A stretch of DNA of 64,000 bases from Pedococcus sp. 5OH_020 (GTDB lineage Bacteria > Actinomycetota > Actinomycetes > Actinomycetales > Dermatophilaceae). The translations under genes and the position numbers were made by a program. The stretch covers positions 62,001-126,000 of the forward strand of contig NZ_JAPYZV010000009.1 of NCBI RefSeq assembly GCF_027812955.1, read 5' to 3'. Each line of letters begins with the position of its first letter. Position 1 is the first letter of the stretch. This document shows, in pieces, positions 1 through 64,000 of the stretch. The notes beneath the pieces were generated by a model. The model saw only the letters and a program-made list of their open reading frames with translations, searched no databases and was not told where the DNA came from.

Positions 1-181
1 TGATGATCGTTCGCTGCGCCCATGAGCCCTGGCGCTTCTTGCTGAGGACGCTCGCGTCAGGTTTCGCGGCCTTAATGGCGGCATAGATCTTGTCGACGCG
101 GTCGGCGAGGCTGTCGAGTTTCCCATCGGGAAGGTTGACTGTGTTCTCCAGCAGGGCGTTGAAGTCAGTCACGTGTTCCAT
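1..181 (-). CDS. CD-NTase (CBASS oligonucleotide cyclase), N-terminal fragment cut by window edge
   Basis: Reading down from the ATG at 181 gives 60 codons that run off the left edge. They begin MEHVTDFNALLENT and end with QGSWAQRTII. The QGSW....TII segment matches the glycine-serine nucleotidyltransferase motif that opens the active site of SMODS/CD-NTase cyclases; the acidic residues that should follow lie outside the window. Such enzymes make cyclic oligonucleotides on phage infection, and these activate a partner effector. The start is supported by an AAGGGGG ribosome-binding site eight bases upstream. The gene overlaps the end of the patatin gene by 13 bases, so the two are co-translated. 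This assignment rests on about 60 residues plus context, so the clade and nucleotide product cannot be given. Confidence 0.72.
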   Translation of the reverse strand, partial: MEHVTDFNALLENTVNLPDGKLDSLADRVDKIYAAIKAAKPDASVLSKKRQGSWAQRTII

Positions 182-1215
182 AAGGAGCCCCCTTCGGGCG
201 TTTGGTCGGAGCGTTGGTCGCTGTGCGGCGTGGGCGGCGGCAGCGGGGTAAAGGGCGGGGCCGCGTGGCCGGCGAACTTCGCGGTGAACTCAGGGGCCAA
301 GTTCCGGCTGACAGTGGACGCGTACCCCCTGACCGATTCGGCCCTGATCCGATCAAGGGCGAACTTGCCGGGTGGCACGGGCGCGTCGAAGCGCACGAAG
401 TTCTCAAACCCGACCAGGTGCATGGCCGTACCCATGCCACCTCGGCTGCTGGCGTTGAGAATCACGCCAGCGGCCTTCGGTCCCCAGCGGAGGAGGCCGG
501 CCGTCTGCAACCGGTCGACGTTGTCAGTGAAGGGTTCCATCGTCCCCACGTTCAACACGCGCATGGCGTCCAGCGGAACTCCGAGCATGCTGCGTGCCTC
601 ACCGATAGCCAGCACCGAGGGGTTATTGGCCCAGACCCCTCCGTCGATGAGCGGCGCGTCGTGGACACGGGCCGCTCGGAAGTACGTGGGAGCCGCAGTC
701 GTCGCCAGAGCGACGTCGACCATCTTGATACGCCAGTCCCTGGTAAGGCGATCGCCGTGACGGGTCTTGAAGATGTGCACCTCGCCGCGCTGCAGATCCC
801 ACGACGGGACAACCAAGCGCACGCAGCTGTCGCCCAGCGTTCGGTCCCCAAAAACTTCGACCAGCACGTCCCGCAGCACGTCGCTGTTGTAGGCGGGGCG
901 TCGAAGGCGACTCAGCCGTGCGCGATGCTGCAACCGGCTGGGGAAAACCCGGTCGACAAGGTCACCGAAGTGCTCGGCGATCTCCTTCGGCCTCAGACCT
1001 GCACCGAGTCCGAGCGCCACGATGCCACCGGCCGAGGTCCCGGCGACCATATCGAAGTGGTCTGTGACCCTGACGCCCAAATCGTCCTCGAGGTGCGCGA
1101 GGACGTGGGCGGCGAACAAGGCCTTCGCCCCTCCGCCGTCTAGCGCCAGAATCTGGAAACGGTCACCTTCGAAAGGGTCAGAAGTCGGGCCGTGCGTGGC
1201 ATATGAGCCAGTCAT
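169..1215 (-). CDS. Patatin-like phospholipase, probable CBASS effector (CapV-like)
   Basis: The 348-residue product has the patatin landmarks in order: an oxyanion loop DGGGAKALF at residues 26-34, the nucleophile elbow GTSAGG with Ser61, and the catalytic Asp191 in DGGVWANNP. These enzymes hydrolyse acyl chains of phospholipids. When paired with a CD-NTase they are activated by cyclic nucleotide and degrade the inner membrane, killing the infected cell. No signal peptide or membrane segment is visible, which fits a cytosolic effector. I chose the ATG at 1215 because GGGAGAA lies seven bases before it; an upstream start at 1284 would add 23 residues without homology. The gene leads the operon and overlaps the cyclase. 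A stand-alone lipase is the alternative. Confidence 0.85.
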   Translation of the reverse strand: MTGSYATHGPTSDPFEGDRFQILALDGGGAKALFAAHVLAHLEDDLGVRVTDHFDMVAGTSAGGIVALGLGAGLRPKEIAEHFGDLVDRVFPSRLQHRARLSRLRRPAYNSDVLRDVLVEVFGDRTLGDSCVRLVVPSWDLQRGEVHIFKTRHGDRLTRDWRIKMVDVALATTAAPTYFRAARVHDAPLIDGGVWANNPSVLAIGEARSMLGVPLDAMRVLNVGTMEPFTDNVDRLQTAGLLRWGPKAAGVILNASSRGGMGTAMHLVGFENFVRFDAPVPPGKFALDRIRAESVRGYASTVSRNLAPEFTAKFAGHAAPPFTPLPPPTPHSDQRSDQTPEGGSLWNT

Positions 1216-1368
1216 CTTGTTCTCCCGATCCCTTTCGGTTGTCTGCTTGGCAGCGTAGGGACGTCCGCCGACAACGTTGGCCACGAGCAGCCCGTGCGCC
1301 TTGTCGGGGAGGACCCCTTCGTCTGTGCCATGACGCCCCGCTCCTGTGATACGACCTCCGGTCAGCGC

Positions 1369-1459
1369 CGCGGCTACCCGCGCCTCCGTTCCAGAGTCGC
1401 ATCCGCGAACGACGATGCGCGGTTACCCGCGCTTCGTCGGCGTGTCGCGGCTAGCCGCG
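1369..1459. promoter_or_regulatory. Three near-identical 14-bp palindromes between divergent genes (candidate operators)
   Basis: Three copies of CGCGGYTASCCGCG lie at 1369-1382, 1418-1431 and 1446-1459. They sit between the patatin-CD-NTase operon (starting at 1215, minus strand) and the ribbon-helix-helix gene (starting at 1486, plus strand). The third copy is a perfect palindrome and ends 26 bases before the ATG of the ribbon-helix-helix gene. Repeated dyads beside a small DNA-binding protein are typical of autoregulation, so they are read as operators controlling one or both divergent transcripts. Binding is inferred. Confidence 0.6.
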
Positions 1460-1485
1460 CGCGCAGGTGGCGACATGCTCTTGGC

Positions 1486-1662
1486 ATGGCTGAGACCAGC
1501 AACAAGCGAAGCCGCCGAGGTACTGACGTCCGCCGGCGTCATCACCAGGTGGGTGTTCGGTTGCTTCCCGAGGAATTGGAGAAGCTGCGGGGCCTAGCGG
1601 AGCGCTATGGCGTCTCACCCGCCGAGGTGCTCCGACGAGCGCTCCTGACCGATTCCCTCTAA
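1486..1662 (+). CDS. Small ribbon-helix-helix (CopG/MetJ-like) DNA-binding protein
   Basis: A 58-residue basic protein. After an Arg/Lys-rich N-terminus comes VGVRLLPEELEKLRGLAER, then YGVSPAEVLRRAL: a beta strand followed by two helices, the layout of CopG-type ribbon-helix-helix regulators, which bind DNA as dimers. The frame is open upstream to 1294, but that part is Arg-rich and contains the three palindromes, so the ATG at 1486 is preferred although its ribosome-binding site is weak. It diverges from the CBASS-like operon and probably binds the palindromes just upstream, either regulating itself or silencing the defence genes. It could also be the antitoxin-like half of a lost pair; no toxin is adjacent. 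Confidence 0.6.
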   Translation: MAETSNKRSRRGTDVRRRHHQVGVRLLPEELEKLRGLAERYGVSPAEVLRRALLTDSL

Positions 1663-2012
1663 GTCGGCCCGCGACCTCAGGGCAATCCTCCCTTTTCGGA
1701 CCCTCGCTGGCGCGCCGGGCAGCGCGTCGCGCACGTCACGTCGTCCGGGCCGCGCCTGACGTCCTTCCGCCGCATCACGGCGCGCCGACGGTTGTCGATA
1801 GTCGGCCGCGTACGCAGTTCAAGACGGTTTGCAGCCGGCGAGGGCGGCCGGGCCCGCTCCATTACGGGTCTGGTGGCCTGAGCCCTGGTGGTCTGTGCAG
1901 CCGAACACGGCGCGGCACACCCAGCGGGCCCTTAGCGTCGGCCGCCACGGAAATATGTCAATCAGCAAGAGGCCTGGTTGCAAGCAGGCGGTCTGCGTGA
2001 CAGCGTCCGCGC
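1663..2012. other. Gene-free spacer
   Basis: About 350 bases between the ribbon-helix-helix gene and the 662-residue gene. Short open frames here are arginine/proline-rich and look like chance frames. I see no RNA gene, clear promoter or convincing terminator. Confidence 0.4.
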
Positions 2013-4001
2013 ATGGACGCTGAGGGGGGTGCCCACGACGAGGTCGAAGGCGCGGGAAATGCCGACGGGTACGACAAGGAATACGCCGTTGTGTTCAAGG
2101 CGCACTCTTCGGCCCGTTTCGCCCCAGACGATGAACTCGAGTTGACCTTTGATGTGCCGAGTCTCGGGTTGAGCGGCCTGCGTGTGCGGGCCTTCACTCG
2201 ATGGGAGGGTCCAGGCGATGGACCCCTCCCCCGCGAGCTTGTCATCGAATGCTGCGGGCGGGCAGGAGACCTCGACGCGGCTATGCGTGGCTTCTCGGGC
2301 ATCGCCCGGAGCCTGGGAACCTTCATCGGCTTCGTGGGCAACGTCAGGGTGGGCTCCGTCGAGATGCACTTGGCCTTCGAGTCCACGCCAAACTCGGTCG
2401 ACCGCGAGATAGTCGAAGTCCACATTCCTGACGAGCGTGGACTGGTTGCCGAGGGCCGGGTTATTCGCTCCGATCTTGTGGCCGCTGCATTCTTGGCCTA
2501 CTTCACCCGACCAGCAGACTCGTTGCGGTTGAACAGAGCGCTGCATCACTACGAGCTGGCTCTTCGAAACTGGCAGCTGGGGGGCGAGTGGCTTTCGCTG
2601 AACCACCTGTGGATCGCCGCCGAGAACCTCACGAAGTTGGTCGTGCGCAAGCTCATGACGGACCGCGGCCGGACACAGGAGGAACTGGCCCACGAGTTCG
2701 GCGTCGTCACTGATGATCCGTGCAGGCCGCGTTGGCCGGACGAGCTTGGGGCGCGTGTGCGTGTCGCACACATCTTCGACGACGATCGGGAAACGTACCG
2801 CGCAGCGAACGACGCCAGCAACGGAATCGAGCATGGGTACTGGGACCTCGACAAGGTCGCGGCTCACGCCCTGAGGTGCACCGACCTGACGTTCTCGTAC
2901 GTGCGTCGAACGATCCTCGACCTGTTGGATCTGGAGCCCGCCGTCGCGGACAAACTGATGGCGATCAAGGTCAAGGACGTCCAGTCGCTGCGGCGAGTAG
3001 TACGGGGGCGTCTGGTGGGGATCGCAGATGACCCGGCCATGCCAGGCGAGCGGTACCCGCGGCTCGAGTGGACTGTCAGCATCGACTCCGTCGACCAAGA
3101 CGATTCCACCTTCCGGTTTCATCAGCGCGACACCATCACCCCACGCACCCACCCCGACGTCGGCTTCCAGATCGAACGGATGGAGGTGCGCGGCCGGCTG
3201 GAGGAGGGCGAAGCGACCGTCAACATGAGCGACGCACCGGGCGTCCAAGATCGGTCTATTTCGAGAGCCGTTCGCCTGCTCGATCAGGTGGTGCCGTTGG
3301 TCGACGAGGCGACCTCCTCGACCGCCGAACGCGCCTGGACTCAGGCGTCGCGGTTCGCGTTCAACTGCTTCGGCCAGGGGGTGGCCTGCTCACAGGCAGC
3401 GGCGGCCCTGATTCGAGCCGGTCAGCCCATCGAGGCCCTGCCACTGCTGACCGGTCTCCTCGCTACGGCCGCCCGCTTCGAGCAGATGACCGAGCCGAGC
3501 GGGCCTGGGCTAGGGGTGATCGTGCGTGTGGTGCTGGATTCGCTGAACGAGATTGGCGCAGATGAGGATGTCACCGCCTCCGCAGAAGCCCGGGTGAAGG
3601 AGAGGCTCGCCGGACTCGCAGTGCCGGACACCCTCGCGGGTCCGGAGACGACCAGCCTCTACCAAGGCTTGGGCGCAGAGGTCGCGCTCGCGGAGTCCGT
3701 CATCCGCGGCACCTACACGGCCGTGAACATGCATGTTCAAAGAGATGCGACCACAGCAACCTCGACGTTCCACGTCGCGATTCCTGCCGGACCTCTCACC
3801 GACATGGTGGCCTCAGCAGCCGTGATCGCCATGCTCGAGCTGCTCCAGCACGCGGCTTCGCTGCTCGACATGACTTACGACCAAGAGCGCACGGAGGCAA
3901 TCCTCGGAGAGGCACGGGCCATCAACGAGACCTCCGCTGCTCGCACGGATTTGTTTCCGTGGAGCGGCTCGGAGCCACCGGGCCAGACCATTGCCGAGTG
4001 A
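2013..4001 (+). CDS. Large protein of unknown function (662 aa)
   Basis: I do not recognise a family with certainty. The acidic, soluble product has no signal peptide or membrane helix. Residues 171-210 (RALHHYELALRNWQ, then EWLSLNHLWIAAENLTKLV) form an amphipathic helical segment reminiscent of HEPN-like helical domains, but no R-x4-6-H RNase motif is obvious. Residues about 340-410 look beta-rich, and the C-terminal 250 residues are predicted helical. The ATG at 2013 has no strong ribosome-binding site, so a start a few codons downstream is possible. It lies between the CBASS-like operon and a membrane protein in the cargo part of the island, so a defence or element-maintenance role is an inference from position. 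Confidence 0.7.
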   Translation: MDAEGGAHDEVEGAGNADGYDKEYAVVFKAHSSARFAPDDELELTFDVPSLGLSGLRVRAFTRWEGPGDGPLPRELVIECCGRAGDLDAAMRGFSGIARSLGTFIGFVGNVRVGSVEMHLAFESTPNSVDREIVEVHIPDERGLVAEGRVIRSDLVAAAFLAYFTRPADSLRLNRALHHYELALRNWQLGGEWLSLNHLWIAAENLTKLVVRKLMTDRGRTQEELAHEFGVVTDDPCRPRWPDELGARVRVAHIFDDDRETYRAANDASNGIEHGYWDLDKVAAHALRCTDLTFSYVRRTILDLLDLEPAVADKLMAIKVKDVQSLRRVVRGRLVGIADDPAMPGERYPRLEWTVSIDSVDQDDSTFRFHQRDTITPRTHPDVGFQIERMEVRGRLEEGEATVNMSDAPGVQDRSISRAVRLLDQVVPLVDEATSSTAERAWTQASRFAFNCFGQGVACSQAAAALIRAGQPIEALPLLTGLLATAARFEQMTEPSGPGLGVIVRVVLDSLNEIGADEDVTASAEARVKERLAGLAVPDTLAGPETTSLYQGLGAEVALAESVIRGTYTAVNMHVQRDATTATSTFHVAIPAGPLTDMVASAAVIAMLELLQHAASLLDMTYDQERTEAILGEARAINETSAARTDLFPWSGSEPPGQTIAE

Positions 4002-4098
4002 CGCCGCAGTCCATGGCTCGGCGGACGTCTGCGTCACTGGTCGGGAAATTGTCCGCACGACCTGCGGCATACCGCCGCGATCAGGCCCGGTCGTCCCA

Positions 4099-4836
4099 CT
4101 ACCTCGCGTCTACGTGAAGCAGAGGCTGAGGACCGAATCCCGTCCAGCCGAGCGGTCGCAGCTCACCCTGGTAAGGGTCCGCCGCGGGATCCAGCAACTC
4201 AGACCGACGAACCGGCCATTTGATGTCGAAGATGGCGGCCGAGCCAAATCGAAGGTTGCATGCGTCTGCGGCATGGGTCATGCCTTGCTCGCAGGCCTCG
4301 CGCAAACGCGCGACCTCCTCGGCCGCCGATTCGTCAAGGAGCCGCAGGGGCATCGACATCTCCCGCGCGCTGGGGCCATCTCCCGAACTCAGCAGGGCGT
4401 CCCTCATTCCCCGTTCGTACTCCCGGGTCGCGGCCGCCAGCGCTTCGTACGCTCGAAGTAGAGCACCATGGGCCAACTCGCAGCGTCTACCTGCCAGGGT
4501 CGCCTTTGTGAGGTAGCCGTCGGGCCATCTGAGTCGGACGGCGTGCCTGCTGAGTTCGGCGGCGTTGTCCTTGGCCTCTTGGCGCAGCCCAAAGAGGAAG
4601 CGAGCGTGCCCCACGAGTTCTTCAGGGACCTGGCCGGCTGCCCCGGCCCGCACTTCGTCGAGGACGCGCTCGATCTCGTTCACGCACCCGATCAATCTCC
4701 GGTCCAGCCTTCGGTGCCGTTGGAGGTCTTGGACGCACTGCGAGATATGGCTTCTGTGGCGGAGCGTGCTAACAACCCACATCAAGGCGCCCAAGATCGC
4801 GCTCACGAAGCCAATGGCGGTCATGGTGGTGGTCAC
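4099..4836 (-). CDS. Membrane-anchored protein of unknown function
   Basis: About 245 residues from a GTG at 4836 (AGAGG just upstream), or 241 from the ATG at 4824. The N-terminus MTAIGFVSAILGALMWVVS is one transmembrane helix. It is followed by a largely helical cytosolic part with many Leu/Arg/Glu heptad-like stretches (residues about 40-190), then a short loop-rich tail. A single N-terminal helix plus a long helical body suggests an inner-membrane-tethered oligomer. It is convergent with the 662-residue gene. No family was recognised; codon use and composition look like real coding sequence. The frame extends upstream to 4974 but that part is Cys/Arg-rich and unlikely to be translated. 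Confidence 0.55.
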   Translation of the reverse strand: MTTTMTAIGFVSAILGALMWVVSTLRHRSHISQCVQDLQRHRRLDRRLIGCVNEIERVLDEVRAGAAGQVPEELVGHARFLFGLRQEAKDNAAELSRHAVRLRWPDGYLTKATLAGRRCELAHGALLRAYEALAAATREYERGMRDALLSSGDGPSAREMSMPLRLLDESAAEEVARLREACEQGMTHAADACNLRFGSAAIFDIKWPVRRSELLDPAADPYQGELRPLGWTGFGPQPLLHVDAR

Positions 4837-5268
4837 AGGTCCTCTTCCGGTGCAGTGTTGGCCGGAGCATCTCATCGAGTACTGACAGCCATTGCGGGTC
4901 ATCCCCGCGACCCCCGCACCAGCTTCCCCACTTGCGTCACTTCGCCGCCTGCCGGACACGTCGAAGCGTCCCAATGCGGGTTGGCGCGGTCACGTCAACG
5001 CCGGTCGCTCGTTGTGGTTTGCAGTTCTCTCGCCGGCCGCCCCACCTGGCCCATCAGCGCAGGGTCAGGGAGGCGGCCTGGGCGCAGGCGAGCTGTATAC
5101 CCGGCCCTGACCGCGCCCCCTCGGAAACGGGGTGCCGGGGAGGCGCAGGGCCTCAGCATCGCACAAAAATCACAATATCCTATATCTCTGTAGGCGTGCT
5201 GCTCTGCCAGCCGCCGGTGAGCCGGTTCTCCTCCACGGCCAAGCCACCCGTCGGATCAAGCAGTGTGG

Positions 5269-5367
5269 ACCCCTTGGGAGCAGCCTTCATCAAAGAACTC
5301 GATGCACCCGCGGGCGGGGAGTGCAGCAGTCTTCCCCGCCCTCGGTGGAGACAGCACCCCAAGGGGT
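5269..5367. repeat. Nested inverted repeats in a gene-free stretch (4837-5502)
   Basis: This 666-base gap has no convincing gene. Its striking feature is a two-level dyad. Outer 10-bp arms ACCCCTTGGG (5269-5278) and CCCAAGGGGT (5358-5367) enclose a 9-bp hairpin, GGGCGGGGA (5312-5320) and TCCCCGCCC (5333-5341), with a 12-base loop. A short A+T-rich patch (5162-5190) lies upstream and could hold a promoter. No U-tract follows, so a simple intrinsic terminator is less likely than a structured RNA or a protein- or recombinase-binding site. Confidence 0.5.
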
Positions 5368-5502
5368 GGGGACCAGGCCGGCCCATGGGCCGTAAGGCAC
5401 CGACCGCGCAGCAGGGGGCTCGCGCAACAGCTTGTCAGGATGACCAGATGATGAGGCAGCCCCGAGGACTCCGGGTGAGCAGGGCTGACGCGCAAAGAGT
5501 TG

Positions 5503-5946
5503 TCACGCCCGCTCGAAGATGAGGTCGAAGTCCTTGCGCCATGTCGATCCGTGGTCCTCGGATGCCTCCCAGCGACCCGCTACGCGGTGCGGCTCTACGT
5601 CAGCGATGAATCGTTGGAACATGTCAGGGTCTTCCCGACTGAGGATCCACTTCGAGTCCTCGAACGTCATGGCAAAGACCCGGCAGACACCTCGCTCGTC
5701 GTGGTAGAGGGCTGTGAAGGCGACGCGCGTGTCGCTGCGACCGAGGACCATGACCATCTCGCTCGTGGCGGTCCCGACATCGCCCTCCATTGTCCAGCGG
5801 AAGACCACGAACGCGTCGCCGAGCCACTCGACGGTCGCCGAGCCTGGCACCTCCAAGTCCGCCGGCTCAAGGAACCACGCGTTTCGCATCGTCGTCCGCC
5901 ATGGCCCGACCAGGACACTCAGCCGCTCCATGGCCTCGTTGCGCAT
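5503..5946 (-). CDS. DUF1579-family protein
   Basis: The 147-residue product follows the DUF1579 pattern: an N-terminal LVGPWRTTMRN (equivalent to the LAGTW opening), a central PGSATVEWLGDAFVVFRW strand pair, then YHDERGVCRVFAMTFEDSKW and a closing GRWEASEDHGSTWRKDFDL. The family forms a small lipocalin-like beta barrel of unknown ligand. The start at 5946 is clear because AAGGAGG sits five bases upstream; a longer frame to 6045 lacks homology. It stands alone inside the mobile island, oriented away from lsr2, and probably travelled as cargo. Confidence 0.75.
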   Translation of the reverse strand: MRNEAMERLSVLVGPWRTTMRNAWFLEPADLEVPGSATVEWLGDAFVVFRWTMEGDVGTATSEMVMVLGRSDTRVAFTALYHDERGVCRVFAMTFEDSKWILSREDPDMFQRFIADVEPHRVAGRWEASEDHGSTWRKDFDLIFERA

Positions 5947-6339
5947 CGCTTCCTCCTTGATGTAGAACTTCGGGCCGACTGGGGCAGGGCGATCCAGTGG
6001 ATCGGCCAGACATCCTCTCAAGCGGTCCAGTGGGTGACATTTCATGCTGCCGCCAGGATCCGCTCAGTCAAGCAACTCTCGCGAACGCGCGTCATTTCAC
6101 CGCCAGGCGACCAAGGCTCGCTTGAGCCGAGCCCCCTGCGGTATCCGCAGCAAACCAACGGTCCCTCTGCAGTCGCGAGTGCCGGAGATCGGACGAGCAT
6201 CGGCGAGAGCAGTTGGACGGTCCCAAGCGGGGTACGTGCGGGAGCGCCGTCGCGGAAGTCGTGGAGAAATTCGATCGCGAGCTCGACAGGCGTCGCCATT
6301 GATTAGCAGGTGACGTCCGGTGTGCGCCATCATTCATTC

Positions 6340-6675
6340 ATGGCGAAGCAGACGACGGTGACCATTACCGATGACCTGGACGGTTCGGCCAACGCCAAGG
6401 AGGTCTCGTTCAGCCTTGATGGCAAGGCCTGGGTGATCGACCTCGGCGCTAAGAACCGGGCAGCTCTGGAGAAGGCGCTCAAGCCCTACATTGCTAAGGC
6501 GACCGAGCAGAGCTCTCGCAGCGGTCGTGGCAAGGCCGCCCGGCCCTCGACCCGCAGAACGTCTCGCACCGACCTTGCGGCCGTACGGGAGTGGGCGAAG
6601 AACAATGGCCACGCTGTGAGCGACCGAGGCCGCATTAGTGCCGACGTCCAGAAGGCCTACGACGCCGCACAGTAG
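6340..6675 (+). CDS. lsr2: Lsr2 family nucleoid-associated xenogeneic silencer
   Basis: The 111-residue product has both Lsr2 domains. The N-terminal oligomerisation domain runs from [16 protein letters not shown] through [13 protein letters not shown] (residues 1-60). After a basic Ser/Arg linker the DNA-binding domain reads [21 protein letters not shown], where RGR is the minor-groove hook that inserts into A+T-rich DNA. Lsr2 coats and silences foreign DNA. The ATG at 6340 is preferred because it begins at the family's usual first residue. Here it lies on the island itself, so it is probably an element-borne copy that controls the element's own genes. The next small gene follows after 52 bases. 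Confidence 0.93.
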
Positions 6676-6727
6676 ATGGTGAGGTGGGCCGTCCCGCGCT
6701 AATGCGGGGGTTTCATGAGGTGAGGCA

Positions 6728-7036
6728 ATGACCGACGACGCGGTGGCGGGGGCAGCTCGACGGCTGATGGACGACATCGACGTGCGGGCCGAGGCGGAGG
6801 AAGCGACGCAGCCGCACAGCGTGATCGCGTATGACCCCATGAGCGAGTCGTACACGGTCACTGGTCCGTTCCCTGACGCCCATGTGGCCACGCTTGAGGC
6901 TGAGCGCATCAAGACTGAGCTCAACCGGGCCGCTGGTCACCCCGGATACCCACCGATCCAAACCTGGATCGCTTTGCATTTCCTGCCGCAGGATCGTCAC
7001 GCTAAGGCGCCGGGATCGGCCGACCCCCTACGGTGA
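6728..7036 (+). CDS. Small hypothetical protein downstream of lsr2
   Basis: A 102-residue acidic protein with no recognised domain. It opens MTDDAVAGAARRLMDDIDVRAEAEE and contains a conserved-looking core SVIAYDPMSESYTVTGPFPD, followed by an ALEAERIKTELN-like helix. The ribosome-binding site GAGGTGAGG precedes the ATG at the right spacing. Location 52 bases behind lsr2 suggests co-transcription. Its last 35 bases overlap the end of the convergent recombinase pseudogene. Function unknown. Confidence 0.6.
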   Translation: MTDDAVAGAARRLMDDIDVRAEAEEATQPHSVIAYDPMSESYTVTGPFPDAHVATLEAERIKTELNRAAGHPGYPPIQTWIALHFLPQDRHAKAPGSADPLR

Positions 7037-8097
7037 CGCGCCGCGATCCTTCGGGGAACGCGGACGTCAGCCCGGGCCGCTCATCGCTGAGGAGTATCGC
7101 GGTGCGCAGGAACTCGTCCCGGGTGAGGGCCTCGGTGCTCAGCCCGATGTACTGCTCGGTGGTTTCCAGGGTGCTGTGGTGCAGCAGGGCTTGGACGACG
7201 CGCAGCGCGCCGTCGTAACGGCGGGTCCCCACCAGGGCATCGAAGATCTGGCGGGCGGCCGAGCGACGCAGCGCGTGCAGGCCCTCGTGGTGGTCCGGCA
7301 GCCCGAGCCGACGCAGTCCATCCTTGACGACCCGGTAGGAGTGCGCAGCAGGGCGTTCGGGGTTGAGCGCGCCGAAGGTGACGTTGCGCTGTTGGCGGCC
7401 GTCGACGACGCTCATGCCGGGGGCGTACCTGCGAGGTAGGTAGGCGGGGATCAGATAGTCCGAGGGCAGCAGGCCTCGGCGGTGGTTCCGGCGGACGTTG
7501 CGCTCGTACTCGCTCAACCACAGGTGCAGCTTGCAGCGCAACTCGGGGGACACTGGCAGGACGTCCTCGACGTCGGACTTCCACACCCGGAAGAACACCG
7601 TGCCTCCCTCCAGGTCCAGGTCCCGCAGGCGGATGGCCTGGAGCTCGCTTCTGCGCATGGCGGTGAAGAACCCGACCGCGATCAGGGCCCGGTCGCGCGG
7701 AGTCGCTGCGCCCTCGAGCAGGGCACGGACCTGCCCGGCGTCCAGCTGCAGCTTGACCCGGTGCGGGCGACGCATCCGGTGCAGGGTCTTGCCGAAGTCG
7801 CGGGCCAATGAGGTCGTTGAGGTACATCCAGGTCAGGAACGGGCGAACCCGGGACAGGTAGGCGTTGAACCCGCCCGCACCGATCGGGTCGCGGTGCCGG
7901 CCTCTGGAGTCGACGTGCGCGCCGCGTAGGTGCGCGAACCAGCGATCGAGATGGACCGGTCGTAGCTCATCGGCGTACAGGTCACCGGTATGCGCCAGCA
8001 GTGCGACGTTGGTTATCCGGTACGCGTACACGGTGCGCCAAGCGTGCTGGCCTTCACAATGCACCAGGAACCGGGTCAGGGCCTCAGAGAGACGCAC
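7002..8097 (-). pseudogene. Tyrosine recombinase broken by a single-base frameshift
   Basis: From the GTG at 8097 the first frame encodes the N-terminal core-binding domain (LSEALTRFLVHCEGQHAWRT to FLTWMYLNDLI). It loses homology after about 7810, and the catalytic domain continues in another frame from about 7808 down to 7002. Removing one G from the ATTGGCC at 7805-7811 joins them as ..LNDLI-ARDFGKTL.. and gives a recombinase of about 364 residues. The catalytic set is intact in the second part: Arg of TAMRRSEL, HALR (H-x-x-R), and the His and Tyr of HHSTLETTEQYIG. This is either a recent pseudogene, a sequencing error or a programmed frameshift. A second recombinase beside the intact integrase at 15-16 kb suggests the island is composite. 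Confidence 0.8.
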
Positions 8098-8608
8098 CCG
8101 GGCACGGGCAGGGCTGGACGCGAACTTGGCTGGGAGTTCCGCGGCAATACTGCATACCCAGCTCTGGACCGACTAAGTCGCGACGCCGACCACCTGCGAG
8201 ATCGACCAAGCCGACTCTCCAAAACAGATGCAGGAACACCGCGTCAGCGACTGTGAACACGCGGCGAGCAGCCTGCAGTCCAGCGCTGCCGACATGCGCA
8301 GTTGGGCTCGGTCCAACGGACCCACTTCAGCGCGCGCGGTAGCCTCACAGCTTCCGTCAAGGCTGCTTACGCGGAGGCTCACAGCGCCTGATCGTTTATC
8401 CCCTTGATATTCGAAGGGTTTCCCGGATAGCAGCGTCCCGCCCGGAAGGCGAAGCGCACTCGACCCGGACAAAGCACAAGCCGACCCGGGGCCCTAATAG
8501 TTGTTGCCTCATGGTCCGTGCAGCGGCTGGCACGGCGATCTCATGGTGACCCGTCGCTGAGCGTTTCCGCTGCATGAACTCCGATGTACGGCCTCCGGCC
8601 CCTTCACC
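8098..8608. other. Gene-free spacer upstream of the transfer genes
   Basis: About 510 bases between the recombinase pseudogene and the coupling-protein gene. I see no convincing gene, tRNA or long repeat. A relaxase gene would commonly be found near here in a mobilisable element, but none is encoded. The promoter of the 8.6-14.9 kb plus-strand operon should lie in its right half. Confidence 0.4.
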
Positions 8609-10360
8609 ATGCCGCGGTTGAGCACCCGCGACGAAGTTTCTCGCGGCGAGGACAGGCTGGCCATCTTCGTGGTGGCGTTCGGCGTCCTCTGGGCGATTCT
8701 GTGGTCGGCGGCGTACCTCTCAGCGCGCATCTCCGGCGCACCCGCACCGACTCTCTCGTTGTTCGCTCCGTTCCGCGCATTCGCTCATCCGCCCGATCCA
8801 GGCGCTGCATGGCACGCCTCAGTCGGGCCGGGGGCGCTGTACTGGTCGATCACATGCTCTCTCCTGGCCGCGGCTTGCAGCCTTTCGTGGTTCGGCTGGC
8901 TTCGCTCACGTTCTCCGCGGTCAATGCACGTAGGGCGGCTGAAGGGAGTCGCGGTACCGGCTGAGGTCCGTCGGGCAGCCGGCGTGCATCCTCTACTCGC
9001 TCGGGCGGCCGTCCTTCGTCCCAGCAACCGAAGCCGTAGACCTGAAGAACTGGGGTACTTCCTGGGCCGTGCCAATGGCCAGGCGTGCTACTGCTCGGTC
9101 GAGGACTCGGTCGTGGTGCTCGGCCCACCTCGTTCGGGCAAGGGGCTTCACCTGGCCATCCCGCTGATTCTGGACGCGCCGGGCGCGGTAATCGCCACAA
9201 GCACCCGGCCCGACAACATGACAGTGACCCTGCATCATCGGCAAGCAATCGGTCCTGTGGCGGTCTTCGACCCGCAGGGCCTTGCACCCGGCCTACCAAG
9301 CCGAGCCCGCTGGTCGCCGATCCGCGGGTGCGAGGACCCGCAAGTGGCGATGGTCCGAGCGAAGGCTCTGACCGCTCGCACGGCTAACGGCGTCACTGAC
9401 GCAAATTTCTGGCAGGCGTCGGCAGAACTGGCGGTCCGTTGCCTGCTGCACGCAGCAGCCCTCGACTCTCGACAGCCGAGCGACCTGTATCGGTGGTCGC
9501 TCTCGGCAGTCGAAGCGAGGGAGGCGGTCATGATCCTGGGCACTGACCAGGGGGCCGCTTCGGCGTGGCACCAGGCCTTGGAGTCCATCGTGACGACAGA
9601 CCCACGGCAGCGCGACTCAGTGTGGTCCATGGTCACACTTGCGTTTTCCAGCCTCGGTAATCCCAAGGTGCTGGACGCGGTGTCCCCGGAGCCAGACGAC
9701 GTGTTTGACCCAGAGGTGTTCCTGCGTAAGCGGGGGACGGTATATCTGATCGGCACCTCCACCGGCAGCTCCATGACCGCAGGCCTCGTAGGTGCATTCG
9801 TCGAGGACGTGGTGGAGACTGCGCGCCGGATCGCCGCGCGCTCCGTTGGGGCCAGGCTCGATCCTCCTCTGTCATTGATCCTCGATGAGGCTGCGAACTA
9901 CCCTCTGCCGTCTCTGCCGTCGCTGATGTCCGACGGCGGTGGCACCGGGATCTCCACTGTGGTGGTGCTGCAGTCGCTCGCGCAGGCCCGCGCGGTATGG
10001 GGTGAACACGCAGCCGCCGCGATCTGGGACGCCGCCGTTGTCAAGGTGATCCTGGGGGGCGCGTCCAACGCCCGTGACCTGGAGGACCTGTCCCGGCTCA
10101 TCGGCCAACGCACCGAGCGAACGACGTCCACCAACACGGGCCCACAGGGCGTCAAGTCCACGTCGACATCGACGACCCAGGTGCCCATCCTCGAGGCTGC
10201 CCAGCTGCGGACCCTGCCGTTCGGCACGGCGGTTCTGCTGCTGCGCTCAGCTCCCGCGATCGTGCTCACCATGCGCCCGTGGACAAGCCGACGAGACGCC
10301 AAGGCCTTGGCCGACGATCAACGTCGGCTGGAGGAGGCGATCCAGCATGGCCACGCCTGA
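8609..10360 (+). CDS. VirD4/TraG-type coupling protein (type IV secretion ATPase)
   Basis: The 583-residue protein starts with two membrane helices (about residues 17-38 and 77-96). These are followed by an FtsK/VirD4-like ATPase with Walker A GPPRSGKG at 172-179 and Walker B LILDEAANYPL near 420, then a STVVVLQSLAQARAVWG segment typical of TraG/TraD coupling proteins. Such proteins dock the relaxosome to a secretion channel and pump DNA to the recipient. It heads an operon in which the next genes overlap it or one another. No VirB-like channel or relaxase genes are in the window, so the element is likely mobilised in trans or is partly decayed. Confidence 0.88.
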   Translation: MPRLSTRDEVSRGEDRLAIFVVAFGVLWAILWSAAYLSARISGAPAPTLSLFAPFRAFAHPPDPGAAWHASVGPGALYWSITCSLLAAACSLSWFGWLRSRSPRSMHVGRLKGVAVPAEVRRAAGVHPLLARAAVLRPSNRSRRPEELGYFLGRANGQACYCSVEDSVVVLGPPRSGKGLHLAIPLILDAPGAVIATSTRPDNMTVTLHHRQAIGPVAVFDPQGLAPGLPSRARWSPIRGCEDPQVAMVRAKALTARTANGVTDANFWQASAELAVRCLLHAAALDSRQPSDLYRWSLSAVEAREAVMILGTDQGAASAWHQALESIVTTDPRQRDSVWSMVTLAFSSLGNPKVLDAVSPEPDDVFDPEVFLRKRGTVYLIGTSTGSSMTAGLVGAFVEDVVETARRIAARSVGARLDPPLSLILDEAANYPLPSLPSLMSDGGGTGISTVVVLQSLAQARAVWGEHAAAAIWDAAVVKVILGGASNARDLEDLSRLIGQRTERTTSTNTGPQGVKSTSTSTTQVPILEAAQLRTLPFGTAVLLLRSAPAIVLTMRPWTSRRDAKALADDQRRLEEAIQHGHA

Positions 10361-10730
10361 CCGGCGCATTCACAGGCGGGCCGTGTACCAGAGCTACCTG
10401 GCCTCCCGCGCCTGGCACGACCGTCGGCGGGCCTGGTATCTCGCGTGGCTGACAAGGGCTGGTACCCCGCCCGCGTGCTTGGTCTGCGACCGGCTGTGGA
10501 GTCCCAAGACGGGTCATCTTCATCACCTGACCTACGTACGGATCGGCGACGAGGAGGACGCCGACTTGGTGCCGCTCTGCTCCCGGGATCACCGCCGCTT
10601 GCACGAGGTACTGGAGCGCTCGCCGAGCTGGCGCAGACTCGGCCGTGCCCAGGCGAGCATCGGGATCATCGGCATGCTCCGACACAGATACCTGCAAGCG
10701 CGTCACAGCCAACGGCGAGCAGCGTCGTGA
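10347..10730 (+). CDS. HNH endonuclease-like protein
   Basis: The 127-residue basic protein has a compact zinc/HNH core: a CLVC pair (about residues 45-48), then GHLHHLTYVR, then LVPLCSRDHRRLHEVL. The paired cysteines and the His-His...Cys-x3-His pattern fit the beta-beta-alpha metal fold of HNH nucleases. The ATG at 10347 has GGAGGAGG upstream and overlaps the coupling-protein gene by 14 bases, showing coupled translation. In mobile elements such proteins may process DNA during transfer or act as homing-type nucleases; the substrate is unknown. Confidence 0.75.
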   Translation: MATPDRRIHRRAVYQSYLASRAWHDRRRAWYLAWLTRAGTPPACLVCDRLWSPKTGHLHHLTYVRIGDEEDADLVPLCSRDHRRLHEVLERSPSWRRLGRAQASIGIIGMLRHRYLQARHSQRRAAS

Positions 10731-11134
10731 CCGCCGAGCCGCCGCTGTCATTCGACGATGACGCGATCGAGCGCGCGTTCGGTCGGTTGGCGGGACCGAT
10801 CCACGTGCCCTCCCTCACCTCGCGGGAAAGGGAGTCCTTCGTCCGCGAGCAGCTCAGCCCATGGGTGCGGCTGCTGGTGCGGAGGTTCGCCCTCGACACC
10901 CGTGTCGTCCCGCCATGTTGGACCCGGCACCCAGGCATGGTCGAGGCACTGGCGGCCCTGCGGGACCACGAGCGGGCGTGCTTCACCGAGACCGCCGCCC
11001 CTAGCGCAGCCCTGGACTGGTTCCGCGGCTTACGTGAGATCGAAGCTCGGCTCATGGACCTCGGCGCTGCCACGCGGTGCTCGACCAACCAGCACCGAGA
11101 GAATCCCGCCGCTCGATGGGCGGACAACGCCTGA
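10727..11134 (+). CDS. DUF4913-like protein of actinobacterial mobile elements
   Basis: A 135-residue product starting at a GTG whose GTGA overlaps the stop of the HNH gene. The core FVREQLSPWVRLLVRR, then PPCWTRHPGMVEALAALRDHE and LDWFRGLREIEARL, resembles DUF4913. That family shows a W/P-rich 'CP.WW.HPE...RL.ALW.AWE' pattern and is commonly found beside coupling proteins in actinobacterial plasmids and integrative elements. The function is unknown; conserved linkage suggests a role in transfer or its regulation. The match is pattern-based and moderate. Confidence 0.6.
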   Translation: MTAEPPLSFDDDAIERAFGRLAGPIHVPSLTSRERESFVREQLSPWVRLLVRRFALDTRVVPPCWTRHPGMVEALAALRDHERACFTETAAPSAALDWFRGLREIEARLMDLGAATRCSTNQHRENPAARWADNA

Positions 11135-11214
11135 CACCTCGGGCAGCCAATGGTGCCCCGTCAATCCGGTCTCCCTTATAGAGCACGGGATCACCGCGGG
11201 AAGAGGGCAACACC

Positions 11215-11613
11215 ATGGACTGCAACGACTCAACGGCCGGGTACTCCCCCACCCAGACACGGGAGCCGGAATGGATTGGACCGCGTACCTTCGCAGCCAG
11301 GTTCGGCGACGCTGGAACGGACCACTACTTCGGGACGCGATGGGGCGAGCGACGCGACCAGCGCATCTCGCTGCGCGGCCACCCGGGTTCGGAGGGCGGG
11401 CTACTGTATGCCTACGACTCGACCTGGGACGAGTACGCCGTCAGGGCCGACGACGTCCCTCAGACGGCCGTTGAAGCCGCCTTCATCCAGGCCCTCGACG
11501 TCGATACCCACATGCACGTCCTCGCCTTCGCCGAGCTGGCACGCCGCCACCAGATCCTGGGGACCCGCCCCCTGGCCCGCTCGGTGCACCACGTGCTCGA
11601 CATCGAGCCATGA
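11215..11613 (+). CDS. Hypothetical element protein
   Basis: A 132-residue soluble protein with no recognised domain. It contains FGDAGTDHYFGTRWGERRDQRISLR, and a C-terminal helical part HVLAFAELARRHQILGTRPL. It overlaps the primase start by four bases (ATGA), so it belongs to the same operon. Proteins of this size and position recur before primase genes in such elements, which supports it being real without telling its function. Confidence 0.6.
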   Translation: MDCNDSTAGYSPTQTREPEWIGPRTFAARFGDAGTDHYFGTRWGERRDQRISLRGHPGSEGGLLYAYDSTWDEYAVRADDVPQTAVEAAFIQALDVDTHMHVLAFAELARRHQILGTRPLARSVHHVLDIEP

Positions 11614-13106
11614 CTACAACAGCGGGGGCGGTGAATGTGGAGCGTGTCCGGGCCGATCACCCCATCGAGCAGGTGATTGTTGCTGCGGGGATCCAGCTGA
11701 CGCCCCGTGGCCACGGCTTCATCGGCTGCTGCCCGTTCCACGCAGACGCGACCCCCTCCATGTCTGTGGGCGGAGTGCCGGACCGCTTTCACTGCTTCGG
11801 CTGCGGGGCATCCGGTGACGTCATCGACTTCGTCCGCCGACTGCGCAACCTCACCTTCCGGGAGGCCGTCGACCAGTTGCAGCACACAGCAGCGACCCCG
11901 ACTACCAACCACCCGGGCCTTCCGCGGCGAGTCGACACTGGCCTAACAGAGGAGCCGTCGTCAGCCATCGGGGTCCGAAGGGCGCACCAGGTGAACGCCG
12001 TGGCCTGGCAGTACTTCTCAAGGCCCTTAGCTGCCGAGTTTGCCGGCCACTTCCTGCGCCACCACCGGGGAATCGACCTACGCAGTCTTCGAGCCGAGTT
12101 CCCCGGCCTCGCGCTGGTCGGCAGCGCGGGGCACGCGTGGACCGGGTTGGTGGACCACCTGCGACGGCACGGCGTCGAAGACGACGAAATGGTCGTCATG
12201 GATCTGGCGCGTCGTACCAACCGTGGGAGCCTCATCGACGCCTTGCGGGACCGGATCATCATTCCCGTCACCGACCCGGCAGGCCGCATCGATGGCTTCA
12301 TCGGCCGGGACACCAGCGCCGACCCCCGGGCTCCCAAGTACCGCAACCCCACCCGCACCGCGACGTTTGACAAGAGCCGGGCCCTGTACCGGCCGACCCA
12401 CCATCGGATCACCGCGGACGGCAGTCTGGTGGTGGTCGAGGGCGCGCTCGACGCGCTCGCGATCGCAGCCGCGGCCGCCCGGACCGGGCGGACTTCGACA
12501 GTGGCGACGTGCACGACCAGCGGCGTGGCGGTCTCACACGCTCAGGCAAGAGCCGTCGCCCACCAGCACCCAGGACCGATCATCCTGGCCCTGGACGGCG
12601 ACCGTGCAGGGGCGGAGGGAACGCTGCGCTGGCTCACCGCGCTTGCCCTCGAACAGCATCGGACCGCCTCCATCACCAGGCTCCCTCATGAACTGGACCC
12701 CGCGGACTGGCTCGCCCAGCACGGCGACATCGGACTCGATGCGTTTTGCCACACCGACGCACGTTCGGACCCACCAGTGGCCCCGCGCCAAGCCGGGCGC
12801 GAACTGGTCCAGCTCAGCCTGGCTCGAGCGCGCGACCCCGTACAGGACACGATCGGGCTGCTGCTGCCCCTTGCCGAGCAGTTACCTCCCGCGTCATCGG
12901 CGGCGCTGCTGAAGCAGGCCGAGGACGAGATGACCCGCAGCGGCTGGAACCCCCACGGCGCCTTCTCTCGGCGACTGCGTGACGAGGCGCTGCTCCACCT
13001 GCGCCGGGGAGTCGCGGCTCTCCCCGAGAACCGAATGACCGCGCATTCGATCCCAGAGCCGGCACACCCGGCCCTTCCCGCAACGCCCACCCTTTCGCGG
13101 CCCTGA
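11610..13106 (+). CDS. DnaG-like primase with CHC2 zinc finger and TOPRIM domain
   Basis: The 498-residue protein begins with a CHC2 zinc-binding domain (Cys41-x2-His44 and Cys62-x2-Cys65 within CPFHADATPSMSV and FHCFGCGASGD). It continues with a primase core and a TOPRIM fold showing the glutamate loop LVVVEGALDAL (about residues 270-280) and the acidic LALDGDRAGAEG (about 325). Primases of this kind synthesise RNA primers for the incoming single strand after conjugative transfer or for element replication. Length matches stand-alone mobile-element primases and is shorter than chromosomal DnaG, with no DnaB-interacting C-terminus recognised. Translation is coupled to the preceding gene. Confidence 0.88.
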   Translation: MTTTAGAVNVERVRADHPIEQVIVAAGIQLTPRGHGFIGCCPFHADATPSMSVGGVPDRFHCFGCGASGDVIDFVRRLRNLTFREAVDQLQHTAATPTTNHPGLPRRVDTGLTEEPSSAIGVRRAHQVNAVAWQYFSRPLAAEFAGHFLRHHRGIDLRSLRAEFPGLALVGSAGHAWTGLVDHLRRHGVEDDEMVVMDLARRTNRGSLIDALRDRIIIPVTDPAGRIDGFIGRDTSADPRAPKYRNPTRTATFDKSRALYRPTHHRITADGSLVVVEGALDALAIAAAAARTGRTSTVATCTTSGVAVSHAQARAVAHQHPGPIILALDGDRAGAEGTLRWLTALALEQHRTASITRLPHELDPADWLAQHGDIGLDAFCHTDARSDPPVAPRQAGRELVQLSLARARDPVQDTIGLLLPLAEQLPPASSAALLKQAEDEMTRSGWNPHGAFSRRLRDEALLHLRRGVAALPENRMTAHSIPEPAHPALPATPTLSRP

Positions 13107-13151
13107 CCGCCCACCGCCCGCCATCGACCACGCCAAACTCCGAGGAGTCCC

Positions 13152-13478
13152 ATGGATGAATCCACTCAGGCACTCGACCTCCTCGACCAAGCTGCCGGCC
13201 ACATGCAGGCCGCGGCCTCACTAGCAGAGTCCCTCGGCGGGCACGACGTGTTCAGCGAGTGGCTGGGCTTCGCCGGCCAAGTCCGGCTTACGGCCGCCGG
13301 CGTCAGCCACACGCCCGCCACCGTCGCGGACTCGCCGCTCACCATCATCGGCCATCTCGCCTCAGCGCTAGAGATACTTGGCGGCGTTGAGCCGCTCGCC
13401 GGACCACCGGACCTGCAGCTCTGGCTCTGGCACATCCGCGAACTGCTGGACCTCGCCGCTCTCGTGGAACGGGCATGA
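13152..13478 (+). CDS. Small hypothetical helical protein
   Basis: A 108-residue acidic, strongly helical protein (MDESTQALDLLDQAAGHM, then LWLWHIRELLDLAALVERA). No family recognised. GAGGAGTCCC before the ATG gives a good ribosome-binding site. Its stop overlaps the next gene's ATG (ATGA), which marks a two-gene translational unit. Confidence 0.6.
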   Translation: MDESTQALDLLDQAAGHMQAAASLAESLGGHDVFSEWLGFAGQVRLTAAGVSHTPATVADSPLTIIGHLASALEILGGVEPLAGPPDLQLWLWHIRELLDLAALVERA

Positions 13479-14881
13479 GCAGCACTTCCGCCATGGACCT
13501 TCTGGTGCGGGCCGACCGGCTCACCCGCGAACTCTGCGCGAGCACCCACGAGATCAGCGCGGCCCAGTGGGAAAAGTTCGATGTGACCCTCTACCGGGCG
13601 TTGTACGAGCTGGTCAAGGCCGGTCGCGCGGACCCCGCATACGCCAGCGCGCACCGGAACCCATGCATGAGCGCCCTCAGCGCCTACCCGGCCCCGCTCG
13701 ACCTACCCGCCGATGCCGCATTCTCGGTCGACCAGGCGGCGGGGTACCTGGAACTCTCGCGCGATCGCATGAATCGAAAAATTCGCAGCGGCAGACTTCG
13801 TGTGGTCCGCGAAGGGGACCACACGGTGGTGCCCAGCAGCAGCCTCCGACGCGCCCCTCAGATTGCGCCGGCCGAACCCACCGATCCAAGCCCCATCGCC
13901 CGACTGTCCACGACCCTGGGCGGGTTTGCCGACCTTGTCTCCACGAACAACCGGGGCACGCACCCCGTGACGCTCGAGGACCCAGTCTTGGCGGACACAG
14001 TCCGCCACCTCCTCACGCTAGGGGCCGCGGCGGCACGGCATACAGTCCGGCACAGCCCAATCGACGCCGTAGACCGACCCTTGCGCATCGCCCGGTACGC
14101 CAGCACCCAGATTGGCAGACTCGAGGCAGGCCCCCGTCGAATCGACTCGATGGACCGCATCGCGGCGACCGTCCTCCACGTCAAAGCACCCACGACCATC
14201 GACCAGCGGCTAGACGCGGCCCTGCACGGTTGGCGCCTCGCTGCACACCGCGAGCTGCAACGCCTCGTACCCAGCACCCAGGCACTTGGCGCCATCGCCA
14301 GCCAGGGCATCCGCCTGTACGCCGTAACCCACCAGCTGCTGCGCTCAGCACCTGGCCTCGAGGCGGCCGACGGTGGACCGGAGGACGCTCTAAGACAACT
14401 GCGCGACACCGGTTCGGCACTACGCAAGGCGGAACTGTCCCTCGCAGGTCTGACCAGCCTCACCACTCCCAGCCACGATTTCGTGACCGCAAGCAGAGAG
14501 CTGTTCTCCACACTGCAGCAGGTGCGTGAAATGGCGTCAACGCAGGACGCGAGCCTTGATCCCCGCACGACCATGGCATCGCTCGCACACGGCTGCGCCG
14601 GAGCAGCTGATGTTCTGACAGCCGCCCGAGGCCTGCCCTCCGCCCTCCTCCACTGCGAGCTGCTGTTCGCACCCGCACGCACTCTTGCATGTGGGGCGGA
14701 GCGGCTGGAGGCCAGAAGGAAGGGCAAGTTTGTCATCGTGACTCTGGAGGACGCCCAGGACCTCGGGTGGCAGTGGGACCGAGCCGTGCGGAGCGCTCAG
14801 CAGCTCGCCAGGGCTATCGGTCAGCACGTCCCTCAACGCGATCTCGTTGATCGCGACTACGGCATCGAGCCGGGTCGGTAA
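13475..14881 (+). CDS. Element protein with an internal excisionase-like helix-turn-helix
   Basis: A 468-residue protein with an unknown helical N-terminus. At about residues 84-125 is a helix-turn-helix of the excisionase/MerR type (FSVDQAAGYLELSRDRMNRKIRSG, then a VVREGDHTVVPSSSL wing). The next 300 residues are mostly helical and unlike any family I recognise. The fused DNA-binding module suggests a regulator or accessory replication/transfer protein. It starts with an ATGA overlap on the previous gene and is followed by xis after 48 bases. Confidence 0.65.
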   Translation: MSSTSAMDLLVRADRLTRELCASTHEISAAQWEKFDVTLYRALYELVKAGRADPAYASAHRNPCMSALSAYPAPLDLPADAAFSVDQAAGYLELSRDRMNRKIRSGRLRVVREGDHTVVPSSSLRRAPQIAPAEPTDPSPIARLSTTLGGFADLVSTNNRGTHPVTLEDPVLADTVRHLLTLGAAAARHTVRHSPIDAVDRPLRIARYASTQIGRLEAGPRRIDSMDRIAATVLHVKAPTTIDQRLDAALHGWRLAAHRELQRLVPSTQALGAIASQGIRLYAVTHQLLRSAPGLEAADGGPEDALRQLRDTGSALRKAELSLAGLTSLTTPSHDFVTASRELFSTLQQVREMASTQDASLDPRTTMASLAHGCAGAADVLTAARGLPSALLHCELLFAPARTLACGAERLEARRKGKFVIVTLEDAQDLGWQWDRAVRSAQQLARAIGQHVPQRDLVDRDYGIEPGR

Positions 14882-14929
14882 CCATGCTGGCTCCCGGATT
14901 CGCGGGGACGAGGACAAGGACGGATCGTC

Positions 14930-15166
14930 ATGGCTGCCAAGACAGCGAACCCTGAGCTCACGGCGGAGGACGCGGCGAAGCACCTCGAGCATCTGCCGAC
15001 GTTCCTGACTACCGAGGAAGTCGCGACCCTGCTAAGGGTCAACCCCTCAACCGTGTGCCGTTGGCGCCTCACCGGCAATGGACCCAAGGTGACCTGGCTC
15101 TCGGCAAAGATCCCGCGCTACCAGAAGGCGGACGTCCTGAACTGGGTTCGCCAGTTGGTCTCATGA
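14930..15166 (+). CDS. xis: Excisionase (Xis), helix-turn-helix protein
   Basis: The 78-residue product is a single winged helix-turn-helix: LPTFLTTEEVATLLRVNPST then VCRWRLTGNGP and a strand ending in IPRYQKADVLNWV, the classic excisionase/MerR-like pattern. Such proteins bend the attachment site and bias the integrase towards excision. Its stop overlaps the integrase ATG (ATGA), so the ratio of the two proteins is translationally linked. Position beside the attachment-site tRNA supports the role strongly. Confidence 0.85.
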   Translation: MAAKTANPELTAEDAAKHLEHLPTFLTTEEVATLLRVNPSTVCRWRLTGNGPKVTWLSAKIPRYQKADVLNWVRQLVS

Positions 15167-16278
15167 CGATTCGGAAGCAGAAGTCCGGCCGCTTCTACGC
15201 CGTCCTCAAGGTCGGCCGCACCTACATCAGCGGACGGACGTTTGACACCAAACGTGAGGCACAAGCGTGGCTGGCTCGTGAGAAGGCCGCCATTGCCGGC
15301 GGCGTCGATCCTCGAGCCGGTCGAGCGTCCGTCCGCAGCCTGCTCCCCCAGTGGCTGGAGGAACGCAAGGACTCCGTCTCGGCGAAGACCTACATCTCCG
15401 ATACGGCTCTGCTCCGGCTCGTCCCGCCTGCTCTAGGCGCACTGTCTGTCAATGCCGTTACCGACCGTGAAGTCGCCCGCGCGCTGCTCAACCTGACCCG
15501 TCAGGGCCTCGCCGAGTCATCAGTGCGACGGTTCCGCGCCTCCCTCTCGTCCTTCTTCACCTGGGCCATACGCGAACGGCTAATCCTGACCAACCCCGTC
15601 CAACCCACGCGGGTTCCCAAACCACGAGGCAACCTGCGGACCGAGATGTATCCCTTCGGCGAACAGGACCTCGAACGCGTCTACGCGACCGCGCGGAATC
15701 GCGACGAGCGGCTCGCCGACCTGCTGTTGATCGCCAGCTGGACCGGGCTGCGCTGGTCCGAGCTGCGGGCCATTCGCGTTCGCGACTTCATCGAGGTGCC
15801 CATGCCAACACTCGTCGTCCAGCGAGCCGAGCCCGAAGGTGTTGACATCAAGTCCACCAAGTCTGGCAAGTCCAGGCGGGTCCCGGTCGCCGACCGCATC
15901 CTGTCCCTGGTCCGCGTCATGGCGGCCGGCCGGAATCCCGATGAGCCTCTGTTCGTCACCACGAGAGGACACCGGCTGCACGCCTCCGCCTTCAAGCGGA
16001 CCCTGAACTGGTCGAGCACGGCCGAAGGACGACGCATCCACGACCTCCGCCACACGGCCGCCTGCCTGTGGCTCGCCCGCGGGGTCGACCCCGTCACGGT
16101 CCAGGCGTGGATGGGACACGCCTCGATCGCCACAACGAACCTCTACCTCCATCACCTCGGTACCGGCGCAGACCGGGCCGGGCTGGCCCGCCTCAACGAG
16201 CCCGGCAGAGACGTCGAAACCGACCGGGAGCACAAGGGGAGCACAAATCTGGGGGGTGTCAGCGAACAACATGAGTGA
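15163..16278 (+). CDS. int: Tyrosine site-specific integrase
   Basis: The 371-residue protein has an N-terminal arm-binding strand region (residues 1-50), a SAM-like core-binding domain (about 54-150) and a catalytic domain with all key residues: Arg197 (TGLRWSE), a beta-hairpin Lys in STKSGKSRR, His293-x-x-Arg296 (HDLRH), His319 (GHAS) and Tyr328. It catalyses integration and excision between attP and the tRNA. The ATG at 15163 overlaps xis; an open frame further upstream is only the shadow of xis. Its stop lies 53 bases from the tRNA-Ala 3' end, which identifies this as the right end of the island. Confidence 0.95.
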   Translation: MTIRKQKSGRFYAVLKVGRTYISGRTFDTKREAQAWLAREKAAIAGGVDPRAGRASVRSLLPQWLEERKDSVSAKTYISDTALLRLVPPALGALSVNAVTDREVARALLNLTRQGLAESSVRRFRASLSSFFTWAIRERLILTNPVQPTRVPKPRGNLRTEMYPFGEQDLERVYATARNRDERLADLLLIASWTGLRWSELRAIRVRDFIEVPMPTLVVQRAEPEGVDIKSTKSGKSRRVPVADRILSLVRVMAAGRNPDEPLFVTTRGHRLHASAFKRTLNWSSTAEGRRIHDLRHTAACLWLARGVDPVTVQAWMGHASIATTNLYLHHLGTGADRAGLARLNEPGRDVETDREHKGSTNLGGVSEQHE

Positions 16279-16323
16279 AACCCCGCCCAGCCGAGCGCGT
16301 TTGCGCTGGTCAGACGGGGTTTC
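16277..16323. terminator. Hairpin terminator between int and tRNA-Ala
   Basis: Arms GAAACCCCG (16277-16285) and CGGGGTTTC (16315-16323) form a perfect 9-bp stem around a further-structured GC-rich loop. It lies directly behind int on the plus strand and directly behind the tRNA on the minus strand, so it can end both transcripts. Confidence 0.65.
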
Positions 16324-16330
16324 CGGTTTG

Positions 16331-16403
16331 TGGAGCTGAGGGGATTCGAACCCCTGGCCTTCTCATTGCGAACGAGACGCGCTACCAACTGCGCCACAGC
16401 CCC
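16331..16403 (-). tRNA. tRNA-Ala (CGC anticodon), integration target
   Basis: The minus strand folds into a complete cloverleaf of 73 bases. The 7-bp acceptor stem GGGGCTG/CAGCTCC includes the G3-U70 pair that identifies alanine tRNAs. The anticodon stem encloses loop TTCGCAA with anticodon CGC, the T loop is TTCGAAT, and the discriminator is A. CCA is not encoded. Its 3' half faces the integrase, as expected when an element recombines into the tRNA 3' end and restores it. Confidence 0.95.
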
Positions 16404-16518
16404 TTGATGCGGACGAAACAATAACACCAGCCGCCTCCACCACGGAAAGGGGTGGGGCTCGCCGCCTCTCCGCCTCACCGCCTTCGCCTCGCCCGCCTCG
16501 TCGCGCAGGGGCACCAGC

Positions 16519-17274
16519 TCAGGCCACCGTCGCCCGCATCACGGTCCGTCCCGTGTCGACGCGGCGGATCTCCACGACACCGATCTGGCCCACCGGCACG
16601 GGCGCAACCCCGCTCGGATGCATCACCCGGTCCGGGCGCGCCGTCCACGTCTTCACCTGCGTTGCCTTGCCGGCCCGGTCCACCACCCAGATCGAGTACT
16701 CGGCCCACGCGCCCTGGTAGTCAGGGTCCCCAGGTCTGCCCGACCCCACCGCATACTGGCACTCCACGCGCAGCTGGGTCCCCGATCCAGCGGGCACGAG
16801 ATCCAGCACCGCGGTCATCGAGGACGGCTCCACCGACGTGAACGCCAGGCGCCCCGGCACCGCCGCGGCGGTCGCCGTCGCGGTAGGACGGGGCGAAGGC
16901 CCCCCGTCGTGGCCGGCAGCGGACACCGCATACCCACCGAGGCCGCCGACCACCAGAGCCGCTGCCGCCGCGGCCAGCGGCACCAGCCACCTCCGACGAC
17001 GCGAGGCCGATGGAGTGGGGAGCACCGGCATCAGCGAACGCGGTGGCGGCGTCAGCATCGCCGCGTCCTCCTCAGGCCCGCCGAGGTCCATCGCGAGGAC
17101 CTCGCCGGTCGGCACCTGCGCGAGCAGGCCCGGCATCCCGGCCAGCTCCGCGACCGCGGTCCGGCAGTCCGGGCAGGTGGCGAGATGCGCCTCGAACTCG
17201 ACCCGCTCCGCCGGCGACAGGGTGCCCAGAACATAGGCGGCATCCCACTGCGTGTAGCTGTCCGTGCCGTTCAC
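16519..17274 (-). CDS. Membrane anti-sigma factor with zinc-binding (ZAS) domain
   Basis: The 251-residue product has an N-terminal anti-sigma zinc motif His30-x3-Cys34-x2-Cys37 (AHLATCPDC), one membrane helix near residues 88-113, and an extracytoplasmic C-terminal domain. It resembles RskA/RslA-type anti-sigma factors that hold an ECF sigma at the membrane until a signal triggers zinc loss or proteolysis. The GTG start at 17274 overlaps the sigma stop by four bases. The longer frame upstream is a shadow of the sigma gene. Confidence 0.87.
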   Translation of the reverse strand: MNGTDSYTQWDAAYVLGTLSPAERVEFEAHLATCPDCRTAVAELAGMPGLLAQVPTGEVLAMDLGGPEEDAAMLTPPPRSLMPVLPTPSASRRRRWLVPLAAAAAALVVGGLGGYAVSAAGHDGGPSPRPTATATAAAVPGRLAFTSVEPSSMTAVLDLVPAGSGTQLRVECQYAVGSGRPGDPDYQGAWAEYSIWVVDRAGKATQVKTWTARPDRVMHPSGVAPVPVGQIGVVEIRRVDTGRTVMRATVA

Positions 17275-17822
17275 GGGTGTGTCACCCCCTTCTCCTGGAG
17301 AGCCAGCCGCAGGCTGCGCAGGCCGTAGTGCAGGCGTGACTTCACGGTCCCCGCCGGGATCCGCTGGTCGGCCGCGATCTCGGCCACCGTTCTCCCCTCG
17401 TAGTAGGCGGCAGTGATGACCTGCCGGTGCTCTCGCGACAACGACGCCAGGGCGTCGGCGATGAGCCACCGGTCGAGCACCTCACCCGACCGGTCCCCCA
17501 CCGCACCCTCCGCCGCCTCCACTCCGGCCACCTCGTGCCGGGCCGCGGCGCTGCGCCAGCGGTCCACCACCAGATGCCGGACCACGGTGAACAGCCAAGC
17601 GCGCGCCTGCTGGTCCGACCGTGTGGCCAGGCCGGGGTCCCGCCAGGCGCGGAGCAGTGACTCCTGCACCACGTCCTCCGCGAGCTGAGGGTCCCGCGTC
17701 AGCCGGAGGGCGAAGCGCCAGAGCTCCGAGGCATGACGGTCGTGCAGGTCCTGAAGGACCGCCTCCCGCTGGTTCGCCTCCACCACCACTCCTCGCCCCG
17801 GGCTACCAGCCGGCCTGACCAC
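17271..17822 (-). CDS. ECF RNA polymerase sigma factor (SigL/SigK-like)
   Basis: The product of up to 183 residues contains sigma region 2 (LHDRHASELWRFALRLTRDPQLAEDVVQESLLRAWR, residues about 26-60) and region 4 (ITAAYYEGRTVAEIAADQRIPAGTVKSRL, about 137-165) with no region 3, defining an ECF sigma. Start is uncertain: GTG at 17822 (AGGTG upstream) or GTG at 17783, which has a better GAGGAG. It is co-translated with its anti-sigma. A TGAACC-N16-CGTCCT promoter upstream (17850-17877) matches the SigL-type consensus, so autoregulation is likely. Confidence 0.9.
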   Translation of the reverse strand: MVRPAGSPGRGVVVEANQREAVLQDLHDRHASELWRFALRLTRDPQLAEDVVQESLLRAWRDPGLATRSDQQARAWLFTVVRHLVVDRWRSAAARHEVAGVEAAEGAVGDRSGEVLDRWLIADALASLSREHRQVITAAYYEGRTVAEIAADQRIPAGTVKSRLHYGLRSLRLALQEKGVTHP

Positions 17823-17849
17823 TGTTCCGCACCTGGGATGTCACCGTAA

Positions 17850-17877
17850 AGGACGACAAACCCCGCGCCAGGGTTCA
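17850..17877 (-). promoter_or_regulatory. ECF-type promoter for the sigma/anti-sigma operon
   Basis: On the minus strand TGAACC (17877-17872) and CGTCCT (17855-17850) are separated by exactly 16 bases. This resembles the -35 TGAACC / -10 CGT consensus known for SigL-like factors. Transcription would start 20-30 bases before the sigma start codon at 17822. The same two hexamers and spacing occur in the divergent promoter at 17909-17936. Confidence 0.65.
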
Positions 17878-17908
17878 TCGGCATCATCACGAACGCTTGG
17901 GCCAGCCG

Positions 17909-17936
17909 TGAACCGCCGATACTGCGGCCTCGTCTC
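17909..17936 (+). promoter_or_regulatory. ECF-type promoter for the lipoprotein operon
   Basis: TGAACC (17909-17914), 16 bases, then CGTCTC (17931-17936). The -10 ends seven bases before the ATG at 17944, so the mRNA is probably leaderless. Its match in sequence and spacing to the sigma operon's own promoter indicates that the linked ECF sigma controls both directions. Confidence 0.65.
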
Positions 17937-17943
17937 CAGAGGC

Positions 17944-18456
17944 ATGAGCGGACACCTTCGCACCGTCGCGGGGCCGGCGATCGCGCTCGCCGCGATGGTC
18001 GCCCTGACCGGATGCGGCGCGGCTGGGAACACGGGGACGGCGAGCGGCTCGAGCAGTAGCGCCTCGCCCCCGGGCACCTCTACCAGCGACCTCTCCGTCG
18101 CCGACAGCGCCCTGGGCCGCATCGTCGTCACGAGGTCGGGCATGACGGCGTACGTCTTCACCAAGGACACGCCGAACTCCGGCAGGAGCGCCTGCACAGG
18201 TCCCTGCCTGCAGGCCTGGCCGCCGGTCACCACGGCGTCCGGCACGCCCTCCGCGGACGGCGTCACGGGCAAGCTGGCCACGATCACCCTGTCGGACGGC
18301 CGCAAGCAGGTCACCCTGGAGGGACGACCGCTGTACCTGTTCGCGAAGGACACCAAGGCGGGCGATGTCAAGGGCCAAGGGGTCAAGACCGTCTGGTATG
18401 CCGTGTCACCAGACGGCTCGATGGTCACCGGCGGCAGCAATGGCGGCGGGTACTGA
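17944..18456 (+). CDS. Secreted-repeat lipoprotein (COG4315 type)
   Basis: The 170-residue lipoprotein has signal MSGHLRTVAGPAIALAAMV with lipobox LTGC, a Ser/Thr-rich spacer, and two copies of the COG4315 'secreted repeat': GRIVVTRSGMTAYVFTKDT...CTGPCLQAWPPV, and KQVTLEGRPLYLFAKDTKAGDVKGQGVKTVWYAVSPDG. The family is of unknown function and is often controlled by an ECF sigma factor. The start at 17944 is preferred over a GTG at 17908 because the ECF promoter overlaps the intervening bases. It is followed after 11 bases by the DUF2231 gene. Confidence 0.88.
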   Translation: MSGHLRTVAGPAIALAAMVALTGCGAAGNTGTASGSSSSASPPGTSTSDLSVADSALGRIVVTRSGMTAYVFTKDTPNSGRSACTGPCLQAWPPVTTASGTPSADGVTGKLATITLSDGRKQVTLEGRPLYLFAKDTKAGDVKGQGVKTVWYAVSPDGSMVTGGSNGGGY

Positions 18457-18467
18457 GGCCGGCCGAC

Positions 18468-18983
18468 ATGGAGATCAACGGTCTTCCCGCGCACGTCCTC
18501 CTGGTCCACCTGGTCGTGGTCATGCTGCCGCTCTCGGCGGCGGCAGCGGTCGCGGTGAGCGTCTGGCCAGCCGCCCAGCGCAAGCTGACGTTCCTCGTGC
18601 CGCTGGGCGCCGTGGTCGGCACGCTCGCAGTCCCGCTGACGACGCGGGCCGGCAACGAGCTCGACGCGAAGCTCGGCAACCCGGCCTTCGTCAACCATCA
18701 CCGCGACCTGGGCAACATGGTGCTCCCCTGGGCCGCTGCGCTGGCGGCGACCACCGTCCTGCAGTGGCTGTACCTGCGCCAGGGCGCTAGGGATGCGCTA
18801 CCGGCGACGCACTCATCGCTCCCGGAGCCAGCTGAACGCGACCATGCCGTGCGGGGTCGGCGTGGCAGCTCGTGGCTCCGGATCGGCTTGGCAGTGCTGG
18901 TGATCGGTAGCGCCGCAGGGACGGCGGTGATCGTCGCCCTCACCGGCGATGCCGGCGCCCGCGCCGTCTGGGGGAGCCGCTGA
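18468..18983 (+). CDS. DUF2231-family membrane protein
   Basis: A 171-residue protein with four hydrophobic helices (about residues 8-30, 43-60, 82-100 and 137-158). An early INGLPAHVLLVHLVVVMLPL and a HHRDLGNMVLPW segment carry the histidines characteristic of DUF2231, a putative heme- or redox-linked membrane family. It is translated immediately behind the lipoprotein, so it is probably part of the same ECF regulon and the same envelope function. Confidence 0.82.
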   Translation: MEINGLPAHVLLVHLVVVMLPLSAAAAVAVSVWPAAQRKLTFLVPLGAVVGTLAVPLTTRAGNELDAKLGNPAFVNHHRDLGNMVLPWAAALAATTVLQWLYLRQGARDALPATHSSLPEPAERDHAVRGRRGSSWLRIGLAVLVIGSAAGTAVIVALTGDAGARAVWGSR

Positions 18984-19022
18984 GGTGAGGAGAGCGTCCA
19001 GGCGGGGCGCAGAGAGCTCGAG

Positions 19023-20054
19023 CTAGGCGCCGGCCGCCCTTCGCACCTGCGCGACGTCCTCCTGTGTCGCGTACTCGGTGTCGGAGTCGCCGACGAGGTC
19101 CGCAGCGGTGGGCGCCGGGCGGGTGACCCGTGACTTCATCGTGTACGTGGGGCGCGGCACCGGCACGGGGTCCCACGTGAGCGGGATGTCGTCCTCGTCC
19201 ACGAGCGCAACGCGTGCGGACGGCCCGACCTGCGTGGCATCCGCGACGGCAGCCGCGACGGAGTTTTGCGAGACCCCGTCGCGCTGGTACCGCTGTGCAG
19301 ACCGGGCAGGAGCGGCGTGAAGCGCCTCGACGGCCTGCACATCGAACAGCTCACTGCGCTCTGGCTCCGGCTGCCCCAGGGGAGCCGGGTCCTCCTCGAC
19401 TTCAACCGTGTCGGCAGCCTCCACTGGGCGCTGGACTTCGACTGGGCGCTGGACTTGGACTGGGCGCTGGACCGGCCGAACCGTGGAGCCGGCAGGAGCG
19501 CCGGCGGCGCTCGCTCGCGACGGCGCCCCACCCCAGCGCGGCTGGTCCGCCACCCGCCCGGAACGCGTGCGGCGCTCCGCGTGGACCGTCGCGCGCGCCC
19601 AGCCGACGGCGAGCCCTACGGCGACGACCGGCACGAGGAGGGCTGCGAGAGGGAGGAGCGACAGCGCGACGAGAGGTACGGCGACGACCACGGTGGACAG
19701 CGCCCCGAGCATCACCATGGCGCGGACCCGCCGAGCGGCGGCCCGGCCCTGCGACCGCTCCGGGGTCGCGGCGCCGGACGGAGCGGGACCCTGAGGTGCC
19801 GCGGTCTCGGCTCGCTTCACGAGGATCTGCGGGCGAGCAGCGGGTACTGGGCTCACGGCATACGACCGAGGCGCGGGGGTCGAAAGGTTGGTCTGCGCCA
19901 GCGGCCCACGGCGCTCGAGGACGCGCATCGACTCGGAGAACTGGTCCACCGAGCGAGCGGTCGCGAGGTGCTCACGGCGCCGGACCCAGTACTGCACGAA
20001 ATACGCAGCCCAGACCGCAATGATGACGAGGAAGACGAGACTGCTGGGCTGCAC
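19023..20054 (-). CDS. sepX: Divisome membrane protein SepX/GlpR
   Basis: The product of about 343 residues starts VQPSSLVFLVIIAVWAAYFVQYWVRR (first membrane helix), then DQFSESMRVLERR, the hallmark opening of SepX/GlpR. Two more hydrophobic segments lie near residues 115-155, and a long Pro/Glu-rich cytosolic tail includes RPVEVQRPVE repeats. In Corynebacterium GlpR is the membrane receptor for the MoeA-like protein Glp at the FtsZ ring; in Streptomyces SepX stabilises division septa. The linked glp and rimJ genes give the same neighbourhood. The frame opens at 20114, but the GTG at 20054 gives the usual family N-terminus and no ribosome-binding site, so it may be leaderless. Confidence 0.85.
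   Translation of the reverse strand: MQPSSLVFLVIIAVWAAYFVQYWVRRREHLATARSVDQFSESMRVLERRGPLAQTNLSTPAPRSYAVSPVPAARPQILVKRAETAAPQGPAPSGAATPERSQGRAAARRVRAMVMLGALSTVVVAVPLVALSLLPLAALLVPVVAVGLAVGWARATVHAERRTRSGRVADQPRWGGAPSRASAAGAPAGSTVRPVQRPVQVQRPVEVQRPVEAADTVEVEEDPAPLGQPEPERSELFDVQAVEALHAAPARSAQRYQRDGVSQNSVAAAVADATQVGPSARVALVDEDDIPLTWDPVPVPRPTYTMKSRVTRPAPTAADLVGDSDTEYATQEDVAQVRRAAGA
19423..19475. repeat. Three tandem 18-bp repeats inside sepX
   Basis: ACTGGGCGCTGGACTTCG and close variants recur at 19423, 19441 and 19459. In the minus-strand sepX frame they encode repeated Gln-Arg-Pro-Val-Glu/Gln-Val units in the disordered tail, so copy number may vary between strains. Confidence 0.7.
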
Positions 20055-20064
20055 GGAGACGACG

Positions 20065-20730
20065 TTAGGTGCCTTCGCCCGGCGCGCCGGGGACGTGCGG
20101 CGGTGTGTCGCCAATGTGACTGATGTGATTGATGTGCAAGCGCTCCATGAGGGTCCCGCCGGCCAGGTCCTCGGTGGTCAGCGCGAACGTCCGGTGGTCC
20201 CGCCACTGACCGTTGATGTGCAGGTACGCGGAACGGCTGCCCTCGTCGCGGAAGCCCAGCTTGCGGACCACGGCGAGGCTGTTGCCGTTCTCCGGACGGA
20301 TGTTCACCTCGACCCGGTGCAGTCCCATCGTGCCGAGGGCGTGGTCGACCGCGAGCGCCAAGGCCGTCGGGGCCACCGCTCGACCCGCGACCGTGCGGTC
20401 CACCCAGTAGCCGGCGGCCACCGACTGGAGAGATCCCCAGGAGATGCCGAAGAGCACCATCTGGCCGACGATCCTGCCGTCGAGGCGGATGGTGAAGGGA
20501 AGCATCCGGCCCGCGCGAGCCTCCCTGGTGTAGTGGCGAACGAGCGCCGCGAACGAGACCACCTGGGGTTGGCTGTCCGGCGAGGTCGCCTCCCACGGAC
20601 CGAGCCATTCCCGGTTCCTGCCACGAACCTCCGCCCAGGCCACCCTGTCGCGACGGCGGAGCGGGTCGAGCACGATCTCCTCGCCCAGGGGCGTGGCACC
20701 ACGCAGCACCACGGGCCAGGGGGGACGCAT
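20065..20730 (-). CDS. rimJ: GNAT acetyltransferase, RimJ/RimL type
   Basis: A 221-residue GNAT enzyme. LRRRDRVAWAEVRGRNREWLGPWE opens the RimJ-type fold, and the acetyl-CoA-binding region includes VAAGYWVDRTVAGRAVAPTAL and NGNSLAVVRKLGFRDEG. The family acetylates N-termini of ribosomal or other proteins. Its ATG shares one base with the moaB stop (TGATG). The galU-glp-rimJ-sepX order is conserved in actinobacteria. The actual target is unknown. Confidence 0.87.
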   Translation of the reverse strand: MRPPWPVVLRGATPLGEEIVLDPLRRRDRVAWAEVRGRNREWLGPWEATSPDSQPQVVSFAALVRHYTREARAGRMLPFTIRLDGRIVGQMVLFGISWGSLQSVAAGYWVDRTVAGRAVAPTALALAVDHALGTMGLHRVEVNIRPENGNSLAVVRKLGFRDEGSRSAYLHINGQWRDHRTFALTTEDLAGGTLMERLHINHISHIGDTPPHVPGAPGEGT

Positions 20731-21224
20731 CAGTGGTCGCCGCCTCGAACCTGCGACACGGCGTGCGACAGCACCGGCTGGAGCACGGCCATCGCGTCCC
20801 GGACCCCACCGCTGGAGCCCGGCAGGTTCACCACGAGGGTCCGCCCGGACACTCCGGCCAGGCCGCGCGACAGCATGGCGGCGGGCACGCCGGCGGCGAC
20901 CCCGGCGGCCCTGATGGCCTCGGCGATGCCGGGAGCCGGCCGGTCCAGCCGCGTTGCGGTGGCCTCCGGTGTGCGGTCGGTGGGCGACAGCCCCGTCCCG
21001 CCGGTGGTCAGGACGACGTCCGGCGCCAGGGCGAGCGCAGCGTCGAGGGCCTCCGCCACTGCGGGTCCGTCCGGCACGACGGTCGGGTCCTCCACCGAGA
21101 AGCCCCAGGCGCGCAGGTTCTCCACGACCAAGGCACCGCCCCGGTCGGGGTACACGCCGGCCGCGGCCCGCGTCGAGCACGTGATCACGACGGCGCTGAA
21201 CGGGGTGGCGGGCTGCTCAGTCAT
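20730..21224 (-). CDS. moaB: Molybdopterin adenylyltransferase (MoaB/Mog family)
   Basis: The 164-residue product contains the molybdopterin-binding signature: VVITCSTRAAAGVYPDRGG at the start, VVLTTGGTGLSPTDRTPEAT in the middle and LPGSSGGVRDAMAVL near the end. It activates molybdopterin by adenylation before metal insertion. The start at 21224 overlaps the moaC stop (ATGA) and the stop touches rimJ, so it sits inside a translationally coupled operon. Confidence 0.9.
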   Translation of the reverse strand: MTEQPATPFSAVVITCSTRAAAGVYPDRGGALVVENLRAWGFSVEDPTVVPDGPAVAEALDAALALAPDVVLTTGGTGLSPTDRTPEATATRLDRPAPGIAEAIRAAGVAAGVPAAMLSRGLAGVSGRTLVVNLPGSSGGVRDAMAVLQPVLSHAVSQVRGGDH

Positions 21225-21694
21225 GGCTCCACCCAGTCTCCGGACCGCCCACCGGACTTGGCGGTGACCCTGATGTCCGTGATGCGCGCGTGCCGGTCGA
21301 CGGCCTTCACCATGTCGATGAGGGCGAGCGCCGCCACGCTGACCGCGGTCAGCGCCTCCATCTCGATGCCCGTCCGGTCCGCGGTCCGCACGGTGGCAGC
21401 GATGTCCACGCCGTCGTCGGCCACGGTGAGGTCCACCTCCACGCCGTGGACCGCGATGGGGTGGGCCAGCGGGATGAGGTCGGGCGTGCGTTTGACCGCC
21501 TGGATCCCGGCGATGCGCGCGACGGCCAGGGCATCCCCCTTGGGGACGTCCCCGGACCTCAGCGCCGCGACCGCAGTGCCGGAGAGCAGGACTCGTCCGG
21601 CGGCCGAGGCCTGGCGGGCGGTGACGTCCTTGGCCGAGACGTCGACCATGTGCGCCGAACCGTCGGCGCGGACGTGCGTCAACCGCTCGTTCAC
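21221..21694 (-). CDS. moaC: Cyclic pyranopterin monophosphate synthase MoaC
   Basis: A 157-residue enzyme with MoaC motifs VRADGSAHMVDVSAKDVTAR, KGDALAVARIAGIQAVKRT and DLIPLAHPIAV (the conserved PLCH-like loop), and a C-terminal TGIEMEALTAVSVAALALIDMVKA helix. With MoaA it converts GTP to cyclic pyranopterin monophosphate in molybdenum-cofactor synthesis. The GTG at 21694 overlaps the glp stop as GTGA; upstream codons in the frame add only a Gly/Pro shadow. Confidence 0.93.
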   Translation of the reverse strand: MNERLTHVRADGSAHMVDVSAKDVTARQASAAGRVLLSGTAVAALRSGDVPKGDALAVARIAGIQAVKRTPDLIPLAHPIAVHGVEVDLTVADDGVDIAATVRTADRTGIEMEALTAVSVAALALIDMVKAVDRHARITDIRVTAKSGGRSGDWVEP

Positions 21695-22911
21695 TGGCCC
21701 TCCCGGCCCAGCAGTGGCAGGCACTCCAGCGGGTCACCCGCCTGTACTGCCGAGACCGACTCCGGGATCACGGCGAGGGCGTCGGCGGCGGCCAGCGCGC
21801 CCAGCATGTGTGACCCTTGCCCGCCGGCGAGCCGTGCGCGGTCGTCCTCGAGCACCACGCGCACGAACTCCATCTTCCCCGGGACGGAGGTGAACGGCTC
21901 GGCCGCCACCGCGGGGACGTAGCCGGGGGGGTATGCCGGCTCGGGACGACCTGCCATCGCCCGCAACGCCGGGGCGACGAACACGTGGAACGACACGAGG
22001 GCGCTCACCGGGTTGCCGGGGAGGGTGAAGACGGGGACCTGCTCCTCGCCCAGCAGCCCGAACCCCTGCGGCATCCCCGGGCGCATGGCCACCTTGTCGA
22101 ACTGCATCGTCCCCACGCGCGACAGGACCTCCTTGACGGTGTCGAAGGCGCCCATGGACACGCCGCCCGTGGTGATGATGGCGTCCGCGCGGACCAGCTG
22201 GCCCTCCAGCGTCTGCATGAGCACCCGCGCGTCGTCGGGGATCCCGCCGACCCGGAACGGCGTAGCGCCGACGGCCGTCACCGCGGCCGTCAGCATGAGG
22301 GAGTTCGAGTCGACGATCTGCCCGAACGCCGGGGTCGTCCCCACGTCGACGAGCTCGTCACCGGTACTGATGACCACGACCCGAGGGCGGGGCACGACCC
22401 GCAGCCGTGGGACGCCCGCCGCGGCGAGCAGCGCGATCTGGCCGGGCCCGACCAGCGTCCCGCGCTTCAGGACGACCGACCCCGCCTCGACGTCCTCACC
22501 GAGCTCGCGGACGTGCTGGCCGACCACCGATCGTTCCCGGATCTGGACCCGCACGACCCCGCCATCGGTGGCCTCCACCGGGACGACGGCATCGGCCCCG
22601 TGGGGCATGGGCGCCCCGGTCATGATCCGCATCGTCTGTCCCTGCGCGAGCGACAGGGCGCTGGTGTTGCCGGCCGCGATGTCGTTCACGACCGGGAGGA
22701 CCACCGGCGACTCAGGCGTGGCGGAGGACACGTCCCGCGCGTGCACGGCATACCCGTCCATCGCGGAGTTGGTGAACCCGGGGAGCGAGCCCCGCGCCCG
22801 CACGTCCTCGGCGAGGATGCATCCCTGCGCGTCGAGCACCCCCTGCTCGAAGGGGCGGATGACCTTGACCGTGCCGAGAATGCGGTCGAGGTGCTGCTCG
22901 ACCGAGATCAC
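21691..22911 (-). CDS. glp: Gephyrin-like molybdotransferase Glp (MoeA family)
   Basis: The 406-residue protein has the MoeA layout: domain I with TNSAMDGYAVHARDV (about 44-58), MTGAPMPHGADAVVPVE (about 96-112), the molybdopterin domain with VISTGDELV and TTGGVSMGAFD, and a C-terminal beta barrel. MoeA inserts molybdate into adenylated molybdopterin; actinobacterial Glp also binds FtsZ and GlpR. Linkage to rimJ and sepX marks this as the division-linked copy, and the adjacent moaC and moaB suggest it also works in cofactor synthesis. The GTG at 22911 overlaps the galU stop. Confidence 0.92.
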   Translation of the reverse strand: MISVEQHLDRILGTVKVIRPFEQGVLDAQGCILAEDVRARGSLPGFTNSAMDGYAVHARDVSSATPESPVVLPVVNDIAAGNTSALSLAQGQTMRIMTGAPMPHGADAVVPVEATDGGVVRVQIRERSVVGQHVRELGEDVEAGSVVLKRGTLVGPGQIALLAAAGVPRLRVVPRPRVVVISTGDELVDVGTTPAFGQIVDSNSLMLTAAVTAVGATPFRVGGIPDDARVLMQTLEGQLVRADAIITTGGVSMGAFDTVKEVLSRVGTMQFDKVAMRPGMPQGFGLLGEEQVPVFTLPGNPVSALVSFHVFVAPALRAMAGRPEPAYPPGYVPAVAAEPFTSVPGKMEFVRVVLEDDRARLAGGQGSHMLGALAAADALAVIPESVSAVQAGDPLECLPLLGREGQ

Positions 22912-23831
22912 CGCTGGAAGGCCTTCTCCGGCGCCAGACGCTCCTGGACGAACTCGTCCAGCCACTGCCCGAAGTCCTTGCCCAGCTCCTGGTGGTCCAG
23001 GCCGAGCCGGACGACAGCCTTGAGGTAGTCCAGCCGGTCGCCGGTGTCGTACCGGCGGCCGGAGAACACGACGCCGTGGACCCCGCCCCCCGGCTCCGAG
23101 GACCCGGCAAGTGTCTGGAGCGCGTCGGTGAGCTGGATCTCGCCGCCACGTCCAGGGGGCGTCTGCTCGAGGACCTCGAACACCGACGGGTCGAGCACGT
23201 AGCGTCCGATCACGGCCAGGTTGCTCGGCGCCTCCGCGGGGTCGGGCTTCTCGACGAGGCCGGTCACCCGGACCACGTCGCCCTCCCGGCCGTCGACCGC
23301 CGCACAGCCGTACAGGCCGACCGACTCCGGCGGCACCTCCATGAGCGCGATCACGCTCCCGCCCCGCTCCTCGCGCACGGCGACCATCTCCTCCAGGAGG
23401 TGGTCCCTGCCGTCGATGAGGTCGTCCCCGAGCAGCACGGCGAACGGGTGGTCGCCGACGTGCTCCTTGGCGACGTGCACGGCGTGACCCAGTCCCAACG
23501 GCTGCCCCTGGCGGACGAAGTGCACCTTGATGTCGGCCGACTCCCGCACGCGGGCGAGGCGGAACTGGTCGCCCTTGGCCTCCAGGGCCTGCTCGAGCTC
23601 CCAGTGGTGGTCGAAGTGGTCCTCCAGCGCGGCCTTGTTGCGGCCGGTGATGACCAGCACGTCGTCGAGCCCTGCCCGGACGGACTCCTCCACGACGTAC
23701 TGGATGGCCGGCTTGTCGACGACCGGCAGCATCTCCTTGGGGGTCGCCTTCGTCGCCGGAAGGAAGCGGGTGCCGAGCCCAGCAGCGGGGATGACGGCCT
23801 TGGTCACGGTCCGGGGGTGCTGAGGGGTCAT
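22908..23831 (-). CDS. galU: UTP-glucose-1-phosphate uridylyltransferase
   Basis: The 307-residue enzyme begins TKAVIPAAGLGTRFLPATKA, the nucleotide-binding loop of GalU, followed by KEMLPVVDKPAIQYVVEE. It also shows LLGDDLI, VIALMEVP and the LVEKPDPAEAPSNLAVIGRY region. It makes UDP-glucose for wall polymers, glycogen and trehalose. It leads a six-gene chain in which all junctions down to rimJ overlap; a 54-base gap separates it from the divergent cyclo-ligase, so both promoters are packed there. Confidence 0.95.
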   Translation of the reverse strand: MTPQHPRTVTKAVIPAAGLGTRFLPATKATPKEMLPVVDKPAIQYVVEESVRAGLDDVLVITGRNKAALEDHFDHHWELEQALEAKGDQFRLARVRESADIKVHFVRQGQPLGLGHAVHVAKEHVGDHPFAVLLGDDLIDGRDHLLEEMVAVREERGGSVIALMEVPPESVGLYGCAAVDGREGDVVRVTGLVEKPDPAEAPSNLAVIGRYVLDPSVFEVLEQTPPGRGGEIQLTDALQTLAGSSEPGGGVHGVVFSGRRYDTGDRLDYLKAVVRLGLDHQELGKDFGQWLDEFVQERLAPEKAFQR

Positions 23832-23885
23832 GCAACAACCTTATGGGGAGGGTCGGTTCGCGTCTGCCGGACGCCTGCAGGCACG

Positions 23886-24545
23886 ATGGGCGACATGCCC
23901 GTCCAGCCGTATGCCGGTGAGCCTGCGGAGACGCCGGACCAGGGCGCTCCGGCCGGCGACCGGCCGGACCACGCGGAGCCGGACACTGAGGTGGGTCAGC
24001 GGGTCCTCGCGGAGAAGGCGCGGATGCGCGGCGTCCTCGCCGCCGGGCGCCGCGAGCGGGTACCGGCCCGGGACCGGGTCGCCGACGGCCGGGCGATCGC
24101 CGAGGCTGCCCTGGCCCTTTGCCGCGAGATCGGTGTGCGACCCGGCGACTGGGTGGCCGCCTTCGAGTCGCTCCCCAGCGAGCCTGCGACGAAGACGCTC
24201 GTCGAAGCGTTGTCCCGGGCGGGGTTTCGCGTCCTGCTTCCGGTCACCCTGCCTGACTGGGACCTCGACTGGCGAGAGGCTGGTTCTCCGGAGCTCCTCG
24301 GCGCTGGGGCCGTCAGCTCAGCCCGCGTGGTGTTCCTTCCCGCCCACGCCGTCGACGCAGTGGGCACCCGGCTGGGTCGGGGCAAGGGCTGCTACGACCG
24401 GGCCCTTCCGCGTACGCACGCCTTCCTCGTTGCGCTGGTCCATCCCTGGGAGGTCCTCGAGGAGCCACTCCCCGCGGAGCCGCACGACCGTCGGGTGGAC
24501 GCGGTCATCACCGCCGACACCGGACTGCGCCGACTGCACGGCTGA
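23886..24545 (+). CDS. 5-formyltetrahydrofolate cyclo-ligase
   Basis: The product of about 217 residues has an early EKARMRGVLAAGRRE helix and the family's C-terminal active-site motif GRGKGCYDRALPRT, followed by LVALVHPWEVLEEPLP...HDRRVDAVIT. It converts 5-formyl-THF to 5,10-methenyl-THF with ATP. The first ~40 residues (Pro/Gly/Glu-rich) are not family-typical. Start could be 23886 or 23895, both in frame. It diverges from galU, the usual actinobacterial arrangement. Confidence 0.9.
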   Translation: MGDMPVQPYAGEPAETPDQGAPAGDRPDHAEPDTEVGQRVLAEKARMRGVLAAGRRERVPARDRVADGRAIAEAALALCREIGVRPGDWVAAFESLPSEPATKTLVEALSRAGFRVLLPVTLPDWDLDWREAGSPELLGAGAVSSARVVFLPAHAVDAVGTRLGRGKGCYDRALPRTHAFLVALVHPWEVLEEPLPAEPHDRRVDAVITADTGLRRLHG

Positions 24546-24611
24546 CGCGCCGGACCCAGCCGCACCCCGCCGGCCCCGCCGGACCGCTCCGGTCGGCGGC
24601 GGCCGTTGCGG

Positions 24612-27263
24612 TCAGCCGTTGTCGTTGTCCGACGGCACGAGGCTGAGCTCGTCGCCACCGGCGTCCTTGACCGCGTCGCGGCTGAACGGCCACTGGAACA
24701 GCTCGTTGTCGGCCCATGCCTGCGACTGGTCGTTGTAATGGTCGGCGAAGGCGTGGCCGCTGTTGCCCGTCTGGTTCACCCAGCGCGACCGGTCCAGGTT
24801 CGACAGGTCCACGACCATGCGCATCGAGGGGGCGGCGGTGACGTCGAAGCCCTCGGCGGCGTTCCAGCCGTTGGCATCGACGATGGCGGGGCCGCCGGGC
24901 AGCTCGATGGGGCCACGGTTGAACAGAGCCGACACCATGCCCGGCACGTCGGTGCCGCCGAGCACCTTGTGACGCAGGGTGAGCCGGTGCAGCTTGCCCC
25001 ACTGCCAGGCGCTCGGGTCCTTGCCCAGCTCTCGGGTCAGCTGGAGCCGGGCGTCCACGAGGGCCTTGCGCAGGATCTCCGACTGCCCTTCGGTGATGCC
25101 GGCGGTCCGCTTGTCGTCCCACCAGGTCGAGCGGGGCTTGGCCAGCAGCGTGGCGACCGCCTGCATCCACTGGTCGCCCCCGTCGGCTCGCAGGTCCTGG
25201 GGCAGCTCGTCGTTGAAGGTGAGGTCGAGCAGGTTGGACCACACCGCGTTGTAGTACGCCGCTGCTGCGCCGGCCGGGCCGTCGCCGGTCGGGTTGGTGA
25301 AGTCCCAGCCCTTGAGCAGGTCCTGCGCCTGCTTGGTGAAGTCGTCGCCGTGCAGGTCCACCTGCAGCAGCGCCTTGACCAGCGTGGGGGCGAACTGGCT
25401 GCGCGTGTCTCCCTGGATCTTCGACATCATGGCGGGCGTCACCTTGGGGTCCTTCTCCAGCAAGGTTCGGATCCGCTGCGCGCGGAACCCGTAGTCCCAC
25501 TCGCTGGTCAGGAATGGCGTGCCGCTCTGCGTGACAGCCTGGTTCGCCGTGACGACGAAACCCTCGCCGGGGTTGAGCGCGTAGGGCAGCTGGTCGAACG
25601 GTACGTAGCCCTTCCAGTCCCAGGATGACACCCACCCTGGGCGGATCCAGTACCCGGGCGGCGCGTCCATGTACCGGCTGCGGATCGGTATGCGCCCGGG
25701 GGCCTGGTAGCCGATGTTCCCGGAGGTGTCCGCGTACACGAGGTTCTGGGACGGGACGGCGAAGTCCTTCCCAGCCTCCCGGAACTGCTGGAAGCTCGTC
25801 GCTGTGTCCAGCCCGAAGATCGCGTCGGCGGTCTGGGTGACCGCGATCCCGGTCCACTGCAGGGCCACCTCGTAGCTGCCCGGGCTCTGGCGGCCGTTGA
25901 CGAGCGGCCCCTCGCCAGACTGCGCCACCGTCTCGATGGCGTCCGACAGCAGCGGACCGTGCACGGTGCTGCGTACCGTCATCGTCTGCTCGCCCCCACC
26001 GCCGATCTTGATCGTCTCGGTACGCATCGTCAGCGGGGTCTGCTTGCCGTCGCGCAGGTAGGTGTTGCCGCGCACCTGCTCGAGGAAGAAGTCACTGACG
26101 TCCGGGTCGAGGTTGGTGAACCCCCACGCGATGCTCTGGTTGTGGCCGATCACCACGCCGGGCAGTCCGGAGAAGGAGTACCCGGACACGTCGAACGGGC
26201 AGTCGGACGTCACCGCACGGCAGTGCAGCCCCACCTGGTACCAGATGCCGGGGATGCTGACGCCGAGGTGAGGGTCGTTGGCCAGCAACGGCTTTCCGGT
26301 GCTCGTGTGCGAACCCGAGACGACCCAGGAGTTCGAGCCGATCCCGTCGCCGCGGCCCAGCGTCACCGGGACGCTGTCGAGCGCGCGCTGCACGGCCTCG
26401 TAGGCCCTCTGGGCCGACGGGCTGGACTCGGGCGTGCCCTTGGTCGCCGCCGACGCCGGCGGCGTTGTCGATGGATCAGCAGCCGCGCGAGCCGTCAGGG
26501 ACGGCACGGCGGAGCGGGCGCTGGTCGAGGGGGTGCTGCTCGTGTTCGGGGACCAGTCCTGGGCCGACAGGATCGGCTTGTTCACGTCGTAGCGGTAGGC
26601 CGGGAACAGGTCGTTGATCTGGTTGATCGACATCGTGCCGGAGAGCCGCGCCCGCATCAGTTCGGAGTCGTAGTCGCCGCGCAGGTCCCATGCCATGGCC
26701 TTCAGCCAGGCCAGGGAGTCCGCGGGGGTCCAGTCCTCGACCCGGTAGTCGGGGACCTTGCGGCTGAGGATCACGTACTCCAGGGAGATCTTCGAGGGGC
26801 TGCTCTGCTGGTGCAGGTAGGCGTTGACCCCGTCCGCGTAGGCCTGGAGGTACTTGCGGGTCTCCGGCTTGAGGGTCGGCAGCTCCTGCTCGGCGACCCG
26901 GCGCCACCCCAGCGTGCGGATCACCCGGTCGGTCTCGAGACCACCCTTCCCGACGAGCTCCGAGAGCCGCCCTGCCGTGATGTGCCGTCGCAGGTCCATC
27001 TCGAAGAACCGGTCCTGCGCGTGGACGAACCCCTGCGCGCGGAAGAGGTCTTCCGCCGTATCGGCGTAGATCTGTGGGATGCCGTGGTCGCCCCGGAGGA
27101 CCTCCACCTTGGCGCTGAGCCCCGGAACCTTGAGCTCGCCGTGCGTCACCGGGAAGGGCCGGCGGACCCACGTCACCGCGAGGACCGTTGCGGTTCCGAG
27201 GACGACGACCAGCAGCGCCGCCAGCACCAGGGCGATGCGGCGGGCGAGAATGACGCGGGGCAC
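24612..27263 (-). CDS. Penicillin acylase-family N-terminal nucleophile hydrolase
   Basis: The 883-residue precursor has an N-terminal membrane anchor (ALVLAALLVVVLGTATVLAV, residues 11-30), an alpha-chain region with GDHGIPQIYADTAEDLFRAQGFVHAQDRF, and the autoprocessing site GIGS310-NSWVVSG; Ser310 becomes the N-terminal nucleophile of the beta chain. The beta chain has LLANDPHLG and WGFTNLDPDVSDFFLE, family-typical. The class cleaves amide bonds of beta-lactams, acyl-homoserine lactones or lipopeptides; the natural substrate is not readable. A Ser/Thr/Ala-rich linker (about 240-285) precedes the cleavage site. It is convergent with the cyclo-ligase gene. Confidence 0.92.
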   Translation of the reverse strand: MPRVILARRIALVLAALLVVVLGTATVLAVTWVRRPFPVTHGELKVPGLSAKVEVLRGDHGIPQIYADTAEDLFRAQGFVHAQDRFFEMDLRRHITAGRLSELVGKGGLETDRVIRTLGWRRVAEQELPTLKPETRKYLQAYADGVNAYLHQQSSPSKISLEYVILSRKVPDYRVEDWTPADSLAWLKAMAWDLRGDYDSELMRARLSGTMSINQINDLFPAYRYDVNKPILSAQDWSPNTSSTPSTSARSAVPSLTARAAADPSTTPPASAATKGTPESSPSAQRAYEAVQRALDSVPVTLGRGDGIGSNSWVVSGSHTSTGKPLLANDPHLGVSIPGIWYQVGLHCRAVTSDCPFDVSGYSFSGLPGVVIGHNQSIAWGFTNLDPDVSDFFLEQVRGNTYLRDGKQTPLTMRTETIKIGGGGEQTMTVRSTVHGPLLSDAIETVAQSGEGPLVNGRQSPGSYEVALQWTGIAVTQTADAIFGLDTATSFQQFREAGKDFAVPSQNLVYADTSGNIGYQAPGRIPIRSRYMDAPPGYWIRPGWVSSWDWKGYVPFDQLPYALNPGEGFVVTANQAVTQSGTPFLTSEWDYGFRAQRIRTLLEKDPKVTPAMMSKIQGDTRSQFAPTLVKALLQVDLHGDDFTKQAQDLLKGWDFTNPTGDGPAGAAAAYYNAVWSNLLDLTFNDELPQDLRADGGDQWMQAVATLLAKPRSTWWDDKRTAGITEGQSEILRKALVDARLQLTRELGKDPSAWQWGKLHRLTLRHKVLGGTDVPGMVSALFNRGPIELPGGPAIVDANGWNAAEGFDVTAAPSMRMVVDLSNLDRSRWVNQTGNSGHAFADHYNDQSQAWADNELFQWPFSRDAVKDAGGDELSLVPSDNDNG

Positions 27264-27310
27264 CCTGCGAGACTATCCGCACCACCACGAGCGAAAGGAC
27301 GTGACGGGCC

Positions 27311-28861
27311 GTGCGCGCTTCCTTCCGCTCCGGCGCTCTGCCCACGGCCGACACGTTCACTCTGCACGACCTGACGCCGGCACTGCTGGTGGGCTCGGTC
27401 GTCCTGCTCGTCTCCGTCGCCGCGGTCCGGCTCTCGGTGAAGTCGGGGCTCCCCTCCCTGCTCATCTACCTCGGGATCGGGCTGGCGATCGGCGAGTCCG
27501 GTTTCGGCATCAAGTTCGACTCAAACGAGCTGACCCAGGTGCTCGGCTATGCCGCGCTCATCCTCATCCTCGCCGAAGGTGGGTTGAGTACGCGGTGGGA
27601 AGGCATCAGGCGGTCGGTCGCGCCGGCGGCGGTGCTGTCGACGGTGGGGGTGGTCGTGTCCGTGGCCGTCGTGGCGCTCTCGGCCCGGTTCGTGCTGCGG
27701 CTCGACTGGAACACCGCCCTGCTCGTGGGCGCCATCCTGTCGTCGACGGACGCCGCGGCGGTCTTCTCGGTCCTGCGCCGGGTGCCGCTCCCGCGCCGGA
27801 TCACCGGGATGCTCGAGGCGGAGTCCGGGTTCAACGACGCGCCCGTCGTCCTCCTCGTGACCGCGCTCGCCACGCGCAGCGCCCACCCGGCGCAGGCACA
27901 GGCCTGGTGGTCCCTGGTCCTGATGGCGGCCCTGGAGCTGGTCGCGGGAGCAGCCATCGGCCTGGCCGTCGGCTGGCTGGGTGCGCAGTTCATGCGACGC
28001 GCCGCCTCCGGTTCCTCCGGCCTGTTCAGCATCGGGGTGATGGCTCTGACCGTCCTGGCGTATGCCGCGGCGGCAAGCGTGCACGCCAGCGGGTTCCTGG
28101 CCTGCTACCTCGCTGCTCTGCTCCTGGGGAACCTGCGCCTACCGCACGGACCGGCGGTGCGCGGCCTCTCCACCGCCCTCGGATGGCTGGCGCAGATAGG
28201 GCTCTTCGTACTGCTCGGGCTGCTGGCCTCGCCCGGCGACATGGGTGACCAGATCGTGCGTGCGGTCGTGATCGGCCTGGTTCTCCTCCTGGTGGCGCGC
28301 CCGCTCTCGGTCCTGGTGTCCGCGACCCCGTTCGGGCTGGGCTGGCGGGACCAGGTGTTCCTGTCGTGGGCCGGGCTGCGAGGCGCGGTGCCGGTCGTGC
28401 TGGCCACCGTCCCGCTCACGCTCGGAGCCAAGAACGTCGACTGGATCTTCGAGCTCGTCTTCGTCCTCGTCGTGATCTTCACGCTGGTCCAGGGACCGAC
28501 CCTGCCCTGGATGGCGCAACGCCTGGGCATCATCGAGGACTACCAGACGCTGGACCTCGCCGTGGAGGCCACGCCGCTGGAGGAGATGGGCGCCGAGCTG
28601 CTCCAGGTGACGGTGGGCCCCGCCTCCAAGCTGCACGGGGTCGAGGTCTTCGAGCTGCGGCTGCCGCCGGGAGCCCAGCTCACCTTGGTGGTGCGGGGCG
28701 GCAAGGGTTTCGTGCCTGCCGGCAACACCGTCATCCGGCGTGGGGACCAGCTGCTGCTGGTGACCACAGCCGAGTCGAAGAGCAGCGCCGAGCGGCAGGT
28801 CCGCGCCGTGAGCCGCCAGGGTCGGCTGGCGGGCTGGCGGACGGCCGATGGGAAGAACTGA
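27311..28861 (+). CDS. K+/H+ antiporter with TrkA-C (RCK-C) domain, CvrA/NhaP2 type
   Basis: A 516-residue CPA1-family protein. About 12 membrane helices occupy residues 15-400, including IYLGIGLAIGESGFGI, LSSTDAAAVFSVLR (the ion-site ST-D motif) and ESGFNDAPVVLLV. The C-terminal cytosolic RCK-C domain (about 425-490, LLQVTVGPASKLHGVEVFEL) senses ligand and gates transport. It would exchange cytosolic K+ for protons in pH and osmotic control. A ready start lies at 27311. No neighbour suggests a special role. Confidence 0.9.
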   Translation: MRASFRSGALPTADTFTLHDLTPALLVGSVVLLVSVAAVRLSVKSGLPSLLIYLGIGLAIGESGFGIKFDSNELTQVLGYAALILILAEGGLSTRWEGIRRSVAPAAVLSTVGVVVSVAVVALSARFVLRLDWNTALLVGAILSSTDAAAVFSVLRRVPLPRRITGMLEAESGFNDAPVVLLVTALATRSAHPAQAQAWWSLVLMAALELVAGAAIGLAVGWLGAQFMRRAASGSSGLFSIGVMALTVLAYAAAASVHASGFLACYLAALLLGNLRLPHGPAVRGLSTALGWLAQIGLFVLLGLLASPGDMGDQIVRAVVIGLVLLLVARPLSVLVSATPFGLGWRDQVFLSWAGLRGAVPVVLATVPLTLGAKNVDWIFELVFVLVVIFTLVQGPTLPWMAQRLGIIEDYQTLDLAVEATPLEEMGAELLQVTVGPASKLHGVEVFELRLPPGAQLTLVVRGGKGFVPAGNTVIRRGDQLLLVTTAESKSSAERQVRAVSRQGRLAGWRTADGKN

Positions 28862-28875
28862 GACCTCCGCGGCCT

Positions 28876-28907
28876 TATAATTAGCACTCGACCACCCACA
28901 GTGCCAG
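28876..28907 (+). promoter_or_regulatory. TATAAT -10 box overlapping a CIRCE-like operator before fmdB
   Basis: A perfect -10 hexamer TATAAT (28876-28881) shares a base with TTAGCACTC (28881-28889). This is the exact left half of the HrcA-binding CIRCE element. Nine bases later comes CAGTGCCAG (28899-28907), matching the expected right half GAGTGCTAA at six of nine positions. The 9-N-9 spacing is canonical. It lies 46 bases before fmdB, so HrcA heat-shock control of fmdB is inferred. No good -35 was found. Confidence 0.55.
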
Positions 28908-28953
28908 CTCGAGGTTCGCCCGGAGGCCGGCCGTCACACGCCTGGAGGAAGCC

Positions 28954-29310
28954 GTGCCGACGTACTCCTACGCCTGCACCGAATGCCAGCACCGCTTCGA
29001 CGCGGTGCAGTCGTTCAGCGACGACTCGTTGACCGTGTGCCCGGAGTGCAACGGTCGCCTGCGGAAGGTCTTCAACGCCGTCGGGGTCGTCTTCAAGGGC
29101 GGAGGGTTCTACCGCACCGACTCGCGCAGCGAGGCCAGCGCCGGCTCGTCCGGCTCCGCCTCGGCCGGCAAGGAGTCCTCGTCCAACGGTTCGTCGTCCG
29201 AGTCCTCCACCTCGACGAGCGAGTCGAGCACCTCGGCCGCCACGACCAAGTCCGGCGGCAGCAAGACCGCAGCGCCCGCGAAGGCGGCCACCGGCGGCTC
29301 GGCTGCCTGA
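28954..29310 (+). CDS. FmdB-family zinc ribbon protein
   Basis: The 118-residue protein starts (GTG) with PTYSYACTECQHRFDAVQS and CPECNGRLRKVF, a four-cysteine zinc ribbon, then GVVFKGGGFYRTDSR, the classic FmdB end. The rest is a Ser/Gly/Thr-rich low-complexity tail. FmdB was named as a putative regulator of formamidase; its real role is uncertain. GGAGG lies nine bases before the start. A CIRCE-like site upstream suggests stress regulation. Confidence 0.9.
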   Translation: MPTYSYACTECQHRFDAVQSFSDDSLTVCPECNGRLRKVFNAVGVVFKGGGFYRTDSRSEASAGSSGSASAGKESSSNGSSSESSTSTSESSTSAATTKSGGSKTAAPAKAATGGSAA

Positions 29311-29461
29311 TCTCCGGCTGAGCCTGAGTCCTGACTGCTTGACCTCCCATCAGGCCCCGTCCCTCGTCACGCCTGGTCTCTGACACGGCCCGCCCGTCCC
29401 CAGACGACGTCGCCGCGTCACGGGGTGCACAGGACCGCGCCGACCGGGCGGCTGCCCGCGG

Positions 29462-30328
29462 ATGCTGCGTACGCTTTCGAGCGTGACCTCCCCTGCCACG
29501 GCCTCTGCGCCCGCCGACCTCGGCCTGATCGGCGGTTCCGGGTTCTACGAGTTCTTCGAGAGCGCCGAGCGGGTGAGCGTCACCACGCCTTTCGGGGCAC
29601 CGAGCGACGACGTCGTCGTCGGCGACGTGGAGGGACGCCGGGTTGCCTTCATCGCACGCCACGGCCAGGGCCACCGCTTCCCCCCGCACCGGGTGAACTA
29701 CCGCGCCAACCTCTGGGCCCTGCGGTCGGTGGGGGTGCGGCAGGTGCTCGCGCCCTGCGCGGTGGGGTCTCTCAAGCCTGAGCTGGGGCCGGGGACCATC
29801 GTCGTGCCCGACCAGGTGGTGGACCGGACGTGGGGCCGCGAGCACACCGTGTATGGCGAGGAGGGACCCGTCGTCCATGTGGGCTTCGCGGACCCGTACT
29901 GCCCGCGCGGCAGGGCCGCCGCCGTGGAGTCCGTGCGCGCGGCAGGCAAGGACGTCGCCGAGACCGGCACGCTCGTCGTCATCAACGGCCCCCGCTTCTC
30001 CTCCAAGGCGGAGTCCCGCTGGCACCAGCAGGCCGGCTGGAGCATCGTGGGGATGACGGCCATGCCCGAGGCGGCCATCGCCCGAGAGCTGGCGATGTGC
30101 TTCACGACCATCGCCCTGGTCACCGACCATGACGCCGGCGTCCACGGCGGTGAGGCGGTGACGCACGAGGAGGTGCTCGCGGTGTTTGCCCGGAACGTCG
30201 ACGGTCTCAAGACGATCCTGCGCTCGACCCTTGCGGCGCTGCCGGCCGCCGAGTCCGACGCGGAGGCGACCTGCGCGTGCCGGCGCGCGCTCGACGGCAT
30301 CACCCTTCCCGTCGCGTTGCCCGGCTGA
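29462..30328 (+). CDS. mtnP: S-methyl-5'-thioadenosine phosphorylase
   Basis: A 288-residue purine phosphorylase with LGLIGGSGFYEF (phosphate loop), FIARHGQGHRFPPHRVNYRANLWAL, NGPRFSSKAESRW, GMTAMPEAAIARELAMC and a DHDAGVHGGEAVTHEEV end, all MTAP features. It splits methylthioadenosine into adenine and methylthioribose-1-phosphate for methionine salvage. The start is either 29462 or the GTG at 29483, which fits the family N-terminus better; a TACGCT -10-like box just before it suggests a leaderless message. Confidence 0.93.
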   Translation: MLRTLSSVTSPATASAPADLGLIGGSGFYEFFESAERVSVTTPFGAPSDDVVVGDVEGRRVAFIARHGQGHRFPPHRVNYRANLWALRSVGVRQVLAPCAVGSLKPELGPGTIVVPDQVVDRTWGREHTVYGEEGPVVHVGFADPYCPRGRAAAVESVRAAGKDVAETGTLVVINGPRFSSKAESRWHQQAGWSIVGMTAMPEAAIARELAMCFTTIALVTDHDAGVHGGEAVTHEEVLAVFARNVDGLKTILRSTLAALPAAESDAEATCACRRALDGITLPVALPG

Positions 30329-30344
30329 CCGGGAAGCACCGGAC

Positions 30345-31067
30345 ATGCCTTCACCCCTGCGCCTCGCCGCCCGGCTGCGGGCTGCCGACGGTCAGCCGTG
30401 GCTGCTGGGCCCGGGGCGGCTGCAGGCGTGGCGGCGTCATGTCCTACGCCGGTGCGTGGCCGCGGCCTGTGCGGTGGGTGCGGTTTTCGGCATCGTGTCT
30501 CTGGACCGCGCACCTGCGGGTGCGCCGCTCGTCCCGGTGGTGGTGGCGGCGAGGCCGATCGCGGTCGGCGAGGTGGCGACCTCGACCTCCGTGCGGCAGG
30601 TGTTCTGGCCGGCCGAGCTCGTGCCCGACGGGGCGGTTCGGAGCAGCGTGGCGGTGGTGGGCCGAGCGGTGTCGACACCGCTGGGGCGGGGCGAGCCCAT
30701 CACCGAGCGACGTCTCTCGACCGGTTCCCTGTTGGCCGGCCGTCCACCGCAGGAGGTCGCGGTCCATCTATCGCTACCGGATATCCGGGCGGTCTCGATG
30801 CTGCACGCCGGCGACCGGGTCGACCTCCTCGGCCCCCGGGGCACCGTTGCCGAGCGCCTCACGGTCCTCGCGGTGGACACGAGTCTTTCCACGGACTTCG
30901 GCGCAGTGATCCATAGCCAGGGCTCCTCCAGCGGCTACGCCCCCGATGCTGCGGGACTGGTCATCGCCGCACGTCGAGGAGACGCCCAAGCCATTGCCGC
31001 TGTCCCGCCCGACGCCCTGGGCCGGCCGGACCTCACGGTCGTCCTCAGGTCGCCCGGAGCGGGGTGA
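30345..31067 (+). CDS. SAF-domain protein, CpaB/RcpC-like
   Basis: A 240-residue protein with one N-terminal membrane helix (about 36-54) and a SAF domain (about 62-125: VPVVVAARPIAVGEVATSTS, then VFWPAELVPDGAV, and GRAVSTPLGRGEPITERRL). An RcpC-like beta region follows (VDLLGPRGTVAERLTVLAVD). CpaB proteins help assemble Flp/Tad pili by binding outer-face polymers, but no pilus genes are here, so its role is open. It follows mtnP by 16 bases and may be co-transcribed. Confidence 0.8.
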   Translation: MPSPLRLAARLRAADGQPWLLGPGRLQAWRRHVLRRCVAAACAVGAVFGIVSLDRAPAGAPLVPVVVAARPIAVGEVATSTSVRQVFWPAELVPDGAVRSSVAVVGRAVSTPLGRGEPITERRLSTGSLLAGRPPQEVAVHLSLPDIRAVSMLHAGDRVDLLGPRGTVAERLTVLAVDTSLSTDFGAVIHSQGSSSGYAPDAAGLVIAARRGDAQAIAAVPPDALGRPDLTVVLRSPGAG

Positions 31068-31158
31068 CGAGAAATCTCACGCCCCGCCGGTCCCCGAGAG
31101 CCAGGGATCGCTAGCGTGTCCGCCCGTAAGTCACTCGCTACTGGAAAGGTCACGACCC

Positions 31159-31518
31159 ATGAAGGGTTTCAAGGACTTCGTGATGCGCGGCAACCTCGTC
31201 GAGCTCGCGGTCGCCTTCATCATCGCCGCCGCGTTCACCGCGGTCGTGAAGACGTTCACCGACGTGCTGCTCGCCCTCATCGGCAAGGTGTTCCGCCAGC
31301 CGGACTTCAGCCGGTTCAACCCCGGCCACGTGCCGGTCGGCGCCTTCCTGACGGCCCTCGTCGCGTTCCTGATCCTGGCGTTCGTCGTCTACTTCTTCGT
31401 CGTCAAGCCGTACGAAGCGGCCAAGGCACGGTTCTCGCGCGTCGAGCAGGATGCCGCCCCGAACGAGGACATCGTGCTGCTCCGCGAGATCCGGGACGCA
31501 CTCACCCGTCGCATCTGA
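31159..31518 (+). CDS. mscL: Large-conductance mechanosensitive channel
   Basis: The 119-residue protein opens MKGFKDFVMRGNLVELAVAF, the amphipathic S1 helix and start of TM1 of MscL. It has a second membrane helix AFLTALVAFLILAFVVYFFVV (about 68-88) and a charged C-terminal helix. It forms a pentameric pore that opens under membrane tension to release solutes in osmotic downshock. GGAAAGG precedes the ATG at 31159. Length is slightly below the usual 130-150. Confidence 0.93.
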   Translation: MKGFKDFVMRGNLVELAVAFIIAAAFTAVVKTFTDVLLALIGKVFRQPDFSRFNPGHVPVGAFLTALVAFLILAFVVYFFVVKPYEAAKARFSRVEQDAAPNEDIVLLREIRDALTRRI

Positions 31519-31548
31519 CGCCCGCATGAGGGCAGTGGTCCTCGTGGC

Positions 31549-34500
31549 CTAGTCGCTGCCCCAGTGCGGTGGTCGCTGCTCGTGGAGCCAGCGGTCGTGC
31601 GCCGACTCGTCGCGGTGTTCGCCCCACCCGACGTCCGTGTCGTCCTTGGTCTGCTCCGGGGCCCGCTTCTTCCGGCCCCGGACGCGCCGCTGCCGAGCAC
31701 CCTCGTCCGCCACGGGCACGAAGTCGTCCGGTTTCTCAGCCGACTCCTCGGCCGACTGGTCCTCCGACGACGACTGTCCCGACGACGGCTGCTCCGACGA
31801 CGGCTGCTCCGACGACGGCTGCTCGGACGACGGCGCGTCCGACGATGGCTGGTCGCCCGACTGCTCCTGAGGCAGCTGACTCTGGGCCGCCTGTCGGCCG
31901 GACGATGCGCCGCTCGTGTCCGAAGCGGCAGCGTCCTGCGACGCCAGCGCCTTCTGGACGGCTGCATGGACCCGCGCCACGTCGCGTGCAGGGTCGCGGA
32001 AGAGGTCCGTCGTCCACACCCTGACGTGCTGCCAGCCCAGCCTGCGGAGCTGCTCGCCGCGCAGCCGGTCCCGGTCCCGGCTGCTGCGCATGGCGGCATA
32101 CCGGGGACCGTCCGTCTCGACGGCCACGAGCACCCGACCCGGGTGGGCCGGGTCCTCGACCGCGAGGTCGATGGGCAGCTGCGCGGAGCCATACGCCTCG
32201 TGGACCACAAGCCCCGACTCGCGGAGCCGACGGGCGAACTCGCCGCGCAGGGGGTCCGACTCCGCCTTGGCCGCAGGGGCGCCGTCCACCGACCCGGCCG
32301 GCAGGGAGCCGTCCTCGGCATACGCGAGGAAGTCCCGCAGCATGGCCGCTCCTCGCGCCTTGAGCCGCGTGGGGTCGAGGTCGGAGGCCAGCAGCGAGGA
32401 GACGACCGTCATCCGGCGGCGGGCCCGGGTGATCGCCACGTTGAGGCGACGCTCCCCTCCTTCGAGGTTGAGCGGGCCGAACCGGTGGAGCACGCGGCCG
32501 TGCGGCGTCTTGCCGTAGCCGACGGACAGGATGACCGCGTCCCGCTCGTCGCCCTGGACGCGTTCGAGGTTCTTGACGAAGAACCGCTCGGGCCGGTCCT
32601 CGTCGAAGAAGTCGCCCACGCCCTGGGCGTGGACCAGGGCGCGGCGCAACGCCTCGTCCAGTCGGTTCGCGTGCTTGATGCCGAGCGCGATGACGCCCAG
32701 CGACTCCTGCGGACGGGTCCGCGCATGGTCGAGCACCAGGGCCACGACCCGCTCGACCTCGGCCTCCGTGGACTCGATGGCCTCCTCGCCGGGCTGGACG
32801 ACCCCGGAGCCTTCGACCGCCTCCAGCCGGACGACCGGGTCGGTCCCGGTCCCCGGGAACGTCACCAGCGACCCCTCGTACATCTCCCGGTTCGCGAAGG
32901 CCACGAGCCGCTCGTCGAGCGAGCGGTAGTGCCAGGACAGTCGCTTGGTCGGCAGGGCGGCGGTCAGCACGTCCAGCACCGACTCGAAGCCCTCGGTCAG
33001 CGTGTCGGCGTCAGGCAGCACCTCCTCGTCCACCGCGGAGGTGAAGAAGCTCGTCGGCGGCAGCTGGCGCTCGTCCCCCGCGACCACGACCTGGTGCGCA
33101 CGCGAGATGGCCGACACGGCCTGGGCGGGAGGGATCTGGGACGCCTCGTCGAAGATCACGACGTCGAACCAGCGGCCCGGTGGCAGCACGGAGGCGACCA
33201 CCAGCGGGCTCATCGCCCAGGCCGGCTTGGCGGCCGTGAGCGTCTCGCCCGCCTTGGGCAGCAGCTCGCGCAGCGGACGGTGTCGGCGAGCCTTGCCGGC
33301 CTCCGCCCGGACCAGCGCCTCCTGCTCGGGGTGGTCTGCCAGGACCTCGCGCAGCCGCCGCCCCGCCCCCGCCCGGACCCGTTCCGCGCTGGCCTGCAGG
33401 TGGGCGTGGTCGGCGGCGACATACTCGCTCGCCACCCGGCGAAGCTGCTCGCCGTCGTGGGCGCCGTAGCGCGGGTCCCGCACGGTGAGGTCCTCCGAGA
33501 GCGAGGTCCACCAGACGAACTCCAGCTCGGCGGCCACGTCGTCGGCGCTCACGCCTCGGCGGGCGAGGTCGTCCACCAGCGGCCCCATCCCGGCTGCTCG
33601 GAGGGCGTCGAGGGCGCCCAGCACCTGCGGCACGACGGTGAGTCGCTCCGGTCGGGCGGCGAGGTCCTGCAGGCGCTGCCGGAGCCCGGGAAGGTCCGCC
33701 TCGAGCAGGTCACCACCGGCTGCGGTGGGGGCGAGCCGCTCACCCAGCCAGACGAGGTCGTCGGCGACGGACTGGTACGCCGCCCGCGCGCGGTCCAGCT
33801 CGAGCGGGATCTCCGGTCTGCCACCGGCGCCCGCCATCGCCTGCCAGGAGGTGCGCTGCTGCTGGGCCTCGAGCAGCGCGGCGTGCAGGTCCGCCGGCGG
33901 AGGCCCCGGACGCAGCAGCGAGCGCGCCTGCCGGCGCAGCCGCCACCGCGCGTACCAGCCGAGGTCGACCCCGTTCGTCTCCCGGTAGGCCTTGGTGCCG
34001 GTGGCGGCCACGAGATCCGCCAGCGGGATGTCGAAGACCTCCGGCCGGAACACCTCGAGGGTGTCGCGGACGCGGCTCACGGACTCCAGCACAGCGCCCC
34101 AGTCCGCGACGCGCTTCGCCGCCGGCAGCCGCACCTCGGCGAAGACCTCCTGCATCGTCTCCTCGACGGCGTGGAGCTCGCCTTCACTGAGCCGGCTGGT
34201 GATGTCGCGAGCGCGCACCGCCTCCTCCGACGTGGCGATCCGTGCCCCGAACCACGGGTCGGTGCCCTCCTCGGTGGACCAGGCGCCCAGCGACGCCGCC
34301 TCGGTGAGCTGGCGAGCGAGCTCCTGGACGCGGCGCCGGTCCAACGCGGCGAGCTGCTCCCCGCGCACCCGCACTCTGGAGGTGGGCGGGTGCGTCGCCG
34401 CACCGAGAGTGGCGATGGCCTCCTGAGCCTGGTGGGCGGAGACGCCCCACGGCTGGCGCAGCTCGTGCAGGGCCGTGGCGTGGTCGACCAGCGTGGCCCG

Positions 34501-35661
34501 CCGCTCGACGAGGGTGCGCTCGAGCTCGGTGGTGTCCGGCTCCTCGCTCTCCGTGCCCCGCCCGAGGGCCGCGCCGAACTGCTGGGCGAGGCGGCGCCGG
34601 TTGCTGGCGCCGTCGTAGGCGTCGAGCACGAGGTCCGACAGCCCCACGCGGTCGAGCCGGGTCAGCACCGCGTCGATGGCGGCCCGCTTCTCGGCGACGA
34701 AGAGGACCCGCTTGCCTTCCCCGGCGAGGCTGGCGACGAGGTTCGCGATGGTCTGGCTCTTGCCGGTGCCCGGGGGACCCTTGATGACGAGGTGGGCTCC
34801 GGACCGCACCGCGTCGATGGCGGCCTGCTGGGTGGAGTCGGCGTCGAGGATGAGCAGCTCGTGCGAGGGGTCGGCGTCGGCGGGCGACTCGGGGACCGTC
34901 GTGCGGACGGCACGCAGCGCCCCCGGGTCACCGGCGAGGGCGGCGACGACGTCATGGTCGGCGAGCGAGTCGCCTTGCGCCGCAAGGTCGGCCACCATGG
35001 GCAGCTTGGCGTAGGAGAACGTGCCGACCACGAGCCGCGGCGTCACCGAGAAGTCCGGGACGGACGCGCAGGCCTTCGTCAGGGCGGCATACACGGGGTA
35101 GGGGTCGAAGGAGGAGCCGGCGGTGGCGAGGTCCTCCAGGGCGTCGGTGTCGATCGTCAGGCCCTGCTCGGAGCGCAGGTAGTGCTCGAGCACGGGGTTC
35201 AGCTCGACGTCGTTTCCGAGGTCGAGGTCGAAGTCCTCCCGCGCGGCGCCGGTCGGTCGCAGGACGCAGGACCGCAGCAGGACGGGGGCCGCCGGGGACC
35301 GGGAGGCGCCGCGTACGGTCCAGGTGGCCATGCCGATGGCGATGAAGCCGGCCGCGATGCCGCGCTCCTCGGACAGCTCGAGGGTCTTGGACCGGATGGT
35401 GCGCGCCCGTCGCCGCGCCTCGTCGAGCGCCGCCGGTTCGCGGACGAGGTCCGAGAGCCGGGTGGGGCGTCCGGCGAGCAGCATGGCCAGGCCGCCAGGG
35501 TGGGCGGTCGTGAGGTCGAGCGTCCCGCTGGGCAGGTCGCGGTACCACAGGAGGGTGTTCCGGCCGCCGAGGTCCACGAGGTGGCGCTGCCACGTGCGGA
35601 CGGCCGCCGCGACCCGTTCTGCGCGAGGGTCGTCGGTGGTCTGGTCGGTCGGCGCGGTCAC
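31549..35661 (-). CDS. DUF4011 SF1 helicase with C-terminal PD-(D/E)XK-like nuclease
   Basis: A 1370-residue multidomain protein. The N-terminus (about 20-130) matches DUF4011 (WQRHLVDLGGRNTLLWYRD). A split SF1 helicase has Walker A GPPGTGKS at 295-302, Walker B VVIFDEASQIPPAQAVSAI, then GDERQLPPTSFF and a VNVAITRARRRM-like end (LNVAITRARRRM). Near 1170-1245 is a MTES_1575-type restriction-endonuclease fold (LPIDLAVEDPAHPGRVLVAVETDG). The last ~125 residues are low-complexity Ser/Gln/Glu then basic. Related helicase-nucleases take part in DNA repair or phage restriction; which one applies here is not known. It is convergent with mscL. Confidence 0.88.
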   Translation of the reverse strand: MTAPTDQTTDDPRAERVAAAVRTWQRHLVDLGGRNTLLWYRDLPSGTLDLTTAHPGGLAMLLAGRPTRLSDLVREPAALDEARRRARTIRSKTLELSEERGIAAGFIAIGMATWTVRGASRSPAAPVLLRSCVLRPTGAAREDFDLDLGNDVELNPVLEHYLRSEQGLTIDTDALEDLATAGSSFDPYPVYAALTKACASVPDFSVTPRLVVGTFSYAKLPMVADLAAQGDSLADHDVVAALAGDPGALRAVRTTVPESPADADPSHELLILDADSTQQAAIDAVRSGAHLVIKGPPGTGKSQTIANLVASLAGEGKRVLFVAEKRAAIDAVLTRLDRVGLSDLVLDAYDGASNRRRLAQQFGAALGRGTESEEPDTTELERTLVERRATLVDHATALHELRQPWGVSAHQAQEAIATLGAATHPPTSRVRVRGEQLAALDRRRVQELARQLTEAASLGAWSTEEGTDPWFGARIATSEEAVRARDITSRLSEGELHAVEETMQEVFAEVRLPAAKRVADWGAVLESVSRVRDTLEVFRPEVFDIPLADLVAATGTKAYRETNGVDLGWYARWRLRRQARSLLRPGPPPADLHAALLEAQQQRTSWQAMAGAGGRPEIPLELDRARAAYQSVADDLVWLGERLAPTAAGGDLLEADLPGLRQRLQDLAARPERLTVVPQVLGALDALRAAGMGPLVDDLARRGVSADDVAAELEFVWWTSLSEDLTVRDPRYGAHDGEQLRRVASEYVAADHAHLQASAERVRAGAGRRLREVLADHPEQEALVRAEAGKARRHRPLRELLPKAGETLTAAKPAWAMSPLVVASVLPPGRWFDVVIFDEASQIPPAQAVSAISRAHQVVVAGDERQLPPTSFFTSAVDEEVLPDADTLTEGFESVLDVLTAALPTKRLSWHYRSLDERLVAFANREMYEGSLVTFPGTGTDPVVRLEAVEGSGVVQPGEEAIESTEAEVERVVALVLDHARTRPQESLGVIALGIKHANRLDEALRRALVHAQGVGDFFDEDRPERFFVKNLERVQGDERDAVILSVGYGKTPHGRVLHRFGPLNLEGGERRLNVAITRARRRMTVVSSLLASDLDPTRLKARGAAMLRDFLAYAEDGSLPAGSVDGAPAAKAESDPLRGEFARRLRESGLVVHEAYGSAQLPIDLAVEDPAHPGRVLVAVETDGPRYAAMRSSRDRDRLRGEQLRRLGWQHVRVWTTDLFRDPARDVARVHAAVQKALASQDAAASDTSGASSGRQAAQSQLPQEQSGDQPSSDAPSSEQPSSEQPSSEQPSSGQSSSEDQSAEESAEKPDDFVPVADEGARQRRVRGRKKRAPEQTKDDTDVGWGEHRDESAHDRWLHEQRPPHWGSD
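31766..31855. repeat. Six tandem 15-bp repeats in the helicase-nuclease tail
   Basis: Units close to GACGACGGCTGCTCC repeat six times without gaps. In the minus-strand gene they encode Ser-Ser-Glu-Gln-Pro-type pentapeptides of a disordered linker. The keeping of frame (15 bp) shows they are part of the coding sequence. Confidence 0.8.
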
Positions 35662-35670
35662 CCGTGAAGG

Positions 35671-36939
35671 CTAACCAACCCGCCTGTCGGGACGTAGGGT
35701 CAGCGCCGTCACGCCGATGACGAAGGCCACCCCGGCGGCGCCCAGGGCCAGCGCCGAGTAGCTCACCTGGCCGACGACCACGCCGGCCAGCGCGCCGCCA
35801 CCACCGGCGGCCAGGCCCATGGCGAGGTCGGAGGCGCCCTGGGCGCCGGCGCGTTCCCCGATCGGTATGGCGGCCGCCAGCAGCGTGGAGCCGCTGACCA
35901 GGGTGCACGACCAGCCCACGCCGAGCAGGAAGAGGGCGACGGTCAGACCCGCGGACCATCCGGTCGGCGCCTGGGCGGCGAGCAGGGTGGCTCCCAGGAG
36001 GATGGCGGATCCCAGGACGGCCACTGGACGGCCACCGAAACGGTCCACGGCCATACCGGTGAGCGGAGACAGCGCGAACATGCCCACGATGTGGATGCTG
36101 ATGACCAGGCCGATGACGCGCAGCGCGGCGCCGCCGTGGTGCAGGTGCAGGGGCGTCATGACCATGACGCTGACCATCACGGTGTGCCCGAGCGCCAGGG
36201 TGACCAGTCCGAGCACCGCGGCGGGACGGGCGGCGATCGCCCGCATCCCCTGCACGACCGAGCCCTGGTGCGGTGCGCCGGCGTCGTGCGTGGCGAGGGC
36301 GCGGCGGCGGGCGAGCAGGAGAGGGTCGGGGCGCAGCCGGGCCGCGAGCAGGCCCACAGCGAGCACGAAGCCGACGAGCGAGAAGAGGAACGGGCCGGTC
36401 AGGGCCGGGATGCCGATGGCCTCGCCGGCGCGGCCGGCGGGCCCGACGAGGTTGGGGCCGAGAACGGAGCCGATGGTGGTCGCCCACACCACGATGCTCA
36501 GGTCGCGGCCGCGGTGCTGCGGCTCGGCGAGGTCGGCCGCGGCATACCTCGCCTGGCTGTTGGACGCGGTGGCGCCACCGAAGAACGCGCTGCCCAGCAG
36601 CAGTAGGGGAAAGCTGCGAGCCACTCCCGAGGCGATGATGGCCACGGCGCCCAGCACGCCGAGGGCATAACCAAGAACTAGTCCGGGGCGCCGGCCCTGG
36701 CGCCCCATGACGCGCGCCATGGGGATGGCGATGAGGGCGCCGCCGAGGACCTGGAATGTGCCGCCGAGACCGGCGAACTCCGCCGAGCCGGTGATGTCCT
36801 CGGCCAGGAGCGAGCCAACCGCGATGCCGCTGGCCATCCCGATGCCGCCGAGCATCTGGGAGCCCACGAGGGTGCCGACCGTACGCCGCTGGACCTGATG
36901 GTCGGGGAGGGCGGGAAGGTCCGGTTCCGCGGTCAGCAC
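35671..36939 (-). CDS. MFS transporter, probable efflux pump
   Basis: A 422-residue membrane protein with 12 predicted helices. The first half has GIGMASGIAVGSLLAEDITGS and MARVMGRQGRRPGLVLGY, the MFS loop 2-3 motif (G-x3-D/G-R-x-G-R-R). The second half has GMAVDRFGGRPVAVLG, the equivalent loop 8-9 motif. The substrate cannot be read; the layout is that of drug/proton antiporters. It stands alone, 9 bases downstream of the helicase gene on the same strand, so the two could share a transcript. Confidence 0.87.
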   Translation of the reverse strand: MLTAEPDLPALPDHQVQRRTVGTLVGSQMLGGIGMASGIAVGSLLAEDITGSAEFAGLGGTFQVLGGALIAIPMARVMGRQGRRPGLVLGYALGVLGAVAIIASGVARSFPLLLLGSAFFGGATASNSQARYAAADLAEPQHRGRDLSIVVWATTIGSVLGPNLVGPAGRAGEAIGIPALTGPFLFSLVGFVLAVGLLAARLRPDPLLLARRRALATHDAGAPHQGSVVQGMRAIAARPAAVLGLVTLALGHTVMVSVMVMTPLHLHHGGAALRVIGLVISIHIVGMFALSPLTGMAVDRFGGRPVAVLGSAILLGATLLAAQAPTGWSAGLTVALFLLGVGWSCTLVSGSTLLAAAIPIGERAGAQGASDLAMGLAAGGGGALAGVVVGQVSYSALALGAAGVAFVIGVTALTLRPDRRVG

Positions 36940-37098
36940 GCCCTCAGTATGGGTGTGGGCTGTACAGGGCGTGTACGGCGTCTGGGTGGCTGGAGCTGCC
37001 CGGCGTCGGGTCCTGGGTTGGGGCCGGGTCCTGTGTCGGGCCCAGTCCTGGGTCGGGGACGGGCACTGGCCGGGGGTCGGCTCCGCTCAGCGGTCAGC

Positions 37099-37854
37099 TC
37101 AGCTGAGGTCCTTGAGCATGTACGCGGTGTTGATGCACCCGGCGCCCTTGCCTATCCGCGTCAGTCCGGCGCGGTCGCCGGAGGCCAGGCCCTTGGGAGC
37201 GACGCTGGTCAGGACGGGGTTCATCTGCTCCGCGGTGTTGTAGACGTGCTCGAGGCCGATGGCATGGCCCAGCTCGTGGCTGAGCAGGTTGGTGCGGCGC
37301 AGGCCGGTGCCGAAGCCACCGCGGGTCTGGCTTAGCATCTGCGGGCTGTCGAGCACCACGAACCCGCGGGTCGCGGCGGCCGTGTAGGTGGTCCTGCCGC
37401 TGACCGTGCGGGAGACCCAGCCGCCGAAGAGGCCGCCCTGGCCCAGGGTCGAGCCGTAGAGGTTGTAGGTGGTCTTCGACGGGCTGGAGTAGGCGATGAC
37501 GAGCTCGGCGGTCTGGCGGGGCATCGAGCCGACCTGCGGGACCTCGGTGGTGGTCCCCTTGTAGGAGAACGTGAAGCCCGTGTAGGCGGCCAGCTGGCCG
37601 ACGACCGTCTTGGTCTCGGAAAGGACGGTCGGGCGCAGGGTGCTCGGGACGCCGGCGAGGTTCACCTTCCACGTGATGGCCGTCTGGCAGCCGTTCCAGC
37701 GCAGCGGCACCTTCGACCCGTTCGGCAGCGTGAGGTACGTCAGCCGGTACGTCGCCGTGGCAGCTTCCGCAGTCTGCGGGACGACGGCGACCGCCGCGAC
37801 GGTGACGACGAAGGTCGCGGTGGCTGCGGCGATCGCGGACAGGAGCTTGCGCAC
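37099..37854 (-). CDS. Secreted matrixin-like zinc metalloprotease
   Basis: From the GTG at 37854 (AGAGGAAGAG upstream) the 251-residue product has a Sec signal peptide (VRKLLSAIAAATATFVVTV ... AEA) and a catalytic domain with SHELGHAIGLEH, the HExxHxxGxxH zinc site of metzincins. NTAEQMNP follows as the Met-turn. It is exported and probably degrades an extracellular protein. The frame extends to 37905 but those residues precede the signal peptide. A G+C-rich spacer separates it from the MFS gene. Confidence 0.87.
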   Translation of the reverse strand: MRKLLSAIAAATATFVVTVAAVAVVPQTAEAATATYRLTYLTLPNGSKVPLRWNGCQTAITWKVNLAGVPSTLRPTVLSETKTVVGQLAAYTGFTFSYKGTTTEVPQVGSMPRQTAELVIAYSSPSKTTYNLYGSTLGQGGLFGGWVSRTVSGRTTYTAAATRGFVVLDSPQMLSQTRGGFGTGLRRTNLLSHELGHAIGLEHVYNTAEQMNPVLTSVAPKGLASGDRAGLTRIGKGAGCINTAYMLKDLS

Positions 37855-38108
37855 GGGTTCTCTTCCTCTGGGGCTCGAGCGGCTGGGGGCTGCATCGCTC
37901 TTCAATGAGGTTAAGAGGGGCGGAGGCCGGTCTACAACGATTCCACCACCTTATGGACGTTCGGGTGAGGATGGTTGTGGACGTTCGACGGTGCGTGCGT
38001 CTGGGGTGCGGGTTCGGGGTGGGGCCGGTCCTTCGGCTACCCTTCGTGGCGCATGACTTCTGTCGTCCACGGGCTCGCATCGGCCCGTCGGCAAGACGGT
38101 CAGCCCCC

Positions 38109-38181
38109 GCCCTCGTAGCTCAGGGGATAGAGCACCGCTCTCCTAAAGCGGGTGTCGGCAGTTCGAATCTGCCCGAGGGCA
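38109..38181 (+). tRNA. tRNA-Arg (CCT anticodon)
   Basis: A complete 73-base cloverleaf: acceptor GCCCTCG/CGAGGGC, D arm GCTCAGGGGATAGAGC, anticodon stem CCGCT/AGCGG with loop CTCCTAA (anticodon CCT), T arm GGCAGTTCGAATCTGCC, discriminator A. No CCA is encoded. Confidence 0.95.
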
Positions 38182-38255
38182 CCACCACGTTTCGGCAAGC
38201 CACAGTCCACTTTTTGGCCCGTCGACCTTGGTCGCCGAGGGGTCCCGGGGGATCC

Positions 38256-38555
38256 GTGGCACACATTTGTGGCACAAGGGCGCCGAGTCGTAGCTCCCCT
38301 CTGCCAAGTGCCCTAAAGCTCGTGTCGTCAGTTCGAAGCCCGAAGCCATGCAAGAGCATCGCCACGATTTCGCGGGTCAGAGGCTCTTTGGACGACGGCG
38401 AATCTTCGCCGCGAGGAATCGCAGCTCTCGGCGTGGCACAGCTGTGGCACTACGGCGTCCAAGCGATTGCCTTCCTGCACGCCCAGCCCCTCGCGCAGGC
38501 ATCGCCAAACCGATTGCCGCCAACTCTGCCGCGCTCCACCCGGGTCGCGTGGCAC
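38256..38555 (+). repeat. Five GTGGCAC repeats behind tRNA-Arg
   Basis: GTGGCAC occurs at 38256, 38269, 38433, 38444 and 38549, twice as close pairs 11-13 bases apart. Short direct repeats close behind a tRNA are common as arm-type integrase-binding sites, so these may be what is left of an attachment region. The wider gap 38182-38796 has no gene that I can support. Confidence 0.4.
38282..38346 (+). pseudogene. Degenerate tRNA-Arg copy
   Basis: Starting about 100 bases after tRNA-Arg, this stretch keeps TCGTAGCTC (D arm), CCTAAAGC (anticodon region), GTGTCG and CAGTTCGAA (T arm) in the same order as the intact gene. It has lost acceptor pairing and several bases. It cannot form a functional cloverleaf. 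The likeliest origin is tRNA duplication by an integrating element, now decayed. Confidence 0.6.
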
Positions 38556-38741
38556 CCTCGAGACGCCAGGCGCCGGCGCACGTGATCCCCGGCGTTCGGT
38601 CGCGCTAGAAGCGTTCTGGCGGCCCTTCCTACGCCTGGCTGGTGCCACCGTCGCCCACGGGGAGGGCGGAGGTATGCGACGTCCCGGTGAGCGAGCCGAT
38701 GTCAATCCCCGCGGTGGCCATCGACAGCTCACGTGTCCGGT

Positions 38742-38776
38742 GATCAACTGACCATTTTCTCTTGATCGATTGGTCA
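38742..38776 (+). promoter_or_regulatory. Two 13-bp direct repeats before the sugar-uptake operon
   Basis: GATCAACTGACCA (38742-38754) and GATCGATTGGTCA (38764-38776) are 22 bases apart, two helical turns. They differ only by transitions, and also form an inverted CTGACCA/TGGTCAG pair. They end 20 bases before the first permease ATG, a position suited to a repressor that blocks transcription. The binding protein is not identified. Confidence 0.5.
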
Positions 38777-38796
38777 GCATGTGATTTCCTTGCTTC

Positions 38797-39693
38797 ATGG
38801 CCACCCCTGTTGCGACCAGCCCCAGCACCGCTGTCGGCCCGCGAGACTCCGCTGTCGCAGCAGCCTCCGGTCGGCGTCCGGGAGTGGCGCGGAACCGGCT
38901 CCTGGCGCTGATCGCCTGGTGCATAGTCGTGGGCGCCCTTAGCCCTTTCGCATGGCTCATCTCGACAGCGTTCAAGTCCAGGCTGGACGCGTTCTCGCCT
39001 ACGCCGGTGTTCTTGACCCGGCCCACGCTGGAGAACTTCCGCTCGGTGCTGTCGCAGGGCGAGTTCGCTCTGACCTACGCCAACTCACTCATCGTGGTTC
39101 TCGCCACAACGGCGTTCACCCTCCTGTTCGGGATCAGCGCGGGATATGCGCTGGCCCGTTCCGATCGCGCCAGCTCGAGGTGGATGGGTCGGTGGATCAT
39201 CGTGGTACGGATGACGCCGCCGATGGCGTTCGCCCTGCCGATGTTCCTGATGTTCCAGCGGCTACACCTGCTCGACACATACCCGGCGCTGGTGCTCGTG
39301 TACCTGACCATCACGCTGCCCTTCTGCACGTGGCTCATGGCGGGCTACTTCATGGGAATCCCTCCGGAACTTGAGGAAGCCGCGCGCATCGATGGCTGCA
39401 GCCGGGTCAGCGCGCTGTGGCGGGTGATTCTTCCCTCCGCCCGGCCGGGCATCGCCACAGCGGCGATCTTCTCGTTCATCTCGTCGTGGAACGAGTTCTT
39501 CTACCCGCTGGTCGTCGCCGGACGGACGACCAAACCAGCCTCGGTCGCCATCCAGGGCTTCATCAGCTCGGCCGGCGTCGACTGGGGCGGGCTGTCCGCG
39601 GCCGCCCTGCTCGTTCTGGCTCCGGTGTTCGTCTTCTCCCTCTTCACCCAGCGCGGGCTCGTCTCAGGCCTGACCGCTGGCGCCGTCAAGTAG
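38797..39693 (+). CDS. Carbohydrate ABC transporter permease (MalG/UgpE type)
   Basis: A 298-residue permease with six membrane helices and the EAA loop EEAARIDGCSRVSALWRVILP (about residues 187-207), which docks the ATPase. Helix one begins at about residue 32 after an unstructured N-terminus. It is the first gene of the plus-strand operon; usually the MalG-type gene comes last. The closing LVSGLTAGAVK is typical of sugar permeases. No ATPase is encoded nearby, so a shared MsiK-like ATPase is inferred. Confidence 0.92.
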   Translation: MATPVATSPSTAVGPRDSAVAAASGRRPGVARNRLLALIAWCIVVGALSPFAWLISTAFKSRLDAFSPTPVFLTRPTLENFRSVLSQGEFALTYANSLIVVLATTAFTLLFGISAGYALARSDRASSRWMGRWIIVVRMTPPMAFALPMFLMFQRLHLLDTYPALVLVYLTITLPFCTWLMAGYFMGIPPELEEAARIDGCSRVSALWRVILPSARPGIATAAIFSFISSWNEFFYPLVVAGRTTKPASVAIQGFISSAGVDWGGLSAAALLVLAPVFVFSLFTQRGLVSGLTAGAVK

Positions 39694-39729
39694 CTCAACA
39701 CCAGCCCTTACCCCAAGTCAGGAGTGTTC

Positions 39730-41064
39730 ATGAGATTTCGATCAATGCGTCGCACGGGTGCCGTCATGGTGCTTGTCGCGGCCGTCGCGGCCCAGACCGG
39801 CTGCTCCGGTCTGTCCGGTGGCGGTTCCGGTGGCGCCTCAGGATCGGCCGGGGCCACCACGCTCAACCTCCTCATGGTGGAACAAGACTCCACGAAGGAG
39901 CTACGCACCACCTTGATTCCCCAGTTCGAGAAGTCCTCTGGTATCAAGGTCAACGTCGAGCTGGTACCCGAGTCCGGGTACGACGCCAAGCTGGCCACTG
40001 CAGTAGACGCCACCAACGGTCAGTACGACGTCATCATGACGGGCGCCAAGCACTGGAACACGCTGGTGCCGCGCAAGGCCATCGTGCCTCTGGACGATCT
40101 AGCAAAGAGCAGCGGCAACGATCAGGGATACCTTGACGGCTTTCCCCATACCCTGCTCGACAACATCAAGGTGGACGGCAAGACCTACGCCATGCCCTAC
40201 CAGGTGGGCGCCGAGCTGCTGTTCTACAACAAGGACCTCTTCACCAAGGCAGGCCTGGATCCGCAGACCCCCCCGACCACACTTGCCGAGGTCGTTGCTG
40301 CAGCACAGACGATCAAGGCGAAGACCGGAAAGGCTGGCTTCGTCGGCCGTGGATCACGCGAAGCCAACGAGAACTCGTTCCTGTGGCTGATGATGTGGTT
40401 CCTCAACGGTGGCCGTTGGCCCGACGGCGCCGACCCGGCATCCTTCTCCGTACTGACCCAGCCGCCCGCACTGACCGCCACCAAGAACTACCTCGACCTG
40501 CTCGGCAAGTACGGCCCCAAGGGCGTGTCCAACTACGGCTTCGCCGAGGCCCAGCTCGCCATGCAGCAGGGCGAGGCCGGCATGTGGCTCGACGCCGCGC
40601 AGCTCGGTCCGGCGTTGGAGGACCCAGCCAAGTCCAAGATCGCCGGTGAGGTCGGCTATGCCGCCCTGAAGGGCCAAGGCGGCCAGGACTACATCGTGGG
40701 CGCGGTGTGGGGCTTCTCGGTCGCTGCCGCGACCAAGCACCAGCAGCAGGCATGGAAGCTGGTCCAGTTCCTCACCGGAGCCAAGACTGGAGTGGCGCAG
40801 GTGGTGTCCGGCACAAACGGCTCATCCGGGCGCTCGGACGTCCTCGCCGATCCTGCCGCCCAGAAGGCGCTCAATCCCGGCTTCGTCAGCGCCCTGACCG
40901 AGGCCATTGCGCACACCAATCCTCGCTACACACCCCTGATCCCGCAAGGACAGCAGATCCGCGGAGCCCTCGCACTCGAGCTCTCGAACAGCCTGTCCAA
41001 GGGCCGCACCCCGGAGGCAACAATGAAGGCAGCACAAGCCCAGGTGCAGGGCCTGCTCAAGTAA
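39730..41064 (+). CDS. Sugar-binding lipoprotein of the ABC importer (family 1)
   Basis: A 444-residue extracytoplasmic solute-binding protein with signal peptide RRTGAVMVLVAAVAAQTGC (lipobox QTGC) and family-1 features: LIPQFEKSSGIKVNVELVPES, YAMPYQVGAELLFYNKDLF and a C-terminal GRTPEATMKAAQAQV helix. It captures a carbohydrate and delivers it to the flanking permeases. The ATG at 39730 follows AGGAG at good spacing. Resemblance to polyol- or mannitol-type binders is possible, but the substrate is not proven. Confidence 0.92.
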   Translation: MRFRSMRRTGAVMVLVAAVAAQTGCSGLSGGGSGGASGSAGATTLNLLMVEQDSTKELRTTLIPQFEKSSGIKVNVELVPESGYDAKLATAVDATNGQYDVIMTGAKHWNTLVPRKAIVPLDDLAKSSGNDQGYLDGFPHTLLDNIKVDGKTYAMPYQVGAELLFYNKDLFTKAGLDPQTPPTTLAEVVAAAQTIKAKTGKAGFVGRGSREANENSFLWLMMWFLNGGRWPDGADPASFSVLTQPPALTATKNYLDLLGKYGPKGVSNYGFAEAQLAMQQGEAGMWLDAAQLGPALEDPAKSKIAGEVGYAALKGQGGQDYIVGAVWGFSVAAATKHQQQAWKLVQFLTGAKTGVAQVVSGTNGSSGRSDVLADPAAQKALNPGFVSALTEAIAHTNPRYTPLIPQGQQIRGALALELSNSLSKGRTPEATMKAAQAQVQGLLK

Positions 41065-41067
41065 GCC

Positions 41068-41982
41068 ATGACCACAATCATCACCACCCAACGCCGCCCG
41101 ACGCGCAGCAGACTGCGCGTCGGGGGCGACGGGCCCGGCGTCTATTCGGCGCTGCTCGCCCCAACCTTCCTGCTTCTGCTGATGATCACCGGCGTGCCAC
41201 TCGCGGTGTCCCTGTGGACCAGCCTGCAGCAGTGGAACCGCGGTTCCGCCCTCGCCCCACGGTTCATCGGGCTCGGCAACTTCACCGAGCTGGCCCAGGA
41301 CCCCGCCTTCTGGAAGGCACTGGGCCTCACCGCCTACCAGGTCGGTGCGACGGTCATCCTCCAGCTCGTGCTGGGCCTGGCCATCGCCCTCCTGCTCTCA
41401 AGGTCCTTCCGGGGTGTCGGCCTGCTGCGGTCGCTCTACCTTTTGCCGATGATGAGCACCCCGGTAGTCGTAGGGCTGATCTGGAAGATGCTGCTGAACA
41501 CCGACAACGGGATGGTCAACTACCTCCTGGGTCACGTAGGTCTTGGTCCCGTCAACTGGCTCGGGAGCACCACCTGGGCGATGCCGTCCGTGGTGCTGAC
41601 CGACCTGTGGCTGTCCACGCCCTTCGTTGTCGTCATCCTCGTCGCCGCCCTGCAGTCAGTGCCTCAGGAGGTGATGGAAGCCGCGGAGGTCGACGGCGCC
41701 TCATCGTGGCAACGACTGGTGCACATCGTGGTTCCGATCATCAAGCCCATGATCTTGCTGGCAGCGCTGTTCCGCACGATGGACGCCATCAAGAGGTTCG
41801 ACACGATCTACGTGATGACCGGCGGGGGGCCGGGCAACGCCACCGAGACGCTTGACCTGCATGCGTTCTTCTATGCGTTCACCTACCTCGACGTCGGCAA
41901 GGGTGCAGCCGTCGCCGTGGTGATGCTCGCCCTGGTCATGGTGATCTCCAGCGTGCTGCTGCGAACGATGCGCCCCCGCTAG
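41068..41982 (+). CDS. Carbohydrate ABC transporter permease (MalF/UgpA type)
   Basis: A 304-residue permease starting four bases after the binding protein. It has six helices, with EVMEAAEVDGASSWQRLVHI as the EAA loop (about residues 197-216) and the conserved FDTIYVMTGGGPGNATETL before the last helices. It pairs with the MalG-type permease encoded first in the operon. Confidence 0.92.
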   Translation: MTTIITTQRRPTRSRLRVGGDGPGVYSALLAPTFLLLLMITGVPLAVSLWTSLQQWNRGSALAPRFIGLGNFTELAQDPAFWKALGLTAYQVGATVILQLVLGLAIALLLSRSFRGVGLLRSLYLLPMMSTPVVVGLIWKMLLNTDNGMVNYLLGHVGLGPVNWLGSTTWAMPSVVLTDLWLSTPFVVVILVAALQSVPQEVMEAAEVDGASSWQRLVHIVVPIIKPMILLAALFRTMDAIKRFDTIYVMTGGGPGNATETLDLHAFFYAFTYLDVGKGAAVAVVMLALVMVISSVLLRTMRPR

Positions 41983-42054
41983 CCCATCTCTACCCACCCC
42001 TTCGATCGCAGTGCGAGCACCGCGACACCCCAACGAACCAAAGGCTCCCGACAC

Positions 42055-42879
42055 ATGAACTGGCTCAAGGAACTCTTCGACGTCGACACCCCCGTCATTG
42101 GCATGTGCCACCTCCCGGCGCTGCCGGGCGACCCGCACTACGACACCAGCATGGGTGTCACGGGGATCGTGGACTACGCCCGGCGCGAGATCGGGGCACT
42201 CCAAGATGGTGGGATCGACGGCATCCTCATCTCCAACGAGTTCAGCCTCCCCTACCTCACTCAGACCGAACCCATCACGGCCGCCGTCATGGCACGGGTA
42301 ATCGGCGAGTTGCGCTCACAGATCGCGGTGCCGTTCGGGGTGAACGTCCTGTGGGACGGCATCGCCTCGATCGACCTGGCCGTCGCGACCGGTGCGTCCT
42401 TTGTGCGGGAGATCTTCACCGGCGCCTACGCCAGCGACTTCGGCATCTGGAACACCAATGTCGGGGCAGCCGCCCGGCACCGGGCCAGGGTCGGGGCCGC
42501 GGACGTCAAGCTGCTGTTCAACATCGTCCCGGAGGCGGCCAGCTACCTGGCCGACCGCGACCTCGCCTCGATCGCCCGGTCGACCGTTTTCAACACCCGT
42601 CCGGACGCACTCTGCGTGTCGGGGCTGACCGCAGGAGCCACCACGGACATCGAACATCTGCGCACCGTCAAGGCTGCGGCAGGAGATACTCCTGTCATCG
42701 TGAACACAGGGGTGAACCGTGACAACGTGGCCGAGTTGTTGAGCGTGGCCGACGCCGCGATCGTGGGCACACATCTCAAGCGGGACGGCGTGTTCGAGAA
42801 CGCCGCCGACCCCGCCCGGGTAGCCGAGCTCATGCATGCTCTGCGAGGTGCGCGCCAGCCCTCGCAAGCCCATGCCTGA
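42055..42879 (+). CDS. BtpA/SgcQ-family TIM-barrel protein
   Basis: The 274-residue product matches BtpA/SgcQ: VIGMCHLPALPGDPHYD at the N-terminus, GGIDGILISNEFSLPYL, PFGVNVLWDGIASIDLAVATGASFVREI and IVGTHLKRDGVFENAADP near the C-terminus. BtpA was named for photosystem I biogenesis, but most bacterial members lie in sugar operons such as E. coli sgc and their activity is unknown. Its position between importer and kinase points to a carbohydrate step. Stop overlaps the kinase start. Confidence 0.88.
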   Translation: MNWLKELFDVDTPVIGMCHLPALPGDPHYDTSMGVTGIVDYARREIGALQDGGIDGILISNEFSLPYLTQTEPITAAVMARVIGELRSQIAVPFGVNVLWDGIASIDLAVATGASFVREIFTGAYASDFGIWNTNVGAAARHRARVGAADVKLLFNIVPEAASYLADRDLASIARSTVFNTRPDALCVSGLTAGATTDIEHLRTVKAAAGDTPVIVNTGVNRDNVAELLSVADAAIVGTHLKRDGVFENAADPARVAELMHALRGARQPSQAHA

Positions 42880-44380
42880 GCAACGGGCGGTCACCGTAGG
42901 CGTCGACATCGGCACCTACGAGACCAAGGCCACGGCAGTCGACGCCATCGGCGCAGTGGTGGCCACCGCCAAGTGCCCACACCAGCTGAGCCTCCCGGCG
43001 CCTGGGTTCGCCGAGCACGACGCCGAGACCGTCTGGTGGGGCGGCCTGGTCACCGCGGTTCGGAGTTTGCTCGACACGCCTTCCATGGCTGCCACGAGCG
43101 TGCAGGCATTGTGCTGCAGCGGAATCGGCCCCGCTGTGGTCCCGACGACTGCCGCTGGCCGGGCGCTGCGGCCGGCCATCCTCTACGGAATCGACACCAG
43201 GGCTGGCGACCAGGCAGACCAGATCGAGCAGCGCCTTGGCGCGGCGACGATCACTGCTCGCAGCGGCAACCAGCTGAGCTCGCAGTCCGCAGGTCCCAAG
43301 ATCGCCTGGCTGGCACAACACGAGCCGGACGTCGTCGCCGCGACAGCCGTGATTCACACGTGTCAGTCCTTCTTGGTCCACCGCCTCACCGGCCAGGTAG
43401 TGATGGACCACGCCACAGCCAGCTACTTCCACCCGTTGTACTCGTTGCGCGAACACAGGTGGGACACCGAGGGCTGCGAGTGGTTCGTCCGACCCGAGCA
43501 GCTACCCAGCCTCGCCTGGTCCGACCAGGTCGCCGGGCGCCTGTTGCCCGAGCCTGCGGCGCAGATCGGCCTGCCGGTTGGCACGCCCGTGCTCGTAGGC
43601 TCGGCAGATGCTCCCTGTGAGGCGCTGGCCTGTGACGTAGAACAACCCCACTCGGCGATGGTCATGTACGGCTCGTCAGGATTCATGATCGCCCCCACCG
43701 CGGATGCGATGCCTGGTGCTGGTCTCTACTGCGCACCCGGCCTGACCGATGGCAGCTGGTTGGTGGCCGCAGGCACCTCCACCGCGGGCACCGCCACCCG
43801 TTGGCTCACCCAACTGCTCCGTCTGGGCGGTGAGCCCGGCGGCTCCGAGTTCGTCGAGCTGGTCGCACTCGCGTCGTTGGCTCCCAAGGGCAGCCTGGGG
43901 CTCCTGGTGCTGCCGCACTTCTCCGGGGAACGCACCCCGTTCGACGACCCAGCTGCCCGCGGGGTCATCGAGGGGCTGAGCCTGGCCCACGGCCGAGCAG
44001 AGCTGGCCCGAGCGGTGCTCGAAGGGATCGCCCACTCCATGGTGCTGGCCCTGGCTTCGATGCTGGCGCACGCGGACACCGGCGGCCAGCACCGCCGTCT
44101 CTCGGCGATCGGGGGCGGCACCGCCAACCTCGTCTGGCTGCAGGCGGTCAGCGACATCGCCGGCCTGCCGCAGCAGGTCTTCAAGAGCCCCGGCGCAAGC
44201 TACGGCGGGGCACTTCTCGCCGGACGGGCGATCGGGCTCCTCGAGCGCAACGTTGTACCCGAATGCCGCCAACCCACCCTGACCATCGACCCGGACGAGG
44301 CCGCGCACGCCGCATACGTCCACGACCACGAACGATTCAGCCAGGTGTACACCGCTCTGCGACAGGTGAGAACCGCATGA
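42872..44380 (+). CDS. FGGY-family carbohydrate kinase
   Basis: A 502-residue kinase with the N-terminal phosphate motif VTVGVDIGTYETKATAVD, the central GYGSSG-like VMYGSSGFM, FSGERTPFDDPAARGVIEGLSL (FGGY region) and the adenosine loop LSAIGGGTANLVWLQAVSDI. It phosphorylates a ketose, polyol or sugar acid after import. The ATG at 42872 overlaps btpA by eight bases; an in-frame ATG at 42836 would add 12 residues. Given the KGPDC-like gene downstream, 3-keto-L-gulonate or L-xylulose are possible substrates. Confidence 0.9.
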   Translation: MPEQRAVTVGVDIGTYETKATAVDAIGAVVATAKCPHQLSLPAPGFAEHDAETVWWGGLVTAVRSLLDTPSMAATSVQALCCSGIGPAVVPTTAAGRALRPAILYGIDTRAGDQADQIEQRLGAATITARSGNQLSSQSAGPKIAWLAQHEPDVVAATAVIHTCQSFLVHRLTGQVVMDHATASYFHPLYSLREHRWDTEGCEWFVRPEQLPSLAWSDQVAGRLLPEPAAQIGLPVGTPVLVGSADAPCEALACDVEQPHSAMVMYGSSGFMIAPTADAMPGAGLYCAPGLTDGSWLVAAGTSTAGTATRWLTQLLRLGGEPGGSEFVELVALASLAPKGSLGLLVLPHFSGERTPFDDPAARGVIEGLSLAHGRAELARAVLEGIAHSMVLALASMLAHADTGGQHRRLSAIGGGTANLVWLQAVSDIAGLPQQVFKSPGASYGGALLAGRAIGLLERNVVPECRQPTLTIDPDEAAHAAYVHDHERFSQVYTALRQVRTA

Positions 44381-45540
44381 CCCGCCCACGAGCCACCGAT
44401 CAACCGACCTCGGCTCCCGACCTCATGCAGGGTCACTGGGGCAGCCTCGCGGCCTCCATCGCCACCGGTACATCCATCGGCGCCGGAGACAAGGTGGCCG
44501 TCGCGCTCACCGGCATCGAGGCCTACGATGCCGTCCACGCCCTGGTCGAGGAATGCCATCGTCGGGGAGCCACCCCCCAAGTGGTGCTGGCCGCGGAGGA
44601 CTTCGAACGCTCCGCGCTTGCCCTGCTCGACATCGCCGCACTGCGGCGGCCGGCGCCGCTGGAGCTGGCCGCCATCGAATGGGCCGACGTCTACATCGCC
44701 CTTCGAGCCATGACCGTCCCCCGGCAGCGCGAGACAGGAAGCGCCCCCAGCCCGAACCGCCAGGTGGCACAACGGCTCGGCAAGGGTGAGGTCTCCACCG
44801 CTCGCTGGCGCAGCACCCGTTGGTGTGTCGTCCGCCTACCCACCGCAGCGTGGGCGACGCGGGCAGGCGCCGACCCGGCCCGGATCGAGGCCGAGTTCCT
44901 GGCCGGGTGTACCCAGGACTGGCCCGCCTGGCGACGACGCTGGGGCATTCTCGCCGATGCATTGGACGGCAGCTCCACCGTGACGATCCTCGACGAAGAC
45001 ACCGACCTCAGCCTTGGCGTACGGGGGCGGACGTGGGTTCCCTTCGCCGGAGAGGCCAACCTGCCCGACGGTGAGGTTGCCACCGCGCCGCTTGAGAGCG
45101 AAACCAACGGGCACATCAGCTTTCCTGGGCGGTTCTGGTTCGCCGACACGGAGATTGCTGACCTGACACTGGTGTTCGAGAACGGACGCTGCACAAAGGC
45201 GGACGCATCCCGCGGCGGCGCCTTCGTCGAGCAGCTGGTCGCGGCAGATGAAGGGGCGGCCCTGGTCGGCGAGCTGGGGATCGGCCTCAACCCCTTCATG
45301 ACCACCCTCACCGGAGACCTGTTCATCGACGAGAAGATCCTGGGCACCGCCCACATCGCCATGGGCCGGGCATACCCCCAATGTGGCGGCCTCAACGAGT
45401 CCAGCATCCACTGGGACATCGTCAAGGACCTCAGGACACCCCGGGCGTCACTCTTGGTCGACGACGTGGCCCTCATCGACAGCGGCCGGGTCGTCGGTCC
45501 CCTGGCCGCAGCAACCGAACCGCTGACGAAAGGCTCATAA
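44377..45540 (+). CDS. M29 aminopeptidase-like protein in the sugar operon
   Basis: A 387-residue protein with the features of M29 (aminopeptidase T/AmpS): LPDGEVATAPLE, GELGIGLNP, LGTAHIAMG and IHWD carry the expected glutamates, histidines and aspartate that bind two metals. M29 enzymes cleave N-terminal residues from peptides. Membership of a sugar operon, with an ATGA overlap on the kinase, is unexpected and suggests action on another amide or ester, or a scavenging role. Metal ligands appear intact, so catalysis is likely. Confidence 0.82.
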   Translation: MTRPRATDQPTSAPDLMQGHWGSLAASIATGTSIGAGDKVAVALTGIEAYDAVHALVEECHRRGATPQVVLAAEDFERSALALLDIAALRRPAPLELAAIEWADVYIALRAMTVPRQRETGSAPSPNRQVAQRLGKGEVSTARWRSTRWCVVRLPTAAWATRAGADPARIEAEFLAGCTQDWPAWRRRWGILADALDGSSTVTILDEDTDLSLGVRGRTWVPFAGEANLPDGEVATAPLESETNGHISFPGRFWFADTEIADLTLVFENGRCTKADASRGGAFVEQLVAADEGAALVGELGIGLNPFMTTLTGDLFIDEKILGTAHIAMGRAYPQCGGLNESSIHWDIVKDLRTPRASLLVDDVALIDSGRVVGPLAAATEPLTKGS

Positions 45541-45541
45541 C

Positions 45542-46246
45542 GTGAAGCATCCCAAGGTCCAGGTGGCTCTGGATGTCATCGAACTCGACGATGCCGTGCG
45601 ACTGGCCGAAGTGGCCCTCGACGCAGGGGCCGACTGGCTAGAGATCGGTAAGCCGTTCGTCGAGTTCAACGGGATCCGCGGCTGCGATAAGCTAACTCGC
45701 GCGTTCCCGGACCAGTACTGGCTGCTCGACCTCATGGTCATGGCCTCCCCAGCCAAGTACCTCGACGCGGCCGCCGGACTTGGCATCTCCAACGTCACCG
45801 TGACTGGGCTGGCGCCGATGGTGACCGTCGCTACCGCTGTCGAGCACGCCCGCACCGTGGGGGTGGCCGTCACCATCGACCTGTTCAACGTCGCCAACCT
45901 GCGCACGTCCTGCGGGAAGTATGCCGCGCTGGAACCGGACTACCTGATGGTCCACTTCGGGGTTGACCAGAAGCGCGCCGCGCCAGCGGGGTCCCCGGTC
46001 GAAGACCTGTCGGCGGTCGTCGCAGCCGCCTCGTGCCCCGTCAGCTACGCGACCTACGACCTCGAGGAGAGCCTCGCGGCCGTCGCCGCCGGGGCGTCGG
46101 TCATCGTTCAGGGAGAGCCGCTGCTCTCGCGCAAGGACGCCCCCACCGCACTGCGTCAGTTCATTACGACGACCCACGACGCTGGTGCCCGCCGCGCTGG
46201 GCATACCCCGGCACCCCTATCGACCACGAAGGAGATCGTGCTGTGA
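45542..46246 (+). CDS. KGPDC/hexulose-phosphate synthase-like barrel lacking the DxKxxD motif
   Basis: A 234-residue OMPDC-suprafamily barrel: VQVALDVIELDDAVRLAE, ADWLEIGKPFVEFNGIRG and VHFGVDQK align with UlaD/HPS proteins (3-keto-L-gulonate-6-phosphate decarboxylase, hexulose-6-phosphate synthase). The suprafamily's D-x-K-x-x-D motif is here D63-L-M65-V-M-A68, so the catalytic Lys and second Asp are gone. Either it catalyses a different reaction or is a regulatory homologue. The GTG start follows the previous stop by one base; GAAAGG is upstream. Confidence 0.82.
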   Translation: MKHPKVQVALDVIELDDAVRLAEVALDAGADWLEIGKPFVEFNGIRGCDKLTRAFPDQYWLLDLMVMASPAKYLDAAAGLGISNVTVTGLAPMVTVATAVEHARTVGVAVTIDLFNVANLRTSCGKYAALEPDYLMVHFGVDQKRAAPAGSPVEDLSAVVAAASCPVSYATYDLEESLAAVAAGASVIVQGEPLLSRKDAPTALRQFITTTHDAGARRAGHTPAPLSTTKEIVL

Positions 46247-47307
46247 TGCGCGCCGCTGTTGTCATCGCAGAACCCGGGGGTAAGCACCTGGAAGTCCGCC
46301 AGGTTCCCAAGCCCCAGCCCGGCCCCGGTCAGGTCCTGGTCCAGGTGGCGTTCGCCGGAGTCTGCGGGTCCGACACCCACGGCTTCCTCGACACCGAGGG
46401 CACGTCGCGCGCTGACGGGCTCATCATGAGCCATGAGATCAGCGGCACCATTGCGGAGCACGGGCCGGGCGTGAGCGACCCCCCCGTCGGCACCCGAGTC
46501 ACAGTGGACCCGCAGGTCGTGTGTGGCCAGTGCCCCGCCTGCCGCAAGGGCTGGATCTCGATCTGCGACCACAAGCAGGTGCTTGGCTCCTCCCTGCGCG
46601 GCTTCGTCCAGGGTGGCATGGCCGAGTACGTCGTGACCCACCAAGCCACCGTGCACCCCGTTCCCCCGTCGGTGACCGACGAGCAGGCCGCCCTCATCGA
46701 GCCCCTGGCAAACGCTCTGCACACGGTACGGAGAGCCGAGGTCCAACCCGGCGACAACGTCGTCGTCCTAGGCGCCGGACCCCTCGGCCTCTGCATGGTC
46801 CAGTGCTTGCGCAACACCGCCGCGAGGGTCATCGCTGTCACCGATCCCTCGGAGACGCGCCGCAACCTCGCGTTGCTCTGCGGAGCCGACATCGCGTGGG
46901 ACCCCAGGACAACGGATGTCGAGGCATCGGTACTGGAGCTCACCTCGGGTCGTGGCGCCGACGTGGTCATCGAGTCCGTGGGCATCGAGGCTACCTACCG
47001 TCAAGCGATCACGGTCGTACGCAAGCGCGGACGGGTGATGTTCTTCGGCGCAGTGCAACCAGAGGTTTCACTGCCACTGCTACCCATCCTGCACAAGGAG
47101 CTCTCCTTGATCGGATGCACGGGGGCGAATGACGAGACGGGTCCAGCCATCGAGCTCGTGGCTGCCGGCAAGGTCGACCTGTCCGCCATGACCGGGACGG
47201 TCGCCGGACTCAACGATGCCGAGTCCGCCATCCGAGCCCAGCTCGAACCGGGCTACAGTTCCGTCAAGCTGCTCATCGACCCTCGCCGCCAGCACATGGC
47301 CAGCTGA
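46246..47307 (+). CDS. Zinc-dependent medium-chain dehydrogenase (polyol/alcohol type)
   Basis: A 353-residue MDR enzyme. Catalytic zinc ligands are Cys40 (GVCGSDTHG) and His63-Glu64 (SHE). Four structural-zinc cysteines lie at 93, 96, 99 and 107 (CGQCPACRKGWISIC). The Rossmann loop VVLGAGPLGLCMVQ near 170 binds NAD(P). It resembles sorbitol/threonine dehydrogenases and probably oxidises the imported polyol or sugar acid. The start shares one base with the preceding stop (TGATG), and AAGGAGA is upstream. It ends the coupled operon, with the esterase 97 bases on. Confidence 0.9.
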   Translation: MRAAVVIAEPGGKHLEVRQVPKPQPGPGQVLVQVAFAGVCGSDTHGFLDTEGTSRADGLIMSHEISGTIAEHGPGVSDPPVGTRVTVDPQVVCGQCPACRKGWISICDHKQVLGSSLRGFVQGGMAEYVVTHQATVHPVPPSVTDEQAALIEPLANALHTVRRAEVQPGDNVVVLGAGPLGLCMVQCLRNTAARVIAVTDPSETRRNLALLCGADIAWDPRTTDVEASVLELTSGRGADVVIESVGIEATYRQAITVVRKRGRVMFFGAVQPEVSLPLLPILHKELSLIGCTGANDETGPAIELVAAGKVDLSAMTGTVAGLNDAESAIRAQLEPGYSSVKLLIDPRRQHMAS

Positions 47308-47404
47308 GCCGAAGGAATGGCTTGTAGAACAATCCCGGCATGAACTCATCCTGACGGGTTCGCAGCTCGGCCGGGAACGGGACTGCCCACGACGAGGAGA
47401 CACC

Positions 47405-48385
47405 GTGCCGCTGTTCGATCTGCCCCTCAGCGAGCTGGAGCGCTACCTCCCCACGCGGAGTGGCCCGGCGGACTTCGATGCCTTCTGGGGCAGGACGCTG
47501 GCCGAGGCACGGAGCGCGGACCGTGCCGTCGACTCGGTGGCGTACGCCGCCAATCTCCCCTTTGTCCGGGTGCTTGACGCGTCGTTCGCCGGCTTCGGTG
47601 GACAACGCGTCCACGCCTGGTGGGTTCGCCCTGCCGGGGACGCGCCAAGTGGCGGTTGGCCCATGGTCGTGGAGTTCCTGGGTTACGGCGACGGCCGAGG
47701 CACGCCGCTGGACTGGTTGGCGTGGCCGGCCGCCGGTGTCGCCGTCCTCGTCATGGACACTCGGGGGCAGGGCGCCCGCGCGCGTCGTGCCGGAAGTACG
47801 GGAGACGCGGCAGGGTCATTGTCACCCCAGGTGGAGGGCTTCCTTACCAAGGGCGTCTTGAGCCCCCACGACTACTACTACCGGCGGGTTTTCACGGACG
47901 CTGTTCTCGCCGTCGATGTCGCACGATGTCTTCCGGGGACCGACCCCGCCCGCGTAGCCGTCCAGGGCACCAGCCAGGGCGGGGCGATCGCCCTCGCCGC
48001 GTCGGCCCTTGCCGACGGAGTGGCGGCGGCCATGGTGAACGTCCCCTTCTTGTGTCACGTCAAGCGGGCAATCGAGATCACGGACACCCGGCCGTACGCC
48101 GAACTGCTGGAGTTCGCGCGCACCCGGAAGGGCGACATCGAAACGGCCTTCCAGACACTTGCCTACTTCGACGGGATGGAGATGGCGGCGCGCGCCACGG
48201 TTCCGGCACTGTTCTCGGTGGCCCTGATGGACGACGTCTGTCCGCCCTCGACGGTCTACGCCGCCTACAACCACTATGCCGGGCCAAAGGAGATCGACGT
48301 CTTCACTTACAACAAGCATGAAGGCGGCGGGGAGCACCATGACCTGCGGCAGATCGGCTGGCTTCAGGAACGCTTCGGCATCTGA
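47405..48385 (+). CDS. Acetylxylan esterase / cephalosporin-C deacetylase family hydrolase
   Basis: The 326-residue alpha/beta hydrolase has the AXE1 family layout: MPLFDLPLSELERYLP at the start, MVVEFLGYGDGRG, the nucleophile GTSQGG (Ser190), an Asp in ALMDDVCPPS (276-277) and His305 in NKHEGGGEHHD. The class removes acetyl groups from xylan oligosaccharides or related sugars; it has no signal peptide, so it would act on imported acetylated sugars. GGAG six bases upstream supports the GTG at 47405. It probably extends the uptake operon. Confidence 0.88.
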   Translation: MPLFDLPLSELERYLPTRSGPADFDAFWGRTLAEARSADRAVDSVAYAANLPFVRVLDASFAGFGGQRVHAWWVRPAGDAPSGGWPMVVEFLGYGDGRGTPLDWLAWPAAGVAVLVMDTRGQGARARRAGSTGDAAGSLSPQVEGFLTKGVLSPHDYYYRRVFTDAVLAVDVARCLPGTDPARVAVQGTSQGGAIALAASALADGVAAAMVNVPFLCHVKRAIEITDTRPYAELLEFARTRKGDIETAFQTLAYFDGMEMAARATVPALFSVALMDDVCPPSTVYAAYNHYAGPKEIDVFTYNKHEGGGEHHDLRQIGWLQERFGI

Positions 48386-48553
48386 TGGCGCCCACCCTCT
48401 CGCGCTTCCCGGCAATGGGCTGGGGAACGGCCGGTCGGTGGGCATCATTGACGGGCTGGCCTACGCGCGCCTGCCGAGCCCGTTGACGATGCTGACCGCA
48501 CCTGTCCCGGAGGTGGTTCATCATGCCGCAGCTGAGTTCACGGTGCCGCAGCG

Positions 48554-49360
48554 TCAGTGGTCGAGCGCTCCGGCGTCCACCGCCAGCACCGCCCCGGTGA
48601 CATACCGGGCTGCGGCCGACAGCAGCCAGGTGCTCGCCGCCGCGACATCGTCCGGCTCCACCCAAGGGATGGGGAGGTGGTGGCTGTCGAGGGCTGCGGC
48701 GGCCGCCTCGTCGCGACTGACCGAGCCCCCACGTCCAGCCACGATCTGCCACACGGCAGCACGCTGAAACATCGGGGTGTCCACGTTGGTGGGCGCCACG
48801 GCGTTGACCCGGATTCCGTAAGGCCCCAGCTCTCGGGCCGCCGTACGCACCAGCCCTAGCTGCGCGTGCTTGCTCATGACGTAATGGCCTACGGAGGGCA
48901 GGCCGCGCGCGGCGGCCACGGAGCCAGTCACGACGACCGCTCCTGTCGTGCGCGTGCCGACCCAGTGGTCCGCCGCTGCGCTCAGCAGGTTCCAGGTCCC
49001 GTAGACGTTGGTCTCCACCGTGAACCGCATGTCATGCTCATCCACCTGCCAGAAGGGTCCGTAGCCACGGCACACGCCGGCCGTCGCAAGGACGCCATCC
49101 AGCCGGCCCCACTGCTCGACCACGTCGGCCACGATCCTGGACACGGCCTGTGCGTCCCGCACATCTGTCGCGGCTCGCGAGTATCGACCACCCAGACGCG
49201 CTACTTCGTTGGCCGCGCTGTCCAGCGAGCTCAGGTCGAGCATGGCGACGACCGCTCCTTGCTGGGCCAGGGCGAGGGCTTGGGCACGTCCGACGCCACC
49301 CGCGGCGCCGGAGACGAGGAAGACCTTGTCCCGAAGGTCCGGATAGGTCGGCGTGGTCAC
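48554..49360 (-). CDS. Short-chain dehydrogenase/reductase (SDR)
   Basis: A 268-residue classical SDR: cofactor loop SGAAGGVGRA (about 17-26), Ser147 in VVVTGSVAA, Tyr160-x3-Lys164 in GHYVMSKH, and APTNVDTPMF after the active site. Asp at the end of beta-2 (AMLDLSSLD) favours NAD. It likely interconverts a sugar hydroxyl and ketone. It closes the minus-strand importer operon; its GTG overlaps the previous gene's stop (GTGA). Confidence 0.9.
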   Translation of the reverse strand: MTTPTYPDLRDKVFLVSGAAGGVGRAQALALAQQGAVVAMLDLSSLDSAANEVARLGGRYSRAATDVRDAQAVSRIVADVVEQWGRLDGVLATAGVCRGYGPFWQVDEHDMRFTVETNVYGTWNLLSAAADHWVGTRTTGAVVVTGSVAAARGLPSVGHYVMSKHAQLGLVRTAARELGPYGIRVNAVAPTNVDTPMFQRAAVWQIVAGRGGSVSRDEAAAAALDSHHLPIPWVEPDDVAAASTWLLSAAARYVTGAVLAVDAGALDH

Positions 49361-50841
49361 GGCGCACCGACCACGTGCGCGGTGCGGAGGTCCAGGCCGG
49401 TGGTGCCCGAAGGCCGAAAGCCCTGGAGCGTTCTGCTCCATGCCGTCGGCTGCGGGCGATGCCCGAGCACCGCCATGGAACACTGCGTCGCAGCGGCGCG
49501 CTGCAGTTGGCCCAGGAGCTCGCGTCTCAGGTGCGGCTCTGGCGTGCGGACCAGCCGCCGCACCAGCGCGTGGTTGCCGTCCACCTCATACTTGGGCTGG
49601 TGGGCGTAGTGGCGCGCCCATCGGCCCGTCAGGTACCAGCGTAGGAAGAACTCCCCGTCGCGCCCGAAGATGCTTGGATCGCCCGAGGCCATCAGCACCT
49701 GGAATCGTCCGGCGGGAATCTCCTTCTCGAAGAGGTCCGCGGTGTGGGCCGTTATAGCGCGAGCCGAGATCCCCACGGCTGCCAGCTGCTCGACGACCAG
49801 CTCGGCTTGACGGACGACCCAGTCGGCACTGGACACCAGGAGCTCGATCTCGACGCCGGACGCACCTGCCTGCCTCAACAGAGCGCGGGCCGCATGCAGA
49901 TCGTGGGCGGGCTCCTCGGCGCAGGCGACATAGTCAGGATGCCAACGGGGCAGGAGCGCGCCGGACGGTTCGAAGCGTCCACGGTGCACGGTGTGGGCGA
50001 GTTGCTCTCGGTCCATGGCCAAGGCCACCGCGCGACGGACACGCACGTCGCCGAACAGCTCGTCGGCACAGTTGAAGAGCAACCACGTGGTGTTCATCCC
50101 CCTGACCCATGCCGAGGCCAGGTCCGGACGCCCCTCGAGCAGGGCCAGCCCGTCCTGTGGGGCCTCCTCGATCACGTGGACGTCGCCCTCGAGCAGGCGG
50201 CTCATTCGCTCCATCGGCTCAGGGGTGGCGAGCAGGTCCAACGGCGAGCGATGGTCGCCATCGTCCTCGAGCAGGGCGTAACCTGGCGCCGGTTCGAGGG
50301 TGGCGCCGCAGGGGTCGTGGGAGACCACACGGTAAGGGCCGGTGCCGTGAGGCAGATTATCCTCGGACCAGACTGCCGAGTGCGGCTGCACTCGGACGAG
50401 GCTCAGGCGCTCGTCGAGCAGGGGCAGTGCGGAGTCGGTGCGCAGCTCCACCTGGCCTTCTGTGAGGATGATCGCCTCCTGGACACCATCCAGGCCGGCC
50501 GACATGAACCCGCCCGATCCAGGGCCGTCGATCAACGAGCGGATGCTAGTCGCGACGTCGTCGGCCGTCACCCTGCTGCCGTCGTGAAACCGCGCCCGAT
50601 CATCGATGTCGAGGACATATCGCCCTTGTGCGGTCTGGTGCGCTCGGCCCCTCAGCACTCCGGGCGCGAGTGCCATGGAGGCGAGGTCACGACGCAGGAG
50701 GGGGTCATGGACGTGGCCGAGAACGGCCACCCCGCCGGCTGTCGCGGCATGCTGCGGGTCGAGGCTGCCGATGACGAACCCCAAGCTTCCTCTGACGGGA
50801 CGCCTGCGTGCGGTGGTCGTCCCCTGGCGAGTCGTCGTCAC
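49357..50841 (-). CDS. Signal-less family-5 solute-binding-like protein
   Basis: A 494-residue protein homologous to SBP_bac_5 (oligopeptide/nickel-type binders): RGSLGFVIGSLDPQHAATAGG, then GTGPYRVVSHDP, VRRAVALAMDREQL and a closing helical lobe. The usual signal peptide and lipobox are missing; it starts (GTG at 50841, GTGA overlap with the permease) directly at the mature fold. It should therefore stay in the cytosol, like the sugar-sensing C-terminal domain of SgrR, and could sense or bind an intracellular ligand. An error in start choice is unlikely because the permease ends there. Confidence 0.82.
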   Translation of the reverse strand: MTTTRQGTTTARRRPVRGSLGFVIGSLDPQHAATAGGVAVLGHVHDPLLRRDLASMALAPGVLRGRAHQTAQGRYVLDIDDRARFHDGSRVTADDVATSIRSLIDGPGSGGFMSAGLDGVQEAIILTEGQVELRTDSALPLLDERLSLVRVQPHSAVWSEDNLPHGTGPYRVVSHDPCGATLEPAPGYALLEDDGDHRSPLDLLATPEPMERMSRLLEGDVHVIEEAPQDGLALLEGRPDLASAWVRGMNTTWLLFNCADELFGDVRVRRAVALAMDREQLAHTVHRGRFEPSGALLPRWHPDYVACAEEPAHDLHAARALLRQAGASGVEIELLVSSADWVVRQAELVVEQLAAVGISARAITAHTADLFEKEIPAGRFQVLMASGDPSIFGRDGEFFLRWYLTGRWARHYAHQPKYEVDGNHALVRRLVRTPEPHLRRELLGQLQRAAATQCSMAVLGHRPQPTAWSRTLQGFRPSGTTGLDLRTAHVVGAP

Positions 50842-51659
50842 TTGACGCTTCCGGCCGTGAGGCCGCCGACGAGGTGCTTCTCGACGAGCAGGAACAGCAC
50901 GACGACAGGCACGATCGCTACCAGCGAGGTCGCGAAGAGGTGTTGCCACTCGACCTCGTCCTTGCCGATGAACTGGGTGAGGCCGACCTGCAACGGCTTC
51001 TTGGCCTCGGTGGTGATCAGGGTCAGTGCAACGATGAACTCGTTCCAGGCGGCGATGAACGCGTATACGGCCACGGTCACCAGCCCCGGGCGGATGACAG
51101 GCAGGACCACGAGTAGCAGGGCGCGCTGGCGTGAGCAGCCGTCGATCCAGGCGGCCTCCTCCAAGGAGGCCGGGATCGTCAGGATGAAGCCGCGCAGAAG
51201 CCAGATCGCGAATGCCAGGTTGAACGCGGTGTTGATGACGACCAGGCTGCCGAGGTTGTCCAGGGCGCGGAAGGAGGCGAACTCCCGGTAGAGACCGACG
51301 ATCAGCGCCACGGGGGCAAGCATCTGGACCACGAGCATGGCGAAGAGATAGAGCCGGCGGCCGGGAAAGGCGAACCGGGCACTGGCATAGGCGGCCGGCA
51401 CCGCGATGAGGAGCACCAGCAGCGTCGACGACGAGGCGACCACCAGGGAGTTCAGCATGTAGCGGGCGACCGGCGCCGCCTGCCACATGGTGACGTAGTT
51501 GTCGAACCGCCAGTCCTGCGGCAGGAGCCGACCCGGCGTGAGCGACAGCTCGCTCGCCGGCTTCAAGGACGTGAAGAGCATCACCAGGTATGGGCTGAGC
51601 AGCACGACGGCGACAGCCGTGCCGCCGATCGTCGCCCTGCCCGTTGTCCGAGCCGCCAT
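50838..51659 (-). CDS. Carbohydrate ABC transporter permease (MalG type)
   Basis: A 273-residue permease with six membrane helices and EAA loop SLEEAAWIDGCSRQRALLLV, ending LVGGLTAGSVK. The ATG at 51659 begins four bases after the stop of the MalF-type gene; a longer frame to 51707 overlaps it. It works with the adjacent permease and lipoprotein. As in the plus-strand operon, no ATPase is present. Confidence 0.92.
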   Translation of the reverse strand: MAARTTGRATIGGTAVAVVLLSPYLVMLFTSLKPASELSLTPGRLLPQDWRFDNYVTMWQAAPVARYMLNSLVVASSSTLLVLLIAVPAAYASARFAFPGRRLYLFAMLVVQMLAPVALIVGLYREFASFRALDNLGSLVVINTAFNLAFAIWLLRGFILTIPASLEEAAWIDGCSRQRALLLVVLPVIRPGLVTVAVYAFIAAWNEFIVALTLITTEAKKPLQVGLTQFIGKDEVEWQHLFATSLVAIVPVVVLFLLVEKHLVGGLTAGSVK

Positions 51660-51663
51660 CAGG

Positions 51664-52635
51664 TCACTCCATTCTCGAACGTCGGACGTACAACGCGACC
51701 CCGACACCGATGACGATCACATTGAGGACCGACATCGCGGCGCCTGCACCCACGTCCCTCTCGGTGAGGAATGCCACCTTGTACATGAAGGTCGTCGAGG
51801 TGTCGCTCAGGTACCCCGGATTGCTCTTGTTGAGGACGTAGACGATGGGAAACGAGTTGAAGATCCAGATGGAGTTCAGCAGCACCGTGACGGTCAACGG
51901 ACCCCGCAGAAGAGGCAGAACGATGTGCCGGTACGACTGCCACCGACCGGCGCCGTCGATGGCGGCCGCCTCCAGGACGTCGTCCGAGATGGTGCGCAGG
52001 CCGGATAGCAGCGCGAAACACGTGAAGGGCAGCGACACGAACGCCACCACGCCGATCATGACCCACCGGATCGTTCTGTCGCTGCCCAGCCAGTCCACCG
52101 GGGCAGCGATGACGTGGAGCCTCATCAGCAGAGGGTTCAGGACCCCGTAGTAGTAGTTGAGAATCCAACGGAAGCCGATCGCACTCATGACGACGGAGGT
52201 GGCCCACGGCACGATGAGCGCAATGCGCAGGAACCGGTTGCCCCAGAACTCCTTGGACATCAGCTGCGCCAGAGGCAGGGACACCAGCGTCGTGAGGACC
52301 ACCCCCAGGACCACCCACACGACGGTGTTGACGATGACCCTGGGAAAGGCGGGGTTCTCGATGATGGTTCGGTAGTTGTCCCATCCGGCGGATCCTTTCA
52401 CCGCACCAGTGAGCGAGAACGACTGGAACGATGAACGGACTGTCTCGATCAGGGGGTACACGACGACCACCAAGATCAGGACGACACTGGGCCCTAGCCA
52501 GCCAGCCAGGCCCAGCCACCCCACATCCTGCGGAGACCGCCTCTGACGGCGCCCCGTGCTGGCTCCACCCCCCTGTCGCCCGCCACTGTGGGTGACGGGC
52601 GACGAGGATGGGGCGGGCCCGTTGGCCGCTGTCAC
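51664..52635 (-). CDS. Carbohydrate ABC transporter permease (MalF type)
   Basis: A 323-residue permease: a Ser/Gly/Arg-rich cytosolic N-terminus of about 40 residues, then six helices, with EAA loop DVLEAAAIDGAGRWQSYRHI and the characteristic FNSFPIVYVLNKSNPG before the last helices. The GTG start lies four bases after the binding-protein stop. Confidence 0.92.
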   Translation of the reverse strand: MTAANGPAPSSSPVTHSGGRQGGGASTGRRQRRSPQDVGWLGLAGWLGPSVVLILVVVVYPLIETVRSSFQSFSLTGAVKGSAGWDNYRTIIENPAFPRVIVNTVVWVVLGVVLTTLVSLPLAQLMSKEFWGNRFLRIALIVPWATSVVMSAIGFRWILNYYYGVLNPLLMRLHVIAAPVDWLGSDRTIRWVMIGVVAFVSLPFTCFALLSGLRTISDDVLEAAAIDGAGRWQSYRHIVLPLLRGPLTVTVLLNSIWIFNSFPIVYVLNKSNPGYLSDTSTTFMYKVAFLTERDVGAGAAMSVLNVIVIGVGVALYVRRSRME

Positions 52636-52639
52636 AGGA

Positions 52640-53881
52640 TCAAGAACTGGTTGCTACGGCTTGGATGTCGTCGAGGACCTTCTGCGGATCCTGACCTTGC
52701 ACTGCCAGCCCCAGGGAGTTCTTCATGGCCCCGAGGACCTTGTCCCAGTTCTCCTCCCCCACAGGTGCGAACTTCGCCGACTTGAGCGCTTCAATGTACG
52801 GCCCGAACTTGGGCTTCTGTGCGAGTGCCGCCTGAGCCCCGCTCGTGACGGGCAGAAGACCTTCCGTCTCGATGAACTTGGTGTAGTTCTTGTCGCTGAA
52901 GGCGAGGTCAAGGAACTGCTTGACCGCATCCTGGTTGCCCGGCTTCTTGAAGGCCATGATGTAGTCGGCCACGCCCAGGCTGGTGGGGGTGACACCGGGC
53001 GCCGCCGGGAACGGCGCCACCTTGTAGGGAGTTCCCGACTTCTCGAGCCGATCCGCGAGACCGCCCTGTCCGATGGTCATGGCGGCGGTCCCGGCCTCGA
53101 ACAGCTGCCACGACCCCTCGACGCGACCGGTCTTGCCGGGGTTGACCTCGGTGGCCTTCTTCTCAGTGAGGCCCTTGAGGAACTCGAGCGCCTTGACGTT
53201 CTGCTGCGAGTTGATGGCCCACTTCCCATCAGCCATGTATGAACCTCCCATGTTGAACATGAAGGTCGAGAAGTCGATGTGCGGGGCCTCGGGGCTGAGC
53301 GACAGCGCGAAACCCACCTTGCCAGGCAGCTTGGAGACCGCCAGGGCGTCCGACTGGAGCTCGTCGAGCGAGGCCGGGGGGTTCGTGAGGCCCGCCTGCT
53401 TGAAGATGGCGGGGTTGTAGAACAGGGCAGAGTCACTGCCCACCAGGGGGATTCCGAACTCCTTGCCCTTGTAGGAGCCCGACGTACGCAGGTTCTCCGG
53501 CAGGTTGTCCCGCAATGCCTGGGTCTCGATGTCTGGGGCCGGCCAGAGCAGGTCGTCAGCGGCATACTGTGAGAACGAGTCGAGGTTGAGGACGTCGGGC
53601 AGCTGGTTGGTCTGCACCATCGTGCTCACCTGCTGGTGGATGTCGTTCCACCCGATGACCTGCAGTTCGACTTTGACGCCCGTCTTGGCCGTGAAGTCCT
53701 TCGCCACCTGCTGCCAGTAGGGGCTGGTGGAGCTGCTGTACTCCGCAGCGACTACTTTGATCGATTTGGTGGGCGAGCCCCGGTCCTCGGTCGAGGCGGA
53801 GGGGGATCCTCCGCATGCGGTGAGGGCGAGGACGGCGGCGGTCGCGGCCACCGGCAACGACATCTTGAGTGTGCGCATCAT
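52640..53881 (-). CDS. Sugar-binding lipoprotein (family 1) of the second importer
   Basis: A 413-residue lipoprotein with signal MSLPVAATAAVLALTAC (lipobox LTAC) and a family-1 fold: AKDFTAKTGVKVELQVIGWND, LPDVLNLDSFSQYAADD, FGIPLVGSDSALFYNPAIF. It is the first gene of the minus-strand operon and the most highly expressed subunit is usually encoded there. Its promoter carries an operator-like palindrome (53962-53973). Confidence 0.92.
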   Translation of the reverse strand: MMRTLKMSLPVAATAAVLALTACGGSPSASTEDRGSPTKSIKVVAAEYSSSTSPYWQQVAKDFTAKTGVKVELQVIGWNDIHQQVSTMVQTNQLPDVLNLDSFSQYAADDLLWPAPDIETQALRDNLPENLRTSGSYKGKEFGIPLVGSDSALFYNPAIFKQAGLTNPPASLDELQSDALAVSKLPGKVGFALSLSPEAPHIDFSTFMFNMGGSYMADGKWAINSQQNVKALEFLKGLTEKKATEVNPGKTGRVEGSWQLFEAGTAAMTIGQGGLADRLEKSGTPYKVAPFPAAPGVTPTSLGVADYIMAFKKPGNQDAVKQFLDLAFSDKNYTKFIETEGLLPVTSGAQAALAQKPKFGPYIEALKSAKFAPVGEENWDKVLGAMKNSLGLAVQGQDPQKVLDDIQAVATSS

Positions 53882-53951
53882 GGGGTGCCATCCGTGGTAG
53901 GTGAGCGCTGACGCTTCGTGAGGGTTCGCCAGAGCAGACGAACGATCACTT

Positions 53952-53979
53952 TATATATCCAGAATGTTCATTCGGTCAA
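53952..53979 (-). promoter_or_regulatory. Sigma-A-type promoter with palindromic operator in the spacer
   Basis: On the minus strand TTGACC (53979-53974) and TATATA (53957-53952) are spaced by 16 bases; an overlapping TATAAA gives 18. The spacer holds GAATGAACATTC (53973-53962), whose arms GAATG/CATTC are perfect. A repressor sitting there would shut the promoter. The DeoR gene next door is the obvious candidate. It is about 70 bases before the binding-protein ATG. Confidence 0.6.
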
Positions 53980-54067
53980 TGGCCATCGCGAAGGACATCG
54001 CCCCGTCATGGAACATCTGGGCTGTTCCGGGGGAACCGGTGCCGCGCGCCCGCGCTGCGTTCACCAG

Positions 54068-54844
54068 TCAGGGCTTGACCTGCATGATTTCCAACCCAGC
54101 GCGGCGAAGCTCCTCCACCTGGTCGCGGGGGGCTTGCATGTCCGTGATCAGCAGGTCTAGCTGATGGAGGTCGGCGACCTGGGCGAAGTTGACCTCGCCG
54201 AGCTTGGTGTGGTCGGCGAGGACCACGGTCTTGCGTGCCGACTCGACGAGGTGTCGCTTGATCTCGACGTCGTCCAAATTGAAATCGGTGACCCCGGCTC
54301 GAGGATCGACCCCCGCGACGCCGAGGAAGGCGATATCCACGCGCATCTTCCGAAAGTGGGCGAGCGCGCTCTCACCAGTCATCGACAGCTCGTCCTCCCG
54401 GACGACGCCGCCGGAGACGATCAGCCGGAACGGCCGCATCAGCGTCTTGCTGTTCGCCACCGCCCAGGCGGTGCGCAGGTTGGCTGTGACGATGGTGAGG
54501 TTCGCGGCATGACCCAGGTGGTCGATCATGTGCAGCACCGTCGAGCCCACGTCCAGGGCAATGGCGTCCCCGCTGTTCACCATCTTCGCCGCTGCTTTGG
54601 CGATCGCTTCCTTCCCAGCGGACTGCTGCTGCTCGCGCACGCGGAACGGCCGCTCGGACGACCGACCACTGACGGGCACGGCACCACCGTGGACGCGCCG
54701 GAGGAACCCATCGGCCTCGAGCTCCAAGAGGTCCCGTCGAGCGGTGATCTCCGAGACGCCGAGGCGCTGCGCGAGCTCGACCACCTCAACTCTGCCCGCC
54801 TCGTTGACAATGCTTAGGAGCGCCTCGTGCCGCTCGCTCTTCAT
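54068..54844 (-). CDS. DeoR/GlpR-family sugar-responsive transcriptional regulator
   Basis: A 258-residue regulator. The DeoR helix-turn-helix (residues 3-57: ERHEALLSIVNEAGRVEVVE, then LGVSEITARRDLLELEADG) is followed by LRRVHGGAVP and a DeoR C-terminal sensor domain (IALDVGSTVLHMIDHL, and TANLRTAW). Its phosphosugar-binding fold usually relieves repression when a sugar phosphate accumulates. It lies upstream of, and transcribes towards, the importer operon after a 186-base gap, and likely binds the palindrome in that promoter. It may also control the plus-strand operon. Confidence 0.92.
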   Translation of the reverse strand: MKSERHEALLSIVNEAGRVEVVELAQRLGVSEITARRDLLELEADGFLRRVHGGAVPVSGRSSERPFRVREQQQSAGKEAIAKAAAKMVNSGDAIALDVGSTVLHMIDHLGHAANLTIVTANLRTAWAVANSKTLMRPFRLIVSGGVVREDELSMTGESALAHFRKMRVDIAFLGVAGVDPRAGVTDFNLDDVEIKRHLVESARKTVVLADHTKLGEVNFAQVADLHQLDLLITDMQAPRDQVEELRRAGLEIMQVKP

Positions 54845-55162
54845 TTACCCTCCCGGATGCGCACCCTGTCAGTGTGCCGCACAGCGATGTCAAGTACGAC
54901 GGGACATCAACATGCGATGGACTTGGGTTTGGGCGCAAGCCCGACTTGCTTCGAACCACGAGGACCGCAGCAGGCGGCGCACAAGGAGCGACAAAGGCAT
55001 TGGCGGCTCAGCGCGGATAACCACGAAATCCCCCCGCCAGCTCATGCGAGATTTCCAAACTGGGCGCACCGGACTTAAGGGAATGCAATGGTTCGTGGTG
55101 GCTTGATGAAGTCCCGCGAGGCGGTGCAACTCGTTCCGCGTGATGCTCTGTGGTTTTGTGAC

Positions 55163-55440
55163 CTATGCCGCGCGGATCGGAGGCTTCGGAGAGGTAGCGG
55201 CGCTCGGCGACCTGCCATTGTCGCGGGACTCGATCAGCACGCAGCTCGCCGGGCGCAGCAGCGCGGCGGGGTTAGGGAAGATGCCCACAACGTCGGTTCG
55301 GCGCTTGACCTCTTTGCTCAACCGCTCCAACGGGGTGGTCCTCCACACCTTGCGCCAGTTCGCCTCGGGGAAGTCCGCGAAGGCGGCGATCTCCTCCTTC
55401 GCGCAGCATCGTTGCCACTGCTGGCAGTTGGGACTTACAG
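55163..55440 (-). mobile_element. IS256-family transposase C-terminal remnant
   Basis: The minus strand encodes AKEEIAAFADFPEANWRKVW, then TTPLERLSKEVKRRTDVVGIFPN, the well-known C-terminal block of IS256/mutator transposases, ending near 55165. A preceding PAVATMLRE is in another frame, so a small frameshift lies near 55400, and the N-terminal two thirds are absent. It is a dead fragment abutting the integrase relic. No terminal inverted repeats were found. Confidence 0.8.
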
Positions 55441-55444
55441 CATG

Positions 55445-56063
55445 AGCGGATCGGCCGCTCTTGGTGGCCCGCTCGATGCCCGCACCCGTCAGCCCCCAAC
55501 GTGATGTCGGCACCACCCGGCGACAGCCGCCGCTGAGTCACGACGACGTCCAGAAGCGCAGCGAACTGAGAACGGGTCGACCTCGATGACCTTCCCCGTC
55601 CCTGAGTCGGGGTGCGGCAGGGGCACCAGTTCAGGCTGGTGACACCTGCAGACGACGTGTTCGTAGGCCTAGCGGAACAGCGCTCGCAGCGTGGTTCGGA
55701 CGCGAGCCGCCGTCCGCACGGATCGGGACACCGCCAGGTCCACGAGGAATCGCTCGACCAAGGGGGTGGCCGACGAGATCGGCCAGTTGCCGAACGCCAG
55801 CGACATGTGGACCCGCAACGCGCTCTCATCCGACTCCCACGCCCGAACCGAGAGCTGTCCCTTGCGTGACGCGCGGAACTCCTCGGCCCTCTCCCGCACA
55901 GTGATCGAACCGGCAGCCGGGGCGACGAACTCCCGGAGTGCAGCAGCCGCTTCTGCTCGGTCTCCCACCGCACCGCATCGCCACGACGATCGAAGGTCCG
56001 ATCGGCCACGTCCCGACTGCGGTACTTCACCTGTACGCGCCACTTGCCGTTTGGGCGGTTCAT
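55445..56063 (-). pseudogene. Degenerate tyrosine integrase (N-terminal half)
   Basis: From ATG 56063 one frame encodes a typical integrase arm domain (NRPNGKWRVQVKYRSRDVAD, RTFDRRGDAVRWETEQKRLL). At about 55932 a G is missing, and the core domain continues in the next frame as EFVAPAAGSITVRERAEEFR ... LVERFLVDLAVSRSV until a stop at 55669. Further decayed pieces follow. The catalytic domain is not found; the IS256 relic takes its place. It is a non-functional trace of an old element between the DeoR operon and the SDR. Confidence 0.75.
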
Positions 56064-56204
56064 GACCACGCCGGTTCCTTCTGCGACTCCGACCACGCCA
56101 GCAGGTCCTTGGGCGTCGAGAAGCAGCGATTGCCCATCCTGGCCGCCGCGACCTCATACCGATGTACGACTGCGTTGGGTGGAGTCACGCCTACGGTGTG
56201 CGCC

Positions 56205-56534
56205 ATGTCCCCAGCGCAACTTGAGGTCCAGGGCACGACCGTGAAGATCCTGGGGCGCGTCCTGCCCGGGCCGCGCATCTTCAACTGGCGGTTCGTGGAA
56301 TGCACGATCGTGGGTCCAGCGGCGCTCTACCCACGAAACGACACGATGTTCCTCGACAGCCCGATTCCGCCCTCCGCGCTCATAGAAATCCCCGACAGCC
56401 CCTTCGAAGGCTTGATCGCCCTGGACAACTGCACGTTCGTCCGGTGTGTCTTTCAGGACGTCTCCATAGCCGCGACCGGCGACTACATCGACCGGTTTGA
56501 GCTCCACACCGCGCCGGCACGCGCAGGGCGTTAG
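56205..56534 (+). CDS. Conserved hypothetical protein (109 aa)
   Basis: The product from ATG 56205 has a beta-rich, pentapeptide-like pattern: RIFNWRFVECTIVGPAALYP, then GLIALDNCTFVRCVFQDVSI and ATGDYIDRF. Proteins with repeated 'C-T-F..C.F' turns are widespread, often near insertion sites, and their function is unknown. No signal peptide is seen. It overlaps shadows of the integrase relic only upstream of its ATG. The composition suggests genuine coding. Confidence 0.55.
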   Translation: MSPAQLEVQGTTVKILGRVLPGPRIFNWRFVECTIVGPAALYPRNDTMFLDSPIPPSALIEIPDSPFEGLIALDNCTFVRCVFQDVSIAATGDYIDRFELHTAPARAGR

Positions 56535-56605
56535 GCCCCTGGTCCTTGGCTGCGTGGAGCACACAGGCGCGCATGGTCGTCTCAGTCCGGTGATCGTGGG
56601 CGTGC

Positions 56606-57382
56606 TCAGAGCACGCTGGTGATGCCGCCGTCGACAAAGATGGTCTGGCCGTTGACGAAGTCGGAGGCCCTGCTGGACAGCCAGACGAGCGGGCCGACGA
56701 GGTCCTCCACGTCACCCCAGCGGCCGGCGGGGGTGCGCTTCTGGACCCACGAGGTGAACTCCGGGTCCGCGACCAGCGCTGAGGTGAGCTCGGTGTCGAA
56801 GTATCCCGGCGCCAAGCCGTTCACCTGAACGCCCGCCGGCCCGAGCTCGGCGCACAGACCCTTGACGAACATGCTCAGCGCGCCCTTGGTTGCGCAGTAG
56901 GGGGCGATCCCCGGCCTGGCGAGCAGGGACTGGACCGAGCAGATCATGACGATCTTGCCTCGGCCCCTGCGCACCATGCCGGGGGCGACCTCCCTGGAGA
57001 CCAAGAAGGCGCTGGTGAGGTTGACGTCGACGATGCGGTGCCAGTCCGCGTCGGTGAACTCGGTGATGGGAGCCCGGTGCTGCATGCCCGTGTTGTTGAC
57101 CAGGATGTCGATCGGCCCGGCCAGCGCCTCGGCCCTGGCCACTCCCTGGCGCACCGCACCGGCGTCCGTGACGTCGAACGGCACGGCATGCACCCGGTCG
57201 CCGGCGGCCGTGTCCGCGGCGAGCTGTTCGCGCGTGGTTTCCAGCATCTCTGCGTCGCGGGCGTTGAGCACCACGGCGGCGCCCGCGCGGAGCAGGCCAC
57301 GGGCCAGCGCCTTGCCGATGCCCTTGCTGGAGCCGGTGACCAGGGCGGTGCGCCCGGTCAGGTTGAAAAGCTCGTCACGCAT
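56606..57382 (-). CDS. SDR dehydrogenase, gluconate 5-dehydrogenase-like
   Basis: A 258-residue classical SDR: FNLTGRTALVTGSSKGIGKALA (cofactor loop 16-23), Ser149 in VMICSVQS, Tyr162-x3-Lys166 in PYCATKGA, and GYFDTELT; the closing NGQTIFVDGGITSVL is family-typical. It resembles gluconate 5-dehydrogenase, which reduces 5-ketogluconate. The ATG at 57382 precedes the conserved FNLTGR. It probably belongs with the sugar genes to the left, now separated by the integrase/IS256 scar. Confidence 0.9.
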   Translation of the reverse strand: MRDELFNLTGRTALVTGSSKGIGKALARGLLRAGAAVVLNARDAEMLETTREQLAADTAAGDRVHAVPFDVTDAGAVRQGVARAEALAGPIDILVNNTGMQHRAPITEFTDADWHRIVDVNLTSAFLVSREVAPGMVRRGRGKIVMICSVQSLLARPGIAPYCATKGALSMFVKGLCAELGPAGVQVNGLAPGYFDTELTSALVADPEFTSWVQKRTPAGRWGDVEDLVGPLVWLSSRASDFVNGQTIFVDGGITSVL

Positions 57383-57582
57383 GGTTGTAAGTCTGCCTGG
57401 TCGCCGTCGTGGTGGAAGGACTGCAGAGGCCAACGATCAGCGCACGGACTCCTGGCGGCGGACAGCGCGCCGCAGGCGACTGCATGGGTGACACGGCCGA
57501 GTTTGGTACCCGGGTCTGGTGGAGCCCTTCCCCCTGGCCGGGATATGCGCGATGCTGGAGAGTCCGACATAGGTGGATGTTC

Positions 57583-57966
57583 ATGATGATGCCGCAGGAC
57601 TTTCCCTCGAGTTCACCCCCCACAGGCTCGACCGAGCATGTCGTGGTTCTGGCATGGCCCGTGGACCGCCGAGCAGTTCCGGTCACCGACTCCGCCTATG
57701 CAGGTGCCGTTATGTTTCCGGCCCAAACAGGGCAAACGTCTGCCTCGGTTGGGCCGTCGCAGGAGAGCGACTGGGTGGCGGTGATCTCGACGCTGACATC
57801 GGCGCTTCAGGAACTGAGCGCCAGCGTTCAACCATTCCAGGCAGTTACACCGCACCTGAGTCCGTTGAACCAGCCTCAGCCACGTGCTCGGCCACATCGG
57901 GGTTCATCGGGCAGTCACGTTCCGCGACAACGGACGACGAACAGGGGCGCCGGAACCAGTCGGTAA
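57583..57966 (+). CDS. Small hypothetical protein
   Basis: A possible 127-residue protein from ATG 57583, with AGGTGG six bases upstream. It has a central beta-like AVPVTDSAYAGAVMFPAQ, a helix WVAVISTLTSALQELSASVQPF and a basic disordered tail. No family is recognised. It is divergent from the SDR and convergent with the sigma-like gene. Support is only from frame, ribosome-binding site and plausible composition. Confidence 0.35.
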   Translation: MMMPQDFPSSSPPTGSTEHVVVLAWPVDRRAVPVTDSAYAGAVMFPAQTGQTSASVGPSQESDWVAVISTLTSALQELSASVQPFQAVTPHLSPLNQPQPRARPHRGSSGSHVPRQRTTNRGAGTSR

Positions 57967-58095
57967 CCGCCAAGGGCCGACCGGCCAGCGACGTTGCCCG
58001 TTGCGCCAGATGCCATGCGGCCCGGTTCACACCGCCGAGCACCGCGCCAGGAAGCCGCCGGTCGCCCGGAGCCACGGCTGGCCGGCACAGCCAGG

Positions 58096-59577
58096 TCAGG
58101 CGCGGGACTTCGCGGCCTTGGCCCGGGTGGTGGCAGCCTTTGCGGTAGCCCTGGCCTTGGCGGCCGCAGACTTGGCTGGGGTGCGGGCAGCCGCCTTGGC
58201 CGCGGCGCGGGCAGACGCCTCCTGGGCCTTGGCAACCGACTGTGCAGCCGCCCTCGCGGCTCGTTGGGCGGCTTTGACCCGGCCCTTGGCCAGTCCGGTG
58301 CTGTGCTTCGCGTGGCCTTTGCCGTAGGCGTGGCCGGCACCGGTGACGGCGCGCGTACCCGAACCCGGCTGCGGGGTGGGCTTCGCACGAGTGGCGCTGG
58401 GTCGACCGAACCTGGCCGGTACTGGTTCTGGCGATGACACCGGCGCCGACTGCGGCGACGAGGACGACTCGACCAGGACCGCTGGCACGACCACCACCTG
58501 TTCCGAGGGACCGAGCCTGAAGGCGGACGCGGAGACGACGACACGGTCACCGGTGAGGGCCGTGTCCACCGGTTCGGTGGCGGGCCTGACAGGGCCCGGC
58601 TGGTCGCCGGACGGTCGGTGGTTGGTGCCGGGCGGTGTGATCGGAGACGGCACGTCGCCGGGCCTGACCGGGCCGTGAGCCGTGATGGCGGGCCGGTTGC
58701 CTTGGTCGCCGAGGAGCCTGTGGATGGCCGCAGGGATTACACCGCTCATGGCCACGGCCGCCCCGACACCCGCCACTGCGACGGCCCAGGCCGTCGTTCC
58801 GGCGCCGATACGGGCCAAGCCGGAAGAGGCGTCGGTGTGGCCGTTTCGGCGCAGCACCACCCTCGAGGTGGCCGGGGCGGGGGAGCTCCAGGTGAGCAGG
58901 TCCTCGACCGTGGGCTTGCCCGTGGTCGGGGCGGTGGTGGTGCCGGCGGCGATAGAGGCGGCCGTGGTGATGTCGGCGGCCAGCGGCGAATGTGACTGGG
59001 CGGCGAACCGCCGCCGTACCGCGGGGAGGTCGGCGACCTCGGCGGGAGTGGCGGGCACCCGCAACGTGGCCACCAGGCTGTCCACGGGAAGGACGAGGCT
59101 GCTCTGACCCTCGAGGACCAGCGCAAGCACCGCGCTGGGCTCCTGCCCGGTAATCCTGGCGATCGAGTCGCGTCCAAGTCCCGCCACTACGCCAAGCGCG
59201 AGGACCTCGGCCACAGCAGACCCGCACGCCCGGAGCATGGCGACCCCCTGGTCGACCGGGGCGGGTTGTGGGCCTGTGCCGGTACCGGCGGCGGGGGTGC
59301 GGCTCGGCACCGGACAGGCAGCGGAGCGAAGACTCGCGGCAGCCTGGGCGCTCTCCCGCGCCGCGCCTACTGCTAGCTCGAGCCAGTCGTCGTCGTCGCC
59401 GGCGACGCAGACCGAGATGCCGTCGATCAGGGACGACCAGGTGGTGACGGCCAGCGGGCCCGGGTCAGCGTCCGAGACCACCCTCAAATAACGCACGAGG
59501 ATGGGGTTGGTCGCTTCGTACAACCGTGCGAAGCACTCCTCGTCACCACCTTGTGCGCCGCTAAGGAGTGTGGCCAT
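58096..59577 (-). CDS. Degenerate ECF-sigma-like membrane protein with histone-H1-like tail
   Basis: From ATG 59577 about 493 residues (frame open to 59664). Residues 1-40 (LLSGAQGGDEECFARLYEAT, then LVRYLRVV) resemble sigma region 2, and AVAEVLALGVVAGLGRDSIA, then GQEPSAVLALVLEGQ, resembles sigma region 4 with its DNA-contacting arginines missing. A membrane helix AWAVAVAGVGAAVAMSG follows near 260, then a Pro/Ser/Thr-rich stretch. The last ~70 residues are Ala/Lys/Arg repeats like histone H1 or mycobacterial HupB tails. It is unlikely to act as a normal sigma factor; function unknown. Confidence 0.65.
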   Translation of the reverse strand: MATLLSGAQGGDEECFARLYEATNPILVRYLRVVSDADPGPLAVTTWSSLIDGISVCVAGDDDDWLELAVGAARESAQAAASLRSAACPVPSRTPAAGTGTGPQPAPVDQGVAMLRACGSAVAEVLALGVVAGLGRDSIARITGQEPSAVLALVLEGQSSLVLPVDSLVATLRVPATPAEVADLPAVRRRFAAQSHSPLAADITTAASIAAGTTTAPTTGKPTVEDLLTWSSPAPATSRVVLRRNGHTDASSGLARIGAGTTAWAVAVAGVGAAVAMSGVIPAAIHRLLGDQGNRPAITAHGPVRPGDVPSPITPPGTNHRPSGDQPGPVRPATEPVDTALTGDRVVVSASAFRLGPSEQVVVVPAVLVESSSSPQSAPVSSPEPVPARFGRPSATRAKPTPQPGSGTRAVTGAGHAYGKGHAKHSTGLAKGRVKAAQRAARAAAQSVAKAQEASARAAAKAAARTPAKSAAAKARATAKAATTRAKAAKSRA

Positions 59578-59731
59578 TTCCCCCGACACGTCCCCATTTT
59601 CGCTCGGTTGGTGCGCCAGGCGCCTCATCCGTTCGGCCGATGGACAGAAGGCCGTGGGGCCCACCTCACGGCGGTGGCCGGGTCCGAGAGGGCAACGGGG
59701 GCCGTCACCTCCCTAACGCAGCGGATCCGGT

Positions 59732-60661
59732 TCAGCGGGTGTCACCGATCTCGAAGATGGTGTTCCTGCTCGTGGCGAACATCCGTACGGCCCGGACCGT
59801 GACGTGGTCGGACGAGCGGGCGTGCGCAAGGCGGTAGGTGTCGATGCCTGCGGCTCGCGTGACGACTGGGTCGCTCCATCCGTACACCGCGCGGGCATAG
59901 GCGGTGGCGACCAGCTCGGCGCTGCCGCGCCACGGCGCATGCCCTTGGTCGAACGCCGTCTGCTCGACTCTCGCCATCGAGAGGCTGTCATCGGGCCACA
60001 TCCTCCAGGGCGGGCGCTCGGCGACGTCCAATACCAACCGGTCAGGGGACCGCAGCCGCGCCACTCGGAAGCCGGCCGTGCGACCGAGGCCGACTCCAAA
60101 GCTGAGCACGGCTTCGAAGTCGCCGGAGATGGACACCTGCTTCACCGTGGGAAATCCCGTCTTCACCGTGGACGGGCCCGTGTACGGAGTGATGGGAGTC
60201 GCCTCCCATGTGGCGACGGCCCCCTGGACCACGACCTCCAGGAACGACGAGCCCCGCAGCGGCACGACCTTGTCAGAGGGGTCCTGGTGCACGACTGGCA
60301 CGTAGCGGACCTTGACTTCGCCATACGAGGCGGTGAACTCCAAGACGACTCGCTCATAAGAGCCATGGCGCCCGGCCTTGATCGCCTTGAGTACCGGCAG
60401 GCCACCCCGGGACGGAGAGGCCGCGATCGTGCGCGGCTCAATCGGCCAGACCGGCCCGACCGCCACGCCACTCGGCTGGGGCGCCGCCGAAGGCGGCGTG
60501 GACGCGCGCGTTGTCGGGGCTGACGTCGACCCCGACGTCGGCCTCGACATCGTGTTCGCCGCTGTGGGAGGGGCGGTGGACGTGCTGCCCGGCGCGGCGC
60601 ACGCCGCCAGGGCGGAGGTCACGGCAACGATTCCGAGCAGTCGCCTGATCATGGGGATCAC
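59732..60661 (-). CDS. Lipoprotein with AMIN-like domain
   Basis: A 309-residue lipoprotein: signal MIRRLLGIVAVTSALAAC (lipobox LAAC), a Thr/Ser/Pro-rich linker (about 24-65), then an AMIN-like beta domain SYERVVLEFTASYGEVKVRY, LEVVVQGAVA and RSPDRLVLDVAE (about 98-215). A second domain of about 90 residues ends the protein. AMIN domains bind cell-wall or envelope polymers. It is the gene upstream (on the same strand) of the sigma-like membrane protein. Confidence 0.78.
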   Translation of the reverse strand: MIPMIRRLLGIVAVTSALAACAAPGSTSTAPPTAANTMSRPTSGSTSAPTTRASTPPSAAPQPSGVAVGPVWPIEPRTIAASPSRGGLPVLKAIKAGRHGSYERVVLEFTASYGEVKVRYVPVVHQDPSDKVVPLRGSSFLEVVVQGAVATWEATPITPYTGPSTVKTGFPTVKQVSISGDFEAVLSFGVGLGRTAGFRVARLRSPDRLVLDVAERPPWRMWPDDSLSMARVEQTAFDQGHAPWRGSAELVATAYARAVYGWSDPVVTRAAGIDTYRLAHARSSDHVTVRAVRMFATSRNTIFEIGDTR

Positions 60662-60852
60662 CCCTGGTGTCCGGGGCAGCCCTTGTGGTGCCCGCTACTC
60701 CACAGACGATGAGTGGGGACCCTCGGTTGACATCGCCACCAAGGGCCGATCCCACGCGTCGTGGGAGCGCCAGCGGCTCCCACCAGAACGTCGCGCGGGC
60801 ACGAGACGGGGTGCCGGCCGGTCAGTGAAGAACCTACCGGCACCCCATACCG

Positions 60853-61707
60853 TCAGAGAAGGTTGGGCGTACCGGGCTCGGTGGCCTCGACCGGGTAGCT
60901 GTACTTCTCAGCGATCTTCTTGAGGTCGCCCGAGGACCGGATCTTGGCGATGTCCTCGTTGATGGCCTTCCCCAGTGCCGCGTTCGACTTGTTCGTCGGG
61001 AAGTTGGTCTGCCCCGGGGAGGCGGTCGACGCGATGCGCGGGTCGGGCTGGATCACCTTCACCCCTGCGCCGCTGATCGGGTGGTCCTTCAGCGCCTGGA
61101 CGGCAGCGCCGAGCCCGAGCACCACGCCGTCGATACGGCCGGCCTGCAGGTCGGTCATCTGGGCGTCCGTGTCCGCATACGTCTTCAGGTTGCCGCCGAG
61201 GAGCTTCTGGAGGTCCGGCAGCGCAACGAGGCCCGTCCCGGCGCCGATCTTCATCTTCGAGATGGCGTCGACGGTCTCAGCCCCGGACTTTGAGATGAGG
61301 GACAGAGGCGACACGACAATGGGGTCACTGAGGTTCACGACCTCTGCCCGCGCCTTGGTCCGGTACCAGCTGCCCAGAGTGGTGTCGGCGCGGCGGGTCT
61401 GCACGTTGGTGATCATCGCCGGTGACTGCCCCGGCACGACCGCGATCTTCAGGCACTCCATCTGCGCGATCTGCGTCAGCACGTCACCTTCGATGCCGGT
61501 CAGCTTGCCGTTGGCATACGTGGAGAATGGCGGGTAGGAGTACTGGGCGACCGTGAGGGTCCCCTTCTTGAGGGTTGTCAGGCCCGGGTGGGCCGGCTTG
61601 CAGGAGTCAGCGACGGCGGACGATGCGTCAGACTCGCTGCTGCAGCCGCCTACTGTGAGACAGGCGACGGCCAGGACGGCGGCGCCCGCGGTGAAGCGAA
61701 GTGACAT
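60853..61707 (-). CDS. Polar amino acid ABC transporter binding lipoprotein (family 3)
   Basis: A 284-residue lipoprotein: signal MSLRFTAGAAVLAVACLT with lipobox VGGC, then family-3 features LKKGTLTVAQYSYPPFSTYANG, GIEGDVLTQIAQ and IGAGTGLVALPDLQK. It captures a polar amino acid or related compound. The ATG at 61707 follows GGAGAA; the frame upstream to 61755 is not supported. It is the last gene of the ATPase-permease-permease-binder operon. Confidence 0.9.
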   Translation of the reverse strand: MSLRFTAGAAVLAVACLTVGGCSSESDASSAVADSCKPAHPGLTTLKKGTLTVAQYSYPPFSTYANGKLTGIEGDVLTQIAQMECLKIAVVPGQSPAMITNVQTRRADTTLGSWYRTKARAEVVNLSDPIVVSPLSLISKSGAETVDAISKMKIGAGTGLVALPDLQKLLGGNLKTYADTDAQMTDLQAGRIDGVVLGLGAAVQALKDHPISGAGVKVIQPDPRIASTASPGQTNFPTNKSNAALGKAINEDIAKIRSSGDLKKIAEKYSYPVEATEPGTPNLL

Positions 61708-61808
61708 GAGGTGGTTCTCCGATCGGGTGTGTGTTGCGTGGCGGCGAGCGGCCATGGTGGTGGGCGTGGTGGTGCGGTGTGGTGGTGCGGTTCCTGGTGA
61801 GGGTCTGG

Positions 61809-62540
61809 CTAGATTCCGGTGACTATCGGCGCTGGAGTACGTCGGCGGCGGAACGCGGTCTGGCGGACGGAGGTGACTCCCCCCAGTCGCTTCGACAGCC
61901 GGTCGGCGAAGATCGCCGCGGGCACGGTGATCACCAGGTAGATCACTGCAGCGGCAGTGAATACGGTCATGTAGTTGAAGTAGATGGCCCCCTGCTGGTA
62001 CGCGATGTGCATGAGCTCGGACACCGTGATCACACTGGCAAGGCTCGTGGCATGGAACATGGTGATGGTGAGGCTCACGAGCGGCGGGATGGAGATCCTG
62101 GCGGCCTGCGGCAGCACGATGTAGCGGTAGGTGTCGAAGCGGCTCATCGACAGGGCGTATGAGGCGTCAGACTGTCCGCGCGGCACGGTGCCGATGCTCA
62201 CGCGGATCATCTCGGCCGAGTAGGCGGCGGCCGACCACACGAAGGCGATGCATGCCGAAGGCAGCGCGTCGAAGAGGATCCCGACCGATGGCAAGCCCTG
62301 GTACACCACGAAGAGCAGCACCAGGATCGGAATTCCGCGACCCACCTCGACCAGCACCAGAGCCGTCCACTTCAACGGCTTCGAGCGCGCTTCCGTCATG
62401 AGCGCGAGCAGGAACCCGAGCGGGTACCCGATGCCGCAGCTGATCACCGTGAGCAGCAGGGCGACGCCGAGCCCCGGAAGAAGGGTCGGGACCCAGTGCG
62501 GCCATTCCCACAGCCAGGACAGGGGCGTGACGGTGCTCAT
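61809..62540 (-). CDS. Polar amino acid ABC transporter permease
   Basis: A 243-residue HisM/GlnP-type permease with about five helices, the EAA loop GQSDASYALSMSRFDTYRYIVLPQA and EVGRGIPILVLLFVVYQGLP, as expected for this class. Its ATG overlaps the previous permease's stop (ATGA), so the two are produced together. Confidence 0.92.
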   Translation of the reverse strand: MSTVTPLSWLWEWPHWVPTLLPGLGVALLLTVISCGIGYPLGFLLALMTEARSKPLKWTALVLVEVGRGIPILVLLFVVYQGLPSVGILFDALPSACIAFVWSAAAYSAEMIRVSIGTVPRGQSDASYALSMSRFDTYRYIVLPQAARISIPPLVSLTITMFHATSLASVITVSELMHIAYQQGAIYFNYMTVFTAAAVIYLVITVPAAIFADRLSKRLGGVTSVRQTAFRRRRTPAPIVTGI

Positions 62541-63181
62541 ACGACCGCATACCTCCGGGTGATTCGTGAGTGGACCGAACGGGAGAGGACCCCCAGCGGG
62601 ATGCTCATGACGAGATAGAGGACACCAGCGAAGGCGTAGAGGGTCAGACCGTTGCCGTGCAGCTCCACCTGCTGGCCCGTGACATACGTGATCTCGCCGA
62701 CGCCGATGATGGAGGCGAGCGCGGAGTCCTTGAGCAGGCCCACGAAGTACGTGGCTACAGTGGGGCTGACGGCGCGGAGAAGCTGCGGGAAGACGATGTC
62801 CTTGGTGACGCTGAACCGGCTCAGGCTCAAGGCCCATCCGGCTTCGTACTGGCCGAAGTGGATGGCGTTCAGCCCGCCACGGTAGATCTCGGCCATGCTC
62901 GCCGTCGCGATCACCCCCAGGGCCACGATCGCGGCAGGCATCGCAGGGATCACCACGTTGAGCTCCGCCATGCCGAAGAAGATGATGAAGAGCCACACCA
63001 GCGCTGGCACACCGCGGACGATGTGCACGAACGTGGTGTAGGCCAGACGCAGCACCGGTTGCCGGCTCTGCGAGAGGAGCACCAGCGGTGCGGCGAGGAC
63101 GAGCCCGATCGCCCCTGACACCACAGTCAGGAGAAGCGTGATCCCTGTCGCCGCGGCAATGAGTCCGAGTGCCTCTTCCAT
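62537..63181 (-). CDS. Polar amino acid ABC transporter permease
   Basis: A 214-residue HisQ/GlnP-type permease: MEEALGLIAAATGITLLLTV, VHIVRGVPALVWLFIIFF (conserved R-G-x-P-x-L/L) and the coupling loop GQYEAGWALSLSRFSVTKDI. It forms a heterodimer with the next permease. The start shares one base with the ATPase stop (TGATG). Confidence 0.92.
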   Translation of the reverse strand: MEEALGLIAAATGITLLLTVVSGAIGLVLAAPLVLLSQSRQPVLRLAYTTFVHIVRGVPALVWLFIIFFGMAELNVVIPAMPAAIVALGVIATASMAEIYRGGLNAIHFGQYEAGWALSLSRFSVTKDIVFPQLLRAVSPTVATYFVGLLKDSALASIIGVGEITYVTGQQVELHGNGLTLYAFAGVLYLVMSIPLGVLSRSVHSRITRRYAVV

Positions 63182-63981
63182 CAGCGCCCCAACACTGCTG
63201 AGAGGAACTTCTGCGTGCGCTCGTGAGTCGGCGCGGACATGACCTGCTCGGGCGCCCCCTCCTCGATGATCGCGCCCTCGACCATGACGACCACCCGGTG
63301 GGAGACGTGTCGCGCGAACTCCATCTCGTGCGTCGCGATGATCATCGTGGTGCCCTCGCCGGCGAGGGCACGCATCACCGCAAGGATCTCGGCCCCGACC
63401 TCGGGGTCGAGACCCGACGTCGGCTCGTCGAACAGCATGAGGTCCGGGTCCATGGCCAGCGCTCGGGCGATGCCGATGCGCTGCTGCTGACCGCCGGAGC
63501 ACTGGCTGGGGTAGGCGTCCGCCTTCGAGGCGAGGCCTACTCGGTCCAGCTGGGTCAGCGCCCGGTCCATCGCCTCCTTCTTCGACCGGCCGAGGACGCG
63601 CATCTGAGCCAGGGCAACGTTCTTCGCCGCGGTGAGGTGCGGGAAGAGGTTGAACGACTGGAACACCATGCCCGTGTGCCGTCGCAGGCGCAGCACCTGC
63701 GGTCGCTTGAGGTTGTCGCCCTCGAAGACGATCCGCTCGCCGGCGATCTGAAGGCTGCCGCTGCTCGGGGTCTCCAGGAGGTTGAGGCAGCGCAGCAGGG
63801 TGCTCTTGCCGGCGCCACTCGGTCCGATGAGCGCGATGACCTCGCCCTTGGCCACTGAGAGTGACACGTCGTTGACGGCACGGTGCTGCCCGAAGTCCTT
63901 CACGAGATGCTCGGCACGGACGAACTCGTTGCTCACGTCAGGCGCCGTCTCGGTGGGGCTGGTTTCTGTGTGGATCGACAT
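63181..63981 (-). CDS. Polar amino acid ABC transporter ATP-binding protein
   Basis: A 266-residue ATPase with Walker A GPSGAGKS (53-60), Q-loop VFQSFNLFPHLT, signature CSGGQQQR, Walker B LMLFDEPTSGLDP and the H-loop ATHEM. The pattern is that of GlnQ/HisP-type ATPases. GAGGACGCC before the ATG at 63981 gives the ribosome-binding site. It leads the operon and powers both permeases; unlike the two sugar importers, this system is complete. Confidence 0.95.
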   Translation of the reverse strand: MSIHTETSPTETAPDVSNEFVRAEHLVKDFGQHRAVNDVSLSVAKGEVIALIGPSGAGKSTLLRCLNLLETPSSGSLQIAGERIVFEGDNLKRPQVLRLRRHTGMVFQSFNLFPHLTAAKNVALAQMRVLGRSKKEAMDRALTQLDRVGLASKADAYPSQCSGGQQQRIGIARALAMDPDLMLFDEPTSGLDPEVGAEILAVMRALAGEGTTMIIATHEMEFARHVSHRVVVMVEGAIIEEGAPEQVMSAPTHERTQKFLSAVLGR

Positions 63982-64000
63982 GGCGTCCTCAAAGGGTCCG

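Follow-up and report, generated by a model that had tools for sequence, protein, structure and literature searches.

The window, a stretch of 64,000 nucleotides from Pedococcus sp. 5OH_020 (contig NZ_JAPYZV010000009.1, positions 62,001 to 126,000), encodes a barrel protein, here labelled HPS-MA, that belongs to a conserved branch of the hexulose-phosphate synthase (HPS)/KGPDC group; HPS is the enzyme with which bacteria fix formaldehyde. Two parts of the active site have been lost in this branch: the Lys/Asp pair of the DxKxxD motif and the cradle for the substrate phosphate. OMPDC, HPS, and KGPDC are a classic example of how a single active site can serve several reactions. HPS-MA would show which part of that site is dispensable, as it drops the Lys/Asp pair and the cradle and keeps the metal/His core, and it gives experimenters a specific protein in which to probe the remaining chemistry of the site. 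It also ties the sgc operon of Escherichia coli to ABC/kinase operons of other phyla, making the pathway approachable where its substrate may be easier to find. The features discussed are collected in Table 1.

Table 1. Coordinates of HPS-MA, its altered segments, its gene neighbors, and its nearest DxKxxD relatives (window positions unless a locus is named)
Feature	Position	Strand	Evidence
HPS/KGPDC-like (beta/alpha)8 barrel with D63-x-M65-x-x-A68 (HPS-MA)	45542..46246	+	ORF, domain match, alignments, AF2 model
Altered DxKxxD motif D63-L-M-V-M-A68, beta-3	45728..45745	+	Sequence; D63, M65, A68 in 7/7
Beta-7 loop Y169-A-T-Y-D173, GG phosphate pair lost, one residue shorter	46046..46060	+	Alignment of seven
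Beta-8 loop G191-E-P193, instead of G-R (KGPDC) or G-G-A (most HPS controls)	46112..46120	+	Alignment
Sugar ABC transporter permease	38797..39693	+	ORF; homologues in six other operons
Sugar ABC transporter solute-binding protein (SBP_bac_1)	39724..41064	+	Domain match
Sugar ABC transporter permease	41068..41982	+	Domain match
BtpA/SgcQ family barrel (59% identity with SgcQ of E. coli)	42055..42879	+	Domain, tree, AF2 model (mean pLDDT 85.9)
FGGY carbohydrate kinase, ATG 42872 overlapping btpA stop	42872..44380	+	Domain match
M29-like metallohydrolase, 4-base overlap with kinase gene	44377..45540	+	PF02073 (E 3.7e-39); alignment with L001, L004
Zinc-dependent medium-chain dehydrogenase, TGATG overlap with barrel stop	46246..47307	+	Domain match
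AXE1-type esterase, probable GTG start 47405, downstream	47405..48385	+	Domain match
DeoR-family regulator, 5.7 kb past operon, opposite strand	54068..54844	-	Domain match
HPS-like DLKxMD proteins	L131:4649-5329; L132:8390-9181		Alignment, tree

The barrel gene and its fold

The HPS-MA reading frame opens with a GTG, closes with a TGA at 46244-46246, and encodes 234 amino acids. Its G+C content at codon positions one to three (0.70, 0.47, and 0.84) is as expected for a real gene in G+C-rich DNA. Profile PF00215 (OMPdecase/HUMPS) matches the protein over positions 1-220 of 221 with 33 bits, against a cut-off of 27, and also matches all seven members of the family described below (E <= 0.01). 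HPS-type NCBIfam models likewise match every member; the HPS and KGPDC models match the window protein far under their cut-offs, the HPS model TIGR03128 giving 93 bits where its curated cut-off is 200. By sequence, the closest solved chain is the HPS 9lj9 (E 1e-28). An AF2 model of the window protein (mean pLDDT, 89.4) superposes best on the HPS structures 3ajx and 3f4w (Z 28.0; rmsd 1.8 over 206 and 209 residues), followed by 9lj9 (Z 27.5), KGPDC (Z 24.8-26.9), and OMPDC (Z up to 23.9). With a PF00215 match and HPS as the nearest folds, the original prediction of an HPS/KGPDC-like barrel is supported.

The altered motif is fixed in the family

A scan of genome contigs recovered six homologues of the window protein with 47-53% identity, from an Actinomycetes metagenome-assembled genome (MAG), Fredinandcohnia onubensis, Cohnella faecalis, a Chloroflexi MAG, a Dorea MAG, and a Lachnospiraceae MAG; they thus represent Actinomycetota, Chloroflexota, and Bacillota. 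In the alignment, D63, M65, and A68 of the window protein occupy the columns of D62, K64, and D67 of UlaD, the KGPDC of E. coli, bearing out the claim that HPS-MA keeps the first aspartate of the motif and has Met and Ala in place of its Lys and second Asp. The window protein and the six homologues all carry D63, M65, and A68; not one of the homologues, which come from btpA operons like that of the window, retains DxKxxD, as the refuting condition first proposed would have required. The Lys and Asp are kept in UlaD, counted apart, and in all 31 HPS-type controls (the 29 proteins L009-L037, L038, and HxlA of Corynebacterium deserti), which are not independent, as 29 of them are the top-scoring loci of one phylum sample. 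Family-locus duplicates (L007, L008, L039-L041, L134, and L135) and H_L044, the same protein as HxlA_Cdes, were excluded from the counts.

Because M65 and A68 are present in every member at only 47-53% identity, against Lys and Asp in 31 of 31 controls, the change is a fixed family trait and neither chance nor a strain mutation. We found no support for a strain-specific mutation or a decaying gene, an explanation that the shared M..A residues, the intact frame, its tight coupling to neighboring genes, and the normal codon-position G+C make extremely improbable. The accompanying claim that the operon is intact and the gene not simply decaying also stands, with all seven proteins encoded in like operons.

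In a tree of 40 proteins, the seven HPS-MA sequences form a single clade (support, 100/100). Their nearest rows are two DLKxMD proteins, L131 and L132, a placement with weak support (87/72) and a long-branch warning. L131 is a paralogue inside the Fredinandcohnia genome, so both motif states coexist in one organism, in separate operons. Given this tree, the likeliest origin of the M..A changes is an ancestor with DxKxxD. A profile built from the seven separates them from the next proteins in their own genomes (E of 2.2e-107 or better against about 1e-48), the high scores of the members following by construction.

The phosphate cradle is lost, and the catalytic core is kept

To define active-site columns, we used the UlaD residues listed in Table 1 of PMC5980557, plus G171. 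The column of UlaD G170, in the beta-7 GG pair, is a gap in all seven HPS-MA proteins, and that of G171 holds Thr (five) or Val (two); both glycines are present in all 31 controls. At position 192 (UlaD R192), six members have Glu and one Tyr, followed by an invariant P193, and the UlaD T36 column (position 37 in the window protein) holds Lys in three and Asn in four. The alignment thus indicates that the substrate-phosphate cradle was dismantled together with the Lys/Asp pair, and for the nature of the substrate, this loss matters no less than the Lys and Asp changes do. The earlier statement that the rest of the fold is well preserved holds for the barrel itself but not for its beta-7 and beta-8 phosphate loops, lost in all members.

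The columns of UlaD A9, D11, E33, G35, D62, H136, and G191, in contrast, hold the identical residue in all seven proteins, and that of E112 is Asp throughout, as in the 31 controls; in window numbering, D11, E34, G36, D63, D113, H138, and G191 are invariant. Several further residues do not vary among the seven but differ, or are not constant, in the controls; they include F42, Y73, F115, N116, F139, K144, Y169, Y172, and D173. According to PMC10176493, HPS forms an enolate that Mg2+ stabilizes; charged residues coordinate the metal, and a histidine acts as the base. The core of such Mg-enediolate enzymes with a His base (E33, D62, and His136) is retained as E34, D63, and H138 in 7/7 members. 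We take these residues to be the counterparts of the HPS metal and base residues.

Since D11, E34, D63, D113, and H138 are all kept, decay or a purely structural role is disfavored. A non-enzymatic role as a regulatory or structural subunit, with BtpA or a metabolite as the binding partner, would explain the absence of two canonical catalytic residues and of the cradle, as well as the presence of a second barrel, BtpA, in the same operon in all seven cases; yet metal and acid/base residues shared by all members at about 50% identity would be unexpected in a binding-only protein, and we consider this role very unlikely. The original prediction of either a changed chemistry or a non-enzymatic role therefore survives in its first half, which is likely, rather than in its second.

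Distribution of HPS-MA

HPS-MA is absent from the 10 other genomes searched in the window's genus, and among 396 genomes of its phylum, only the window's own reached a member-level score. Samples of 348, 344, 201, and 199 genomes around other members returned the seed genomes only (E <= 1e-60). Several of these searches scored only some first-look candidates per genome, and the contig scan required exact matches to six short peptides; the seven members are a lower bound, and the rarity is approximate. Plasmids gave 87 records, all below 60% identity (of the 20 listed, 18 were annotated hxlA, one lay in an unannotated record, and one had no gene listed), and the viral contigs searched contained no member. 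The distribution is patchy, with horizontal spread as the simplest reading, and HPS-MA is a real and conserved, if apparently rare, branch of a known enzyme group.

By the title of a 2024 paper, cyanobacterial BtpA reportedly takes part in tetrapyrrole biosynthesis. Among the literature matches listed, no paper deals with the HPS-MA type or with BtpA in such operons. BtpA/SgcQ is merely named as a gene family in the relevant part of a Knollia genome report (PMC11433714).

A conserved operon around the barrel gene

The HPS-MA frame begins one base past the M29-like gene, and its stop overlaps the dehydrogenase start. Because the btpA, kinase, and M29-like genes overlap as well, the five genes from btpA to the dehydrogenase look like one transcript. 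All seven HPS-MA loci encode BtpA, an FGGY kinase, a zinc dehydrogenase, and an ABC importer, and the dehydrogenase gene always lies immediately downstream of the barrel gene. A metallohydrolase is equally constant, although its kind is not: M29-like enzymes (window, L001, and L004) and M42 enzymes (the other four) swap in otherwise matching operons (window 44377-45540 and L001-L006). The three M29 carriers form one subclade of the barrel tree (100/98). Alignments show that the positions expected to form the metal site (His, Asp, Glu-Glu, Asp, and His) are conserved in the M42 proteins, as are Glu, His, and Asp positions in the M29-like ones; these residues are presumably the metal ligands. 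A DeoR-type gene is found in six of the seven loci, including the window, where it is a possible regulator of the region, and none was found in the L003 stretch.

Two other parts of the window are worth recording. On the opposite strand, 48554-53881 holds a second sugar-type ABC system and an SDR near the mycofactocin-coupled type, for which it scores 226 bits where the cut-off is 300; a family-5 solute-binding protein gene lies beside them. At 31549-35661, also on the minus strand, a large protein combines DUF4011, AAA_11/AAA_12, and an MTES_1575 endonuclease domain and is a possible defense or DNA-processing gene product.

Related BtpA proteins occur in HPS-MA and SgcE operons

The E. coli sgc operon (sgcRXBCQAE) encodes an M42 hydrolase (SgcX), a BtpA protein (SgcQ), the RPE-like SgcE, a PTS, and a DeoR regulator. 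It resembles the HPS-MA operons in its closely related BtpA, its DeoR regulator, and its M42 hydrolase, the kind found in four of the seven, and the HPS-MA operons carry the combination that defines the sgc type for us, namely, an SgcQ-like BtpA, a metallohydrolase, and a second barrel. The two differ in uptake, by PTS in E. coli and by an ABC importer, with an FGGY kinase, in all seven HPS-MA loci; in the barrel slot, held by SgcE in the former and HPS-MA in the latter; and in the zinc dehydrogenase gene, which E. coli lacks but the sgc-like locus L089 has.

We compared the operon proteins with 43 BtpA gene neighborhoods, taken from genomes sampled in the family of the Dorea MAG and in the phylum of the window, and built a BtpA tree from 51 proteins, an 80-bit floor excluding L118 (49 bits). 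One 27-row branch (99) contains all seven HPS-MA loci together with five SgcE loci (E. coli, L088, L089, L090, and L092), and the two barrel types are intermixed within it. On this tree, the barrel labels undergo four changes each, two of them forced by starred branches, and E. coli SgcQ pairs with the BtpA of the Fredinandcohnia HPS-MA operon (86). Thus, related BtpA proteins occur in both operon types. In none of the 12 loci does the operon include both barrels; L005 does have a housekeeping rpe at a distance of about 6 kb from btpA, which we did not count as an operon barrel. Of the other 15 rows, three (L091, L093, and L094) have neither barrel. The remaining 12 make up a sub-branch (100) with SgcE-type barrels in L109 and L112, given apart here, and neither barrel in the other ten, so that 13 of the 27 rows lack both barrels by this search.

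An FGGY kinase gene is present in 7/7 HPS-MA loci against 0/5 SgcE loci (Fisher p 0.0013), or 2/7 with L109 and L112 included (p 0.021), although these values treat few and related loci as independent; the L092 count disregards a weak match to FGGY (47 bits) at the far end of that locus. PTS-type genes accompany SgcE in four of the five loci, the exception being L088, and in L090, the SgcE gene lies on the opposite strand to btpA. In L109 and L112, SgcE-type barrels with an intact phosphate loop share the locus with FGGY genes; therefore, an unphosphorylated substrate cannot be deduced from the presence of a kinase by itself. Both this pairing and the kinase in every HPS-MA locus would suit an ordinary phosphate-using 3-epimerase whose phosphate has shifted and is held by, for example, K37/N37, K144, and the following Lys/Arg. 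With position 37 divided between Lys and Asn and position 192 acidic in six of seven members, however, such an enzyme seems unlikely.

No solved relative of BtpA was found by sequence (best E, 0.11). In the best 50 matches listed for its AF2 model, phosphate-binding barrels of many kinds match about equally, and nothing would follow from the modeled fold about the reaction of BtpA. In the account of the sgc genes in PMC13343008, they form a module induced on some nitrogen-containing carbon sources; their deletion mutants are reported there to have no growth defect under the tested conditions, the function not being established. Speculatively, a metallohydrolase splitting an amide-like bond would fit the release of nitrogen. 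The genes of L094 point the same way: in this locus (8907-18999 of G622, from the Dorea MAG family sample), a BtpA operon includes genes for a creatininase-family protein, a PnrA-like binding protein, an inosine-uridine nucleoside hydrolase, an M42 hydrolase, and an FGGY kinase, which suggests N-glycoside or nucleoside-like substrates for some BtpA pathways. In L093 (8529-11150; G601), two divergent BtpA genes flank a phosphotriesterase-family gene, with PTS-type genes in the locus.

Proposed function

The reading that we favor, tentatively and as something short of probable, is that HPS-MA is an active HPS/KGPDC branch that keeps the Mg2+-enediolate core and acts as an epimerase or isomerase on an unphosphorylated keto-sugar, in the slot that the RPE-like SgcE holds in E. 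coli-type sgc operons. The loss of the cradle, together with the presence of a kinase in every HPS-MA operon, suggests that the substrate has still to be phosphorylated. By analogy with its relatives, the enzyme would bind an enediolate through Mg2+, with E34 and D63 as metal ligands and D11, D113, and H138 as acid/base residues, so that a keto-sugar without phosphate could be enolized and then re-protonated. In the pathway, the ABC importer would bring in a conjugate, the M29 or M42 metallohydrolase would free its sugar part, and the zinc dehydrogenase would make a ketone. HPS-MA would rearrange this ketone, the FGGY kinase would phosphorylate the product, and BtpA, which resembles phosphate-binding barrels, might handle the resulting phosphate.

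RPE is an epimerase without a K64-type lysine, and the chemistry left to HPS-MA, enolization and re-protonation, would resemble that of RPE. A narrower proposal, which we regard as doubtful, makes HPS-MA an HPS-derived 3-epimerase of free sugars in which the Lys was swapped for the Met of RPE and the cradle was dismantled, and which replaces SgcE, a member of a different barrel branch, in the ABC/kinase version of sgc. If true, it would provide a handle on the role of BtpA/SgcQ and of the sgc operon.

The main rival to an epimerase or isomerase is that HPS-MA is still an HPS/KGPDC-type lyase (a retro-aldolase or decarboxylase), retuned to a new, perhaps unphosphorylated or bulkier, product of the dehydrogenase, with K144 as a relocated cation in place of K64. 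HPS is indeed closest to HPS-MA in both sequence and fold, the dehydrogenase gene is the next one downstream in every locus, and K144, in the beta-6 loop, is invariant in the seven, whereas 30 of 31 HPS controls have Gln. The E. coli yia/lyx genes follow the same logic, combining a dehydrogenase, an FGGY kinase, and a KGPDC-like barrel. Yet K64 and D67 are kept in every lyase-type sequence examined and are both gone from HPS-MA, as is the phosphate cradle, and a scan of operon proteins with domain models turned up no hxlB-like isomerase. On balance, a retuned lyase is possible but somewhat unlikely.

Comparison with HPS, KGPDC, and RPE

HPS-MA shares with HPS its whole fold (Z 27.5-28.0) and residues D11, E34, G36, P38, D63, D113, H138, and D142. 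It differs in the Lys-to-Met and Asp-to-Ala changes of DxKxxD, in Lys or Asn instead of Thr after beta-2, in the beta-7 GG pair, lost with a one-residue deletion, and in the beta-8 loop, where GGA has become G-E/Y-P. The KGPDCs UlaD and SgbH likewise have the same fold (Z 24.8-26.9) and the same metal and His positions. The KGPDC residues K64, D67, R139, T169, and R192, in contrast, are Met, Ala, Val, Ala, and Glu/Tyr in HPS-MA; G170 and G171 are also absent, and E112 is replaced by Asp, as in HPS.

L131 and L132 (the latter from genome G225) constitute a further HPS-like group, with an insert near 147-150 and a beta-8 G-A-P-L shared with or near HPS-MA. They keep DLKxMD and the GG pair, and they lie in other operons, with xylose-isomerase-like barrels and dehydrogenases.

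The likeness to RPE centers on M65. In the structural superposition of Table 1 of PMC5980557, RPE M70 (1tqj) shares a column with KGPDC K64 and HPS K61, and RPE H68 shares one with KGPDC D62 and HPS D59. An automatic profile-profile alignment against seven RPE/SgcE sequences (probability 95; E 3.5e-8) likewise sets D63 on the RPE His and M65 on the Met. All seven HPS-MA proteins thus have the methionine of the RPE HxM motif, a residue that is not universal in RPE/SgcE themselves: four of the seven aligned have it, L090 has Leu, and L109 and L112 have Glu. We considered whether the beta-3/alpha-3 segment resembles RPE in general and set this aside, as the mean score to six RPE/SgcE segments exceeds that to HPS only in the window protein and L001 and is equal or lower in the other five. 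We also dropped an equivalence of Met136 with RPE Met141, since M141 shares a column with KGPDC S138 in Table 1 of PMC5980557, which corresponds to G140 here.

A GG phosphate loop is absent from HPS-MA. So is the set H35, D37, H68, and D179 (1tqj numbering), which we take to be the RPE metal site; HPS-MA has E34, G36, D63, and A170 at these positions. With these other RPE residues absent, HPS-MA is not an RPE. In setting, the E. coli SgcE barrel nevertheless resembles it: each is encoded in a sugar operon next to a metallohydrolase and a BtpA protein, and the BtpA proteins of the two are related.
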